Shown here piece by piece: positions 1 through 64,000 of a DNA stretch of 64,000 nucleotides. The stretch is from Sphaerolaimus hirsutus. Its lineage: Eukaryota > Nematoda > Chromadorea > Monhysterida > Sphaerolaimidae. The notes under the pieces are model-generated. The model saw only the letters and a list, made by a program, of their open reading frames with translations. It was not told where the DNA came from and made no database searches. The position numbers were made by a program, and so were the translations under genes. The stretch spans positions 6,080,529-6,144,528 of the forward strand of contig OZ038451.1 in the NCBI GenBank assembly GCA_964036195.1. The letters are read 5' to 3'. How positions within the stretch are numbered: position 1 is the stretch's first letter; each line of letters starts with the position of its first letter.

Positions 1-158
1 TGTGTGTTTTTTCTACGTCTGAGTATGGGGAATTTCCGAAATTTTCTGGCGAAATAATAGACCCCCCCCTCGAATAAACCCCCCCTCGAATTATCCCCCC
101 CTAAAATTTTGCTGGCGAAATAATAAACCCCCTGGGGGTATTTCGAGGTAATACGGTA
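1..158. mobile_element. G/C-run MITE, cut by window edge
   Basis: The piece ends in the terminal sequence GGTAATACGGTA and carries C-runs separated by TCGAA. It is the reverse complement of the start of the complete element at 3514-3942, including the flank with the TTTTTCTACGTCTG motif. It therefore appears to be the end of a TA-flanked, non-autonomous element whose other part lies outside the window. Confidence 0.6.
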
Positions 159-505
159 TTTATGTACCTATTTATGCACTTTCACAACAAGGAAAAGGCA
201 AGTGGCGAATGTTTTTCCCGGGGCGATTTTTTTGGAACAATCGTTCTTTTATAAATAATGACGTCATGATGTAGTGTTTCCTTGAAAATGCATAGCATGC
301 GGTCCGTGGAGTATATCTGTGTGCCAATTACCACTTGCAGATTGGCTTCATTTCATGAACTGCAGATCAAAAGTTATTGGAAACATCTAAATGGCTTAAA
401 ACAGGTCGACCGGAACATGTAAATATTCACATGCAATATATATTTTATTTATTTTAATTTTAGAATACCCGTAAATGCACCTGATATGCTTTAAATGTGC
501 TCAAC
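159..505. other. upstream region of DUF229 copy 1, no gene seen
   Basis: AT-rich sequence with no convincing coding potential. The last 25 bases before the ATG at 506 resemble the bases before the candidate first exon of copy 2 (ATG at 31202), so part of this is probably conserved 5' leader or promoter. No TATA box could be assigned with confidence. Confidence 0.3.
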
Positions 506-561
506 ATGGCAAATTCCACGGAAGTTACCATCGGTAAACTGAACCAAGGTGTGGTGAATTT
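506..561 (+). CDS. DUF229 copy 1, candidate first exon
   Basis: Starts at an ATG preceded by ATGTGCTCAAC, which is shared with copy 2. The reading frame MANSTEV... runs to a GTGAAA donor at 562 in phase 2, matching the one-base lead of the signal-anchor exon if its acceptor is at 1273. The short length and weak donor keep this tentative. Confidence 0.4.
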
Positions 562-3500
562 GTGAAAATGGAAATAATGAAAAACTGGATACGATTGGAA
601 ACTGTAAATCTTGATACTGTAACTGTATTTGCAACTGTAACTGCAACTGTAAGTTTTTATTAATAGTAATGGTCAGAATTATACTGCGACACTGGCGCCT
701 GGCGTTAGCGCCACAGCAAAAATCGCATTGGCGCCACTTTCCTTTGGTGCTATTGGCGATTCGCTGGCGCCATACTTATAAAGTCCTAGACTTGGGTGGC
801 GCCATGTTTTCCAAAGACGTCGGCGCCCTTTTCAATCTGGCGCCAACGTTCAGTGTACGGTAATAATAATGATTCTTGGCGCCATTTGACGCTTCGATTG
901 GCGACGCCAATTTCTCTAATGGCACTATAGACCGCGAGTTTGACGCCATTTTCCTAGCGATTTTTAACCACTAGCAGAAGCAGCCATAGCATAAAAATAC
1001 AGTTTCCAAAATTCTACAGTATTTGTAAAATACCGTATTTGCTTGAATAGTTCCCCCTTGAATAATTCCCCCTCGAAAAATCCACCCCCTGTAAGTCGAG
1101 TGAGGAAATAATAATTCCCCCTCGAATAATTCCCCCTTGAATAGTTCCCCCCCTCAAAAAAGTCTGGCGAAATAATAATCCACCAGGGGATTATTCAAGC
1201 AAATGCGGTAGATCTCACAAATCTGCAAAAATCAATTTACAGACAGCGCACCACCACACAAAAAAACGTTTAGTATCAGGGATTTTATTCTGTTGCTGGC
1301 TTTGTGTCTGGGAGTTTTGATTCTGGCGGAAATAATGTACACTGATGGAAGACAAAATGTCATGTTGGCAATGATGACAAGTGGACAAGTAAAACTGCTT
1401 GGTAATGAGGTGAGTGCTGAAGTTTTACTTGTAGTGCGTCTTTAGAGAGACTACTGTATTGCTGCTAGTGTAGTGTCATACTCTTTGGAAGTCATTTTAT
1501 CATCATAGATTTAACCATCGATAATTCACGCTGCCGCTTTTTCTTGATAATTGCGTTCTACTTATCAAACCTGAGGCGGTTGAACGGCAGCTGACCGTCG
1601 GAAAAAGGCGTTTAAATTTTTAAGTTTTTAAATGAGTTTTAGAATTTTTATGTAGTTTTTGAATTTTTCATTTTTCAGAAAACTTTATCAAGTTTTGATT
1701 TTTCCACTAGACTTTTTGCATTTTCGAATTTATGTAGTTAATTTTGAATGCGCGGGCAGCCAGCGAGATTTTCACCCAAAATACAAAAAAAATCAAACAG
1801 ATTATTTGAAAGTTGAATTTTTCCAGAACAAATGCCGTGGTGAAATAAAAATAAAAATGAATTTTCTATTTTTGTTTTCCATCGTTACCCGCCAGTATGC
1901 GCGCATTGTTTCCCACATACCTAGCTGATATTTTTTATCCCTTTTTGTAAACATTGTGGCTCATTCTTGCTACTAAAAAGAAACAAGTCTGAAAAATATA
2001 CAGCAGTTGGATGTTCATTTGGAGTACGTGTAAATAGGTATAATGTTGATAATGTTGCATTTGGCAGCTTATTTCTGTGCTCCAACAAATGGTTAAAAAC
2101 TATATCTGCCGAGAGCCAAAAATAAAAATCTTTAAATTTCAGCATAATATGCCAATTGAGCCAATCACCAATGACACTGACAAATTGGAATTCCAAAAAA
2201 TGCCAGTGAACTCGACGGATATTAAATTCACAATGGCATCTGTGCCAGAAAAAAGAGTCAACCACTCGCATCCATTCCAAAACAGTTGCAAATACCCACT
2301 GCTGCAGCCAAATGACCCAATGATAGGTAAGTCTAGCTTTTTAGTTGATAAAACATTGGCACCAGGGGCCAGATTTAATTCTCCCTACAGATTTGTAGGG
2401 TAGGGTGTACGCCAAATAGATTTTTTAAAGTTCAGCCACATTGATGCAATGCACTGAGAGCAAGGCAGTTTGTGAAATGCACAAAAGTATTCCTTAATGC
2501 GGCTGTGCACGCTCAAAATAGTCAAGAGCAGTTCGAACGTTTTTGAGTTCTGCCAGGGTGGGACTCCAAGGGCGGTTTGAACAGTTTGAGTTCGGTGAAA
2601 AACGGTGTCAGGGGCAGAATTCGAACAAAGTCCAGATGGAATTCGGACAAATCCACACAAATTCAAACACTTTTTGGGCATTTGCTTGTCGTAACATGTC
2701 CACACCTAATGTTTCAAAAACATAGGGACACTTTCAATTTCACCCTTGATTAAGAATACGCCACTTAGAGAAGGTTGTTATGAGAAGCACACCTCATTTA
2801 TCTTGCCAAACATATTTGTGAAATTTTTTATTCAGGTAGATTTAGGCTTTGTCTTCAAAAATGAATAGAGGAAAAAATTTGTAATATCAACTTGTCTTAA
2901 AGATATTAAAGTTGACAGTGTGGCATATTTGTGTAAACAGAAACTGAATTCCACCCTGCTAGAAAGTGTCTGTATGTTTTCTTGCCTAGATGACGCACGG
3001 CACACTCAAAATTGTCAAGGGCAGTTTGGACGTTTTTGAGTTCTGCCAAGGCGGAACTCCAAGGGCGGTTCAGACGATCTGCACTTTCCTACCTGTCTGA
3101 AATAATTCAGCCCAAGCACAATCTGGGGCAATACCACCATCATGCTAAGTGTGCGAACACTTTGTGGGCGGAATTGAAATCGATGGTCGTTCAAACGTTT
3201 TTGGATTTGGCCCCCATTTTTAATTTTGCCTTTTTATTCCGCCCTTGGAAAAAGTGTTCGAACTGCCCTTGACAATTTTGAGTGTGCGCGGCAACAATGT
3301 CGCCGATATTGCAATATGACGTATATTAATTCAATTTTGGCCCGGAAATCGCGATTTCGTTTCTTCTTGGCAGTCAGCCAACTCTTTCTTTTTTCGATTT
3401 TGTTGGGCCAACTCGCACAAAATTTTGTTTGCTCGTGCATGCATTTCTTTATTTTCACTGCCCTCTCACATTTCGTCTGTAGGGCAGTGAAAACTAATAA

Positions 3501-6500
3501 GTGCGCATCTGACTACCGTATTACCTCGAAATACCCCCAGGGGGTTTATTATTTCGCCAGCAAAATTTGAGGGGGGGATAATTCGAGGGGGGGTTTATTC
3601 GAGGGGGGGGTCTATTATTTCGCCAGAGATTTTCGGAAATTCCCCATACGCAGACGTAGAAAAATCGAACAATCACATAGATTTATATGTGTTTATAGGC
3701 ATATATTACTGTATATACACAAAAACCCTTCCCTAACGTCACTTTATCATCAGTTTTACGTGTGTTCTGCATAGTACAGATCAAAAACTGCGGTATTTGT
3801 AATGTACGTTCACGTTACACTCAATTTTAGGGGGGGTATTTCGAGGGGGGGTTTATTATTTCCTCAGCCGAAATTTAGGGGGGTATTTCGAGGGGGGGGG
3901 GGGGGTTAATTCAAGGGGGGGATAATTCGAGGTAATACGGTATACAAAATTGCGATTTATGCGAGTAATGCGCCCAACAATATCCGCTTATTCATGCTCG
4001 TGCATTGGAAAATAGACTCTTTTTGGCACGTTGCCAATGCATGCTTAAGGTGGCACGATGCCAACACACTGTAACGTCGTATATTGAAATGGTAAAAAGA
4101 TTAAAAGAATTCTACCGACTATTTTCTAGGAAAATTCACTATTTTGGGCTTAAGCTTAGGCTTAGGCTTAGGTAAAAAATTAGCCCAACTAACCATTTTA
4201 GGCTTAGCCCTACTAACCATTTTAAGCATAGGCCTACTAACCATTTTAAGCTTAGGCCTACTAACCATTTTAAGCTTAGCCCTACTAACCATTTTAAGCT
4301 TAGGGCATCAAACCATTTCAAGTTTGGCCAATGAACCATTGTCCGGAAATGTATACAAGTGTAGTATCTGAAAACAACAAAAAAAGAGCACCGCTCGAGC
4401 ATGAGAAAGCCCAAAATCAAAAAAGAAAGAGTTGGCCGACTGCCAAGAAATGACAAAATCGTGATTTCCAGGCCAGAATCGAAGTAAAATACGTCAGATT
4501 GCAATATCGGCGACCTTAAGGGATACTTTCGTGAATTTTAGGAATGGCCTTGCTCTCAGTGCACATGCGTCGACGTGGTTGAACTTTTAAAAATCTATCG
4601 GGCATATGCCCTACCCTACAAATCTGTAGGGAGAATTAAATCTGGCCCCATGCCAACTTAAGGAATAACCACTCACAGCTTATTGGAATGAAAATCCGAG
4701 GACAGTTTCGTGTCGCAAACAACAGCCGGACTACAGTTCGTTCGACCCGGACACGGGCACACTTTACCTGCACCCGGACATTCACGAATCTGCCAAACCA
4801 GCTTTCTGCGCTTGGGGGGAATTCGACACTCAGTTCATGCCCAGAAATACTAATAATAGATTGATTATGAAGGGGAACTGGACGATTGTTGGTTTAAGGG
4901 AAAACAATAGTGGTGTACCTTTTTTCTGCCTCATTTTTTTCCAGCTCAATTTTCTTTTCTTTTTCTCTCCACCTTTTCTCCATCTTCCAGCTCACATTTC
5001 AGTTTTTCTGCCTCATTTTTCCCTTTTCCAGCTCAACTTTCTGTTCTCCATTTCAGTCAAACTGGTAAACATGCATGCAGGTTTTCAATTATGTGAATTT
5101 TTTCTGTTTTCCATAAAAATTTCAGCGAGTTTTTCTGTTTCCAGCAAATTTCAGCTAATTATTTCCATTTTCCATAAAATATTGTCTGTTTCAAGGAAAT
5201 TTTAGCAATTTTTTATGTTTTCTGTCAAAATTTCAGCAAATTTTTTAAGCCAGCAAAAACTGGTTACCGTATTTCCTCGAAATACCCCCAGGGGGTTTAT
5301 TTTTAAGAGTGGAAATTTTGAGGCGGGGTATTTCGAGGGGGGGGGCTAATTCGAGGGAGGGGGGTATTATTTCATCAGAAATTTTTACAAAATTCATAGT
5401 AAAGTGTACGGGGTTATGTACCCAAAAGTGGTAATAAACGTGTCCAAGTAGGGTATATTTGCAGAGTTGTTAGAATTACTGAACTTTTTTAAAAGTATAT
5501 GTAAACGTAAAGTATTTTTTTTACTCACCACAAAGTATAGAAAACGTAAAATACTTTTTTTTTACTCGTACGTACGCGTAAATGTGGGTACTTTTTTGTG
5601 AGTGTAGAAACAACTACTTTTCTTTATAGAATGTGTAAAAGTGGGCACTTTTTCATACGTGTACAGCACAACGTATGTTTTTCTATAAGCAAATGACAGA
5701 TTATATAGTTTTCAAGGTCTCTTTTTTCTAGGAGATAAAAATCATCGTTCTCCCGACTCGTTTACCACATCCATTGTCTCCACTACCATTTCAATTTGGT
5801 TGCAAATTTTGAAATTTTTAAAGGCACTCCCCCGCATATCTAAAATATTCAATGGAACCACTTCTGTAAATACATAGCAGTGTAGTTATTTTATAAATAT
5901 GTCCCACATTGAATTTTCATAAATACATTTTCCGTACGCGTACGCTTTGAAAGTGTACGCGTACAAGTGCGTACGGTATTTTTTTGAAAAGTATATGTAA
6001 ATGTATTTACCGCGTACTCGCGTACGCGTATTTTTCGAGTAAACGTACGTACCTTTTAACAACTCTGTATATTTGGACATATCAACGTGTATCGCTACAC
6101 AAACTAGTATGTGTAGCCGTGATGCAAACTGCTACCAATATATACATCATGTACATTGCATACATGATGTACATAATTCCAGACGGGGGTATTTCGAGGG
6201 GGGTATTTTTACCCCAGCTCAAAAACACCTGGGGGTATTTTGAGGGGGGGTATTTCAAGGGGGGTTAATTCAAGGGGGGGGGGGGTGATTCAAGGGGGGG
6301 GGTATTTCGAGGAAATACGGTATATCAAAATCCATTGATTCTAACCAAACAGTTAGATCAGGGACATATCTAGGATTTTTGAGCATGGGGGGGCTGCTTG
6401 TTTACCGGGGCCGGCGAACAGGGGGGGGGGGCTCAGCCCACTTTATATGTATGTAAATATGCATACATATACACCGAAAGCCGCAAAAATGTGTTTATTT

Positions 6501-9500
6501 CCAAGGATATTGGTTTACAGGGACCGATCCGCTGAAAATACAACGCGTGGGGAAGAAATTGCGCGCTTGCCTACAAAATTTTTAAGAAACATCGAAAAAT
6601 ATACAGGAAAAGTTGCATTATCCGGGACTTTTTAGATCTCACCCCGGGAAGGGGGGGCTGCAGCCCCCCCCCCGCCCCCCCTGGATATGTCCTGGAGTTA
6701 GATGAATTTTCATGACGTCTCCCTGTCAAAAACTTCTTTATAACGTCTTTTTTTAACTTCCGTTATACACATCTTTGCAGATAAAATTTAACGCGGCCCA
6801 CAAAATCACAAATGCCTCGGTGATAGTAGTCCGGTGCTTCAACAAATCAAAGCCAGCAAATTACACAGCTGAATATTTCAACACAGACATTGTGCACGAC
6901 AGTGTGTATTATCAGATTTTGCCACTGAAAAACGTGGTGAAAGTGAACCATAGAAACATGAATATCAACATAATGGAATTTGACAGCGTTTCATTTAATC
7001 AATTCCGCCGGTGTCTTGCACAAAATTGGTGTTGATGTTTTTTTGAAAGAAAAAGAATGATCGAACAACAGACATATTCAGTCAGATCTGTTCGCACTTT
7101 CATTTAAAAATGCTGGTCCAATGTACCAGAATGTGCTGGTGAATACCAGAAATAACCTTTTCCGGTAGCGACAAGTTTTTAATGGTAGCGACCTTTTTAA
7201 AATGAAATTTTACCAGGAATTTTGCGTGGCATCGCGCGGCAGCTGGCATAGTTCATTTTACACACAAAAACATCTTATGCCAATTTCCTGCAAAACACCG
7301 CATCCTGACATATGACCAAATCGTGGAAATACATGACTGAAGTTCTGGGTTTCGATTGGCTAGAAGGGTTGGTCCCACTTTAAATTTCAAAAATATCAAA
7401 AATCCAATTACTGTAAATATATTCTTGAATAACCCCTCCCCATGTTGGTTCAGCTGAGCATAATAATAATTTATAACCTACCCTTGAAAAATACCTTTCC
7501 TGAATCTTGTCTTCCCTGGTCCATCTATTCAGAAAGGCATTTTGTGCAGTTGATTCCTTAGGTTTTTGTATCATAGGTGTTGATTTGGTTCAATTTAAGG
7601 TGGTGGTAGGATATTTTGTAAATTTTTTTACTCGAAAATGTATATCTACTTTCAAAAGTCACACGGGAAAATATTATCATACTTATGTAAACAACTGTGG
7701 CAAAGACTCTGAATTTTGGGACCCATTCTAGAAAATATGGTAGCTCAAAACTCAATACTAATGCATTATTTAAAAATCACAGCTACCACAAAGTGGCGGA
7801 CAACAGCGCAGTGAATGCAGTGCCCGCAATGGCTGGGCTGCGATTGAGAAACCAAACCAATGAAATGTTGAACGAGGTGCCGCGCTACCCGGACTTCGTG
7901 GAGCTGAACGAGATGGACTGGCTGTGGAAATATTTGCTTAAAAGTGAGCCTGTATGATACTTGAGGCGTCCAATTCTTAAAGTCGACAAGTCCAAATGAT
8001 CAACATTTCGTGTTAGGCCCGGAAACGTCATCTGGGGCTACTTCCGCACATTTTTCATTATGTTCAATAAATTTTTGACCTCACATGACATGCCCATATA
8101 TTATAGTGTCAAAGTTGACATTTTTGGGGACAAATGCAAAAAAAATTGGGCAGGAAGTCGACAAGTCCACTCAGTTTTGGGCTAAACGTAAAAAAGTCCA
8201 CCCATCTCCTTTTTTATTGGGAAAAAAGCAAGAAATGTGATGAGTCCACTGTGGAAACTGATTTCTAAAAGTCGTCAAGTCCATAATTTTCCCATAAGCT
8301 TCATCACCACCAGCACCAGGAACAAAAATGTTCTCGTGCGCAAGAAGTCGACAAGTCCATTTCCCTCCTCAAAACAGGTTTACTCTGACTGAATGGAATT
8401 TTATGGACAATACACCCCATTTTTCACATATAGGTCGAGAGCAGGGGCTGAAAATTTGAGACTTTGTTGTCAACATATGGAACTTAATGGAAAGCATGAG
8501 AGAGCCTAATTGGACACGCACCACGGGCCTGGAATTGGGTCAGAAGCTTAAAATGCGATTTACTCAAAATCACATTTTGTGGACTTGTCAACTTTTAAAA
8601 TGAGACGCTTCACTTGTTGAAGTTGAAGTTTGACACTAATTCTGTGGATTTCGCCCCACCAACTCGCAGACTGCGCCACATTGTGGAATGATGACATTGA
8701 TCACACAGAGGGTTTATTCAATTACCATGTTGGGATGCGAGGTTTTACAGAAAACATGTTCACGCATTTCACATGGCCATGGCATAAATATAACAAAAAT
8801 CATTTGTATGATGATAACGTGGACAGACATTGTGTGAAAAGTGAGTTTTTGTACACGTTTTCTGCTATTTTCCATTATATTGATCAAAAACCTTAACAAT
8901 AACCACAGACAAACACTATGCGCCCCAACTTTTTTCCATCACTGAGCGTTTTCTGCACCAATTCAAAAACAACTGTCACTTTTCATTCAGCACATTGTCA
9001 GAAACTACACATAACTACCCATACAGGTATTGCTAATTTTCTGACATTTTAATTGATTTTTTTATGCAAAAATTTCCAAACAACAGACTGTCAACGCTGG
9101 ATGAATTTTTGTACAAAATGCTGGTTAATTTGCATAATGCTGGCCTGTTCAAAGATTCTGCGCTGATCATTCTGGGTGACCATGGCAACAGAATTGCTAC
9201 TATTCGAAACAACTATATTGGTAGGTGTCGTCATACCTTAAATACCACCATATAACCTTGATTAAATCATCACCAGGGTGGGATGTATCCAGGATTTTCT
9301 CATGGGGTGTGATTTTGTACTTGGTTGATGGACATACATGCCCCCTAAAATTTTACCATTCCAATTACTAAATTATATAGTTTTATAAAGAACAAAGCAA
9401 GAACCTGGTTAAGTGAAAAGATGCGAAAAATCCTTGGAAGAGTCACGTGGTGCACTCCCTCAGCACCTCCAAGCCTGTACCCTGTTTCGACCCTTTTCAG

Positions 9501-12500
9501 TAGACAGGGTTTTTTTTCCGGGGTGGTGGCAGGGTCTCATCAGTACTGACCACCAACTACTTATTGTTAATCCTAACACTACCTAACAAACTTACGGGAG
9601 CGGCGGGTCCCACTGGAGTCGTGTCGGCGCTAGACATATTTTCTGACACACTGTTTTCTATTTTGCGTTTTGAACCAACAGAATGCATTTTTGTGAGATG
9701 GCGCATGAACTTTTATCGCGCCCGAAAATTTGAAAATTCCGCCATTGCATAAATTTTAACTTGCTAATCTTGCTTTACTAAATGCCATAAAAAATGCCAA
9801 AATGGCAATTAAATTTTATCAGGATGAGGTGTCTGTTGATTGCAGTTGATGGGGCCTATGAATAACTCATTCCAGTAAACTCAAATATGTTCATCAAAGC
9901 TGATTGATGAGCTTACCAAAATCTGGCAGTAAACTAGTGTGTGCACACACAACATGTGAAACATGTAAACTCAATTGTATCTCTTTTGTATTTTATGAAT
10001 ATCTGAAACTGCATAATCTTGTAACCCCCAGATGATTTGACCAGTAGTTTAGCTGGGGAGGGGCTGTCACCAAACCCACAATGTTTATGTTTCAGGTGCA
10101 TACCAACATTGACCACTGTGGTGTGTATTCATTGCAGCCGATTGTGGTAAACTTCCTCTCCTACGTCTTGTGGTTGTCTTGTGGTTGTGGTGTGGGCCCT
10201 TGTGGGCAATCCACATCTATAACTATAATAATATTGATTAAAATACTTGAAGGATGGAAAACGTCATAATGCGCAGGTGTGATTGAAAACCGCATGCCAC
10301 TATTAACTGTCCGTTTTCCTGACTGGTTCAAAGAGCAACACAGTGACTTGGTGCACAATTTTCAAATTAACAGACAGAGACTTGCTTCAACTTTTGATCT
10401 CCACCAAACGCTTTTTCAACTGATTACTGGCAATTACAGGTTAGCTCATTTGAAGTAAAATGTATCACAAAAATGCTTGTTTCAATGTATGGTGACATGG
10501 CAACTCTTGTGTACTGAGTGTGTCTACCATATTTCTTCTAATAGAAGAGCATTTCACATAGAAGGGCAGCTAAAAAAGTTGACAAAAATCAAAGGAAATA
10601 ATTAATAATAAAAAATCATCCATACATAAATAAATCAGTCAGCTTAGCCTAAAAATAATTCCTTGTCACGCCTGGCAGCGAATGGAACACCCACGGCTGG
10701 CATGGGCGGAGTCTGCTGCGGCAGCTGCCCACCAACCGGACATGCGAAGATGCGGATATCCCTCAGCAGTACTGCACCTGCATGGTCAACGCCACTGAGA
10801 CAGCTGGCACGGCGCACGATTCCATCGATGTACAGGCATGTGCATTTCATTGTAGATATATGAATTACTGTATATCCTTGAATATGACCCCCAGGAATAA
10901 CCCCCCCCCCCCTGTTGGCCAGCTGAGGAAAAAATAACTACCCCCTTGAATCACTCCCCACTGGGTATTTGATATGTGTACCCACAATGTGTATTTGAAT
11001 GATTCAAATGTCAATGAAGACAAATTTTAGCATGAATATACCCGGCAGACACGATACTCTACAAACAGATAGGAGTTATGTCTTCGGCTGGCAGACGGCC
11101 AGCCGAGAACTTATGGAAGGCGTGATGATGACGAAGTGATGACCATCAAGACGACGTGATGGCGAGAGATGATGATCGGGACGGAAGTGATGACGTCATG
11201 ATGGAGTGTTTCCTCCGGAAAAATGTACGGCGTAATGTCATCCGAGTATACACTTAAATGGTTGACTGTGTTAAATACCTGGATTATATGAGTTGATGGA
11301 ATGCACTCATACAATGATGAATAGAGTGCAATTTCTGAGGTAAAAATAACTCCCCCTTGAATGACACACACTCCGAAATTGCTCCCCTGGCCCCAGATTT
11401 ATTGGGCAGATTATCCCTGAGAGGGAGGACATGACTGGGCGTGTCTGGCAATTCGAGATTTAATTGGACAGACATGCCCTCGCCCGGCCGCCCACCCGTT
11501 TTTCGCCCAGAACCGCTCAAATTCGCTCCATTTGAAAACTGTGACCTTCATAATCGTTATTCTCATTGTTATACATTGTTATATACTTATTTTTATATAT
11601 TTATGGCGATTTCAAATTTTTTGGCCGGCTGCCAAGACGTATCTCCGATTTTTCTTTTTCGTTTCGGGAGTAAAATCCTTCCCGACCGCCCGTCGTGCCA
11701 GGCACCTGACAGCCGCCGCCCGACTGCCAGACAAATCGAGATTTAATTGCGTGCCGGGCGGCAGCTGTCAGGTGCCTGGCGCGACGGGCGGGTCGGGCGG
11801 GATTTTACTCCCGAAAAGAAAAAGAAAAATCGGAGATACGTCTCATGAAAACTTGGCAGCCAGCCAAAAATTTCGAAATCGCCATAAATATATAAAAATT
11901 GACCAAAAATAGGTATATAACGATGTATAACGATGAGAATAGCGATTATGATTGTCACAGTTTTCAAAATGGAGCGAATTTGAGCGATTTTGGGCAAAAA
12001 AATGGGGGGAAAAATCGCTCATAATTTGCTACACCTAAATAGATTGTTGCAGAGCGATTTTGGGGGAGGGGGCAGGAGATGGTAGCGAAAATTTTAGCCT
12101 TGGGATAGATAGATAGCTGAGCGGCGTCTGGGGGCTGTCCCAGAACCTGTATAAAAGCCCTGTAAGGTATAAAATTCCCTGTAAAATGTCATGTGTCGTG
12201 TAAATGTCCCTGTCAAATGTCATGTATAAGATCCTGTAAAATGTTTGATGTAATGGAACAGGTTAAAATCGCGAAAATTGTCGCCACAAACATTGATTTT
12301 TTTTGTCCAGATTTCAAAAATACTGTGCACAAATATAATGGTTGCTAAGACTGGGTGAGCAACATGTCCTGTGGTCCAGGTGTATGTATGTGTTTCTGCT
12401 TGGATTTCTCAGGTACCGTATTTGAACGCGTCTTCAAGCGACAAATTTTTTTGCACTTTTTTAAACAACCGGTAATTACGCATGTTAAAGTAAAAATTAC

Positions 12501-13631
12501 AACCAATGACTGGTGCAAAAATTATTTTTCAATAAAAATTTCTTTTTTTGCGAGAAATTTAACATGGTAAATTATTGGTTGTTTAAAAAAAGTGCAAAAA
12601 AATTGTGGCAACTTGAGCCATGTTTGAACACAGGACCTGTGAACTCCCAGCAGAAACACATACACAATCGACCACAGGACAATTTGCTCATTCTGTCTTA
12701 GAAACCATCATATTCAAACACTGTATTTTTTAAATGTGGACAATAAAAATCAACGTTTGTGGCCACGCTTTGTGCAATTTTCGACGTTTTTCATTACATC
12801 TGACATACTCAGATGTTTATTTTTATCTAAATTTAAAATTACAACCATAAAATATCGTGAACATTTGCCCACCCTGCACCTCTGGGGCTGCAGGGCAGAA
12901 TATCCGTTTTCGTTTTTATTCTGCCCGGCAGACGTGCAATTGCCCTCACAATTAAATCTCGTTTGCGATTTTTCGGGCAAATCGGGCACGAGTGAGGGCA
13001 CGTCTGGCAGGCGCTCGGTCGTGTCAGGTGCCAGGCAAGGAGGGCAAAAATTCGTCTGCCCAATTAAATCTGGGGCCTGGGGCTTTTTTCAAGGAGATAT
13101 GGTGTATGTTTTTTCATAAGCTTGCTCAGACCTGAGTGTATTTCAAGGGGGTATGTCGAGGAAATATGGTATATTTTTCCTAAATTCAGATCATAAGTTT
13201 TTAACAGATTTCTACTCCCGCCCTTCACCACACAGGGCTGTTATACAACTTTACTCAGAGTTATAACATCGTGCGCCAATAGCACTGGCTTAGAGCAAAA
13301 TATTACAATAATCCCACTGAATGAAACACTGCAAAGGTACACTGTGAATGATGCAGTCAGACATAACCTATTTTATTTATATGGGAAGGAGTTAGAGACT
13401 TTACAAAAAAAGCCAAAGATGGAAGTGAACTATTTAGAAATGGAGTTCCAGATCTCAATTCAAAGTTATGGAACAATATTGTTATTGGCAAGATTCCAAA
13501 AGGATATGGATGCCAGGACAAGTTTAGAGCAAAAGTACAAGCTGAATTACATCCCTATGGTTTTGGAGACTGATTTGAGAGAAGATGATGCATATAACTT
13601 TAATATTAAACTTGAGTTTTGTGCATATTAA
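506..13631 (+). CDS. DUF229 (sulfatase-fold) gene, copy 1, multi-exon
   Basis: Type II membrane protein of the DUF229 family, which has an alkaline-phosphatase/sulfatase fold; the substrate is unknown. Exons inferred from splice sites and from identity with copy 2: 506-561 (tentative), 1274-1409, 2143-2326, 4679-4887, 6781-7010, 7308-7367, 7783-7943, 8670-8840, 8909-9026, 9087-9220, 10277-10439, 10679-10835 and 13236-13631; the last two are tentative. Visible landmarks are an N-terminal signal anchor, the core EFDSVSFNQFRR, the ADNSAVNAVPAMAG block, WNDDIDHTEG, the metal-site-like GDHGNR, and a late NRTCEDADIPQQYCTC block typical of the family C-terminal half. Exon phases agree throughout. 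One intron (7011-7307) lacks an AG acceptor. The gene looks intact. The introns hold many MITEs. A tandem paralogue starts at 31202. The gene-family call is secure; the terminal exons are less so. Confidence 0.85.
665..975. repeat. degenerate GGCGCC-rich array
   Basis: A run of GGCGCC/GGCGCT units spaced by A/T-rich linkers, as in the arms of the better-preserved hAT-like elements at 29471, 31737 and 53165. The terminal sequence is decayed (TAGTAATGG on the left) and no target duplication is found. The short open frames here are products of the repeat, not genes. Confidence 0.55.
1031..1210. mobile_element. TA-flanked MITE with C-runs
   Basis: Inverted ends TACCGTATTTGCTTGAATA and TATTCAAGCAAATGCGGTA, with outer TA dinucleotides, surround stretches of CCCCC separated by TTGAATA or TCGAAT. 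This is the layout of Tc1/mariner-type non-autonomous elements. A second short copy lies at 54587-54675. Confidence 0.65.
1274..1409 (+). CDS. DUF229 copy 1, signal-anchor exon
   Basis: Encodes a hydrophobic stretch FILLLALCLGVLILAEIM followed by YTDGRQNVM, a type II membrane anchor. The acceptor is TTTAG at 1273 (or CAG at 1279) and the donor is GAG|GTGAGT in phase 0, which matches the next exon at 2143. The paralogous exon at 31432-31583 also has a hydrophobic core and then GYIDRRQN. Homology between copies supports the call; only the start is ambiguous. Confidence 0.75.
1410..2142. other. intron 2 of copy 1, no other feature recognised
   Basis: AT-rich intron with no recognisable transposon ends or genes. 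It contains T-rich tracts of the TTTTGAATTTTTG kind that recur around 57120-57500 in copy 2. Confidence 0.4.
2143..2326 (+). CDS. DUF229 copy 1, exon with SCKYPLLQPNDP
   Basis: Acceptor TTTCAG at 2142 and donor ATAG|GTAAGT. Encodes the lumenal N-terminal part ending in FQNSCKYPLLQPNDPMI; copy 2 has the same ending at 52689-52851 but is 21 bases shorter inside. The conserved Cys and Pro-rich motif is typical of the start of the DUF229 region. Confidence 0.85.
3000..3287. mobile_element. nested foldback element
   Basis: Inverted ends GCACACTCAAAATTGTCAAG and CTTGACAATTTTGAGTGTGC bracket about 290 bases. A related partial copy lies at 2507-2600. No coding region. It is nested in the 2365-4649 element. 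Confidence 0.65.
3514..3942. mobile_element. TA-flanked MITE with long G-runs
   Basis: Inverted ends TACCGTATTACCTCGAA and TTCGAGGTAATACGGTA with outer TA. The interior has repeated G7 to G12 runs separated by TATTTCGA or TTATTTC. Best complete copy of the family seen in this window. Confidence 0.7.
4189..4325. repeat. about five copies of a 27-bp tandem repeat
   Basis: Imperfect units built on CTACTAACCATTTTAAGC followed by TTAGGC or TTAGCCC. The upstream edge (4146-4170) has three adjacent TTAGGC hexamers. It is open on both strands only because of the period; no protein is proposed. Confidence 0.7.
4679..4887 (+). CDS. DUF229 copy 1, exon with LYLHPDIHESAKPAFCAWGE
   Basis: Acceptor CACAG at 4678; the phase 0 donor at ATT|GTTGGT fits the next exon. 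It contains DYSSFDPDTGTLYLHPDIH and the FCAWGEFDTQFM block, a conserved Cys/Trp segment of the family. A GT three bases later would put the next exon out of frame. Copy 2 counterpart: 52918-53126. Confidence 0.85.
5265..6322. mobile_element. TA-flanked G-run MITE, interrupted
   Basis: Left end TACCGTATTTCCTCGAAATA and right end TATTTCGAGGAAATACGGTA match in inverted orientation with outer TA. The interior is split by the hAT-like element at 5462-6067. G-runs flank both sides. Confidence 0.7.
5462..6067. mobile_element. hAT-like MITE, TSD TATATTTG
   Basis: Ends CAGAGTTGTTA...TAACAACTCTG, flanked by perfect 8-bp repeats TATATTTG at 5454-5461 and 6068-6075. The interior is rich in GTACGCGTAC and AAACGTAAAGTA motifs. 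A relative with its own 8-bp duplication lies at 28150-28641. Confidence 0.85.
6359..6695. mobile_element. hAT-like MITE, TSD AGTTAGAT
   Basis: Ends CAGGGACATATCTAGG and CCTGGATATGTCCTGG with perfect 8-bp direct repeats AGTTAGAT at 6351-6358 and 6696-6703. The interior has G-runs and a CCGATCCGC segment that recurs inverted near 63650-63670. Copy 2 has a largely matching uninterrupted site near 55992-56000. Confidence 0.85.
6781..7010 (+). CDS. DUF229 copy 1, exon with EFDSVSFNQFRR
   Basis: Acceptor TTTGCAG at 6780 and donor CCG|GTGTCT in phase 2. Encodes VKVNHRNMNINIMEFDSVSF; the DSVS segment is the conserved entry of the phosphatase/sulfatase fold in DUF229 proteins, and NQFRR follows as in the family. 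The frame stays open to a stop at 7035 if the donor is not used. Counterpart: 56055-56284. Confidence 0.85.
7308..7367 (+). CDS. DUF229 copy 1, 60-nt micro-exon
   Basis: Encodes MTKSWKYMTEVLGFDWLEG, matching the family segment after the FRR motif. The donor GG|GTTGGT is in phase 2, and joining to 7783 makes LEGYHKV. Upstream, the open frame is closed by TGA, and no AG occurs where the acceptor must be; the phase fits a start at 7308 after CCTG. The counterpart 56620-56679 has the same non-AG boundary. Confidence 0.7.
7783..7943 (+). CDS. DUF229 copy 1, exon with ADNSAVNAVPAMAGLR
   Basis: Acceptor CACAG at 7782, donor AAAA|GTGAGC. Contains the conserved YHKVADNSAVNAVPAMAG block, then NEVPRYPDFVELNEMDWLW. 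Length is 161 bases in both paralogues (copy 2: 57559-57719). Confidence 0.9.
7963..8611. mobile_element. TIR element with repeated GTCGACAAGTCC motifs
   Basis: Imperfect inverted ends GAGGCGTCCAATTC... and ...AAAATGAGACGCTTC, with a possible 4-bp duplication ACTT. The interior has several GGACTTGTCGAC-like units in both orientations. Copy 2 lacks it at this intron, but another copy (33430-33553 plus 52157-52622) was the landing site of the giant LTR element. Confidence 0.75.
8670..8840 (+). CDS. DUF229 copy 1, exon with WNDDIDHTEGLFNY
   Basis: Acceptor CGCAG at 8669, donor GAAAA|GTGAGT. Encodes CATLWNDDIDHTEGLFNYHV and FTHFTWPWHKYN, a conserved acidic/His segment. Length is 171 bases, equal to 57790-57960 in copy 2. 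Confidence 0.9.
8909..9026 (+). CDS. DUF229 copy 1, exon with HYAPQLFSITERFLHQF
   Basis: Acceptor CCACAG at 8908, donor TACAG|GTATTG. Encodes KHYAPQLFSITERFLHQFKN and SETTHNYPYR. Length is 118 bases, as in copy 2 (58030-58147). Confidence 0.85.
9087..9220 (+). CDS. DUF229 copy 1, exon with GDHGNR
   Basis: Acceptor CAACAG at 9086, donor ATTG|GTAGGT. Encodes FKDSALIILGDHGNRIATIR; the GDHG motif is the metal-site-like signature shared with sulfatases. Identical length (134) to 58209-58342. Confidence 0.9.
9221..10276. other. intron of copy 1, no clear element
   Basis: About 1.05 kb. A GGGATGTATCCAGGATTTTC segment at 9286-9306 resembles the end of the hAT-like family at 6359 and recurs in copy 2 near 58390. 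No gene or complete element is recognised. Confidence 0.35.
10277..10439 (+). CDS. DUF229 copy 1, exon with RMPLLTVRFPDWF
   Basis: Acceptor GCGCAG at 10276, donor TACAG|GTTAGC. Encodes GVIENRMPLLTVRFPDWFKE and TFDLHQTLFQLITGNYR. The N-R-M-P pattern after GDHG is typical of DUF229. Length is 163 bases, as in 60924-61086. Confidence 0.9.
10679..10835 (+). CDS. DUF229 copy 1, exon with NRTCEDADIPQQYCTC
   Basis: The frame GWHGRSLLRQLPTNRTCEDA then IPQQYCTC is a strong match to the DUF229 C-terminal Cys block. The acceptor CTGGCAG fits phase 2 of the previous exon. The 3' end is uncertain; CAG|GCATGT (a GC donor) would join in frame with 13236. No counterpart was found in copy 2 inside the window. 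Confidence 0.65.
11387..13080. mobile_element. 1.7-kb TIR element related to the one at 2365
   Basis: Ends TGGCCCCAGATTTATTGGGC on the left and GCCCAATTAAATCTGGGGCC on the right. Sub-terminal motifs (GAGGGCA..CGTCTGGCA, CGAGATTTAATTG) recur several times in both orientations. No transposase gene is recognised; target duplication unclear. Confidence 0.65.
11514..11986. repeat. large imperfect palindrome
   Basis: Two arms of over 200 bases are inverted copies: CGCTCAAATTCGCTCCATTT at the left against AAATGGAGCGAATTTGAGCG at the right, then GACCGCCCGTCG... near the centre (about 11750). It lies inside the 11387-13080 element. Open frames in both directions are a consequence of the symmetry. Confidence 0.8.
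13236..13631 (+). CDS. DUF229 copy 1, candidate terminal exon
   Basis: From the CACACAG acceptor, an open frame GCYTTLLRVITSCANST... runs to TAA at 13629-13631, with no other stop. The GC-x-LLRV start resembles the last conserved block of DUF229 proteins. An upstream acceptor at 13207 is an alternative. The C-terminal half (KPKMEVNYLEMEFQ onward) has no motif I recognise. Only 14 bases separate the stop from the hAT element at 13646. Confidence 0.5.
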   Translation, partial: GCYTTLLRVITSCANSTGLEQNITIIPLNETLQRYTVNDAVRHNLFYLYGKELETLQKKPKMEVNYLEMEFQISIQSYGTILLLARFQKDMDARTSLEQKYKLNYIPMVLETDLREDDAYNFNIKLEFCAY

Positions 13632-13727
13632 CTTTTACCCACATGCAGGGTTGGTATTATAAAAATTATTTGTATACAAATTGTATAAACATTGTATAAA
13701 AATTGTATTTTATTTAAATTTTATTCT

Positions 13728-15000
13728 TGTGATGAAGCCACCGAAATCAGCGTCTTCTTCCACCGAATCCGGCTGCTTCAAGACCGTAGTGAGAAACGGC
13801 CTTTAGAGTGGTTGATTTCCCGTTGTAGCCGAACGTCCACTTGTCGACAGCCAAGTTGAGTTTATTTCGTAGTTGTGTGTTGAAAAGGGGTTTCGAATTA
13901 TTTCAGGTACTTTATTTCGATCAGATACAGAGTGTTACAAAAGCGCAAAGCCTAGCGAGCTTCCTAGTCGAAGTTTCTATCGCTGGCTTATTTTCGTTCA
14001 CTTGGGGTAGGTCCGCAGACTGAAGTAAAAACTTCCAAAGTAGCTAAGACACGGAAATCATGTATAGAAAAACAGCTACAGTAATTTCCTAATACAAATG
14101 CACAAATAAACCACAAATAAACACATAAAATATATTTGACCGAAACAGTTGGCTTATTTTACGCGTGCATACATTCAAATAATTATGGTAAAGAAATACC
14201 AGGTACAAATTGGGTTAATAGAAAACTATTAATCTTACGAGGTGCGAAGTCGGCAAACTTGGCCGATTTACTAATTTGGTTCAATTTGTCAGAAAACATT
14301 GACGCACATTGGAACTAATATGATAGGGTTTGGAAATTGTAGATAGTAGTGTAAATGTTCCTAATGACGTAAATAGAATAAGGTATATTCAACATAATAA
14401 TAATAATAATCACTTCCTGGAAACGTATGTTGAATAATCTAGCAAAATTGGGACTTATTCGAGGTAAATGGGTATTATAATTGAGCAGGGTCTATAATAT
14501 ATTCAGCTTGAGCAGGGCATTATAATTATTAAGTAAATATAAATATAAGTTGTGAGCAGGGTTATAATAATTATGCCTACGCGAAGGGCTTTGTAAACAC
14601 GTACAGTAAATGCTAGTCGCACACAGGGCACCATTTCTCTATTAGGACGCTGGCCTAGATAATTACGCAGCACGCAAATATTTTACAAGATTTGACTTTT
14701 TCAAACTACAAGTAAACCATGTAAATATATATATAATAATGATCAGAAAATTACGGCGAGTTGAATGAGCCTAATATTATGTTAATACACCTAATAATAA
14801 CTTATTTGACCTTTTAACCTAAATATTCCACATAAATGTTTCGATAACTTATAAAACACTTTCTTAACTAAATATTCTTCATGGATAAATAATATAGTGC
14901 AAGAAAGGTAAAATAGTATAAATAAGTAAATGTGCGAATATGATCCTAATTATCAATTCTCTGTATTTCTTTATCCATCCATTTTGCCACGGTCAGCACA
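13728..15000 (-). repeat. BEL/Pao 3' LTR
   Basis: 1273 bp, begins TGTGATGAAGCC and ends GGTCAGCACA in + coordinates. It is the 3' LTR because the element reads on the minus strand. The sequence just inside (15001-15030) has no clear polypurine tract on the coding strand. Confidence 0.93.
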
Positions 15001-15042
15001 CTCCGGGCGGAAGAGTTGCTGCACCCCGTTGTTGCAGCAACG

Positions 15043-18000
15043 TCACATGTTGGTGGTAGTGGGCGCCAAAGTGATGAGTGGCATTTCTACAGTCGCCTCG
15101 GTGGTGAACGTGGTCGTGCGCGAAGTTGTGGGCGTGCGTGAAGTTGCAGGTCCGGTTGCTGGTAATGCCAACGCCGACCTAGCCTGATGATGAAGCAAGT
15201 AGTTGCCCGTGTCGCTTCCTGCGCGTTCGCGTGCGGTGAATTTGCGGATATCAGGCATGTGAACACTGTCTCTGTTCCTGGCTCTGACTTGTCCTTCATC
15301 AGTTGAACTTTCATCTGGCTGAACGTATGCTGATAGTGACTTTGCCATTCTGTCCTCTGTTTCTGCTCTTTTGGCAAATCTGACGGACTGTGTTGAGTTG
15401 GATCTGACTCTCCTCTTGATTGCTGGTCTCAACTCTGTCTTGTGCACCTTCCTCTGTGGATAATTGGTCTCTTTCTGAGTTGATTTCTTGATAGTATATC
15501 TGATGGCTCTGAAGCATAGCCATATGCATTTGAACGGACACACTATGCATTTCCATATGCATGTGTATACGCATGGTGGAATCACTGGTTTCCCTGTGGC
15601 AATTCTCCAATTGTACCACAGGTATCCTGCAGCTACAATTCCGGCTATCAGGATTGTGATCCCCAGCAGCATTGCGATTGTGTTGATGATCACTTGAAAG
15701 GGTCCTTTCAGCATTCCTCCCATAAAGTTGGTATATCCTTTTGACACTCCAGATATATAGTGACCATATGCCTTGCCGATTCCTGCTGCCGTCTGTCCAA
15801 TTCCAGCTCCAATGCCTTCTATTGAATTTCTGATCACTCTGGGATCCAATGACATATCTGCTGTGTAATCGATCAACTGGTTCTGCACATGTTCTAAATT
15901 CTGTAGTCTCTGAATCTGGCCTCTGACATCCATGAAATTGGTTGCTCTGTTGACAATGTTGGTGAACAGGTGAGGCGCGTCAAACGTGAAGGCCTGCCAC
16001 TGTCCTTTCCATGTCATTTCAATTGGCGTCTCTGTGACATGCACCATTCCATGTGCGGACTTCCATTGTCCATGCTCATTTCTGTACAGGTGCGGTGTAG
16101 TGTGGCTGCAGTCCTCTTCTGGTGATTTCTCCACCAAGTCTCTGCTGCCTGGGCTCTTGAACCACAAGGGCCCGTCTTTGTCCAATCTCATTGGTGTGTA
16201 TTTGTAGCATGTCTCTCCCACTTTTCCCGTTTGATAAATTATGTATGGCTGCACTTCCTTGCATTCCCAAAACATAATTGCTTCTCCAGCCCATTCTGCA
16301 TGAACATCCTGTCTTCCCAGCATGGCTCGGTTCCCCAATGTTGGATCGATGCGGAAAAGCTGAGTCAACATGTCCAGCTGGTTCTTGCGAAGTTGACATA
16401 GCTGATGCCATACAATCGCAAATTGTGCCTGAGTCATCTCTCTGACCACATGTTGCAGGAACTGAAACTTGGAGTTTCTGTCGTCCAATCTGGCATACAA
16501 TGTTCCACTGATTGTCGACTCTCTTGCCTCCACTATCTTTCCTGGCATTGCCCATTCCACAGGCACATCTTCTCTTCTGTCAAACTGGATGAATACACCT
16601 CCTTGATCGGTGTAGTATGTGTCTCCGGGAACACATTCTGAGCCAATTGGCCTCTTTGTCTTGTTGCTGTGGGAGTATGCTGCTTGCAATTTTGACACAA
16701 TAATTGTCTGGCCAGATATTTCTGATTTGAATCTGCCAATTCTCTCATATGCACATTGATGCTTGAAGTTTTCTGTATCCCACACTGTGATTCCATAATT
16801 GTGGTCTCTGCAATGTCCCATCATGGCTCTGCACTGGCTGAAATCTTGCAAGTCACTGATTACAGTCTTTCCATCGAGTGAAGCCACGGTTCCTTCTTCC
16901 ATGTAGAAGTTACTGACGACATTCTCTTTGTCATGGCAACACCATGAATATTCCACATTCAAGGTTTGATTGGTTGTCCACACTCTGGGCTCCATTTCCA
17001 CTAAAGGTGTTCCTCTGAACATCTTGTGAATTCTTGCATAGTTACAGGCTACCACGCCAACTTGCTGGTATTTCTCAAAATTGCCTGTAATGCCTTTCGC
17101 TCCCCAGAAACTGGTGTGTGTGATAATTTCTTTGATTCTGATGTAGCATCTGTATGCTTTCTCTTTCTGTGGAATCTGTCTCTGTGCGTAAAGTGTAACT
17201 TTCATTGCCTTGACAAAATTCCTTGGTGGGATATGGCACTGCACTTCTTCAGGAACTGTAAGCGCATGTCCATGCCTCCCACTGGTACAAATTTGGTACT
17301 TCTGGCTTTGTGAACTGATCACCTGTTCCACAGGATGGTCCTTGATTGCATCTTTGAATCTCTCATAAGTCTGCATTTCTCTGACAGATTTTGGTGGCCA
17401 TTCTGAAGGCAAAGGCGGCAATCCATGATGCGCTGCCAATGATGGTGGCCTTACTGTCGAGGTTTCTAGAACGTATGTTCTGGAAAATACTTCGCTGTAA
17501 GTTTTGCCAGCTTTTCTCAGCGTTGCCGACTCTGACATGCCTGTCAGCATCAATACCATGCACAGCATTCCAATCACCAGACTGCTGGTGGTTGCTGTGG
17601 CTTTCCCTGTTGCACTCCTCAGGACTCTATCTGATGCTGAGTTCCTCTGAGCAGGGTTTGGTACAGAGTCTCTGTTCGAGCTCTGATTTCTGACATGTTT
17701 CTGGACAATTGCTGGGTCCAGTAAATCCACTTTGACTGTCACTGCTGTCTCTGGGATATCCATTGTCTTTGAATTGATTTCCAGTGGATACAATTGATTG
17801 AGTGGTCTGCTGACCACATTTCTGTTGGCAGTTCTGACTTTTGCTGAGCGAATTTGTCCATCTTTGCTGGGTTCTAACTGCTCGATGCAACCCATCCTCC
17901 ATGCACCTCTGGGCATGTTCTCTTCGTAAATCAGTACGACTTCATTCACTTTGGGTTCTTGAGTCGCTGTCAATCTGCCATGTTTGTGCATCACCTGAGT

Positions 18001-20838
18001 TCTTTCCCTCAAGCTCGGAATGTACTCTTGATGCCACAAGTCCCAGAACTTATCCAAAGTTTGCTGGGTTGTCTCCCAATATTTCTGCAGTTTCGCTGCG
18101 TTATCCATTCTGGGCACGAATTCTCCATCTTTGTCTGCATCAAACTGTGGTGCTCCAATCTGACCTTCCCCTGTCAGGAAGTCTTTTGGCGTCAGCACTC
18201 TGAGGCTCTTTACATCACCATAGATGTAAGAGATTGGCCTGCTGTTGATCACTGCCTCAACTTCTGGCAGAAGTGTCAACAATTCTTGCAGTGTTAACAT
18301 TCTGTGCCCCACAGCTGCCTTGAAATGTTTCTTGGTGATGCCCACCATTCTTTCATAGACTCCTCCCTGCCATGGTGCCATTGGAGTAGTCATGTTCCAC
18401 TGAATTTGTTGCTGTGAGCAGTAAGTCTGTACTGCTCCACTTTTGACCATTTCTGACCACTCCTTTCCAGTATTAATGGCCTTGTCAGTGCTTGTGCTGA
18501 GCACTTTCTCTGTCAATTTGAATTGCGTTGCATTATCTGAAATCACTGCTTCAGGCTTTCCACGCCTGGCGATGAATCTCCTGACTGCGTTCAGGAATTC
18601 TTGTGCCGTCATGTCCAGCACACTTTCTAGGTGAACTGCCCGTGTCACCATACATGTGAATAAACAGATCCACATTTTCCTGTGATCTTTGTCCACTTTG
18701 TACCAAACTGGTCCCAAATAATCCAAGCCCGTGTATTGGAACGGTCTGGCTCTCTGAACTCTGGTTTCTGGTAAATCTGGCATTGGTGGAAGCTGGTACG
18801 GCTTCGCTCCCAATTTCTTACAGGTTGGGCAGGTTCTAGTCACATTGTAGATCACCCGTCTGCCCTGTGTAATCCAGTACTTTTGTCTGATCGCTGCCAA
18901 TGTGTGTTGCACTCCTGCGTGCATCAACTTCTCATGCTGGTCTCTGACGATCAGCTGAGTCACTGTAGCCCTCGCTGGCAACAGTATGAGTGGCACTGTG
19001 ACCTCCTGTGGGTCTGTATGCTCCATTCTGCCGTGGCACTTCAGGATTCCATCCTGATGCATTTGCACATTGAGCCATTTGATCAACTGCTGGTCTGCAG
19101 CTGCTTTCTTGCCATTCTGGCTGCCTTTACTGTGGCTTGTTGCCAAAATCTCTGCCACTCCTTTGTAATGATTCTGTTGCGTCACTTTGATCCAGTATCT
19201 CAAAGCAATCTCTCTCTCTTCAGTGCTGATAATTCCCTGTGGTTTCATTGTACCACAGATATTTTCCATGATTTCTGACAGTCCACTCTGACTGCTATTT
19301 CTGCTGCGATTTTTGTGCATTTGTCGCACAAATCTCATCACGTATACTGTTGCATCCAGTAACTTTGTCAGTGATGAAAATCTCTGAATCTCAATTCTCA
19401 ATGGGTTGCTTTGCTTGCTTTCATCAACTTGCATATTGCTGGCATCTGGGTCACTGACCACTTGCTGTGTGGCGCCCAGGTAAATTGGACTGGCCTTTGG
19501 GAACTTGAGCTCTTCTTTTTTGATTTCTGCCATTACCTCTGGCGTGACTGGCTCCACTTTTGGCTCTGGCCACTCTCCAGTCATCAGCCATTCTGGCCCT
19601 TTCCACCACAGGTTACTGCCTTCCAACTCTGACATATTCATGCCTCTCGTAGCCATATCAGCTGGGTTCTCCAGTCCTGCGATGTGTCTGATATGCATGT
19701 TCTCTGTCTCACTCTGAATTTTCTTGATTTCATCCAATCTGTTCTTGACAAAACATGCCAGTGGCTTTGCTGTTGTTAGCCACTTCAGACAACAGGTTGA
19801 ATCTGACCATACGACTGTTTGACTGAATTTGACGTCCTTGAGCTCTTTGTGAATAAACTTTGACATTCTGCTGCCAATCAACATTGCTAACAATTCCAGC
19901 CGTGGAATTGTCACTTCCGGTTTCTTTGGAGCGAGTCTCAATCTGGAGTACAGCAGGCTTGACGTGCCGCTGTCATTTTCTGTTTTCTGGCATATGTATG
20001 CCACTGCGCTGTATGCCATTGCTGAGGCATCAACGAAAATGTGCAGTTGTGCATCTGCACCACTCTGATAATTCAAATTTCTGTTGAACTTGATCTGTCC
20101 AATTTTGAGCAATTCTGTCTCTAATTGCTGCCAAATTGCTGTCTGTTCCTCAGACAGGGGAGTATCCCACTCTTTGGCACTTGGTCCCGAATGCCATAAC
20201 GTTTGCAAAAATCTCTTTGCTGGCAGTAGGACAGGACTGACGAGTCCCATTGGATCAAAACATCCCGCAGTCACCTTTGCAACTGTCCTTTTTGTGGGAA
20301 GTTTGATTTTCTGGTCAGTTTCTGATAATTGTGATTGCTGGACTGTCTTTGGCGTCTTCAGCCACATCTGGTCGCTTTCTGTGTCCCATTTCATTCCTAG
20401 GACTGTTGTGACAATTTCCTTGGCCACATCTGACTCTGCCAATTGCCAAGTAAAGTTCTTGTTGTTGCTGTTCCATTCTCTCAGATTCATCTGTGCCTCT
20501 GTGAACAGCACTTTGGATTCCTGGTACAATTCGATTGCTTTCTGCTCTGTGTCCACACTGAGGATCAAATTATCCACATACAGATTTTCATCGATCAACT
20601 TTGCATTCTCTGTGCCAGTTTGATTCAGGTGGTATCTGACTGTCAGCGCCAGCAGTGCTGGGCTGCAGATTATACCAAATGGCACTCTGGCAAATCTGTA
20701 AATCTGAATGTTGTCCTCCATGGATGGTTTCGTGGGATCCTTGTACCACAGAAATCTTGTCACATCTCTGTCACTGTCCTGCAGACTAATCTGCAGAAAT
20801 GCTTTCTCTATGTCTGCGACCAGGGCGATTCCATGCAA
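15043..20838 (-). CDS. BEL/Pao pol (RT to integrase) fused to env-like glycoprotein
   Basis: One open frame of 1931 codons starting just after an in-frame TGA. Residues about 1-350: rest of RT (ALVADIEKAFLQI, the LYVDN active-site variant) and RNase H (HIFVDASAMAYSAVAYI). About 640-950: integrase with an HHCC finger (HAGVQHTLAAIRQKYW ... CPTCKK) and DDE-type core (GLDYLGPVW, ISDNATQF). To about 1020: DUF5641-like tail. From about 1080: a leader (LVIGMLCMVLMLTG), a Cys-rich ectodomain with a CC pair near 1298, MGHC and HQCAYERIG, a membrane segment near 1713-1743, and a cytoplasmic tail rich in Cys. Pol and env are in the same frame with no stop between, which is unusual; env would need proteolysis or splicing. 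The glycoprotein may be of negative-strand RNA virus type (inference). Confidence 0.85.
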   Translation of the reverse strand: MHGIALVADIEKAFLQISLQDSDRDVTRFLWYKDPTKPSMEDNIQIYRFARVPFGIICSPALLALTVRYHLNQTGTENAKLIDENLYVDNLILSVDTEQKAIELYQESKVLFTEAQMNLREWNSNNKNFTWQLAESDVAKEIVTTVLGMKWDTESDQMWLKTPKTVQQSQLSETDQKIKLPTKRTVAKVTAGCFDPMGLVSPVLLPAKRFLQTLWHSGPSAKEWDTPLSEEQTAIWQQLETELLKIGQIKFNRNLNYQSGADAQLHIFVDASAMAYSAVAYICQKTENDSGTSSLLYSRLRLAPKKPEVTIPRLELLAMLIGSRMSKFIHKELKDVKFSQTVVWSDSTCCLKWLTTAKPLACFVKNRLDEIKKIQSETENMHIRHIAGLENPADMATRGMNMSELEGSNLWWKGPEWLMTGEWPEPKVEPVTPEVMAEIKKEELKFPKASPIYLGATQQVVSDPDASNMQVDESKQSNPLRIEIQRFSSLTKLLDATVYVMRFVRQMHKNRSRNSSQSGLSEIMENICGTMKPQGIISTEEREIALRYWIKVTQQNHYKGVAEILATSHSKGSQNGKKAAADQQLIKWLNVQMHQDGILKCHGRMEHTDPQEVTVPLILLPARATVTQLIVRDQHEKLMHAGVQHTLAAIRQKYWITQGRRVIYNVTRTCPTCKKLGAKPYQLPPMPDLPETRVQRARPFQYTGLDYLGPVWYKVDKDHRKMWICLFTCMVTRAVHLESVLDMTAQEFLNAVRRFIARRGKPEAVISDNATQFKLTEKVLSTSTDKAINTGKEWSEMVKSGAVQTYCSQQQIQWNMTTPMAPWQGGVYERMVGITKKHFKAAVGHRMLTLQELLTLLPEVEAVINSRPISYIYGDVKSLRVLTPKDFLTGEGQIGAPQFDADKDGEFVPRMDNAAKLQKYWETTQQTLDKFWDLWHQEYIPSLRERTQVMHKHGRLTATQEPKVNEVVLIYEENMPRGAWRMGCIEQLEPSKDGQIRSAKVRTANRNVVSRPLNQLYPLEINSKTMDIPETAVTVKVDLLDPAIVQKHVRNQSSNRDSVPNPAQRNSASDRVLRSATGKATATTSSLVIGMLCMVLMLTGMSESATLRKAGKTYSEVFSRTYVLETSTVRPPSLAAHHGLPPLPSEWPPKSVREMQTYERFKDAIKDHPVEQVISSQSQKYQICTSGRHGHALTVPEEVQCHIPPRNFVKAMKVTLYAQRQIPQKEKAYRCYIRIKEIITHTSFWGAKGITGNFEKYQQVGVVACNYARIHKMFRGTPLVEMEPRVWTTNQTLNVEYSWCCHDKENVVSNFYMEEGTVASLDGKTVISDLQDFSQCRAMMGHCRDHNYGITVWDTENFKHQCAYERIGRFKSEISGQTIIVSKLQAAYSHSNKTKRPIGSECVPGDTYYTDQGGVFIQFDRREDVPVEWAMPGKIVEARESTISGTLYARLDDRNSKFQFLQHVVREMTQAQFAIVWHQLCQLRKNQLDMLTQLFRIDPTLGNRAMLGRQDVHAEWAGEAIMFWECKEVQPYIIYQTGKVGETCYKYTPMRLDKDGPLWFKSPGSRDLVEKSPEEDCSHTTPHLYRNEHGQWKSAHGMVHVTETPIEMTWKGQWQAFTFDAPHLFTNIVNRATNFMDVRGQIQRLQNLEHVQNQLIDYTADMSLDPRVIRNSIEGIGAGIGQTAAGIGKAYGHYISGVSKGYTNFMGGMLKGPFQVIINTIAMLLGITILIAGIVAAGYLWYNWRIATGKPVIPPCVYTCIWKCIVCPFKCIWLCFRAIRYTIKKSTQKETNYPQRKVHKTELRPAIKRRVRSNSTQSVRFAKRAETEDRMAKSLSAYVQPDESSTDEGQVRARNRDSVHMPDIRKFTARERAGSDTGNYLLHHQARSALALPATGPATSRTPTTSRTTTFTTEATVEMPLITLAPTTTNM

Positions 20839-20844
20839 CCGGAA

Positions 20845-22455
20845 TCACATCAGCATCCCTACTAGCTGTGGTAGTATCACTGGACCGCGGTACATGCACT
20901 CATTCAAGCTTGGCATGCCTGGCGGTTTTGCTGAGGCATCATATACCTCTCTGACCTTTGTGGTAGTTTTCTCTGGCGTTATCACCGGTTGATGAGGCAA
21001 AATATGGAACTTTCTGCCATCCATAATATCCTCTTGAACTTTTTCAATCACTCCTTGCTCCTCTTGTGCTTTCATGATTGTCTGAATTTTCTCCAGTAAT
21101 TCTGGGTCTCTCTTGAGCCTGTTGGTGAGGTATCTGAACCTCTTGAACGCCATTGCTTTGTTATCTGGGAGTTCATGCAAATTCGGTTTGTACATGAACT
21201 TGACAGAGTACCATCCATCTGGGTTTCTCTGTACACTCTCATTGAATTGCTTTATGGCCTCATCATCTTCGACGAGGTCTGGCTGGTCCATTATGCCAAT
21301 GGTATCCAGTCTGTCCATATCTTTGACATTTGGTACAGGAGCAATTGACAACGGTGCTTCCTCGTACCACTTTTCTCTCTGAATTTGATGCACAATTGTG
21401 TTGACCACCACCGGATATGCGCCATCCGTGGTCCATTGATTTCTGTTGCTCGTCAGCTGCCCACCTCCCATCAGTAATCCCAATTCTGATGGAATGACAT
21501 ACAATCCTGACGGAAGTCTGGTGGTGCTGGTGTTTCTGGACATCAAGTCCCAGAAATAATTCAAGCCCACTATAATGTCTGGCTTGAACTTGCACTCTGT
21601 CCCTTTTCCCTTGGGAATTCTGTCTGCAAAGTAACTCTCATCTGGGAAATACTTCTGCAGGTACTTTTCATCCTGTTCTGACACAGGCACTTTGACTTGT
21701 TCTGTGGTCAACATCGGGACCACATCAGCCACCATATCAACTTTCTGGCCATTTCTAAGTCGCATTCTGAATTCCACTTGTTGTACTACTTTATAGTGCG
21801 GCTTTTCATTTCCGAATGTGTACACCTGGATGTGGTGTTCACCTGTACTCTTCAAATTGAGTTTCTTGGCCACTTTTTCTGACATGTACGTTCCCTGGGA
21901 TCCTGTGTCCAGGAACGCTTGAATCTGTAGTGGTGGCTGTTCAGGCTCCATCTCTGTATCCATTTCTAAAGCCTCAATCACGGTTCTGGCTGTCATCAGC
22001 ATTGACATATTCCTGTTTACTGACAGGTTTACTGATGTAGTTTGCTTTGTATTTGGTTCTGTAACCACTGTGCTGGATATGGTCTCTGTCTCCACCATTT
22101 CTGGTCCAGCGTTTTCCACAGTGACACAATTCACTGTGGCCTTTCTCTGTTGGCTCTGTGCTGGTCGACCGGCCGTCGGCACAGACTTTCTGCTATTGTT
22201 TGCTGATTGCTGGCCACTCTGTTGACCATTTGCTTTGAATGCTGGAATTTGCCGTCCAGCATTTCCATTGCCATTGTCACCAAATTTCTCTGGGCACACC
22301 GCAGTGTGATGCCTATTGGACTTGCAATAGAATAGAAACAATTTCTCGTGAATTGACATTGATTCATGTAATGCCCTTTCTGCAGGCATCTCAGGCATCG
22401 CTCTGCCTTTGACAAAATGATTCTCCTTTCTCTGGCAGTTTTGAACTTTGGACAC
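20845..22455 (-). CDS. BEL/Pao protease and N-terminal RT part, ends at in-frame TGA
   Basis: Same frame as the downstream pol frame. The first ~40 codons overlap the gag frame and look non-coding; real coding seems to begin at the HHTAVCPEKFG knuckle near 22310. The aspartic protease signature FLDTGSQGTYMSEKVAKKL lies near residue 180 (DUF1758/retroviral-type peptidase). Then the RT N-terminal region follows (LTNRLKRDPELLEKIQ, TKVREVYDASAK). The frame ends at TGA 20845-20847, directly before the conserved LH-x-ALVADIEKAF block, so the stop falls inside RT. It is either a nonsense mutation or a recoded codon. Confidence 0.8.
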   Translation of the reverse strand: MSKVQNCQRKENHFVKGRAMPEMPAERALHESMSIHEKLFLFYCKSNRHHTAVCPEKFGDNGNGNAGRQIPAFKANGQQSGQQSANNSRKSVPTAGRPAQSQQRKATVNCVTVENAGPEMVETETISSTVVTEPNTKQTTSVNLSVNRNMSMLMTARTVIEALEMDTEMEPEQPPLQIQAFLDTGSQGTYMSEKVAKKLNLKSTGEHHIQVYTFGNEKPHYKVVQQVEFRMRLRNGQKVDMVADVVPMLTTEQVKVPVSEQDEKYLQKYFPDESYFADRIPKGKGTECKFKPDIIVGLNYFWDLMSRNTSTTRLPSGLYVIPSELGLLMGGGQLTSNRNQWTTDGAYPVVVNTIVHQIQREKWYEEAPLSIAPVPNVKDMDRLDTIGIMDQPDLVEDDEAIKQFNESVQRNPDGWYSVKFMYKPNLHELPDNKAMAFKRFRYLTNRLKRDPELLEKIQTIMKAQEEQGVIEKVQEDIMDGRKFHILPHQPVITPEKTTTKVREVYDASAKPPGMPSLNECMYRGPVILPQLVGMLM

Positions 22456-23312
22456 TTATCATTAAAGTGTAATTGCTGTGTGTCATTGCAGAACACACAC
22501 GGCCTCCCAGGATTCATGAATCCAGCCTGTGGTGCACTCTGACCATTCTGGATCACAGACATGCTCCCTGTGCTGGTCCTTGGGTTCTCTGGCCCTCTGA
22601 ATCGATTCCCATTGCTTTGGAACCGATTATTGAATTGCTGTGCGCGGGGATTATTTCCAAACCCCTGGCGCGATTGCTGCACTGGAGCCTCAGTTTGCTG
22701 TGCGTGCTGTACAGCCTCACTGAGCGCTAGCTGCTGGCCAAACAGCTTTCTGAACTTTTCCACCGTCAAGGCTTCCTCAGTTCCCTGTTCCTTCTGGATT
22801 TCTCTGAGAACCTCGGGTGGCACTTTCTGTTGCAGCTGGCTCAACAGCATTGGATGCTCCACTGATTCTCCCAGTGACTCCAACTGCTGGAGCAGCCTTT
22901 CAATTGCATCGAACAAAATTCTCATATCCTGACAGGTATTCCTGGCCTGTCGCAACTTCATGATATTATTCATCAGCGTGTTTCTGACTACAACTGGCTG
23001 GTCATATCTCTTCTTGAGCATTGCAATTGCGGGTGCATAATTCTCTGCGGTCACACTCAATCCACTGATCATGTCGAATGCTGAGCCTTTCAGCAAGCTC
23101 CTCAAGTATGAGAACTTGGAAATGTCCTCCAAATCTGTTCGATTGTGGATGTGGGATTTGAACATTTGCCACCATGATCGAAATTTGACAATTTCCCCAG
23201 TAAACTGTTCCACTTCCAGTTTTTGTAATTTGACGCTCTTTGCTGTGGTTGCATTGGTTGAACTGGCCCCCGGAGCAGCTCCCTGAGCTGTCAGAGCCAT
23301 TTGTGCAGCCAT
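22131..23312 (-). CDS. BEL/Pao gag, DUF1759-like, zinc knuckles
   Basis: Structural protein of the element. Residues ~25-180 carry the DUF1759 pattern (LEVEQFTGEIVKFRSWWQMF, then KFSYLRSLLKGSAFDMI and YAPAIAMLKKRY). A Gln/Asn-rich linker follows, then Cys knuckles (CVFCNDT, CLRCLQKGHYMNQC) near residues 270-315. After about 22340 the frame loses the next knuckle, which is found in the other frame, so a small indel is likely there. The frame begins with ATG immediately after TAG at 23313-23315 and is in phase with the upstream reading frame. Confidence 0.82.
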   Translation of the reverse strand: MAAQMALTAQGAAPGASSTNATTAKSVKLQKLEVEQFTGEIVKFRSWWQMFKSHIHNRTDLEDISKFSYLRSLLKGSAFDMISGLSVTAENYAPAIAMLKKRYDQPVVVRNTLMNNIMKLRQARNTCQDMRILFDAIERLLQQLESLGESVEHPMLLSQLQQKVPPEVLREIQKEQGTEEALTVEKFRKLFGQQLALSEAVQHAQQTEAPVQQSRQGFGNNPRAQQFNNRFQSNGNRFRGPENPRTSTGSMSVIQNGQSAPQAGFMNPGRPCVFCNDTQQLHFNDKCPKFKTARERRIILSKAERCLRCLQKGHYMNQCQFTRNCFYSIASPIGITLRCAQRNLVTMAMEMLDGKFQHSKQMVNRVASNQQTIAESLCRRPVDQHRANRERPQ

Positions 23313-23771
23313 CTACTGTATGAATGCTGTGTTGACTTCATACATGGTACTTCCGCTCAGTTGCTGGATCATATCCAGCAACTCTTCGATGTACACATTC
23401 ATGGCTGCAACTTTCTGTGTCACCAAGTCTGACATGTTTGCATACTCATCATATGCATCTTGGTACATCTTCTGTTCTTGTTCCATCTGATCGGGTTCGT
23501 CAATGTCTTTGACGACATCCCTCCATGCATCAAATTGAGTTCTCACAGCAGTCATTGCACTTTCCAATTTTGCACCCTCCTGTTTGATAGTTGCAATCAC
23601 TCTTCTCATTTCTGTTCTCTTCTCATCCTTTGTTGCTTCCGCAAATAGTTCTGGGTCATATTTGGCATATTCTCTTGCCAATCTGTTGTCTACCCTGTGC
23701 TTCGCTGGCCCCAGGGTCTTTCTGATGTGACCCGTTGGTGAAACCATTTTTGTTGATGAATTTTCCTTCAC
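23313..23771 (-). CDS. BEL/Pao gag N-terminal part, ends at TAG
   Basis: 152-codon frame starting at ATG 23771, likely coiled-coil and charged (RLAREYAKYDPELF, DEKRTEMRRVIATI). It runs in frame into the downstream gag with only one TAG codon between, and the next codon is ATG. This may be a mutation, a stop that is read through, or two separate proteins with start-after-stop coupling. BEL gag proteins often have such a helical N-terminal extension, so I favour a single gag with one stop in it. Confidence 0.7.
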   Translation of the reverse strand: MKENSSTKMVSPTGHIRKTLGPAKHRVDNRLAREYAKYDPELFAEATKDEKRTEMRRVIATIKQEGAKLESAMTAVRTQFDAWRDVVKDIDEPDQMEQEQKMYQDAYDEYANMSDLVTQKVAAMNVYIEELLDMIQQLSGSTMYEVNTAFIQ

Positions 23772-24956
23772 TGTTTCTCTTTATAGTGCGTCTCCTGTGA
23801 CGCTCGTGACGCTTCTCTGCGTCTTTCTGTGTAGTGCTCTGTGCACCACGGATTTGTTGTGCTACGCACAATACCAATGCAGTCCTACAGGCCCCTGACG
23901 TGTTCTCACGCGTTGACCTTTTCTGCACTGGCACCAGGTGTGTTCCTAAAGCCCCTGACGTGATTGTTTACACGCGTTGACTTCAACACACCGGTCAAAT
24001 CCACCTGGACAATAAACAATTTATTTGCCCAGCAGTGTGCGCCCAAAGAGGGTCCGTACACACTCTTTCTGAGCGCTCTGGCGCTCTTTCTGGCACGCCT
24101 GTGTGCCTTGTGACCACGCCGGCCACTTGCTTCCTGAGCGGCTCCTGTGCCGCTGTGCGCAGTGCTGCGCTTGTCGTGTCGCCCGTGACACGTTTCTGTG
24201 CACTCTGGTGCACTTTCTGATTCTGGGCAGTGTTTCTGTACACTGCTCTGCAATTGCGCCTGTGCAATGCAGAATTCTGGCACTTTTGTGCTGTCTGATC
24301 TGATGGTACCGAGCAGGCACAGCGTGTATATTTGATGGGAGCTCCGCAAAGCCCCTACACGCTACCAAGTATCCTAATACTTGGTTTTCAAATCCACTCT
24401 CTGTCAGCTACAGCCCTCTGTCAGCTACAGCCCTTTGTACACTGATACCCCTACTTTTGCACTTCCGAGGTATGAGTCCACTCTTACCCAGTGGAGCGAG
24501 GGACCTCCGCGAATGCCCAAAAAACAGCCCTTTGACTAGCGTGGCTCTGTGGCGATCCTGTCTCCGTCAGGTCACCCTCCCTTGGCATAGGAAGGACGTG
24601 CGAGCGGTCACTGGCGTCCGGATGTCCAGGAGCGTCCAGCGAAAGTTTGACCACCGTCCGACAATGACTCCTTGTCAAATGCCGGTGCCGCCCAGCGTCT
24701 AGCACCTTGCCAGAACACTGGTGAAAGCTGCCTGAAATCCTGACAGGCTTGTCAGAACTCCAGTGTCCTCCGCGCGTGAACGTAGAATCGCTCCCAAGAT
24801 GTAGACAGGAGTGCCGTGACTTTGGCACAATGCTGTCTGCAAATCAACAGCCAACGCTCAGCCAAGGCCAATTGAAGTTCAGCAGGACTTTTGAAGTTCT
24901 GCCAGCTGCCGCACAATGTTCGTTCCGGCTTGGTGATAGCACAATGTCATGCAATC
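23772..24956 (-). promoter_or_regulatory. BEL/Pao 5' leader
   Basis: About 1.2 kb between primer site and gag. It includes two diverged copies of a block with GCCCCTGACGTG and CACGCGTTGAC (+ strand 23891-23925 and 23950-23983), and a direct repeat CTGTCAGCTACAGCCCT at 24402-24434. No long coding frame with family similarity. Packaging or splicing roles are possible but unproved. Confidence 0.5.
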
Positions 24957-24974
24957 ACCCTGCTCGCTGCGCCA
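24957..24974 (-). promoter_or_regulatory. BEL/Pao primer-binding site
   Basis: On the coding strand the bases directly after the 5' LTR read TGGCGCAGCGAGCAGGGT, starting with TGG to pair a tRNA CCA end. The sequence is consistent with the 3' end of a eukaryotic tRNA-Ser of the UGA/CGA type (from memory of the family; not searched). Confidence 0.65.
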
Positions 24975-26247
24975 TGTGATGAAGCCACCGAAATCAGCGT
25001 CTTCTTCCACCGAATCCGGCTGCTTCAAGACCGTAGTGAGAAACGGCCTTTAGAGTGGTTGATTTCCCGTTGTAGCCGAACGTCCACTTGTCGACAGCCA
25101 AGTTGAGTTTATTTCGTAGTTGTGTGTTGAAAAGGGGTTTCGAATTATTTCAGGTACTTTATTTCGATCAGATACAGCGTGTTACAAAAGCGCAAAGCCT
25201 AGCGAGCTTCCTAGTCGAAGTTTCTATCGCTGGCTTATTTTCGTTCACTTGGGGTAGGTCCGCAGACTGAAGTAAAAACTTCCAAAGTAGCTAAGACACG
25301 GAAATCATGTATAGAAAAACAGCTACAGTAATTTCCTAATACAAATGCACAAATAAACCACAAATAAACACATAAAATATATTTGACCGAAACAGTTGGC
25401 TTATTTTACGCGTGCATACATTCAAATAATTATGGTAAAGAAATACCAGGTACAAATTGGGTTAATAGAAAACTATTAATCTTACGAGGTGCGAAGTCGG
25501 CAAACTTGGCCGATTTACTAATTTGGTTCAATTTGTCAGAAAACATTGACGCACATTGGAACTAATATGATAGGGTTTGGAAATTGTAGATAGTAGTGTA
25601 AATGTTCCTAATGACGTAAATAGAATAAGGTATATTCAACATAATAATAATAATAATCACTTCCTGGAAACGTATGTTGAATAATCTAGCAAAATTGGGA
25701 CTTATTCGAGGTAAATGGGTATTATAATTGAGCAGGGTCTATAATATATTCAGCTTGAGCAGGGCATTATAATTATTAAGTAAATATAAATATAAGTTGT
25801 GAGCAGGGTTATAATAATTATGCCTACGCGAAGGGCTTTGTAAACACGTACAGTAAATGCTAGTCGCACACAGGGCACCATTTCTCTATTAGGACGCTGG
25901 CCTAGATAATTACGCAGCACGCAAATATTTTACAAGATTTGACTTTTTCAAACTACAAGTAAACCATGTAAATATATATATAATACTGATCAGAAAATTA
26001 CGGCGAGTTGAATGAGCCTAATATTATGTTAATACACCTAATAATAACTTATTTGACCTTTTAACCTAAATATTCCACATAAATGTTTCGATAACTTATA
26101 AAACACTTTCTTAACTAAATATTCTTCATGGATAAATAATATAGTGCAAGAAAGGTAAAATAGTATAAATAAGTAAATGTGCGAATATGATCCTAATTAT
26201 CAATTCTCTGTATTTCTTTATCCATCCATTTTGCCACGGTCAGCACA
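24975..26247 (-). repeat. BEL/Pao 5' LTR
   Basis: 1273 bp, same ends as the 13728-15000 copy. Contains many TAATAATAA and GAGCAGGG units (for example 25724-25810 in +). It drives transcription of the minus-strand element; the exact promoter was not identified. Confidence 0.93.
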
Positions 26248-26549
26248 ATTCTTGTTTTATTTTATTTTATTCCCAAAAGTCATTAATAAAATAAAATGAG
26301 GCCATTTTACAAAAATTTTACAGAACTTTTACAATTTTTTTTACAAAAAATCAGAATCATGCATGCACCACCAGACTAATGTTATCATTAGACCTATACA
26401 TGAAAAAGCTGTGGCAAATTTTTCCATTACTTTACAAAAGTTGCATGCTGTAGGTATTGTTAGCCAGCTGGAAGTGTAAACTTACAATAATTGATAACAA
26501 TTGTTTGCATTTTCAGTAGAAGGGCTACTGGAGTGTGCTTGGTGCATTT

Positions 26550-26960
26550 GTAAAATGTCATGCAAGATGTCAATAGTCATGCAAGTGTAAAGAAAAGTGT
26601 CAATTGTCATGCAATATGTCAAGTGTCATGTCAAATGTCAAGCAAAGTGACAGTTATCATGACAAATGTCATGCAAAGTATAAATTGTATATACAAATTT
26701 TGTTTTTGTGCCCAAAGCTTATGTTTTGTATCCAAATCTTATGCTTTTGTATCCAAATGTTCACAAAAGATTTGTATCCAATACAACAAGATTTGGATAC
26801 GAAACATAAGATCTGTATACAGCACATAATATTTGGACAGAAATTTGATTCAAAATTGACACTAATTCATGTGTCATGTCAATTGACACTTTACTTTACA
26901 TTTGTCATGACAATTGACACTTTGCATGGCATTTTACATGACATTTGACACTTGACAAAG
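26550..26960. mobile_element. foldback MITE of TGTCATG units
   Basis: Left arm made of AATGTCATGCAA / TGTCAATTGTCATG units and right arm of their reverse complements (CATGACATTTGACACTTGAC at the end), joined by a spacer with inverted ATCCAAATCTTATG motifs. Nested in the hAT-like element. No coding signal; target duplication not determined. Confidence 0.6.
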
Positions 26961-27219
26961 CTTGGGGCTGCCCCCAGTTCCATGAATAAACAGGCAGGAA
27001 CTCAAACAAGATAAAAGTTTTACAAAAAATATGATGTTTTATACATTTTTACAAAAATACGAATTTTTTTACAATTTTACTAAAATTTTACAAAATTCGA
27101 ATTTTTATACAATTTTTATTTTTATTTTGAAATTTTCCATTTTATTTTATTTTAGTTTATTCTTAAATTTTTTATTTTATTTTAGTTTATTCTGAGATTT
27201 TGCCAACCCTGCCCACATG

Positions 27220-28149
27220 TTCTTAAAAAATACCACGATAAGAAAATAAATCAAATTGCATAAAAATGACAAACTAAAATAAAAGATGAAATAAAAAATT
27301 AAAAATTTCAGAATTTACTTCCATCGCGTGACCACAGTCCGGCTAGTTTATGAGCGACATCTGATAATTTGGGGGTTAACCCTCAGCCCTGAATAGTGAG
27401 CGGGTGGGTTCAAGTGTCTCTTCAATGCTCTGATCACAATTTGCATCTTTGTCAGAATGACTAGGCTCCATGGATGCCAGTTGTATTTTGTTAATTTTTG
27501 GATAATTGTTATTAAATTTGGATACGTAATGCATGAATTCATCTGTTATATTGTGTATGTGTACGTGCACATACTATATTTTTGTTCAGTTGTTAAACAG
27601 ATCACAATATTCCTGAATCCAATGAAAAAACTCAAGGAAGTTTTCAGTGTTTCTGTGTTTCCATGTCTTCCAAAAAACGCAATTGAGTTTCCGTGTTTCT
27701 CTGAAAAACAAAAACACACCGTATGAAAACTTACCACTTCCAGAATGTCCCCATTTAACAGTGTTATATGAACAGCAGAACGAAAATAATTAACAACGTT
27801 TAAACTCTAAATGCCCTGAAAGAGTTTTCTGGGAGCTTCTGTTTACAATCCCATCACATAAATATTTTGGTGATGCATATTTCCTTTCTAAACTCATGAC
27901 TTATTGACATATTTTATAGAGCAGTTAGATATATTGCGCTCGCTGCCGGTGGCGCCTGGTGCTAGCGCCAAAGCAAAAAACGCCAAAAGCCTGGCGCGTT
28001 TTCCATCACTACTCATGTCAAAAAATCTAGTGTTATCGGATGGACTAAATACATCTGTTTCATAATCAGTTTTATGAAACGAAACGGCACAACTTACGTT
28101 TTTTGGATCAATGCCAACTTTCCGTTGCGCATTTAACGCGTGTGCCCGC
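27220..28149. other. intergenic, repeat fragments
   Basis: No gene recognised. There is a stretch of AAACACAGAAAC-type sequence (27630-27725) like the 28650-31089 element, and a truncated GGCGCC-type element end finishing CCATCACTA at 28011. The ATG-rich frames near 27350-27740 lie antiparallel in AT-rich DNA and show no domain. Confidence 0.4.
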
Positions 28150-28641
28150 CAGAGTACCGAACTTTCTGCAAAGTATACGTAAACGTGAAGTATTTATTTT
28201 TTACTCACCCCTTGAGTACAGAAAACGTAAAGTAAATTTTTTTCACTTTTGCTCATGAGTAAACGTGAGTAAACGTTCTTTTCCCCGCAGAAAACGTAAA
28301 CGTGAGTACTTTTGAAAAATGTTGCCAAAATTTTTGAGAAATGTCGCTCAAAATTACTCATTTTTATAACTTTTTGCCTATTTTACACAATTTTTGACAA
28401 TATTTTTGGTTCTATAGCCATATTCGACTAGTTTCCCATATTTTTTAGCTCATTTTCTCTCGTTTTCCCTTCTATGCCTTTAAAAACCAACTTAAAATAC
28501 GTTTTCTGTACTCGAGTACGTTCAAAAAGTATACGTAAAAGCGAGTACCAGACCTTTTTTCAGAGGAAATGTAAACGTATTTACTCTGTACTCGAGTATA
28601 CGTATTTATCGAGTAAAAGTAAATACGTTTTAACAACTATG
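28150..28641. mobile_element. hAT-like MITE, TSD GTGCCCGC
   Basis: Starts CAGAGTACCGAAC and ends GTTTTAACAACTATG, flanked by 8-bp repeats GTGCCCGC at 28142-28149 and 28642-28649. The AAACGTAAA / GTATACGTAA interior matches the relative at 5462-6067. Confidence 0.8.
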
Positions 28642-29470
28642 GTGCCCGCCAACGATGGAAAAAACACAGAAATTGAACACAGAAACTCATTGAGTTTCTG
28701 TGTTTTTGTTTTACACAGAAACACGGAAACTCATAAATTTTGAAAAACTCAAAACTCAAATGAGTTTTTTTTGGAGAACACAGAAACACGGAAACACAGA
28801 AAAGTTTTTTGAGTTTTAGTGTTTTTTTCAGCGAAGTGGTTGAATGCACATTAATTCAGTTAAACTAAACAAGATAAGATAAGCATCTATAGTATGTAAA
28901 TATGTACATAATGTATTCATATTTTATAATGGTACAAAAAAGAAATTAAAAATGGCATGCACATCTCATGGTGGATTTGACAATTGAAGTTTCGACATTT
29001 AAGTATTCCTTATTACCTTGAATAAACCCCCCCTTGAATTAACTCCCCTCAAAATGGACTGGTGAAGTAATAAGCCCCCCCCCCTCGAAATAACCCCCCC
29101 CCAGGATGATGTACATATAGCATTGAAAAAAACGACCGATTTTGAGAAAATATAATTAAATATTATCTCAGAAAATCTCTCACGAAAAAAATATAATTTA
29201 ATCTCTTGGGTCATTTTCGAAAATATAATTAAATCTTTGAGAAAATCTCTTGTATTTAAAAAAAATCTCATAAAATCTCTCAACTTAAAGTATGATTTAA
29301 TCGATATTTCAGGGTGTTTGAACCATTGAGAGTAGATATTAAGCACATTATGTGTTGTTTAACCTTTTTATTCACAAATTCATATGATAACAGCATATTG
29401 TCTACTGATGGCACCCTTTGTACTACCATGTATTAAGTATCTGAATAATGAACAAAAATCAGGTTTAGGC

Positions 29471-29654
29471 TAGTGATGTAAAAGCGCTATGGCGCTGGCG
29501 CCTGGCGCTAGCGCCAAAGCAAAAAGCGCCATGGCGCTTTTGGCACTTGGCGCTATTTTGCTCTGGCGCCATTGGCGCTTGGCGCCATCGATTAAAAAGC
29601 GCCATGGCACTTTTGGCGCTTGGCGCCAAAAGTCTGGCGCTTTTCACATCACTA
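29471..29654. mobile_element. GGCGCC hAT-like MITE, TSD GTTTAGGC
   Basis: 184 bp. Ends TAGTGATGTAAAAGCGC and GGCGCTTTTCACATCACTA, flanked by perfect GTTTAGGC repeats at 29463-29470 and 29655-29662. The interior is nearly all GGCGCC/GGCGCT/GCGCCA units, so it can fold along its whole length. Smallest complete member in the window. Confidence 0.9.
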
Positions 29655-30599
29655 GTTTAGGCACATTTTTCCTCAAAGTAGAATACATTACTTTCACGTG
29701 TGATAATCCCCACAGAATTTATCAGATGACGTTTTCACCAAAATTTGGTAACCATATTTCCAAAGCATGCTGTCAACTTTTTAGTTGTTAAAATGGCTAG
29801 AATAAAGTGCATAAGTTTACCCGTTGCACAAGTAGCAAGATCCAGTGCCAATGTAGACCCAGTGCATGAGCACTGGAGCATGTACTTGAGCACTGGGTCT
29901 TCATGGGACTGCAGGGGTTCGATATAGTTTAGGGGTTAAAACATATTTATGTTTACTCAAAAATACAAATACTTGAGTACTAAGTAAATATATCTCAATT
30001 TCCTCTGAAAAAGTACCAGTACTCTCATTTATGTATACTTCTTGAAAGCACTTCAGTACAAAAAGTTTATTTCAGATAACTTTTTTATTGGCTCTTTCAT
30101 GCCATAAAACAGAAATAGGGGAGGAAAAACTACAAAAAGGGGGAAAATAGCCAAAAATAAGTACATAAGGAAATATATAGTTCAAAATAGATAAAAATTG
30201 GTAAAAAAGCACATGAAGTAGTGAATTTGAAGGTGAAAATGGGCAAATTTAGAGAGATTTTCTCATCAGAAGAAAATATAATTAAATCTCTCTGGAAAAT
30301 CATGGAAAAAATATAAATCTCAGAAAATCTTATATTTTCTGAGATTTTCTGAGATTTTTTAAATATAAATCTCCCAGAGATTTTTTCAATGCTATGTACA
30401 TAATGTATCCAATGTACATGATGTATTTATTACTGCTAATTTGCATCACAGCTACACACAGTACTAGGTTGTGTAGCTGACTACTGATGTTTATTTCAAA
30501 TATATCCCGTTTGTACGCATTGATAACCTGTTTTGGGTACGTAAATGCCTACTATTTTCTATGATCCTTACAAAACTTTCTGACGAAATAATAATGTCC

Positions 30600-30790
30600 A
30601 TGGGGGTATTTCGAGGTAATATGATAGTTGTAGTTCAAATCAATTCCGTAGTCTTCCATACAGTGCACATCCATTGAAGAATTTTGGAGTACTGCATCAA
30701 TTGTCGTTTCTGGGCATTTTGTTGCTGGTGTTGTGATGTTGATGTCCTCATTGTGGACATTTTTATGGACTTTTTTTGACACTTGAATGA
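30600..30790 (-). pseudogene. possible isolated exon remnant
   Basis: Minus-strand open frame with HNEDINITTPATKCPE and MDVHCMEDYGIDLN followed by a MITE edge. The Cys/Pro spacing is faintly like the N-terminal part of DUF229 proteins, but no motif is decisive and both ends are MITE-like. Could be chance. Confidence 0.2.
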
Positions 30791-31201
30791 ATACACAAAT
30801 GTTATGTGGGGTTAAAACATGTGTAAAACCAATATTTTATTAGAAAACCACTGTTTCCAGATCGAAATGCTGGAAATCGAAATTTTTGGGGGAAAACTCG
30901 AATTTTTTTGAAAAAACTTGAGTTTTTTTAGAAAAAAACTCAAAAAACTCGAGTTTTTACAAAAAACACAGAAATAAAAACAGAGTTACTCAAGTTTTTT
31001 TCAAGAAAAAAACTCAAAACACAGGTATTCATTTTTGAAAAACTCAAAACACAGAAAGTGTTTTTTTTTGGAGAACTTACCCATCGTTGGTGCCCGCTTT
31101 AAATTCCCGCTGAGTGCTGACTGTGTTATTCCCGAAAATTGTATGGCAATAAGTCACGCGAGTTTAGGATACTCATACTAGCATATTTTAATGTGCTCAA
31201 C

Positions 31202-31283
31202 ATGACAAATTCCAAAAAATTCGCTATGCCAAAATGGATACCAGGTTCGGAAAATTTGAGTATAAATATTATTGATGTGAAAA
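31202..31283 (+). CDS. DUF229 copy 2, candidate first exon
   Basis: ATG in the context TGTGCTCAACATG, as in copy 1; frame MTNSKKFAMPKWIPG... The AAAA|GTGCCA donor in phase 1 fits the signal-anchor exon acceptors at 31431 or 31434. Beyond the start the two copies differ, so this is tentative. Confidence 0.4.
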
Positions 31284-34200
31284 GTGCCAGAACTTTGGCG
31301 CCAAGGCATTTTGTTCCTGGCGCCCGTCAAAAAGAGCACCAAGCGCCAAAAACGCTATGGTGCTTTACATGGGCTTTGATATCCAGGGCTTTGATTATAT
31401 TGGATATCCCTCACACCTCTACTTAACGCAGCAGTCAGCAAAGTCTACAAAACCAGGAATCTCATTGCTTTGATTTTGTCATTGTGCTTGGTTGTCTTCG
31501 TTCTGCTGCAAATTGGGTACATTGATCGAAGACAAAACACACTAATGACCGGTGGTAACGAGTTGGTGCTGTCGAAAAGTCAGGTGGGTGCTAAAGCGGG
31601 AATTAGAGCTCAGCGTCGATTCGACGTGAAATGATGACGTGAAATGACGTCGTGAAATTAATTACACGAGTGTGGATCATGCTACGGGTCTACAATTTTC
31701 TAAGGATAATATATGAATCAATACCTTAATCGTGTCTAGTGATGGAAAAGCGCCATGGCGCTGGCGCCTGGCGCTAGCGCCAAAGCAAAAAGCGCCATGG
31801 CGCTTTTGGCGCTTGGCGCTAAAACGCTCTGGCGCCATTGGCGCTTGGCGCTGGGGTCTGAGAAAGCGCCATGGCGCTTTTGGCGCTTGGCGCCATTTTC
31901 TGGTGGCGCTATTGGCGCCTGGCGCCGGCATTTTAAATGGCGCCAAAAAAGCGCCAACCATGATAATAAAAAAATTGTTATAATATGGTGAAATCGACAC
32001 TGCAGTTGATCAATTTTGAAGCAACTGAATAAATATTGATTAATATTAGGGTAGACTTTATATAAATAGATACATACATTGAATAAAAGCAGAGGTGTTA
32101 AAATCGTGATAAATCCCCTTTTGTGCTTTGCTCCTATTTCTTTCTTGCAGTCTAAATCAGGGGTTCAGTCTGGCGTGGGTTGGAGGGGGGGGGGGGTTAC
32201 CTCCCCAACAAATGCTCCAGCTATCTATCTATTCCCAGGCCACTCAGCTACCTATCTATCTAACCTGAGGCTAAATTTTAGGGTACTATTTATCCCTCGA
32301 GCCCCCCACCCCCCACCGCAAATCGACCAGATATGTAAATAGATCTCCAGAGCGATTATTTGGGAAATTTTGCCCTGATTTAGTGGTTGTTTGAATGGGC
32401 AAAAATGTTCAATAGACTACTATGACTTCAGCGGTACGTCACTCACAGTTATGCACTCATTTTTCTACCATCAAATTGTTGAACAATTTTTTTGGCGCTG
32501 GCGCTATTGGCGCTTGGCGCCATTACCCTCTGGCGCCATTGGCGCTTGGCGCTGAGGTTCAGAAAAGCGCCATGGCGCTTTTGGCGCTTGGCGCCATTTT
32601 GCTCTGGCGCCATTGGCGCTTGGCGCCGGGGTCAGAAAAGCACCATGGCGCTTTTGGCGCTTGGCGCCGAAAGCCTGGCGCTTTTTCCATCACTAATCGT
32701 GTCCAATACTGAGTGTTATCAGCCACAACTAGAGCAAATTGAAAAATTCAATTTTTATCATTCCACGTCATCATTTTACGTCAGGGAACAACTTGACATT
32801 TCACGTCAGACTATTGCAAGCAGCAGTCTGACGTGAAATGTCAAGTTGTTCCCTGACACTGTGACGTGAAATGATGATGACGTGAAATGATAAAAATTGA
32901 ATTTTTCAATTCGCTCTAGTTGTGGCTGATAACACTCAGTATTGGACACGATTAAGGTATTGATTCATATATTATCCTTAGAAAATTGTAGACCCGTAGC
33001 ATGATCCACACTCGTGTAATTAATTTCACGACGTCATTTCACGTCGTCATTTCACGTCGAATCGACGCTGAGCTCTAATTCCGGCTTTACTGTGACAATT
33101 GACACTGTTGACATTTGAACAGTCAAAAGACTCTGTCAACCCCCTATCCACAACCCCCCGCGCACCCACTCTAAATACAACACCAACCCCCTCCCCCAAC
33201 ACCCCCCCCCATTTTTCCTGGCGCTTTTCAATCAATAATCACTACTTGCAGCGAGAGTTGTTAAAGGTACTATGAATTAATAACCCCCCCCCCCCTCGAA
33301 ATACCCCCCAATTGAGTGTAAATAGAACCTCAATGACAAAAGCTGCGGTTCATGACCCATGCAATGCATAACACACGTTAAAACAATGATTGTGTTACGT
33401 TAGTATAGTACACGGTCTACGTACTTTTTGAGTAAATCGCAATTTAGGTTTCAGACCCAATTCCAGGCCCGTGGTGCGTGTCCAATTTGGTTCTCTCATG
33501 CTTTCCATAAAGTTCCATATGTTGACAATAAAGTGTCAAATTTTCAGCCCCTGTGTAGGTAGAAATATGGCTAGCCAATCATGCGTAAAAACGTAACGAC
33601 AATTTTGTGCAGACACTCCGACGACTCGAGGACGACCATATGTGACTGAATGACGGCCCGCGGTGCACAGGGAAGTCACAGTGAACGTGCGGTTCGCTGT
33701 GCACTGCAAACCCGCCAACGAAGCCGCAGCCCCAGGACGGTACGCCCGAATGGACACTACTGCGGCCATGATTTTATTAAATATTTTCCTTTCCATTAAT
33801 TACGTAATTACTTCCCGTGTGATGTTAATTTTTCATTTTACGTTTTATTAATTAAGCTAATTAGGTTACCCGCATTTTAAGTTAATTAAGTGATTATTTT
33901 CGTTTTTTTAAATGCATTTCCCAATATGTACTTTCGAATGGTATAATTTTTAGGTTTTTATCATTTTACATTTTTGTCAAAAGGGTGCAGTGTCTGGGAA
34001 TGGGTTAGAAAAGCTTTTATGTTTCTTGTTAAGCTAAAAGGTGTTGACTCGGTTAAACGCCTAGACGTCCCAATAGATAACATTCAGAAAATTCCCCGAC
34101 CAAGTGCATTTTTTATTTAGGACTAGGTAATGGGTGGAAAAGTGGCAAACGGCAATTATTGTCGGCATGCGACTGCAAGACACATGCAGAGCACAGTTTA

Positions 34201-37200
34201 CAGTGAAGAGCACAGCTGTGCCAACTAATTATTCCCATCACCCAGGGTGATTGGTGAACTCGCAAGTGCTAGTGTCTTGTGGCGTGTGTTCAGGCCCGAA
34301 GTTCCAACCCTTACCCGGCAATGCAATAACCTTGAACAACCCCCGCAAATGAGCGTTCTTTCTGTGGCCTTGGTCGGGCGCGCTATAAAATATTTTCACC
34401 TAAAGGGGCGCAGGTTGATAACACGTGTCACACCACCTGCTCTAGGCTGTACCGTAACCTCTGAATAGAAACCCAGTTCCTGACACTCACCTACGAGATA
34501 ATTTGTATTTTAATTACGTCAGTGATAATCACAGTTACTTCACGCTTGGTTTAATTCACGTTTGCACCCGTTTATTTAATTAGTTATTTTTCCCGCATTT
34601 AATTAAATTACTTGTGCCTTGTACGCTATGTTAACGGTTTTCCAGTGATCATTGATTTCGTCTTATAATTCGCTCATTATGGTTAATTGTTGTGTCTCAG
34701 ATTTAGTATTCTTTCCTCTTATGGTAGATTTTTTGGTGATTATAAAACGCGCTGATTTTACATTTTTTCACCCACTAGAGGCTATACGACTCACTTGAGC
34801 TATTGTGAAATTGACTCTGACTATATTGCTAAATAAAGTTCCCGTGAATCCAACTTGGTCCCCCTGAAGCATACTAACTGCTTTTTAATTTGAATTTTAT
34901 TAATTACGGCTTTACTTTAACTACGGCTTATTAACAATTAATCGAAGTAAACCGCCGGCTGCAGTTACGAAAGGGATTGGTAAGTTGCCGTGTCCGTCCT
35001 CAGGAACTGTCAGGACCCCAAGGGGTACTGGCGCCGTTCCTGATTTGCGTGTAAAATCCCCGTACCATAAAAACAATCATTTTTTTAATTACGCACGCAA
35101 TTAGAAGCGCAAAGGGACCGGAATTTACAATTCTCCGCCGCGGCAAAATTCGACGAGTGACGTATTTTTGTGGTAAAAACGGAAACTAGTAAAATTAGTA
35201 AAAACGTAAAATATCTGACAACTGGTAGCGTAGCGAGTGGTTTCCTAAGCAAGCCATAAAGTTTTCTGTCTGGGGCGCCTGATCAACGCCTCTACAAAAA
35301 ACGGCTTCACGGATAACGAATCACCCCAAAGGGAATTGAGATCGAGGGGGCCAGCAAGCTTACAAGGGGACACTATAGAACAAGTTTGGCACGCTGCGTT
35401 GGAGAAGCAAAAACAAGCACGAAGGCGCGCGCGACAACAGAAGGCTGGGCAAGAAGTGGACGCACAACTTGCTGCAGCTGAGAGTCAAGCAGAAGACAGT
35501 GAGTCGAACGATTCGGTTAACCCTGAAACAGACGCGCCGGAAGCGCTAGAGGAGAGTGAAAGTCAACGCTGGTCTGGACAGACAGCTGAGGATACACCGG
35601 TAATCAGGTTATCAACGGTTGAAGGCGCAGGGCCCGCGCCAGACAGTTTTAGTCAGTGGAAAACGCCAGCTGTACCGGCAGCGGCACGGCAGCTAACGTC
35701 CAGCGCAGAAGCAGAAGAAGCGCCTGGGACAAGTAGACAAGCTGCAGGAAAGGAAGCAGGAAAGACAGGTAAGTTGTCTAAGCTTCGGAGGACATTGGGT
35801 TGGAGCGCGGGCAGCTCATCCATATCGCCTGGAGTGCGATCAGGTTCTGAAGTCGGTTCAGACGGATACGTTGGTGACAGCGAGCCTCTAGGGCAGCCGT
35901 CGATTCAACGTGATTATCCTTTGATTGCAGCTGAGCTTGGAGCTACTGCAGATCAATTTCCCGTGATTGAAAATACCGTAGCGGAATTATTGGAGACAGC
36001 GGCGCAGAGTGGAGACACTTCCCCGGCGCTGCAGTTAAGCCCACCGAAGAGCACTTCGACGCCGAGAGACGTGTCAGGCAACAGCAGTCGGAACTTATCG
36101 AGCGACCAGTCGAGATCGCAGAGCGCAACTGCAAAGGCTAGATGCCAGTTAATTAAGACTGAAATTTCAAGTAATCCCCCCGTGATAATTATTAGCAGCC
36201 CCGCAAGCAGAATGACAAACAATGGCGCGAACCAGACGGCGGCCCCGGCGCTGGAAGACAGATACGCAAATGTCACTAATGTGAATTTAATTTACCAAGC
36301 TACCATAATGGACCTGGACCCGGTGCAAACAACGCCATCCTGTGCACAATGGACACCCAAAAAGGCATGTGAAGCTGCAAAGAAATGGGCAAACATGATG
36401 AGTCAGGCGAGACCGGTTGGTGCATTCTCACAGAATGGTGAAGCAGGGGACTTGCATATGGTGGCACTAATTAAAACTGCTATGAATTTATGGGGAAGTG
36501 ACCCAGTCAACGAGGTACCTAGGGTGGAACATTATTTGAGGGAATTCGAAGCGCACCACAGCTTACATGGCGATGATATAGTTGATCTGGCGACTGCGTA
36601 CCAGCAGCATAATCAAGCCCTACAAAATCAGAACGCGACGCTGGGAGGAAATTCGCCGGCCAGTGGTCAGCAGCCAATAGTGCTGACCAATGGTCAAGCA
36701 GCGCCCTTGCAATCATCGACGGCACCAGCGGCGCCCCCGTCGGCAGCTGGAACAAACCAGGTGAGAACTGTTTCGCAGCGACGCGCTCGATCCCGCTCGC
36801 CGGCGTCTTCAAGAAGCTCGTCAGCTACGTCCGAAGTGGCAAGGCCCACGGACCCGGGACAAAACTGGCAATTAGAACAAAGCAATGCGGCAGTCATTAC
36901 AGCCCTAGCACAACAATGTGGATATTTTCGCGGCAAACCAAATGAGGGTTTCAGGGACTGGAGAAGAAGCTGGGACACAGTATGTGACGCGCTGCGCATA
37001 AAATTACAGGAGCGGAAGCCGCTGGTAAAATTGTTTTTGAAAGGCAGCGCCAGAGCCATTTTCAACACGCGATACAGAGAATTGCGCGACCTGAACTACA
37101 AGGATATGATGCAGGCACTGGAGAAGTTCTATGAAAATCCAAATGATAAGCATCATGCGCAGAAGGAGATCTTCGAGACGCGACAGGGCGCAGATGAGTC

Positions 37201-40200
37201 AGTACTGGAATGGGCGGTACGTTTGGAAAAATTGATAAAACGCGCCTATCCAGGCATGGGTCATGAAAAACGAGGTGACACATGCATGATAAAATTCCAT
37301 GGAGGACTGAGGAATGAAATTCGGCGCAATGTACCTGTCACGGCTTCTATCACATGGAAAGAAATGGTTGACAACGCGCGTGCTCAGGAGAGCTTTTTGG
37401 AAGCAGAACAGAGCCAGAATAAGGGAGAAAAATCTAAACAGGATGTGGTTGCCAGCGCGACCGACAAGGTAATGGACAGGTTGATGGCGCTAAACATGCC
37501 CGCCATGGCTGGACTGCCGTCCCAGGCCGACAAGACGTTAGAGACAATGGAACAGAAAATGACTGAGAGTGTTGCCAAATTTGACTCGGTGCACCAAGAG
37601 ATAGCGAAGAAATTAGCGCAACTGGGCGCGTTGGAAGGTAAACTTTTGGGATTGAATAGGGACCCCCCTAAATTGCCCCCACGCAAATTTGACAAAGGAT
37701 GTTGGGAATGTGGCTCTGAAGAGCACATCAGATATGAGTGTCCCAAACTCACCCCAGAACAAAGGGAACAGTATTTCAAAAGGAGCCGCGGCGGCGGAAC
37801 ATCCAGAGGAAATGGACGTGGGCGCGGCGGAGGACAACGTGGCGGCTATCAGAGAAATGACCAAGCCCAAGCGATGCAGCCAGGTATGATGCCCATGCAA
37901 TATGCATATCCGCAGTGGCAACCAGCTCAGCCGATGCCTGTGCAGCCAGCGCAGACGGTACAGAGGGCTGGTGATATGAACATGCAACCGCAGATGATGG
38001 CATATCAAACGCCGCCAGCTAATTGGATGGCTATGGGACCGGATGGGCGCATGCAACAATATAACATGCAACCAGTACAGGTAAGTAACCCCCACGTAGA
38101 GTCGCTGAACCCCACACGAGTGACCAGTACGACTGGAATGACCATGCATGTGCGCGAAGATGATGGCTGCATGATGATACGTCCCGTTAATAAGTTAATC
38201 CCTGTGATGCAAGGCTTGGAATTAGAGGCAGAGGAACCTGACGAACTGGTTCCAGAGTCACCCAAAGAACAGCAGCGCACTACGGGAATGCATGTGCTCG
38301 CGCAAGAGCGGGAATTCTGGATCAAACCATGGGCATACATGCGAACTGAAAAAGGTTACTTGTTTCGAACTACCTGGCTGGCCTTTTTACGCAGGATTGG
38401 AATGCATGATTTGAGAGAAACGGACTGTACGTTGTGGCCTAATTGCCCCGCGGACGACCACTCGGACACGCTGACTGAGGTGCCCTTGGACGTGCTCATG
38501 AACATCAGTCTGGACCCGTTTTTGTACGCCACGCCGGCCGCTCTGCCGCCGCGCACTGGATCCAGCAACCAGATAGACAGGTATATGGGCTTTCTGTCTA
38601 CTGAGGAAGGGGTGCGCCCCGCGCCGCGCGCGTACTCAGAACCCCCCTACATGCCCCAGGTCGCACAGTCGCTGTTTTTTGTATTGGCAGTTGGGTTGAT
38701 TATAATGGGATTAGCTTTATTACCGGGTGCGGGTGCGACTACCATGCCCTCGTTTCCATTGTTATGCAGTGACTTGACGGATCACTACGATTTATACACG
38801 TACCCCCCCCCTACCAAATTGCACGGCTATTGTAGACACTACGGCGTCATTAGAACGGCCTCGAAAATTGACACTGACAATCTACAAACGAAACATGGTA
38901 GAATATCGTGCGGCAGCGCACAGGTGTGTGGCCTCTACCAGAACGGCAAGGACGTATCAGAACTTCTGGGGCGACGTCACGCTGGAAAAGTTTGATTCTA
39001 ACCCCCGATCTGTGGGCGCCGCCGAGTGCGAAGGCATGATTAAATATCATAAATGCAATAATGGACCTATGACCCCTGTGAGTGATTTGGACAACGCATG
39101 GGACACTCAATACCCCACCAATGTTAGCTACTCAGGACATGGATTGTACTGTTGCAAATGGGTGAGTGAAACGACGCCACACTGTGGGCTGTTTCGCGGG
39201 GAAGTACGAATGAGATATGGAGCCAACACCATGCAAAGCACGCTGGGTGAGGTCAGCAAGTGCAATTATGAAATGGGTGCATGTACGCTAGAAGACGGCA
39301 GCCAATTAACATGGAAACCGAACCCGAAGGCGGAATGCCCATATGAAAAATGGCGTGAAATGCCTGGACGCATTAGACAGGACATCTGGCTAGCCGATGA
39401 TCATACGCTATCATTGTCTTTCAGAGCACATGAAGAGGTTGAATCATGCGGCATCAAATTATGGAAATTGGATCAGGATATTGTAGTGGCGCCATTTGAA
39501 AAGGCAGTGATTCGAAGCGTCAGACAAAAACGAGCGCAAGGTCGACCCACACTAGGGATAGTGAGCGCAGGCCAATTGGCGGCCAGCATGCAGGCGGTAT
39601 ACGAAACAGCCGAACAAACCATGCGTGCACAGGCCGTAGCCACCTGCAAGAATGTGCAACATTTCCAAGAATTTGTGCGCCTGGCTATGAGCGAACACGC
39701 TACTACGACAGCCCGCTGGTACATGAATGATAATGAAATAATTGCTAAACCTGCGCCAGACGGATTTTTGGTTCACAAATGTTTTGCGGTAAAAACATAC
39801 AAGATCATGAAAGAGGAAAAGTCTCCAGAATGCTATGAAACAGTACCTGTGCAAGTTAGCGTGCATGGGCAAAATGTGACGTTACACATGAATAGGTTGA
39901 CAAACATTTTGCACTTTCAAGCGATCCCGGGATCATGCACTAATGCGCACAATCGTGTGGTAATGTTAAATGGACAGTGGTACAAATATCTACCAGAAGT
40001 AGGCGGCCTGGAACACTTACCTATGTATAACACACACAGTTTCCCGCAGAAATGGCAACAGGAAAAGGTTAAGGATGTGCATCATCAGATTTTTGCCGCC
40101 ACGACCATGTACAACTTGTCAGAATTATTGCCAACGACCACCCTAAATGACGTATGGCATGCATATTCAATCGTGCGGCAAATTACGCAGGGGGCGGAGC

Positions 40201-43200
40201 CGAAGGTGGAATCACACATGCAGAGGCATCGAACCTTGGCAAAATCGGTATTGGCACTGGGATGGTGGGATTTTGACACCTGGCGCACCTGGCTACAAGT
40301 ATGGATTTACCTGATATGTGCACTAGTCACCATGCAGTATTTACTAGCCGCGCTCATGGCTGCAGCGCCGGAAATGGCCGTGACTTTGGTGAACCGGGCA
40401 AAGGAAAAAATCAAACGACCAAAGACAGAAGAAAAATCCAATATCATCGTCGAACTGGCTGAGGACCGCCCTAGCGAACAGGTAAAGGTAAGAACGGTAA
40501 TTAACCCGTGCGTGGGAATGCCAAGTGGCATGCCCACACTCACGGGCGCGCGTCGTTTTCCCGCTATACAATACAGTATCAACAGAAAATGCGATCTGGA
40601 AGAAGAATCGGTATGCATGATCACTTTCTCGACGGAAGAAAGAGATAACATACATCAGGTAGCCAATCGACGTGAAGAGATCGTGCATGTGTATTACAGC
40701 CCATCCATTACCATAACCATCGATGGGAGAGAATATCGGAGATGTCTACTGGACACAGGCGCCATGCGTTCATTATGCAACAGAGACGTGCTGATGCGAC
40801 ACAAGGAAAAGGCTACTAAGCATGATGAAGTTTCACCTATTGGAGCCCTCAGGTGTGCAGCAGATTCGAAACTTTTGGTATTGGGACAGATGGAAGTACC
40901 GGTAACGATGGGAAACCACACCTTCGGGATTGTGTTTCAGGCGGTGAACGGATTAGCTGGTGAAATTTTAATTGGCGCAGACGTCTTACGGCACATGGTA
41001 GTAGACCTACCTGCAAGGGAACTACGAATCCCTACGGCTAACGCGATTATTCCCTTTGATAACCCAGACCCGGAAGTGCAGCAGCGCAGAATTTACGCTA
41101 TTGTGAACGAAAAAATAGAAATTCTGGCTAGACATGAAGCGCTAGTGACGGCAAAATTATCTGCCCCCATGGATGAAAAGTTATTTACGGTCATGGGATT
41201 GGATACGGTAGGCGAACGCTGTGGCGTTATGGCTGCTTCAGCGGCCTATGAAACTAGTGCCCCTGTGTTTCAGGTGAGATGTGCAAATGTACGAAATCAG
41301 CCCGTGGTGCTACAGGTAGGACAGCGCATTGCGGTGGTCGAACCAGTGGATTGCGTGCTGAAAGTGAAACCTGGAGACCCCCCCGCTGAATGGGTGAAGC
41401 AGTGTTATGACAGAGATGTGTGTCGACAAGTTCAAGCGACTGAACCTCCCCCCAAAGTAGCAGAAGACAAATTAGGACCCCCACTGCAAGTTGCATGCCC
41501 AGATGGACACGTGATGGAATTCACCGTGCCAGAAACTTTGACGGACGAACGCAGAGAGGAACTGAAAAAGGTGATTTTGCAGTACAAAGAAGCTTTTGCC
41601 CGACATAAGTATGACATCGGCTACAGCGAATTAGTGGACTACCGGCTGCAATTAGTGGACAAAAAACCAATTGCATGTAGAATGTACCGGTTGAGTCTGG
41701 ATGATCAGCAATACTTAGAAAATCATTTGAGATGCCTCATCGAGCACGACATCGTGGAACCCAGTACGAGCCCGTATTGTGCCCCCACGCTGGTGGTATC
41801 CAAACCGGATGGAGCAAAGCGGATGGTAATTGATTACAGACGCCTGAACGCTGTTTTGCACGCTCCCCTATTCCCATTACCCCGCTTAGATGAAACAGTC
41901 GAATCTTTATGTAGCTGCAAGTATTTTTAGCAGTGCCGACATAAATCAAGCTTTCTATAACATTGCTTTGCATCCAGATGATCGACACATTACGTCATTT
42001 AGAAATATTTTTGGACAATTTCAACTGAAACGTTTACCAATGGGATTAAAATGCTCACCTAGTTTAGCGCAGCGCTGTTTTGAATTAGCTATGGCCGGCT
42101 TAATACATTGAAATGTGTTATTATACATCGACGATTTACTGATTTATAGTGCAACCTGGGAAACACATTTATACGACATAGGGCAGGTGTTGGAAAGATT
42201 AATTAGAAATAATTTCAAAATTAGTCCAAAAAAGTGTTTTTTCGCACGCGTCACAGCTGTACGTTTTCTAGGATTCATGATTGGCCGTGACGGCGTGTGC
42301 GTACCGGATGATAAACGCCACATAATTCAGGACTGGCCGGTACCCACTACCGTAAAAGAAGTTAAGGGTTTTCTGGGAGCTATAGGGTTTTTTAGACGCA
42401 TGATTCACAGATGCGCAGAGTTAGCTGTACCTTTGTCAAATCTCACGCGTACGGGACCAAGAGAAAATTACAATAGCGACACCCCGGTGGATTTGACAGC
42501 GAAACCCAAAGCACTGGAAGCTTTTCATAAGCTCAAGGAAGCATTGTTAGGAAGCCCATGTTTGCAATTTCCCGATCCTAAACGTATGTTTATAATTATC
42601 ACGGACGCCTCTAAAATTGCTGTTGCAGGAGTGCTAGCACAACGAGCAGAGGACGAAAAAATACTACATGCATGTGCCTTTTACAGCCGGAAGTTAGGTG
42701 CAACCCAAAGCAAATGGCCAGCGATTTCACTGGAAGCATGTGCAATCTACGAAAGTATACGTAATTGGCATTGTTATCTGGCGGGACGGCCCTTTGAAGT
42801 CTGGACTGACGCCAAGAGTATTTCGTGGGTAAAGAATCCTAATTTAGAGACTACCCCGCACGCCATGCTACACAAGTTCGCTTTAGCGATTACGCCGTAC
42901 CAAATCACGTTCAAGCATTTGAGGGGAAAAAGCAACGAATTAGCAGATGCATTATCTAGAAGACAAGACGCGCCAGTGGTATTCGATGAGAAAAAGGACC
43001 TGGATGAGGCTTTTGAGCAGTTCGCACAAGTTACGTGCCGTGAAATCGCTATCCCGCACGATAAGCAGGTTACGGTAGCTGCGGCGAGCAGGGCAGCGTA
43101 CCAGCCAATCAGCGAACGAAGCGGCGTAAACGAGGAGGCGGAGTTACTGCGACCAATCAGCGACCGGACGCGCGGGCGAAAAGAGGCGGAGTCACCCGGG

Positions 43201-46200
43201 CTGCGAGAGCGGCAGCGGAATGCGGAAGCGCCTGGAACCGGAACAATGGCTGGTGGTTCAGGAGCCGGAAATGAAGTTGTTCCGGGTTTAACGAGTGTAA
43301 CCAAGCGCAGTACAATCATGGCGCTACCTCCCATGACTTCGGTGGACAAGTTGAAGCGGCTACAAGCAGAAGAACTGTACATAGCCACAACTATAGAAGT
43401 GTGTCGCGCAGATAATTTTTACAGCGCCGCGCCGTATTTTATTGATCAATACGGTTTATTACGCCGACAAGCGGGAACGTCCCAGATACCAGGTGTACAA
43501 TTATACGACCCAGTGTGTATCCCATCGGAATTAGTTCCATTCGTGTTAGAATTAGCTCACAATCACCCCACGGCGGGCCATTTAGGAATAATAAAAACAT
43601 TTGAAAGATTACAGGAATTCGCGTGGTTTCCAGGAATGCGGCCAGAAAGTGCGCGCTGGGTTGCTACTTGCCCTTCGTGCAACGCCAAGAAAGGTCTCAG
43701 AGCGGCAATGCGAACTCAAATGGTGTGCCGCCAGGTAGCCAAAAGGCCAGGTGATGTGATAGCAGTAGACGCAATAGGACCTTTACTAACCACGAAACGC
43801 AGAAACCGACATGTGTTAGTGTTTGTTGATCAGTGCACACGTTTTGGAATTGCTGTGCCTGTTCCCGACATAAAACAAGACACAGTATCATTTGCATTTT
43901 TGTTGCACATTTTGCCTATATTTAGTGTGCCGGCCGTTATACTCAGTGATAACGCCCCTAGCTTTACTGAGGGCACTTTTGCCAAGCTTTTACAATATTT
44001 GAACGCGACCCAACACACATCATTTGCATACACCCCCAAGAGCAACGGAATGGTGGAACGTAGGAATGGTGTTCTGATGGAAATAGTATCTCACTACGTA
44101 AATCGTACACATGACGATTGGGACATACATTTAGGTGCCGCTGTACATGCGTACAATACATCGAAACACCCTTCCTTGCAAACCACCCCCTATGCGTTGC
44201 TATTTGGCAAGCCTGCTGCGTCCATGTGGGAGCGTATGATCGAGCCTCCCCCTGACACTGAGGCATTGCCCTCATTGCCGCATAAGCGCGCTCTTATAAA
44301 TGAATTAGGCGCGCGTCTGACCACAGCACGCGAAGCGGCGCACACCGCTTTAGCAAAAGCGCAGCAAAAGGAGCAATTTTATGCCAATCGCCGGGCACGT
44401 CGATTGAATGTGCAACGCGGGCAAGCGGTACGCGTGTACACGCCGCGTATTACTCAGTTGACGGGCCCTAGTAAGAAATTCGCGCCTCGCTTTATCGGTC
44501 CGTATGAGTGCATTGATTATGCCCACCCATTAGTGACTTTGTTCAACAATATTAATAGGAAAATATACGTAGTTCATGCAGATCATTGCAAAGCAACCAG
44601 TGAATACTTAATTCCCCCTTCTTACAGTGAATTATACGGCGACGACTAAAATTGATTAATTAGCCGTTACGACCATCGCCGTCGCGTCAAACAACACGGA
44701 ACCAGGTATAACAGGTGTGATGTGTGTGTGAAAGTGTGTGGTTTTTTTTTTGGAAGCTCGTGCACCCCTTTTGCCCACGTGTGTAACATTATCGTAAAAT
44801 GTAAAAACCTATAATATTTAAGTTGACGTTCTTATGTTCTCTTTTATATTTTATTAATTCAACTTATCAAGATTTCATTCATATTTACATTCCAATTTTA
44901 ACATCTTCACATTCGCCATTTAATATCTCAAGCGAAGTTGTTTACAACGTGCGCTTCACATCGCTCACATATTTAGATCTTAGTCATTGCTCACATTCCG
45001 CCACATTTCCTTGACAAGCAGCACGCAAATACGCCGTCATGTTTATGTTAAGCGGCGGGCCCGCCCCGAGTGGGGGGCCGGGCCCGCGCGTCATTTCAAA
45101 AGCTGTCTGGCTTGTCTCACATTTTCACTATCTTGTCAGTTTAGCTCGCTTTTCATCGGAGAAGCGAGCGGGCAAGGATTGAACTTTCACAATTGGAAAT
45201 GTTGGGTAAAAATCGGAGATTAGAGCCGACCGATTGGCGCCAAACCAATCGCCATCGGTCTGGCCCTTAAAAGCCGATTTCACAGCTAAAATCGGCAGTG
45301 TTTGCAACCTCGTCAACTTCACACGAATCTCTTCCTAGGATCTAAATAAGCGCCGTAGTCACTTTATTAAGTCGCTTGTTTTTGGTGCTAAAAGTCACCT
45401 CAGTGCTTTGTTTCACACCCGCGCTGTTTGAGGTGCTTTATTCACAACCGCGCCACTTAATTGTCGCCTTTTGTCGTAATTAAGTGCCTTCTTTAAATTG
45501 CCTTATTTCTCCGGTAATTAGAGCTTCTTTTACGTTTTAATTAAGTAATTAATTTAGTTGTAAATTAATTCCTTTGTTTACGTATAATTTTATATATATT
45601 TTATTTACACTTATTTCTTTGTATTTAATTGTCTAAATAAAAACGTTCGTCAAAACCTTTGGTAAACAATCTAAATTTGCTTCACACTAACTCACGTCAA
45701 TTCACTTCAACTCAACTAATCACATTTGATAAAATAACGGAACGTCAACTAGAGACGACGCTTCACGTCAACTTACATACGTTCACATTTGTCCTCTTCC
45801 TCGGTTAGGAATAGGAGCTGGTTCACAAGTCACTTCAACAAGTTCCGCATTATTTTACACCACGGGCAACTGGACCGCACGAGTTTTTATTGCTTTCCCC
45901 GTTCATTAAACTTTCGCAACTTAATTATTTTTATCACATTGTTATATTTATAATGGCTTCGGCCTCTCGCAAATGCCCATTTGAAGGTGCAGACGCCCCG
46001 CCCATCAAATCCAAGGAGACAAATACACATGGTGCCTGCGGCGGTGGAACCATCCCCCCGCGACAACTTTACCGCGCGCAGCAGATGCAAAATGGACCGG
46101 AAATCTACCCCAGCAGAGGGAAATTTGAAGGTTGGGTAGATCGAGTGTATATTGACTCGGGCGCTGACGGGCATGTTGAGTATCAGTGTCATGTGAGAAT

Positions 46201-49200
46201 TTCGGAGCAAACGATGGCGATACTCAGCGAAAACGAGCAGTGGGTAAATGCGGATGAGGCCTATCCGTATTTTTATTATTCAAATAAGCGGGCCAAGGCG
46301 GCTAGAGACAAAAGGACCACCCAGCTGGTGGATTTGTGCGCAAAAATTCAGAAACAACACCCCTCGATGTTTTTGCCCCTGGTGCGCCACGGAATGCGTT
46401 TTTCGGCGACCGCGATCGCACAGAAAATAGAAAACCCGAGGTACTGGGAGTTCACCGGCGTCGCGATATGGGGTAATCAGACGAAATGCCCCTTAAATGT
46501 TGCCGCCCCAGTGGTAGTGAGTACGCAGGGCACGCGGCGCGTCACTCAAGCGGCACGTACGTTGACGCGTGGCGACACTTCCGGCTACCAGCCCTATACG
46601 AGCGACTGGAAAACGGCGCGGCTGCGAACGGCCTTCACGCCGTCGAATTACAAAAATCTGGAACCGCTGGGCGCGGCGGAGCGGGGCGATGCCGGGCCGG
46701 AAAAGTTGGTCATTTTGCACAGAGAGTATGTGAGTGACAGCAGAGTGGAAAATTTGAGTGCTGGACAGTTGGGGCTGGCCCACGTCGAATATCACGACCT
46801 GAACGATTTGGACGTGTTCGGCGACGAATTTTACGGCCATGCGTACGGGCTGCAGGTTGCCATGGCTGAGGACATCAGCACAACGGGCATCCAGCCGGAC
46901 ACAGAGAACCGAGATAACATGGACGCATTTCTCAGGTATAAATTGAGTATTTTAGCAGCGGCCCACTGCTATAACGAGTCATTTTTGCGGTTTCGGGCGA
47001 AACGCGCAACGGATGTGTGCGCACATGTGTTCTGGGAGCACACGCCGCAGGGCACTGCATGCGACATTATGGTGCGCCGCCCGGACCCAGAAGAATTACA
47101 AGCTGACACTTTTGAAGGACCGGAAGAGCAGCGCGTTTGTTTGCTGGAGCAGGTGAATACGCAGACACAGCTGTTGAACCAGGCGACGCCCATGTCAGTG
47201 TTGAGCTTGGTGCTGGCCAGACAAGACGAAGACAAACCAGTGGCGGGCAGCCCCAACCTATCAGTCAGAATTACCAGTGTGGAATCAGAGCCAACCACTA
47301 CAATGCTGCGTGCGAAATTGGACATGGCGGCGTCGCAGTCAGCACTGCCCCGTACTCTGGAGAGTGGAAGATACATGGTGCGCGGCTCAAACGACTCGCC
47401 TAATTATGACCGAACCATGCGGTCACTGCAAGCAGCCCTGAACAAAGCGCCGGTCGGCTGGGTGCCAAAAGTGGTTCAGGGGTCAAAAGTACTCACCCTG
47501 GAGGCGCAAATCCAATTAGCGGTGATATTGAATTTGCGTCTGCTGGATGATGAAACTGACTGGGCGTTAATTAGCCGCGAGGCTAATGAGCTGTACGAAT
47601 CATTGTTCAGGGGAAAAAATGAACAAATGATTCAGGCCAAATTAGGTGAGTTTTTGCCGCAACAGGGACAGGTAGAAGTTTTGGGAGCTGTGATCACAGC
47701 CGTACGAATGCGCAAACCCCTTTTGATTATGTGTGACTCGCCTTTCGGGTCCGGGAAGACAACCACACAAAATCAACTGGCGTATGTGTGTTCACGCGGC
47801 TATAATTATTATAACTCGAGACCCAGGGTGCGCGCGGGCTCCGACTTGCCATCGGACAAGCAGCCGAACGCCAAATACCATTCGACGCTCATCACGTGCA
47901 CGGTCAACTCAGCGGCCGACGAAGGCGCGCGCAGGGCCCTGACCAATCTGAATAAATTAGGGCAGCGGGATATTTTTGGGGCTTTGGAAGTTTTGTTGCG
48001 GGAGCGCGCGAAATGGACCGCTATGGCCGATACGCCATTTTCTGAAATGCAAAAACTGGAGGGTTTTGAAGAATTTTTGAAATTAAGAGCGGCGTTCCCG
48101 GTGCGCGTTTTGAGCCCCATGTGGGAAACTGACCCCACTTATAGTACCAATTGCCAACCCTGCACACCCTAGCACAGCGAACCGGCCACAACATCGTCCG
48201 CCTCAGCCCCGAATGGACGGCAGTGCTGGAAAAGTACGACGGCGCCAAGAAGGACTACGAGCTGGTGGACGAAATTATCAACAACTGCACGGACGACGCC
48301 GTTATACGCGCGCAGCTGACCGAACAGGTGCCATTTCTCACCGCCGAAGATGGAGACGAACAGCCATTCGATGACTTCGAGGCAGGCGTGGCGGGCGCCC
48401 GGGCTGGTGAGGCTAGTTTAGCTGACCAGGGGTTTTGGGGTAAGGTGCTGCGTAGGGCGCTGTCTAAATATGTCAGGGCTAAGGTCAGGCTGCACCGGGT
48501 GTTCTTGGAAGTGGTGCAGCCCGGTCAAATCCATGTCACTTTAGACTCCGCCCATGACGCCCGTATAAAAAGTGTGACTGCGTGTGCGGTAATTGTTGAC
48601 GAAGCGTCTCTGGCATCTGACGCTGCCGTAATTAGCGTGGTTCAGGCGGCTCAGCTCCCAGTGAACGGCATGCTACTTCTATTTGGAGACAGTAAACAAT
48701 TGACGCGTATGATTCGCGTGCAAGACTGGGTGGAGCCCGTCCTGAAACCCGACCCCACCCTCATTGATAGGCTCACACAATATCAACTATGTCCCGTGGT
48801 TCACTTGGAAACAGTGTTCCGCGGGCATCGCCAGCTGATTCAGGCTAACTCGGTGGCGGCGTACAACGGACTGCTACGCGCCTACAACGACACAGCAGCG
48901 CACGGCGCCACCATGTTGCCCTCGCCTGGCGACTTCGAGGACGGCGTCATGCTGTCATCGACGTTGGTGCACCAGGGCTGCGAATCGAAAGAGGGCATGT
49001 CCATTATCAACAAGAAGGAACTGCGCATCATCCTGCACCTGTACGACTACCTCGTGGCCACGGTGAAGGAAGATCCCACCCTACCCTGGGCAGATCTCAC
49101 AGATCCCGCTAGTTTGCTAATTGTGTGCTTTTATGCGGCGCAGGCGCGCGCCCTAATCAGTCGACTAGTAGCCCATACAGAACACGACGCGGCTTACTGG

Positions 49201-52200
49201 GCCACCCGCGTAATTACTGCCGACAAAGCACAGGCCCGTGAAGCGGAAGTGGTCATCATTTCCTGCGTGCGCGGCAGCCCGCCAACCGACTCCGCCCAGC
49301 TGGATGCCGATCCCAAGAAGGCGTACGGTAGAGTTGGATTTGTAGCGGAGTTGCCCCGGGGAAACGTAGCCACCTCCCGCGCCAAATGTGTGCGCATCGT
49401 GGTGGCCAATGCCGAGACCATGTTGTGGTCAACCTTTTTCCACCGGTTTCTGACGGTCGAGCACAAAGCCGATCGAATTTACTCTTACGAATCGGGCCAA
49501 ATCTGGGGAAACGTGCTGGGATTTTGGCCACCGGAATGGCGCCCGCAGGCTGACTTGAAAGAACTAGTCGGACCGGATAGATACCCGGCCCTTGAAGAAG
49601 AACTGCAGGCGGAAGTTTTATCCGATATTGAAACCGCCTCCTCAGGCTCTGACTCCTCTGCAGACGCGCGGGAGGAAGTTGTGCCGGTGGTGGAGGAGGT
49701 AGTGCCCGTTGTCGAGCCAGTTTACCGCCCTAATGAAGAATATTCCCCCATTAGCAACGACATGGCGGCCATGGCACTGCAGAACGCAGCCGAGCCCCCC
49801 TCGCCGCCGCCCGAGCACCACGACGCGGTCGAGGCCATCCCACTGCCACCGGAGGAAGCCCCAGCGCAACAGGTAGAACACGACATGGTAAATGGTAATT
49901 GTGAAAATTGATACGAAACAATTTTTGGTAAAAACCAGTCATAATAATTTTGAGGTGTAATAATTCATGCACAACTTTTTGTCATCAGGAGAAACAGACA
50001 ACTTTGTAACAAAAAACCAGCAATCAGAAACATACTTGTTAGTATTCCATGAAAACAATTAGAAAATCTTGTCGGCGATCAATTTTCACACGCACGGACT
50101 GCGACATGTCGGTCGAGCAGGTAATTTGAATGTTGACCCCAAACTGCCCGTCCAACAGCGGCACGAGACTGTGAAGTGACACTAATTAGTAATCTACATA
50201 ATTAGTTCCCAAAAAATCAAAAAAGAAAAACTTTTTCTCACATCGAGCCCTGAGCGGGAACCAAAATTTCGAAGTTTCGAGCACAAAAAGCCGGCACGGC
50301 AGAAAGCTGATGCCATAATTCAAATGAAGACGAGCCATATTTGCACCCCCAGGGCATGTGACTGCCACGGCCGTCCACCGAAAAATGCAGAGAAGGCATG
50401 ATTTTTGAATAATCAAAAAACGGTGCAAAACACTTTTTCTGAACATGTCGTTTTTAGCCCGGAGGTAAAAAATTAATGGCTGGTGGGATTGTAGGTAGAA
50501 ATATGGCTAGCCAATCATGCGTAAAAACGTAACGACAATTTTGTGCAGACACTCCGACGACTCAAGGACGACCATATGTGACTGAATGACGGCCCGCGGT
50601 GCACAGGGAAGTCACAGTGAACGTGCGGTTCGCTGTGCACTGCAAACCCGCCAACGAAGCCGCAGCCCCAGGACGGTACGCCCGAATGGACACTACTGCG
50701 GCCATGATTTTATTAAATATTTTCCTTTCCGTTAATTACGTAATTACTTCCAATGTGATGTTAATTTTTCATTTTACGTTTTATTAATTAAGCTAATTAG
50801 GTTACCCGCATTTTAAGTTAATTAAGTGATTATTTTCGTTTTTTTAAATGCATTTCCCAATATGTACTTTCGAATGGTATAATTTTTAGGTTTTTATCAT
50901 TTTACATTTTTGTCAAAAGGGTGCAGTGTCTGGGAATGGGTTAGAAAAGCTTTTATGTTTCTTGTTAAGCTAAAAGGTGTTGACTCGGTTAAACGCCTAG
51001 ACGTCCCAATAGATAACATTCAGAAAATTCCCCGACCAAGTGCATTTTTTATTTAGGACTAGGTAATGGGTGGAAAAGTGGCAAACGGCAATTATTGTTG
51101 GCATGCGACTGCAAGACACATGCAGAGCACAGTTTACAGTGAAGAGCACAGCTGTGCCAACTAATTATTCCCATCACTCAGGGTGATTGGTGAACTCGCA
51201 AGTGCTAGTGTCTTGTGGCGTGTGTTCAGGCCCGAAGTTCCAACCCTTACCCGGCAATGCAATAACCTTGAACAACCCCCGCAAATGAGCGTTCTTTCTG
51301 TGGCCTTGGTCGGGCGCGCTATAAAATATTTTCACCTAAAGGGGCGCAGGTTGATAACACGTGTCACACCACCTGCTCTAGGCTGTACCGTAACCTCTGA
51401 ATAGAAACCCAGTTCCTGACACTCACCTACGAGATAATTTGTATTTTAATTACGTCAGTGATAATCACAGTTACTTCACGCTTGGTTTAATTCACGTTTG
51501 CACCCGTTTATTTAATTAGTTATTTTTCCCGCATTTAATTAAATTACTTGTGCCTTGTACGCTATGTTAACGGTTTTCCAGTGATCATTGATTTCGTCTT
51601 ATAATTCGCTCATTACGGTTAATTGTTGTGTCTCAGATTTAGTATTCTTTCCTCTTATGGTAGATTTTTTGGTGATTATAAAATGCGCTGATTTTACATT
51701 TTTTCACCCACTAGAGGCTATACGACTCACTTGAGCTATTGTGAAATTGACTCTGACTATATTGCTAAATAAAGTTCCCGTGAATCCAACTTGGTCCCCC
51801 TGAAGCATACTAACTGCTTTTTAATTTGAATTTTATTAATTACGGCTTTACTTTAACTACGACTTATTAACAATTAATCGAAGTAAACCGCCGGCTGCAG
51901 TTACGAAAGGGATTGGTAAGTTGCCGTGTCCGTCCTCAGGAACTGTCAGGACCCCAAGGGGTACTGGCGCCGTTCCTGATTTGCGTGTAAAATCCCCGTA
52001 CCATAAAAACAATCATTTATTTAATTACGCACGCAATTAGAAGCGCAAAGGGACTGGAATTTACAATTCTCCGCCGCGGCAAAATTCGACGAGTGACGTA
52101 TTTTTGTGGTAAAAACGGAAACTAGTAAAATTAGTAAAAACGTAAAATATCTGACACCTGCTCTCAACGTATATGTGAAAAATGGGGGTGTCCATAAAAT

Positions 52201-55200
52201 TCACTTCGGTCAGAGCAAAACTGTTTCAGGGAGGGAAATGGACTTGTCGACTTCTTGCACGCGATAACATATTTGTTCCCAGGGAAGATGAGGATGCCTT
52301 ATGGGAAAATTATGGACTTGTCGCCTTTTAGAAATCGGTGTACACAGTGGACTTATCACATTTCTTGCGTTGTTTTCCCATAAAAAAGGATGCCGAGGAT
52401 GGACTTGTCGACTTTGAGCCCAAAACTAAATGGACTTGTCGACGTATTGCCCAATTTTTTTGCAAAAAATGTCAAATTTGGCACTTTGCCATATGGGCAT
52501 GTGAGGTCAAAAATTTATGGAAAATGATGAAAAATGTGCAGAAGTAGCCCCAGATGACGGTTCCGGGCCTCACTCGACATTTTCATATTTTGGACTTGTC
52601 GACTTTTAGAATTGGACGCCTCAGTTATAAGTGCATATAGGACTGATAGTTATAAGGAATATACGGATCCAATGTTGAAACTTTTCAGCAAAATGTGGCA
52701 ATTGAACCAGTTGCCATTGAGAATGTCAAATACCGGAAAATGCCAGCAAACATCACAGTGGCACCAGTACAAGGAAAAAAAGTCAACCACTCGCATCCAT
52801 TCCAAAACAGTTGCAAATATCCGCTGCTGCAGCCGAATGACCCAATGATAGGTAAAAGTGGCTTTTTAGTTGATAAAACCTTGGCACCATGCCAACTAAA
52901 GGAATAACCACTCACAGCTTATTGGAATGAAAACCCCAGAACAGTTTCATGTCGCAAACAACAGCCAGACTACAGTTCGTTCGACCCGGACACGGGCACA
53001 CTTTACCTGCACCCGGACATTCACGAAGCCGCCAAACCAGCTTTCTGCGCTTGGGGGGAATTCGACACTCAGTTCATGCCCAGGAATACAAATAATAGAT
53101 TGATTATGAAGGGAAACTGGACAATTGTGGGTTTCGTGAGAAAATTATGTCCTTTAGTTACAAGTAGTGATGGAATGGCGCCATGGCGCTCGCGCCCTTT
53201 AATGGCGCCAAAGGGCGCCAGCGCTATGGCGCCATTGGCGCTTGGCGCCCTTTTCTGTGGCGCCATTTGGCGCCTGCCGCCATTATTCCGAATGGCGCCA
53301 TGGCGCCGTTGACGCTTGGCGCCATTTTCGCTGGCGCCAATTTGGCGCCCGGCGCCATTGTTTTGGATGGCGCCAGAAATGGCGCCAAGATGCCGGGATG
53401 AATGATATATTTTTCCTTATTAAACTGCCTTATCTGCTGAATGATATCATTTCGGTGGTGTTTAACACATACACGTCTGTAATTTTTTGTTTGCATTACA
53501 AGTTGTGGCTCAAGTTGATAGTTTTCAACCACATAAACTGCAAATCTTCAAACATCCCCCACAATTAGAAAAATGTCAAAAAATTTTCTCAGCCCTTACA
53601 TCATTGATATTATAACCTATTGACAATGCACCGTATTACCTTGAAATACTCTCGGGGGTTCATTTTTGCCCAGGTTGCTCAGACCTGGGGCCAGTTCCGC
53701 AAGTAGACAAGTTAAGAGTTAAAAGTTAAGAGTTGAGTTAAAGGTTAAAAGTTGAGTCAAAAGTTGAGTTAAAAGTTAAGAGTTGAGTTAAAGGTTAAAA
53801 GTTGAGTCAAAAGTTGAGTTAAAAGTTAAGAGTTGAGTTAAAGGTTAAAAGTTGAGTCAAAAGTTGAGTTAAAAGTTAAGAGTTGAGTTAAAGGTTAAAA
53901 GTTGAGTCAAAAGTTGAGTTAAAAGTTAAGAGTTGAGTTAAAGGTTAAAAGTTGAGTCAAAAGTTGAGTTAAATGTTAAGAGTTGAGTTAAAGGTTAAAG
54001 ATGAGTTAAAAGTTGATTTAAAAGACAAATGGGTCATTCGTTGCAGAAACGCGATACGCTGATCTTCAATCATATTTTGTCCCCGCACGGCCATTTCGAA
54101 ACAACGTTCGGCGATTTTTTCTTTTTTTAGCGATAATTTTTTTGGATACGTTATTTTCAAATGACGTGCATACAACATTGGCACCATGCCAGCGAACAGC
54201 CGTATCGATACCAATTTCATATTTTTATTTTTTTATATTTTTTTACCTTCATTTTCCACTTGTCTCTTAACTCTTAACTCAACTCTTAACTCAACTTTTA
54301 ACTCTTAACTCAACTTTTAACCTTTAACTCAACTCTTAACCTTTAACTCAACTTTTAACTTTTCTCTTAAATTTTAACTTTTCTCTTAAACTTTAACTTT
54401 TCTCTTAAACTTTAACTTTACTCTTAACTCGCCATTTGTCTTTTTACTCAACTCTTAACTTTTAACTCTTAACTTGTCCACTTGCGGAACCGGCACCTGG
54501 GTGTATTTTGAGGGTTGTTATCTGAGGAAACACAGTAGTTTGCCGTAGGAAGGGGTGGGAGCGTAGTTGCTATATGTATCTGCTTCTACCGTATCTGCTT
54601 GAATAATTCCTTTCTGCAATGATTTTTTGTCAGACATTTTTGAGGGGGGGGGGGGAATTATTCAAGCAAATGGTATACGCATCTCTGTTATTGTTGAGAT
54701 TTACTGCATCTGACTGTAAAAATTAGTATGTTACATGCAATGAATAGATACCTAATATAATTTCATAAATTTCCTGGCGAAATACTCGAATAAGTCCCCT
54801 TGAATCAACCCCCTCAAAATTTTCTGACAAAATAATAAACCCTCTGGGGTTTCTCCATGAAGTATTGTTCATAATATTCATTTTAAGGCGAGTTTTGTGG
54901 CCTGAATCACCATCAGCAAAGTGGTATAGCACGCCATTGTTTCTGGCGCCATTTGGCGCCCGGCGCCAATTTTTCAGATGGCGCTATGGCGCCATTGGCG
55001 CCTGGCACCATTTTCTCTGGCGCCCTTTGGCGCCCGGCGCCAATTTTTTGAATGGCGCCATTGGCGCCTGGCGCAATTTTTTCCTGGCGCTTTTCCATCA
55101 CTAGTTACAAGTTATTTATTTGTTTTGTTTGTAACTTCGAAATTTTAAGGTTTGGGTATTGGTATTTGGGTGTCAAAAAAATAGGGTTCCTGTTAGGGTA

Positions 55201-58200
55201 GCATGGTTGGGTTTTGGTTCCAAAAATGTGCAGGACACATCGGGGCAGACCTATTACAAACAAATGCCCATCACGCACATTTTCCTGTTTTTTCACTTGA
55301 CTAGTGATGGAATGACGCCATTTGAGGGCGCCAAAGGGCGCAGCGCCCTGGCGCCATTGGCGCTTCGCGAATGAGAGCGAAAAACGCAGGTTTCATGTTC
55401 GCATCACTGATTATCGCTGCGGAATGCAATAAATCGACCTGAAATGATCACAAATGGCGGCCCGTACACTAGTTGACACATTTGCGATCATTTCCAGTCA
55501 CTTAATTGTATTGCCACAGACGTAATGAGTAACGCAAACGTAAATCCTGCGTCTTTCACCTCATTCGTATAATAAGTAACCCGACGCGTGCCAAGTTAAC
55601 ATACCGGATATCTATCACATTCGTCCTCTTTAGGAATTCGTTAGCACTGTTTGAGCAAGATATCTAGCTTTCCGACTGTGTATTTTTATATCCGTGTTTA
55701 ATCCATTTATTTTTCACATTTGAAACTTCAATCGGTTTAAATAAACTGTGAATCAAACGGAATCCGTCCGTTCGAATTCGAATTTGAGACATATCTTACT
55801 CGTACATAAAAGAACGAAAGCTGACTCGTTTCATGTCTGCCGAGTTTAAAAGCGCGTTCCTTACTATGAATTCCACGAAAATGTCTTAAGAAATAATACC
55901 CCCCTCGAATAAGCCCCCCGCTCGAAATACCCCCTCAAAATTTCCACTCTGAAAAAAATACCCCCCCCCCCTGGGGGTATTTCGAGGAAGTATGTTAGAT
56001 GAATTTTCATGACGTTTCCCTGTCAAAAACTCGTATAGGTACACTTCTTTGCAGATAAAATTTAACGCGGCCCACAAAATCACAAACGCCTCAGTGATAG
56101 CAGTCCGGTGTTTCAACAAATCGAAGCCAACAAATTACACAGCTGAATATTTCAACACAGACATTGTGCACGACAGTGTGTATTATCATATTTTGCCACT
56201 GAAAAACGTGGTGAAAGTGAACCATAGAAACATGAATATCAACATTATGGAATTTGACAGCGTTTCATTCAATCAATTCCGCCGGTGTCTTGCACAAAAT
56301 TGGTGTTGATGTTTTAGTGAAAGAAAAAGTTTGATGGGACAACATACATATTCCGTCAGATCTGTTCGCAGTTTCATTTAAAAATGCTGGTGCAATGTAC
56401 CAGAATGTGCTGGTGAATACCAGAAATAACCTTTTCCGGTAGGAACAAAATGATGGCCTTTCTCAAACATCCATATTCGCAGTGAAAAAATGTTTGTAAG
56501 AAACAAATTTTACCAGGAATTTTGCAAGGCATTGTGCGGCTCATTTTACACACATGGCATGGCTCATTTTACACACAAAAAACATCTTATGCCAATTTCC
56601 CGCAAAACACCGCATCCTGACATATGACCAAATCGTGGAAATACATGACCGAAGTGCTGGGTTTCGATTGGCTAGAAGGGTTGGTCCCACATTAAATTAA
56701 AAAAATATTTCAAATCCGATTACTTTAAATATATTGTGGTCACACAGAATAGGTTTCATGGTTCCAAAATGAAAACTGTTTCCCATCCCAATTCAAAGCT
56801 AGCTGAGGAGCCAACGAACTACGTTCAAATCAAAAAGTGTTGAATCATGTTGCTAATGAAGTTAGTGTTGAAAAAAAATGTTGCGGTATGCGCAGCGCAA
56901 TGTACAAAGCTGGTATGAAATATGTGTACAATTATGCGTAGTGTTACTCGTCAGCAAGCTTTGAATTGGGACGGGAACCAGTTTTTATTTTGGAACCATG
57001 AACACTAATATGTGTGGCGCCATTCTTGAATAACTCCTCCCGATGGCAAACCCTCTCGTGGTGGTAATTAACCCTGTGGTAATTAACGATGGCAAACCCT
57101 CTCGAGAACATTTAATTTTTAAGTGTTTTTTTCCAAAATGACTTTTTGAATTTCCAAACTTTTTGAATTTAGTTTTTGAATTTTTGAATTTTCGACTTTT
57201 CAAAGTTATAACATTTTCAATTTTCAAATTATTTTTACTGCTTTTAGAATTTTTTGCATATGATTATTGAATTTTTGAATTTTTAGTCTGACTTTTGCAT
57301 ACATTTTGATGTTTTACAGCATTCTATAGTGTTACAGTGGACATATTTGCACAAGTTCTGCCGCTACAAAAAATATGTTCAAAATTGATGTTCTGAGTTA
57401 AACTTCTCCATTTTTTACCAATTTCCAACCAACAATATCCCCAAAAATATGAAAATTCTAAAACTTTTTCGAATTTTCAATTTTTTTGAAAAAATTCGAT
57501 TTTTAAGTTTTTTTTATACCTGAAAACCTTATTCTAAAAATATTATAAAACAACACAGCTACCACAAAGTGGCAGACAACAGCGATGTGAATGCAGTGCC
57601 CGCATTGGCAGGGCTGCGGCTGAGTAATCAAACCGATGAGATGTTGAACGAGGTGCCGCGCTACCCGGACTTCGTGGAGCTGAACGAGTTGGACTGGCTG
57701 TGGAAATATTTGCCTAAAAGTGAGCATGTTTTTATTTGTAAGTTGAATTTTGACAGTAATATTGTGGATTTTACCCCATCAACTTGCAGACTGTGCCACA
57801 TTGTGGAATGATGACATTGATCACACAGAGGGTTTATTCAATTACCATGCTGGGTTGCGAGGTTTCACAGCAAACATGTTCACCCATTTCACTTGGCCAT
57901 GGCATAAATATAACAATCATTATTTGTATGATGATAACGTGGACAGACATTGCGTGAAAAGTGAGTTTTTGCACATGTTTTCTGCTATTTTGCATCATCT
58001 ATCATTATATAGATCAAAAACCTTCACAGACAAACACTATGCGCCCCAACTTTTTTCCATCACTGAGCGTTTTCTGCACCAATTCAAAAACAACTGTCAC
58101 TTTTCATTCAGCCCAATGTCAGAAACTACACATAACTACCCTTACAGGTATTGCTAATTTTCTGACATTTTCATTGATTTTTTTTATGCAAAAATTTCCA

Positions 58201-61086
58201 AACAACAGACTGTCAACGCTGGATGAATTTTTGTACAAAATGCTGGTTAATTTGCATAATGCTGGCCTGTTCAAAGATTCTGCGCTGATCATTCTGGGTG
58301 ACCATGGCAACAGAATTGCTACTATTCGATACAACTATATTGGTTAGTTAGTTAGGTTCAGTCACATTCTCTTGATTCAATTGTCACCAGGGAGATATGT
58401 GTCCAGGATATTCTCATGGGGTTGTGTGATTGTGTACATCGTTGATGGACATAACCACCCCTAAAATTTTACAATTCCACTTATTAAATGGCACCATGGA
58501 ACTGTTGGTTCACCCTGGTTCACCATTTAAACTGCCAGCTAATATAATTGAGCTTTTGATGACATCTGGACTCCATCAATTCTATCTCACTCCCCAAGCA
58601 GAGTTGGGCCACGTGGTCTGGTGTGGAATTGCCCCCAGGTGTTTATTGTATGCACCCCTGTGGGGACCCCTGTGGCTGCCCTGACCACAGGGGCAGTTCC
58701 CATAAAAATAACAAGTTTTTTGCCTGGACAATACAATCATCAATCAGCCAGCACAATCATATTTATGTGGCCAGTTGTCCACAAATCCAAAATGACATTC
58801 CAGATGAAAAAACTTTGATCTTTTGTTCAACAACAACTTTTTTGAGGCGGGTTCAGGGAGGTGGAAGGGGTGGTAAAAGATGCACCACGTCAAGGCTTGT
58901 CAGAGAACCTAGACCCTGTGACACAAAATAAAGGTTGGTTCTTGTATTGTGTGAGAGTTTTCACCACCTGTGAACTTTTCCAGTACTGTTACAATAAAAA
59001 ATACCAATTTTTTCAAAATTTCAAAAAACTCATTTATATTGTCCAGAGAAAATTTTTATTACTTTTACAGGAAGTGCCCCTGTGGCTACATCAGAGCAGC
59101 CACAGAGGTCCCCCCAGTGGTGCATGTAGTAAACACCTGCGGGTATTTTAAACCAGACCACTTGGTCCAAATATGCTTGGGGAGTTAGATCCAGATGATA
59201 TGATGGAATTCAGATGTCATCACAAGCTCAATTATATTAGCCAGCTTTTTACACAGACGCTAGTGAAAAGGACTGCTTTATGTTGGTACCTAATCTGTTA
59301 TGGGTTTAAAAAAAACCTATAAGCATCTGTTAAAACCCACACCACCCCACCCATGTGTATTGTATTTCTAAAGTATAAGGCCCCCCCCCAAACACAGTGC
59401 TTGTGGCATTATACATTGCAGAAAGTTCCATGCAATGTGCCCGGCACTATGCAATGCAGAAAAAGATTGGCACTCCAATCGGATTAAGTCTCTCACACAA
59501 AGGCACTAAATTTTCACTCACTGGCACCTGTTGCACAAATACCATATATCCTCGAATAAGTCCTCAGGAGAGTTATTTTTTCATCAGCATTTTTGATGGG
59601 GGAGTTATTCAAGGGTAGGAGGAAACTATTTTTTCCTCAGAAAACTTGGACTTCATGCATTGTATGAATGCATTCTGACAACTCATGTAATACATATATT
59701 TAACAGTTCTACAACAACTAAAAGGTGTGCATACACTGCAAAAGCATTATGTATCTGCTGTCGCTGCCATACTTTAACATTCTTTTGTATTTTCATTGAT
59801 CAGTTTTGTAAATTTTGTAGCATATTTTCCTCCCAGAGGAGGAGTTTTTCAAGAGGGGAGAGTTATTCAAGGGGGGTATTATTTCATCATATGTTTTGAG
59901 GGGGAGTTATTCAAAGGGGAGGAGTTATTCGAGGGGGGGTCTTATTCGAGTGCCAATGAAGCGGAGTCAAGCTTACATGAAGTCTATGTTACATGGTGAT
60001 GGCTTGAACAGGAAATCACTGCACCAAACACGGACATTCCTCCATCTTGGTCACCAGTAGGGTGTCAAATTTCCGTTTTCCGTTTTCTGTTTCCGCTTTC
60101 CGCAGGCAATTTTTTCCATTTTCCGTTCCGTTTTCTGGCAAGTTCAAAAATTTTTCCGTTTCCATTTCCGTTTTCCGGCAACTGCAAAAATTTTTCCGTT
60201 TCCATTTTTTCGCAGCAAAATTCTTTCCGTTTTCCGTTCCGTTTTCTGGCAAGTGCATATATTTTTCCATTTCCGTTTCCATTTTCCGGCAAGTGCCAAA
60301 AAAATTTCCGTTTCCATTTCCGTTTTCCGTAAAAAAATTTTTTTGACACCCTAGTCACCAGCCTCTGAGAATCTGGCACTTGAGAGACCTTGAGCTTTCA
60401 TTGCTGGTTTTCTTGATCAGAACTCTGAACTCACTTGTATGACAGGTGTGAAGACTGCCTGGCTGCTCTGGCTCCTGTGCATACAACACCCCCCCCCAAG
60501 TAGTTGACTAGTAGTCTAGTCAGTCACCAAACCCACAATTTTTATGTTTCAGGTGCACACCACCAGTGACCACTGTGATGTATATACATGTCAGCCAATA
60601 GTAGTGCACTGGCTCTCCTAACTGTGTCTTGTGTTTGTGGGCCACTTGTTGCAACCCGAATCTATAACTATAATAATGTGGCCACACAAGCTAGTTTTCA
60701 ATGTTCCTTTTTGAAAACTCTTAAATCAGCATTGAACGTAATGAGTTATCTAGAATGAGTCGTTTTTACTCTCTGTCAACTGTAGATGATGGGCACCTCA
60801 TTCTAGAAAACTCAAATGCATTCAATGCAGATCTACAAGTTTTCAAAATTTCAGTTGAAAACTAGCTTGTGTGGCCACAACAGTGATAAAATACTTAATA
60901 GATGCACAGCTCATAATGTGCAGGTGTGATTGAAAACCGCATGCCGCTATTAACAATTCGTTTTCCTGACTGGTTCAAAGAGAAACACAGTGACTTGGTG
61001 CACAATTTTCAAGTGAACAGACAGAGACTTGCTTCAACTTTTGATCTCCACCAAACGCTTTTTCAACTGATTACTGGCAATTACAG
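31202..61086 (+). CDS. DUF229 (sulfatase-fold) gene, copy 2, 3' end not found
   Basis: Tandem paralogue of the 506-13631 gene, same order and strand. Exons: 31202-31283 (tentative), 31432-31583, 52689-52851, 52918-53126, 56055-56284, 56620-56679, 57559-57719, 57790-57960, 58030-58147, 58209-58342 and 60924-61086. Internal exon lengths equal those of copy 1 except the third. Conserved blocks EFDSVS, ADNSDVNAVPALAG, WNDDIDHTEG and GDHGNR are all present, so the catalytic-type core is intact. The intron 31584-52688 is 21 kb because of the giant LTR element. The last two exons of copy 1 (CEDADIPQQYCTC block and terminal exon) have no counterpart up to 64000, so the gene is either truncated or continues beyond the window. 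Confidence 0.8.
31432..31583 (+). CDS. DUF229 copy 2, signal-anchor exon
   Basis: Hydrophobic stretch LIALILSLCLVVFVLLQI followed by GYIDRRQN, parallel to LLLALCLGVLILAEIMYTDGRQN of copy 1. The donor CAG|GTGGGT in phase 0 fits exon 52689. A palindromic element begins only 8 bases into the intron. Confidence 0.75.
31592..33089. mobile_element. palindromic element, TA-flanked, split by a hAT-like MITE
   Basis: Left arm from TAAAGCGGGAATTAGAGC, right arm ending GCTCTAATTCCGGCTTTA. Without the insertion at 31737-32695 it is about 540 bp, almost wholly an inverted repeat of ~260-base arms around 32815-32828. Motifs GACGTGAAATGATGACGTGA recur. The outer TA suggests a Tc1/mariner-type MITE. Confidence 0.8.
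31737..32695. mobile_element. GGCGCC hAT-like element, TSD ATCGTGTC
   Basis: Starts TAGTGATGGAAAAGCGCC and ends GGCGCTTTTTCCATCACTA. Perfect 8-bp repeats ATCGTGTC at 31729-31736 and 32696-32703. Both arms (31737-31960 and 32492-32695) are GGCGCC-rich; the middle (31960-32490) is unique and non-coding. It interrupts the palindrome 31592-33089. Confidence 0.88.
33430..33553. mobile_element. left half of TIR element split by giant LTR element
   Basis: Matches the reverse complement of the element at 7963-8611, including CCAATTCCAGGCCCGTGGTG and TTCAGCCCCTG. The continuation is at 52157-52622. The outer terminus is lost or diverged. Confidence 0.75.
33554..35220 (+). repeat. 5' LTR of giant element
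   Basis: 1667 bp, TG...CA. Contains GGGCGCGCTATAAAATATTTTC at about 34376-34397, where TATAAAA could be a promoter TATA box, and AATAAAG at 34832. Short frames inside are shared with the 3' LTR and are not considered genes. Confidence 0.93.
34384..34392 (+). promoter_or_regulatory. TATA-like motif in LTR
   Basis: CTATAAAAT follows GGTCGGGCGCG in the 5' LTR and is identical in the 3' LTR (about 51320). A possible core promoter; no experimental or comparative support. Confidence 0.4.
35223..35240 (+). promoter_or_regulatory. candidate primer-binding site
   Basis: Two bases after the 5' LTR the sequence is TGGTAGCGTAGCGAGTGG. The initial TGG is expected for pairing with a tRNA CCA end; TGGTAGC is compatible with an initiator-Met tRNA end, but the remaining bases were not matched to a known tRNA. 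Confidence 0.45.
35336..38995 (+). CDS. gag of giant element, running into env N-terminus
   Basis: Open from 35249, but the first ATG is near 36211, so the N-terminal 300 codons need a non-AUG start, a spliced leader exon, or are untranslated. Residue numbers here count from 35336. About 510-690: Retrotrans_gag-like helical domain (KLFLKGSARAIFNTRYREL, QGADESVLEWAVRLEKL). About 788-801: CCHC knuckle CWECGSEEHIRYEC. Then an RGG-rich basic tract and a Met/Pro/Gln-rich region. About 1111-1134: hydrophobic leader FFVLAVGLIIMGLALLPG that starts the envelope-like protein. The frame is lost near 38960, where the glycoprotein continues in the +1 frame. Strong splice donors CAG|GTAAGT lie at 35768/35769 and 38080/38081. 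Confidence 0.85.
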   Translation: MRSRGPASLQGDTIEQVWHAALEKQKQARRRARQQKAGQEVDAQLAAAESQAEDSESNDSVNPETDAPEALEESESQRWSGQTAEDTPVIRLSTVEGAGPAPDSFSQWKTPAVPAAARQLTSSAEAEEAPGTSRQAAGKEAGKTGKLSKLRRTLGWSAGSSSISPGVRSGSEVGSDGYVGDSEPLGQPSIQRDYPLIAAELGATADQFPVIENTVAELLETAAQSGDTSPALQLSPPKSTSTPRDVSGNSSRNLSSDQSRSQSATAKARCQLIKTEISSNPPVIIISSPASRMTNNGANQTAAPALEDRYANVTNVNLIYQATIMDLDPVQTTPSCAQWTPKKACEAAKKWANMMSQARPVGAFSQNGEAGDLHMVALIKTAMNLWGSDPVNEVPRVEHYLREFEAHHSLHGDDIVDLATAYQQHNQALQNQNATLGGNSPASGQQPIVLTNGQAAPLQSSTAPAAPPSAAGTNQVRTVSQRRARSRSPASSRSSSATSEVARPTDPGQNWQLEQSNAAVITALAQQCGYFRGKPNEGFRDWRRSWDTVCDALRIKLQERKPLVKLFLKGSARAIFNTRYRELRDLNYKDMMQALEKFYENPNDKHHAQKEIFETRQGADESVLEWAVRLEKLIKRAYPGMGHEKRGDTCMIKFHGGLRNEIRRNVPVTASITWKEMVDNARAQESFLEAEQSQNKGEKSKQDVVASATDKVMDRLMALNMPAMAGLPSQADKTLETMEQKMTESVAKFDSVHQEIAKKLAQLGALEGKLLGLNRDPPKLPPRKFDKGCWECGSEEHIRYECPKLTPEQREQYFKRSRGGGTSRGNGRGRGGGQRGGYQRNDQAQAMQPGMMPMQYAYPQWQPAQPMPVQPAQTVQRAGDMNMQPQMMAYQTPPANWMAMGPDGRMQQYNMQPVQVSNPHVESLNPTRVTSTTGMTMHVREDDGCMMIRPVNKLIPVMQGLELEAEEPDELVPESPKEQQRTTGMHVLAQEREFWIKPWAYMRTEKGYLFRTTWLAFLRRIGMHDLRETDCTLWPNCPADDHSDTLTEVPLDVLMNISLDPFLYATPAALPPRTGSSNQIDRYMGFLSTEEGVRPAPRAYSEPPYMPQVAQSLFFVLAVGLIIMGLALLPGAGATTMPSFPLLCSDLTDHYDLYTYPPPTKLHGYCRHYGVIRTASKIDTDNLQTKHGRISCGSAQVCGLYQNGKDVSELLGRRHAGKV
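38660..40400 (+). CDS. envelope-like glycoprotein between gag and pol
   Basis: Spans the end of the gag frame and the first ~510 codons of the next frame (38868-41930), with a frame change near 38960. Visible parts: a hydrophobic leader, an ectodomain with a CC pair (GLYCCKW, about 39145), MGACTLEDGSQLTW and ECPYEKW, a basic cleavage-like site RQKR (about 39520), then a long C-terminal part and a membrane segment WIYLICALVTMQYLL (about 40300-40345). Layout resembles a class of viral fusion glycoproteins with leader, cleavage site and anchor. Its Cys/Trp spacing parallels the BEL env region. Position upstream of protease and RT is atypical; Ty3/Gypsy env normally follows integrase. The copy is broken, so it is probably not expressed whole. 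Confidence 0.7.
38868..41930 (+). CDS. env remainder, aspartic protease and RT start
   Basis: 1020-codon frame, +1 relative to gag. Residues 1-35 overlap the gag frame and are unlikely to be used. To ~510: glycoprotein (see 38660-40400). About 620-720: aspartic protease with CLLDTGAMRSLCN and EILIGADVL, the flap and second-strand pattern of retropepsins. About 920-1020: start of RT (MYRLSLDDQQYLENHL, VVSKPDGAKRMVIDYRRLN, PLPRLDETVESL). The frame stops at TAG 41928-41930 inside a T5 run within RT; coding continues at once in the next frame. A donor-like GTAAAG|GTAAGA at 40487/40488 lies just after the membrane anchor. Confidence 0.85.
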   Translation: MTLTIYKRNMVEYRAAAHRCVASTRTARTYQNFWGDVTLEKFDSNPRSVGAAECEGMIKYHKCNNGPMTPVSDLDNAWDTQYPTNVSYSGHGLYCCKWVSETTPHCGLFRGEVRMRYGANTMQSTLGEVSKCNYEMGACTLEDGSQLTWKPNPKAECPYEKWREMPGRIRQDIWLADDHTLSLSFRAHEEVESCGIKLWKLDQDIVVAPFEKAVIRSVRQKRAQGRPTLGIVSAGQLAASMQAVYETAEQTMRAQAVATCKNVQHFQEFVRLAMSEHATTTARWYMNDNEIIAKPAPDGFLVHKCFAVKTYKIMKEEKSPECYETVPVQVSVHGQNVTLHMNRLTNILHFQAIPGSCTNAHNRVVMLNGQWYKYLPEVGGLEHLPMYNTHSFPQKWQQEKVKDVHHQIFAATTMYNLSELLPTTTLNDVWHAYSIVRQITQGAEPKVESHMQRHRTLAKSVLALGWWDFDTWRTWLQVWIYLICALVTMQYLLAALMAAAPEMAVTLVNRAKEKIKRPKTEEKSNIIVELAEDRPSEQVKVRTVINPCVGMPSGMPTLTGARRFPAIQYSINRKCDLEEESVCMITFSTEERDNIHQVANRREEIVHVYYSPSITITIDGREYRRCLLDTGAMRSLCNRDVLMRHKEKATKHDEVSPIGALRCAADSKLLVLGQMEVPVTMGNHTFGIVFQAVNGLAGEILIGADVLRHMVVDLPARELRIPTANAIIPFDNPDPEVQQRRIYAIVNEKIEILARHEALVTAKLSAPMDEKLFTVMGLDTVGERCGVMAASAAYETSAPVFQVRCANVRNQPVVLQVGQRIAVVEPVDCVLKVKPGDPPAEWVKQCYDRDVCRQVQATEPPPKVAEDKLGPPLQVACPDGHVMEFTVPETLTDERREELKKVILQYKEAFARHKYDIGYSELVDYRLQLVDKKPIACRMYRLSLDDQQYLENHLRCLIEHDIVEPSTSPYCAPTLVVSKPDGAKRMVIDYRRLNAVLHAPLFPLPRLDETVESLCSCKYF
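41890..44649 (+). CDS. RT, RNase H and integrase of giant element (with TGA)
   Basis: A single frame apart from TGA at 42109-42111. RT motifs SSADINQAFYNIALHPDD and LPMGLKCSPSLAQRCFE come before the stop, and the active site LLYIDDLLIY directly after it. RNase H: IIITDASKIAVAGVLAQR near 42590 and WTDAKSISWV. A low-complexity insert (43090-43330) with two PISxR...EAE units separates RNase H from integrase. Integrase: HHCC finger (HPTAGHLGIIKTFER ... CPSCNAKK) and DDE core (AVDAIGPLL, ILSDNAPSF, NGMVERRNG), then a C-terminal domain ending in YVVHADHCK. Ty3/Gypsy type. With one frame change and one stop in RT, this copy is not expected to be autonomous. Confidence 0.88.
44650..45952 (+). promoter_or_regulatory. 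1.3-kb non-coding gap before helicase
   Basis: No coding frame. Contains a GC-rich inverted segment (GGCGGGCCCGCC at 45051-45062, then GGGCCGGGCCCGCGCG) able to form a hairpin, an AT-rich stretch (45540-45650) with TTTTATATATATTTTA, and repeated CACGTCAA / CTTCAACTC motifs (45690-45780). It may hold an internal promoter or a splice acceptor for the helicase; neither can be proved from sequence. Confidence 0.4.
45953..48172 (+). CDS. SF1 helicase, N-terminal region and Walker A
   Basis: About 740 codons from ATG 45953 (first in-frame ATG, after an AT-rich leader). Residues 1-590 have no motif I recognise; they include DSGADGHVEYQCHVRISEQT, a conserved-looking YFYYSNKRAKAARDKRTTQL stretch and charged segments, perhaps the N-terminal domain of a UPF1-like protein. 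About 594-607: Walker A CDSPFGSGKTTTQ. About 645: LITCTVNSAADEGARRAL, in the place of motif Ia (family: CxxSNxAxD). The frame ends at 48170-48172; the next frame continues the helicase from 48151, so a small indel lies near 48145-48170. It is carried inside the LTRs on the same strand as gag-pol. Confidence 0.8.
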   Translation: MASASRKCPFEGADAPPIKSKETNTHGACGGGTIPPRQLYRAQQMQNGPEIYPSRGKFEGWVDRVYIDSGADGHVEYQCHVRISEQTMAILSENEQWVNADEAYPYFYYSNKRAKAARDKRTTQLVDLCAKIQKQHPSMFLPLVRHGMRFSATAIAQKIENPRYWEFTGVAIWGNQTKCPLNVAAPVVVSTQGTRRVTQAARTLTRGDTSGYQPYTSDWKTARLRTAFTPSNYKNLEPLGAAERGDAGPEKLVILHREYVSDSRVENLSAGQLGLAHVEYHDLNDLDVFGDEFYGHAYGLQVAMAEDISTTGIQPDTENRDNMDAFLRYKLSILAAAHCYNESFLRFRAKRATDVCAHVFWEHTPQGTACDIMVRRPDPEELQADTFEGPEEQRVCLLEQVNTQTQLLNQATPMSVLSLVLARQDEDKPVAGSPNLSVRITSVESEPTTTMLRAKLDMAASQSALPRTLESGRYMVRGSNDSPNYDRTMRSLQAALNKAPVGWVPKVVQGSKVLTLEAQIQLAVILNLRLLDDETDWALISREANELYESLFRGKNEQMIQAKLGEFLPQQGQVEVLGAVITAVRMRKPLLIMCDSPFGSGKTTTQNQLAYVCSRGYNYYNSRPRVRAGSDLPSDKQPNAKYHSTLITCTVNSAADEGARRALTNLNKLGQRDIFGALEVLLRERAKWTAMADTPFSEMQKLEGFEEFLKLRAAFPVRVLSPMWETDPTYSTNCQPCTP
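48151..49911 (+). CDS. SF1 helicase, motifs II to VI
   Basis: 586 codons, continuing the protein above in another frame. Motif II AVIVDEASLASDA near residue 147, motif III LLLFGDSKQL near 175, motif IV HLETVFRGHRQLIQANS near 217, motif V ITADKAQAREAEVVIISCV near 355, motif VI RGNVATSRAK near 402. This set identifies a UPF1/DNA2/NAM7-like 5'-3' helicase of the AAA_11/AAA_12 kind. In motif V the usual QG is QA. The last ~100 residues are acidic and Pro-rich (VEEVVPVVEPVYRPNEEY), low complexity. The start codon of this frame is not meaningful since it is the second half of one protein. No other retroelement enzyme follows; the 3' LTR begins 578 bases later. Confidence 0.88.
   Translation: MPTLHTLAQRTGHNIVRLSPEWTAVLEKYDGAKKDYELVDEIINNCTDDAVIRAQLTEQVPFLTAEDGDEQPFDDFEAGVAGARAGEASLADQGFWGKVLRRALSKYVRAKVRLHRVFLEVVQPGQIHVTLDSAHDARIKSVTACAVIVDEASLASDAAVISVVQAAQLPVNGMLLLFGDSKQLTRMIRVQDWVEPVLKPDPTLIDRLTQYQLCPVVHLETVFRGHRQLIQANSVAAYNGLLRAYNDTAAHGATMLPSPGDFEDGVMLSSTLVHQGCESKEGMSIINKKELRIILHLYDYLVATVKEDPTLPWADLTDPASLLIVCFYAAQARALISRLVAHTEHDAAYWATRVITADKAQAREAEVVIISCVRGSPPTDSAQLDADPKKAYGRVGFVAELPRGNVATSRAKCVRIVVANAETMLWSTFFHRFLTVEHKADRIYSYESGQIWGNVLGFWPPEWRPQADLKELVGPDRYPALEEELQAEVLSDIETASSGSDSSADAREEVVPVVEEVVPVVEPVYRPNEEYSPISNDMAAMALQNAAEPPSPPPEHHDAVEAIPLPPEEAPAQQVEHDMVNGNCEN
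49912..50489 (+). other. 3' non-coding region of giant element
   Basis: 578 bases, no coding. The final bases before the LTR (GGAGGTAAAAAATTAATGGC then TGGTGGGAT) are moderately purine-rich and could contain the polypurine tract, but it is not a clean one. Confidence 0.5.
50490..52156 (+). repeat. 3' LTR of giant element
   Basis: 1667 bp, same ends as 33554-35220. Differences noticed by eye are scattered substitutions (for example GACTCGAGG/GACTCAAGG, TTCCCGTGT/TTCCAATGT, AAAACGCGC/AAAATGCGC). Confidence 0.93.
52157..52622. mobile_element. right half of TIR element split by giant LTR element
   Basis: Begins with the duplicated CCTG and continues CTCTCAACGTATATGTG..., as in the reverse complement of 7963-8611. 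It carries six or so GGACTTGTCGAC-like units and ends AATTGGACGCCTC. Confidence 0.8.
52689..52851 (+). CDS. DUF229 copy 2, exon with SCKYPLLQPNDP
   Basis: Acceptor TTTTCAG at 52688, donor ATAG|GTAAAA. Encodes EPVAIENVKYRKMPAN ... FQNSCKYPLLQPNDPMI. It lies 532 bases after the giant LTR element. Confidence 0.85.
52918..53126 (+). CDS. DUF229 copy 2, exon with LYLHPDIHEAAKPAFCAWGE
   Basis: Acceptor CACAG at 52917; the donor ATT|GTGGGT gives phase 0 as needed. Near identical to 4679-4887. The intron before it is only 66 bases, because the 2.3-kb TIR element of copy 1 is absent. Confidence 0.85.
53690..54494. mobile_element. foldback element with 50-bp tandem repeat arms
   Basis: Ends GCCAGTTCCGCAAGTAGACA and TGTCCACTTGCGGAACCGGC, with a 7-bp repeat ACCTGGG on both sides (53683-53689 and 54495-54501). 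Left arm: five-plus copies of a 50-bp unit made of AAAAGTTAAGAGTTGAGTTA and variants (53721-53997). Right arm: inverted, less regular units. About 230 unique bases lie between (54000-54235). Confidence 0.8.
54587..54675. mobile_element. short TA-flanked MITE
   Basis: TACCGTATCTGCTTGAATAA on the left and TTATTCAAGCAAATGGTA on the right; same subfamily as 1031-1210. Confidence 0.6.
55302..55375. repeat. truncated GGCGCC element end
   Basis: Begins TAGTGATGGAATGACGCC, then GGCGCC-like units, and stops at GCGCTTCGCGAATGAGAGCG with no matching right end. It is a decayed or partial member of the 53165 family. Confidence 0.5.
55376..56054. other. intron of copy 2 with C-run MITE fragment
   Basis: Mostly unique AT-rich DNA; 55893-55992 is a C/G-run fragment ending TATTTCGAGGAAGTATG. 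No gene seen. Confidence 0.4.
56055..56284 (+). CDS. DUF229 copy 2, exon with EFDSVSFNQFRR
   Basis: Acceptor TTTGCAG at 56054, donor CCG|GTGTCT. Nearly the same protein as 6781-7010 (differences such as Ile/Val and Thr/Ala). Carries the DSVS block. Confidence 0.85.
56620..56679 (+). CDS. DUF229 copy 2, 60-nt micro-exon
   Basis: Encodes MTKSWKYMTEVLGFDWLEG exactly as copy 1. The boundary is again CCTG|ACAT with no AG; the donor GG|GTTGGT is regular. Synonymous and intron changes around it indicate that the conserved boundary is maintained. Confidence 0.7.
56680..57558. other. intron of copy 2, AT-rich
   Basis: No gene. The 57090-57530 stretch is dense in TTTTTGAATTTTTGAATTTTC units. A TGGTTCCAAAATGAAAACTG segment at 56759-56778 has an inverted match near 56975-56996, so a foldback MITE may lie at 56740-57005. 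Confidence 0.4.
57559..57719 (+). CDS. DUF229 copy 2, exon with ADNSDVNAVPALAGLR
   Basis: Acceptor CACAG at 57558, donor AAAA|GTGAGC. Same length as copy 1. The following intron is only 70 bases since the TIR element of copy 1 (7963-8611) is absent. Confidence 0.9.
57790..57960 (+). CDS. DUF229 copy 2, exon with WNDDIDHTEGLFNY
   Basis: Acceptor TTGCAG at 57789, donor GAAAA|GTGAGT. Encodes the same acidic/His segment as copy 1 with a few substitutions (HAGLRGFTANMF). Confidence 0.9.
58030..58147 (+). CDS. DUF229 copy 2, exon with HYAPQLFSITERFLHQF
   Basis: Acceptor TTCACAG at 58029, donor TACAG|GTATTG; 118 bases as in copy 1. Confidence 0.85.
58209..58342 (+). CDS. DUF229 copy 2, exon with GDHGNR
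   Basis: Acceptor CAACAG at 58208, donor ATTG|GTTAGT. Encodes LIILGDHGNRIATIRYNYI; metal-site-like motif intact. Confidence 0.9.
58538..59241. mobile_element. 704-bp foldback element
   Basis: Ends GCTAATATAATTGAGCTTTT and its inverted partner GAGCTCAATTATATTAGC-like sequence (AAGCTCAATTATATTAGC). The arms continue inward with GATGACATCTGGA, CCCCAAGCA and CCCCTGTGGCTGC blocks in inverted order. No coding domain; the repeated CACAGGGGCA segments create spurious frames. Confidence 0.7.
59242..60057. other. intron of copy 2 with G-run MITE fragments
   Basis: Segments at 59543-59620 and 59830-59950 carry GAGTTATTCAAGGGGGG-type runs, decayed members of the TA-flanked family. The rest is unique non-coding sequence. 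Confidence 0.45.
60058..60353. mobile_element. hAT-like MITE of TTCCGTTTTCC repeats, TSD GTCACCAG
   Basis: Ends TAGGGTGTCAAA and TTTGACACCCTA; perfect 8-bp repeats GTCACCAG at 60050-60057 and 60354-60361. The whole interior is a degenerate tandem of TTTCCGTTTTCCG units with GGCAAGTGCA spacers. Confidence 0.88.
60678..60878. mobile_element. 200-bp TIR MITE
   Basis: Ends GTGGCCACACAAGCTAGTTT and its reverse complement, about 26 bases each. The homologous site in copy 1 (10218-10250, CTATAATAATATTGATTAAA) is uninterrupted. A possible 3-bp target duplication is not clear. Confidence 0.75.
60924..61086 (+). CDS. DUF229 copy 2, exon with RMPLLTIRFPDWF
   Basis: Acceptor GTGCAG at 60923, donor TACAG|GTTAGC. 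Nearly identical to 10277-10439. It is the last exon of copy 2 that can be found. Confidence 0.9.
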
Positions 61087-64000
61087 GTTAGCTCATTTGA
61101 AGTAAAATGTATCACAAAAATACATATTTCAATGTACGGTGACATCTTTGATGTATTGGGTTCGTTTATATAGGCTTGTTGAACAAAGAAACCAAAAAAA
61201 TATAGCAATAAAATGGGATAAAAATACTTTGTAAGTACATTTATTCATCCTCTATAATGCAAGTTTGAGTTAATTTTGAAAAAAATCATCTACCGTATAT
61301 CATCGAAATACCCCCCGGGGGGTGATTGTTTCATAGTGGTCCCGAGAGGGGGGGGGGGGTTAAACGAGGGGGGGGTATTATTTCCCCAGAAATTTTTTCA
61401 AATCCTAGTACAAAATCGTGGTTTGTGATGTGCGCTGGGGTAGAAAAATGCATCAATCACTGACATGTATAGACCCTGTAGACTAATAGTAGTACGTAGA
61501 TGGTATAAACACTGTTCTAACGTGATTACGACATTGTTTTAACGTGTGTTCTGCACTATACTCGGCAGACATTATGCGAGTCAATGGTCTAACGAATTTT
61601 TGTACAAGTGCCATTCTAACCCAATTTCATTGTTATTGACACTCGTATTTCATGCGTAGGGATGACCATCAACAAATTTTTCAATTAGATAAGTGAACGT
61701 CACCATCGAAATTTGAATTTAAGATCTACACTTGATAAATGTACGATAATTTCTTATTATTACGAACATAGTGAGCATTTTATGTTATTCAGAGCAATTT
61801 TTAGATTTTCAAAACGATCCAGATTTAGCTAGTGGTGTACAGTGTACAGGGTCGTTCTTCCCTTGTTCTATCGCACGCACACATACGTACTTTTTTGTTG
61901 GAATTTGTCTGGGCTGTTACAATAAAATACCTTGTTACCTGCTTTCATATGACAATATGCGTGTTCAGTTTATCCTGTTCTCGCATAAAACGTCGGATTG
62001 AATAAGATTTACCATGAATCGATTGGAATGCATTCATTCAAATTCAAAATTAACTTAACAATTTTAATGAAATTTAAAATTGGTACGTAAGGGCCGAATC
62101 ACTGATTCCTTTCATGTCTGCCGAGTTTACGCAGAACACAAACTGCAGTATTTGTCGTGTACGTTCTCTTTACACTCAATCTGGGGGGGGTATTTCGAGG
62201 GAGTCTGCACTGCTCGGCATCTAAACCTGCATGGCATCTGGACCTGGATAGCATGGATTTCTGCCTGCATGGCATCTAGACCTGCTTGGCATTTATCGTC
62301 CCATAGATGCCATGCGGTCTCCATGCCGTGTGGGTGTAGATGCCAAGCAGGCTGAACCCCCCCCCCCACACACCCTCAAGATGGCACATGTATGCATCTG
62401 ACCCCCCCCCCCCCCCCCGCAGCCGATTTTAGGCTTTGAATGCGCATATCATTATACTTATACTCTGGTTACTTTACACCCTGCACGCGTGGTTTTCGCT
62501 GGGAGTGTGCCAACGATGGTTAGCGCGTGCGAGTTTCATAAAAAGATGACAAAATTGATTGTTGTTATAATGTTATTCGTTTACATATTCACATCGATGA
62601 ATTTTTTCATCTTTTTACGGAAATCGCGTGACTTAACAATCATTGGCACGCTTTCAACACGAGACATAAATCAGTGCGATGGCAGAGTATCATGTATGCC
62701 GAGTAGACTATTGATGCCGTGCCTTTTATATTTTGCCTTTCAAATTAACTGATTTGATAGGTAGTCTCGACGTTACACGTGCACACAGAACGGAACTGCT
62801 GATTTTAAAGTTCCGTATCTATTTGTGTGGTGCACGTGCAAACACACGTGGACGCGTGCACGCGCACCGCATTGGAATATTGCCAGCTGCGAAAATGCGT
62901 GCACACTTATCTAATAATTGCACTGCATTGGACTGTCGCCAATGCAAACTGCACAAATCTACTAATCACTAATCTACTACAAATCCTATAATTACACGTG
63001 AATTGGGCACATTTAATTGCCCAACTCCGGCTTTCACCGCCAGCCGCGAACTGACGCCATTATAATATCATAATTACTATGAGTTAACTATATCTAGCCG
63101 CAAACTGCGGCCACTATAATTATATAATTGCACGCGAACTGGGTTGCCAGCTCCAGCTCTCGCGGCCAGCTGCAAACTGCGGTGACGTGGCAACTGCCTT
63201 TGAAGCCAGAAATGGGCAATTGCATTGCACACCGCGATTCGCGTTTTTTCTTGTATTGGAATAGGGGACTTCAGTTCCAAAAGTTCACAAGCCCCAAATC
63301 TATAAAAATCGAGTTAAGCGTGGAATTGACCTCCACGTATAGTTTTTCACATTTTAGAGAAAGGATTTCAGCATTATAGTCCATTTCAGTCCTGAGATTT
63401 TGTTCATTCCGATTTTCAGTAAAATCACAATTTTCACGTCGAAAGTTCACATATCCATCACTAATGATGGTAAACCTCCCAGAAAAAAGTATTTAAATTT
63501 TTAAGTGTTTTTTCTAAAGCCCCCCCCCCCCCCCGCTCCCGGGGTCAGACCTAAAATATCCCGGGAAATGCAACTTTTCCGATACATTTTTCACGGTAGG
63601 TGCAAAAATTTCGCGCGCTAGCGCGCAATCCTCCCTTCCAACACCTAATTATCCCCGGATCGGTCCCGGGTGACACAAATCCATGAAATCGTGTGCCCGC
63701 CACTGTGTATGAACGTGTATTTACATACATATACAGCGGTTTCTGGCGCTGGCGCTTGAGTTTAAAAAATAAATCGATTTTTAAGTGCTTTTTCCAGAAG
63801 TGGAATAAAAATTCGAAAATTATGAAAAAATTCAAAAATTCGAAAATATTTTTGAATTTTCGAATCTTTTTTTGCCATTGTTATCCATCACAGACCACTT
63901 GAGTTTCATTTCATAAGTTCATAAGTTCACAAGTCCAAAAAATATTTTCATTTCCATTTCCGATGCACCATTAGGAAGTTATTTACATTTCAAGTTCAAA
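61087..64000. other. region after last seen exon, MITE debris
   Basis: No counterpart of copy 1 exons 10679-10835 and 13236-13631 was found. Contents: a G-run MITE end (TACCGTATATCATCGAAATA at 61292), a CATGGCATCTGGACCTG-type short repeat (62210-62355), C-runs (62358-62420, 63520-63537) and a segment at 63540-63735 that resembles the interior of the hAT-like element 6359-6695 in reverse. A possible membrane-anchored exon is listed separately. Confidence 0.5.
62519..62752 (+). CDS. hypothetical, possible signal-anchor exon
   Basis: From ATG at 62516-62518 or nearby, the frame gives a hydrophobic segment LIVVIMLFVYIFTSMNFFIF after FHKKMTK, then about 45 residues with two Cys. The pattern basic-hydrophobic-basic resembles the anchor exon of the DUF229 copies, so this might start a third gene. 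No domain beyond the anchor is seen and no splice donor was fixed. Confidence 0.25.
   Translation, partial: VSACEFHKKMTKLIVVIMLFVYIFTSMNFFIFLRKSRDLTIIGTLSTRDINQCDGRVSCMPSRLLMPCLLYFAFQIN

Follow-up and report, generated by a model that had tools for sequence, protein, structure and literature searches.

The analyzed window, 64,000 nucleotides of the Sphaerolaimus hirsutus genome, contains a Ty3/Gypsy-type LTR retroelement in positions 33554-52156 of the + strand. The coding regions for gag, protease, reverse transcriptase (RT), RNase H, integrase and helicase all lie on this strand and inside the LTR pair, in the following arrangement (the basis of each assignment is given in parentheses):

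33550..33553, target site duplication CCTG, left copy (sequence comparison)
33554..35220, + strand, 5' LTR, 1667 bp, TG..CA (LTR alignment)
35249..38995, + strand, gag, followed by a hydrophobic segment (from 38648) and the beginning of the glycoprotein (Retrotrans_gag, E 6.4e-6; weak CCHC knuckle, E 0.013)
38778..41930, + strand, glycoprotein, hydrophobic segment at 40290, then aspartyl protease and N-terminal part of RT (Pfam)
42112..44649, + strand, C-terminal part of RT, RNase H, integrase with H2C2 zinc and rve core (Pfam)
44650..45952, + strand, stretch separating pol from the helicase (distance compared with other copies)
45953..48172, + strand, helicase ORF part 1, about 600 residues without a known domain, then Walker A, GSGKTT (ORF, Pfam)
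48145..49911, + strand, helicase ORF part 2, motifs II, III, V and VI and AAA_12 (ORF, Pfam)
50490..52156, + strand, 3' LTR, 1667 bp, TG..CA (LTR alignment)
52157..52160, target site duplication CCTG, right copy (sequence comparison)
7962..8569, - strand, empty site, a paralogous repeat without the insertion (alignment of joined flanks)

The 5' and 3' LTRs differ by 11 mismatches and no gaps over 1667 bp, and the joined flanks of the element match the empty site across all 591 bases (84%). The initial annotation had placed the helicase between two 1667-bp LTRs with a target duplication, on the same strand as gag-pol, and this placement is confirmed. An Rfam search of the window yielded zero matches. 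The match to COX1 contains 14 in-frame TGA codons.

The glycoprotein sits in frame between gag and protease. Its match to Monjiviricetes_fusion (E 5.6e-7, residues 151-408 of the 38778..41930 frame) is partial, with 28.3 bits against the cut-off of 27, and the aspartyl protease match is weak (E 0.03-0.06). RT is divided over two frames. The gag-glycoprotein frame is broken in the window copy, while gag, glycoprotein, protease and the N-terminal part of RT form a single frame of 2217-2228 codons in 33 of the 44 listed copies (the best 44 of 2182 candidates for the glycoprotein frame), two of the 33 having one internal stop. The C-terminal part of RT, RNase H and integrase make up a 919-codon frame in 45 of the 54 listed pol copies (the best 54 of 2246), with one internal stop in six of the 45.

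The protease-RT-RNase H-integrase order (protease being weak) is that of Ty3/Gypsy elements, as are LTRs bounded by TG..CA and a target duplication of 4-6 bp; in the protein database the pol query has 111 matches at E 1e-20, which have Gypsy-type domains and 24-39% identity. Judging by its sequence, the element is retrovirus-like, Ty3/Gypsy-type and glycoprotein-bearing, with a UPF1-like SF1 (SF1B-type) helicase as its third gene.

Known elements of similar organization

By their description, the Burro elements of planarians, giant and Gypsy-like, come closest in the gag-pol part, having a fusion glycoprotein with mononegavirus glycoprotein matches in frame between gag and protease, Gag with CCHC knuckles, Gypsy-like RT-RH-IN and a large size (PMC6431247). 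In contrast to the element described here, where the helicase is the third ORF and RT spans two frames, no SF1 helicase is listed for Burro in the available part of that source, which does list MATH, BIR, BCL2, ankyrin, SUMO-like, dUTPase and other motifs (PMC6431247); the window copy has no such Pfam match. Anakin resembles the element in being an LTR element with a chuvirus, Monjiviricetes-type glycoprotein, but is Pao-type rather than Gypsy-type according to the sections available (PMC12440569, PMC10084718). The window also harbours a BEL/Pao element of the Anakin kind (13728-26247); its glycoprotein comes after pol, and no helicase match is seen in the three ORFs scanned.

Full-length SF1 helicases of viral type are known from insect retrotransposons, namely TRAS and Jockey LINEs and LTR fusions in Diptera and Hymenoptera (PMC4686597, PMC5563155, PMC6338049). 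As far as the accessible text of these reports goes, the LINE helicases are kin to those of virga/tobamo-like RNA viruses and are located within ORF2 or in or adjoining ORF1, and in the LTR cases the helicase domain is translationally fused to element proteins, whereas here an AAA_12-type helicase occupies a separate ORF. LTR elements of bdelloid rotifers also carry an extra enzymatic ORF3, but in the portion of the source at hand it encodes a DEDDy exonuclease or a GDSL esterase and no helicase (PMC5408684). Searches of an open-access library listed no LTR element in which a UPF1-like helicase forms an ORF of its own.

Sequence and relatives of the helicase

The gene lies where the initial annotation had put it, at 45953..49911, but in the window copy it is not one frame: 45953-48172 contains Walker A, and 48145-49911 the motifs that follow. 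The reported order of GSGKTT, DEAS, GDSKQL, QAREAE and NVATSRAK holds, and intact copies carry the complete SF1 motif set. The helicase is one long frame in 52 of 61 listed copies (the best 61 of 542; one with an internal stop) and in 57 of 74 copies of another list (the best 74 of 491). The approximately 600 residues upstream of Walker A, nearly half of the protein, contain no recognised domain.

Part 2 matches AAA_12 (PF13087, E 1.6e-25), which excludes a chance match of the motifs. Matches to Sen1, UPF1 and IGHMBP2 are also observed, and copy L020 matches TIGR00376 (IGHMBP2-family helicase) with E 4e-14, under the cut-off of the model. The predicted protein is thus a member of the UPF1-like group in the broad sense, sharing AAA_12 and the motif set with the SF1B helicases UPF1, Sen1 and IGHMBP2, while differing from them in its very low similarity, its retroelement location and the lack of a CH domain match. 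The CH domain of UPF1 (N-terminal, Cys-His) binds its decay partners; part 1 gave no Pfam match up to E 10, and L020 gave none of this kind, though a highly diverged domain could escape this search. Two other assignments were rejected. A virga-like viral helicase is not indicated, as Viral_helicase1 reaches 14.0-14.8 bits (E 0.025-0.046) against the cut-off of 21 and AAA_12 dominates, and the matches of the region upstream of Walker A to calicivirus 3C-like proteases from PDB (E 0.8-0.9) are weak and were taken as chance.

Relatives outside the family were not detected. Host UPF1 exons (loci L043 and L044) give no tblastn match at 1e-3 with part 2, a search of viral contigs found no relative, and queries with parts of the helicase obtained nothing from the protein database, either at E 0.001 (with 7992 candidates scored) or at E 1 (with 7997), only candidates with the most shared words being scored. 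The same database does contain such elements, since the pol query returns matches from it. Of the initial proposal of a captured host UPF1-like helicase, the UPF1-like group in the broad sense holds, given AAA_12 and the Sen1/UPF1/IGHMBP2 matches, but a recent capture of host UPF1 is not supported, as neither a tblastn match at 1e-3 nor a CH domain match was obtained; the gene may derive from a cellular UPF1-like gene captured long ago.

Residence, selection and possible roles of the helicase

At least 157 distinct helicase loci are present in the genome. The helicase is found downstream of pol in all 54 scored pol copies and inside 13 of 14 LTR pairs (matched by eye among the best 40 of 662 LTR candidates); for the remaining pair, C1, with LTRs 11.2 kb apart, no helicase is among the matches listed. 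It also follows the glycoprotein frame in 43 of the 44 listed copies, and the helicase of the 44th is present in a later list. All 30 fetched helicase loci, including that of the window, continue into the same LTR. In 50 of 52 measurable pol copies, 3020-3052 nt separate the end of pol from the AAA_12 domain; the distance is 15633 nt in one copy and 4111 nt in the window copy, which has about 1.06 kb of surplus DNA here; an insertion with a clear duplication was sought in this surplus, and none was assignable. As only the best candidates were scored (further lists comprised the best 40 of 271 for the helicase and the best 150 of 454 for AAA_12), the copy counts are lower bounds, skewed to conserved copies. 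The helicase is a resident gene of the element, with the same place in nearly all listed copies, and the claim that it belongs to the element has withstood the check on full-length copies.

Selection was analyzed on 48 unique copies and 883 codons (58 loci minus three partial and seven duplicate ones; nine of the 48 have gaps or insertions relative to the reference, and nine have a stop), the sequenced copies having been picked by a match to the window helicase or AAA_12, which favours conserved ones. Internal branches show 39 nonsynonymous and 330 synonymous changes (dN/dS 0.037), and terminal branches show 290 nonsynonymous, 10 of them stops, and 635 synonymous changes (dN/dS 0.144). QAREAE is invariant in the 48 copies, and each of the other four motif strings has one single-copy variant. 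Residues 755-864 of L020, within AAA_12, have the fewest shared nonsynonymous variants (2 vs 42 synonymous). The helicase is under strong purifying selection along the internal, shared branches of the family, so that copies with a conserved helicase gave rise to descendants. Since selection has kept it intact, the element probably needs the helicase to copy itself or to evade the host; selection demonstrates a need, but not which one.

Our best guess, a tentative one, is that the helicase has the RNA or cDNA of the element itself as its substrate. The protein would be an NTP-driven translocase on the element's nucleic acid, moving, by analogy, 5' to 3', which would clear proteins and structure off the genomic RNA or the RNA/cDNA hybrid, and the cleared RNA of about 16 kb could then be exported, packaged or reverse transcribed. 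A spliced mRNA, a subgenomic mRNA or reinitiation after pol are candidate routes of expression. A point against this reading is that the helicase is an ORF apart from Gag-Pol, and thus there is no sign of its entry into particles. Moreover, among LTR elements of 12 kb or more, Cyclops and Ogre are reported to have the canonical ORF set and Burro has no SF1 helicase listed (PMC6431247), so length by itself imposes no helicase requirement.

In a close rival explanation, possible but somewhat doubtful, the helicase would be dispensable for copying. It would compete with UPF1 and so shield the long multi-ORF RNA against nonsense-mediated decay, or it would unwind dsRNA and so shield this RNA against silencing. 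Membership in the UPF1-like group is consistent with this, and a polycistronic RNA with a stop ahead of the later ORFs would be an expected target of decay. The separate 3' ORF is located where LTR elements take up occasional ORFs, in the part of the source available (PMC6431247), and for a viral SF1 helicase encoded by a LINE, weak suppression of RNA silencing in plants is reported in the accessible text (PMC6338049, PMC5563155). On the other hand, Pfam detects no CH domain, and defence antagonists often evolve fast, while the dN/dS of this gene on internal branches is low.

The remaining explanations are all improbable. Loss of catalysis, leaving an RNA-binding or structural protein, would be in keeping with the long region without a recognised domain ahead of Walker A, but the five motif strings are retained save for the single-copy variants. 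About as improbable is a loosely integrated helicase of other origin, e.g. viral or from a different mobile element, which was acquired by one master copy and amplified along with it. Its GC3 of 0.61-0.65 exceeds that of gag (0.51), glycoprotein (0.50) and RT-IN (0.45), and less so that of PR-RT (0.58), so that its origin may differ, and no relative was found in the protein database or viral contigs that would show a long shared history with the element; however, its orientation and distance after pol are the same in 50 of 52 measured copies, it is continuous into the 3' LTR, and selection retained it after amplification. Such an origin may describe the first arrival of the gene, not its present state. 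Least probable is a passenger gene that the element took from its host in recent times: the host does possess a UPF1 gene, but the presence counts together with selection contradict a passenger, and the missing tblastn match at 1e-3 speaks against a recent copy of host UPF1.

Retroviruses and LTR elements use RT and host factors for nucleic acid unwinding, and we know of no retrovirus or LTR element that needs a helicase of its own. With a helicase under strong selection across more than 100 insertions of an element that bears a glycoprotein, two questions become testable: can reverse-transcribing elements need such an enzyme, and do genome parasites use UPF1-like enzymes for copying long RNAs or dodging RNA decay? 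It is conceivable, if rather uncertain, that this retrovirus-like lineage cannot do without an SF1B helicase of its own, like large RNA viruses, that its gag-pol polyprotein includes a fusion glycoprotein, and that ribosomes must shift frame before RT is complete. If so, the helicase would count among the core genes of an element that replicates by reverse transcription.

Boundaries and reading frames of the element

The Ty3/Gypsy-type element is bounded by two LTRs that differ at 11 sites, and the pair is flanked by CCTG on either side:

33554-35220, plus strand, 5' LTR (1667 bp, TG..CA)
50490-52156, plus strand, 3' LTR (1667 bp, TG..CA)

The joined flanks match a minus-strand, element-free repeat at approximately 7.96-8.57 kb (84%, 614 aligned columns), and thus the LTR-to-LTR block is a single insertion. 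The location of the helicase between matching LTRs with a target duplication, described in the initial annotation, is thereby confirmed. A TGG-starting stretch just inside the 5' LTR (35224-35241) is a likely primer binding site. TTAACTC-like units form two oppositely oriented tandem arrays at 53666-54500, with arms of up to 201 nt that are 80% complementary.

The gene order is gag (with a CCHC knuckle), glycoprotein, aspartyl protease (a weak match), RT, RNase H, integrase and helicase. The glycoprotein, which has a hydrophobic stretch at each end (38648 and 40290), carries a Monjiviricetes fusion domain (28.3 bits vs the cut-off of 27). Several frames of the window copy are broken. Among the best 44 of 2182 glycoprotein matches, gag, glycoprotein, protease and the N-terminal part of RT form a single frame of 2217-2228 codons in 33 copies, with two having one internal stop. 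The window copy has a shorter glycoprotein-pol frame of 1051 codons (cf. 38778-38995), also found in four other copies of this set, with 1052 codons in a fifth; these copies are perhaps a subfamily. The C-terminal part of RT, RNase H and integrase occupy a 919-codon frame in 45 of the best 54 of 2246 pol copies (six with one internal stop), the others having 915 (n=4), 887 (n=2) or 845 codons (n=3). The helicase frame comprises 1327-1371 codons in 52 of the best 61 of 542 copies, one with an internal stop.

In none of the same 54 pol copies does the C-terminal part of RT share a frame with the upstream ORF. The RT of the window copy is split over two frames at 41850-42120 and reads across the junction without loss; this junction was read directly, while the other copies were judged by frame length, which places the split alike in all 54. 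These lengths are most simply explained by a programmed frameshift within RT, for which the split is a candidate site.

The helicase as a resident gene

The genome (348 Mb, 762 contigs) contains at least 157 helicase loci. The search for full-length copies lacking the helicase, the finding that would have marked it as a passenger, showed it on the same strand downstream of pol in all 54 of the best 54 of 2246 pol copies (once at 15.6 kb), and within 13 of the 14 LTR pairs matched up by eye among the best 40 of 662 matches to the window LTR. The LTRs of the remaining pair are 11.2 kb apart, compared to 15.8-15.9 kb in eight other pairs. Three pairs (C3:2412532-2442582, C143:53001-83122, C6:4904229-4934078; contigs of the same genome) have a spacing of about 28.4 kb instead of 15.9 kb; a size that recurs three times suggests either a variant of greater length or a nested insertion that became duplicated.

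The helicase also lies downstream of the glycoprotein in 43 of the best 44 of 2182 copies, that of the 44th being found in a later list. The distance from pol to the AAA_12 domain is 3020-3052 nt in 50 of the 52 copies with this anchor; the window copy, with 4111 nt, is one of the two exceptions. Its pol-helicase interval (44650-45952) holds about 1.06 kb of additional DNA, seen at such size in none of the 51 other measured copies. All 30 helicase loci fetched from the best 74 of 491 matches, including that of the window, run on into a common spacer and LTR (90-100% LTR identity). In score and frame length, 148 of the best 150 of 454 AAA_12 matches resemble the element family, and 28 of them were fetched and aligned; the remaining two matches are host UPF1.

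Relationships of the helicase

The motif strings reported initially recur in the intact copies: Walker A, II (DEAS), III (GDSKQL), V (QAREAE) and VI (NVATSRAK), in what we assume to be the standard numbering, together with motif Ia, recognised by eye. AAA_12 is matched with E 1.6e-25 by the window helicase part and 6.2e-25 by the intact copy L020, and the IGHMBP2 family TIGR00376 with E 4e-14, below the model cut-off. PDB chains named "5'-3' RNA helicase-like protein", which we take to be Sen1, match at 2e-6, and UPF1 chains at 0.014-0.063. The approximately 600 residues upstream of Walker A contain no known domain.

Two intron-containing loci, L043 and L044, are identified by their conserved sequence as host UPF1. 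Neither is matched by the element helicase (tblastn, 1e-3), which argues against the capture of a host UPF1-like gene, suggested initially, in the form of a recent UPF1 copy. GC3 is 0.61-0.65 in the helicase, 0.58 in PR-RT, 0.51 in gag, 0.50 in the glycoprotein and 0.45 in RT-IN; the higher helicase value is compatible with a separate ancestry, without proving it. Among the best-scored candidates from protein and viral-contig collections there are no relatives.

In the planarian element Burro, gag and pol are separated by an in-frame, mononegavirus-like glycoprotein, termed the first such case, and the extra domains listed for the element include no SF1 helicase (PMC6431247). The window contains a second glycoprotein-bearing element:

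13728-26247, minus strand, BEL/Pao element (1273-bp LTRs, 2 mismatches)

It encodes a DUF1759 gag-like ORF, a Pao peptidase and, after the integrase region, a glycoprotein whose Monjiviricetes_fusion match (E 3.8e-16) is stronger than that of the focal element. This glycoprotein type is thus present in two LTR families of the window that are not related to each other. The BEL/Pao element and the introns of host UPF1 suggest that the genome is that of an animal.

Possible role and selective constraint

SF1 helicases of virga-like type occur in LINEs of insects (PMC4686597, PMC5563155), and SF1 helicase fusions to LTR-element proteins have been reported (PMC6338049). Searches of the open-access literature listed no paper on an LTR element that has a UPF1-like helicase in an ORF of its own. 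The reading we favour, tentatively, is that the helicase would be an enzyme that works on RNA or cDNA of the element itself. Evasion of RNA decay or silencing seems somewhat less probable; silencing suppression has been discussed for retrotransposon helicases, and a UPF1-like quality-control role considered possible for that of the TRAS LINE, in PMC4686597, PMC5563155 and PMC6338049. Both readings rest on family resemblance.

Copies were selected by similarity to the element helicase or AAA_12, and hence absolute values lean low: mean pairwise pN/pS is 0.064 (30 copies, 435 pairs), and dN/dS, the check proposed at the outset, is 0.037 for the internal branches of a tree of 48 unique copies and 0.144 for its terminal ones. 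Shared nonsynonymous variants are fewer than synonymous ones in all eight helicase segments, the C-terminal tail being the least constrained (15 vs 28). LTR divergence is 0.6-0.7% in the two dated copies (window, 11/1667; C143, 10/1671 plus 2 gaps), which represent one close subfamily (LTRs 98.2% alike) of several lineages. Helicase copies of the family differ at up to 18% of synonymous sites, so that on the scale of the family both insertions are recent. As the selection shows, the lineages that kept replicating kept the helicase.
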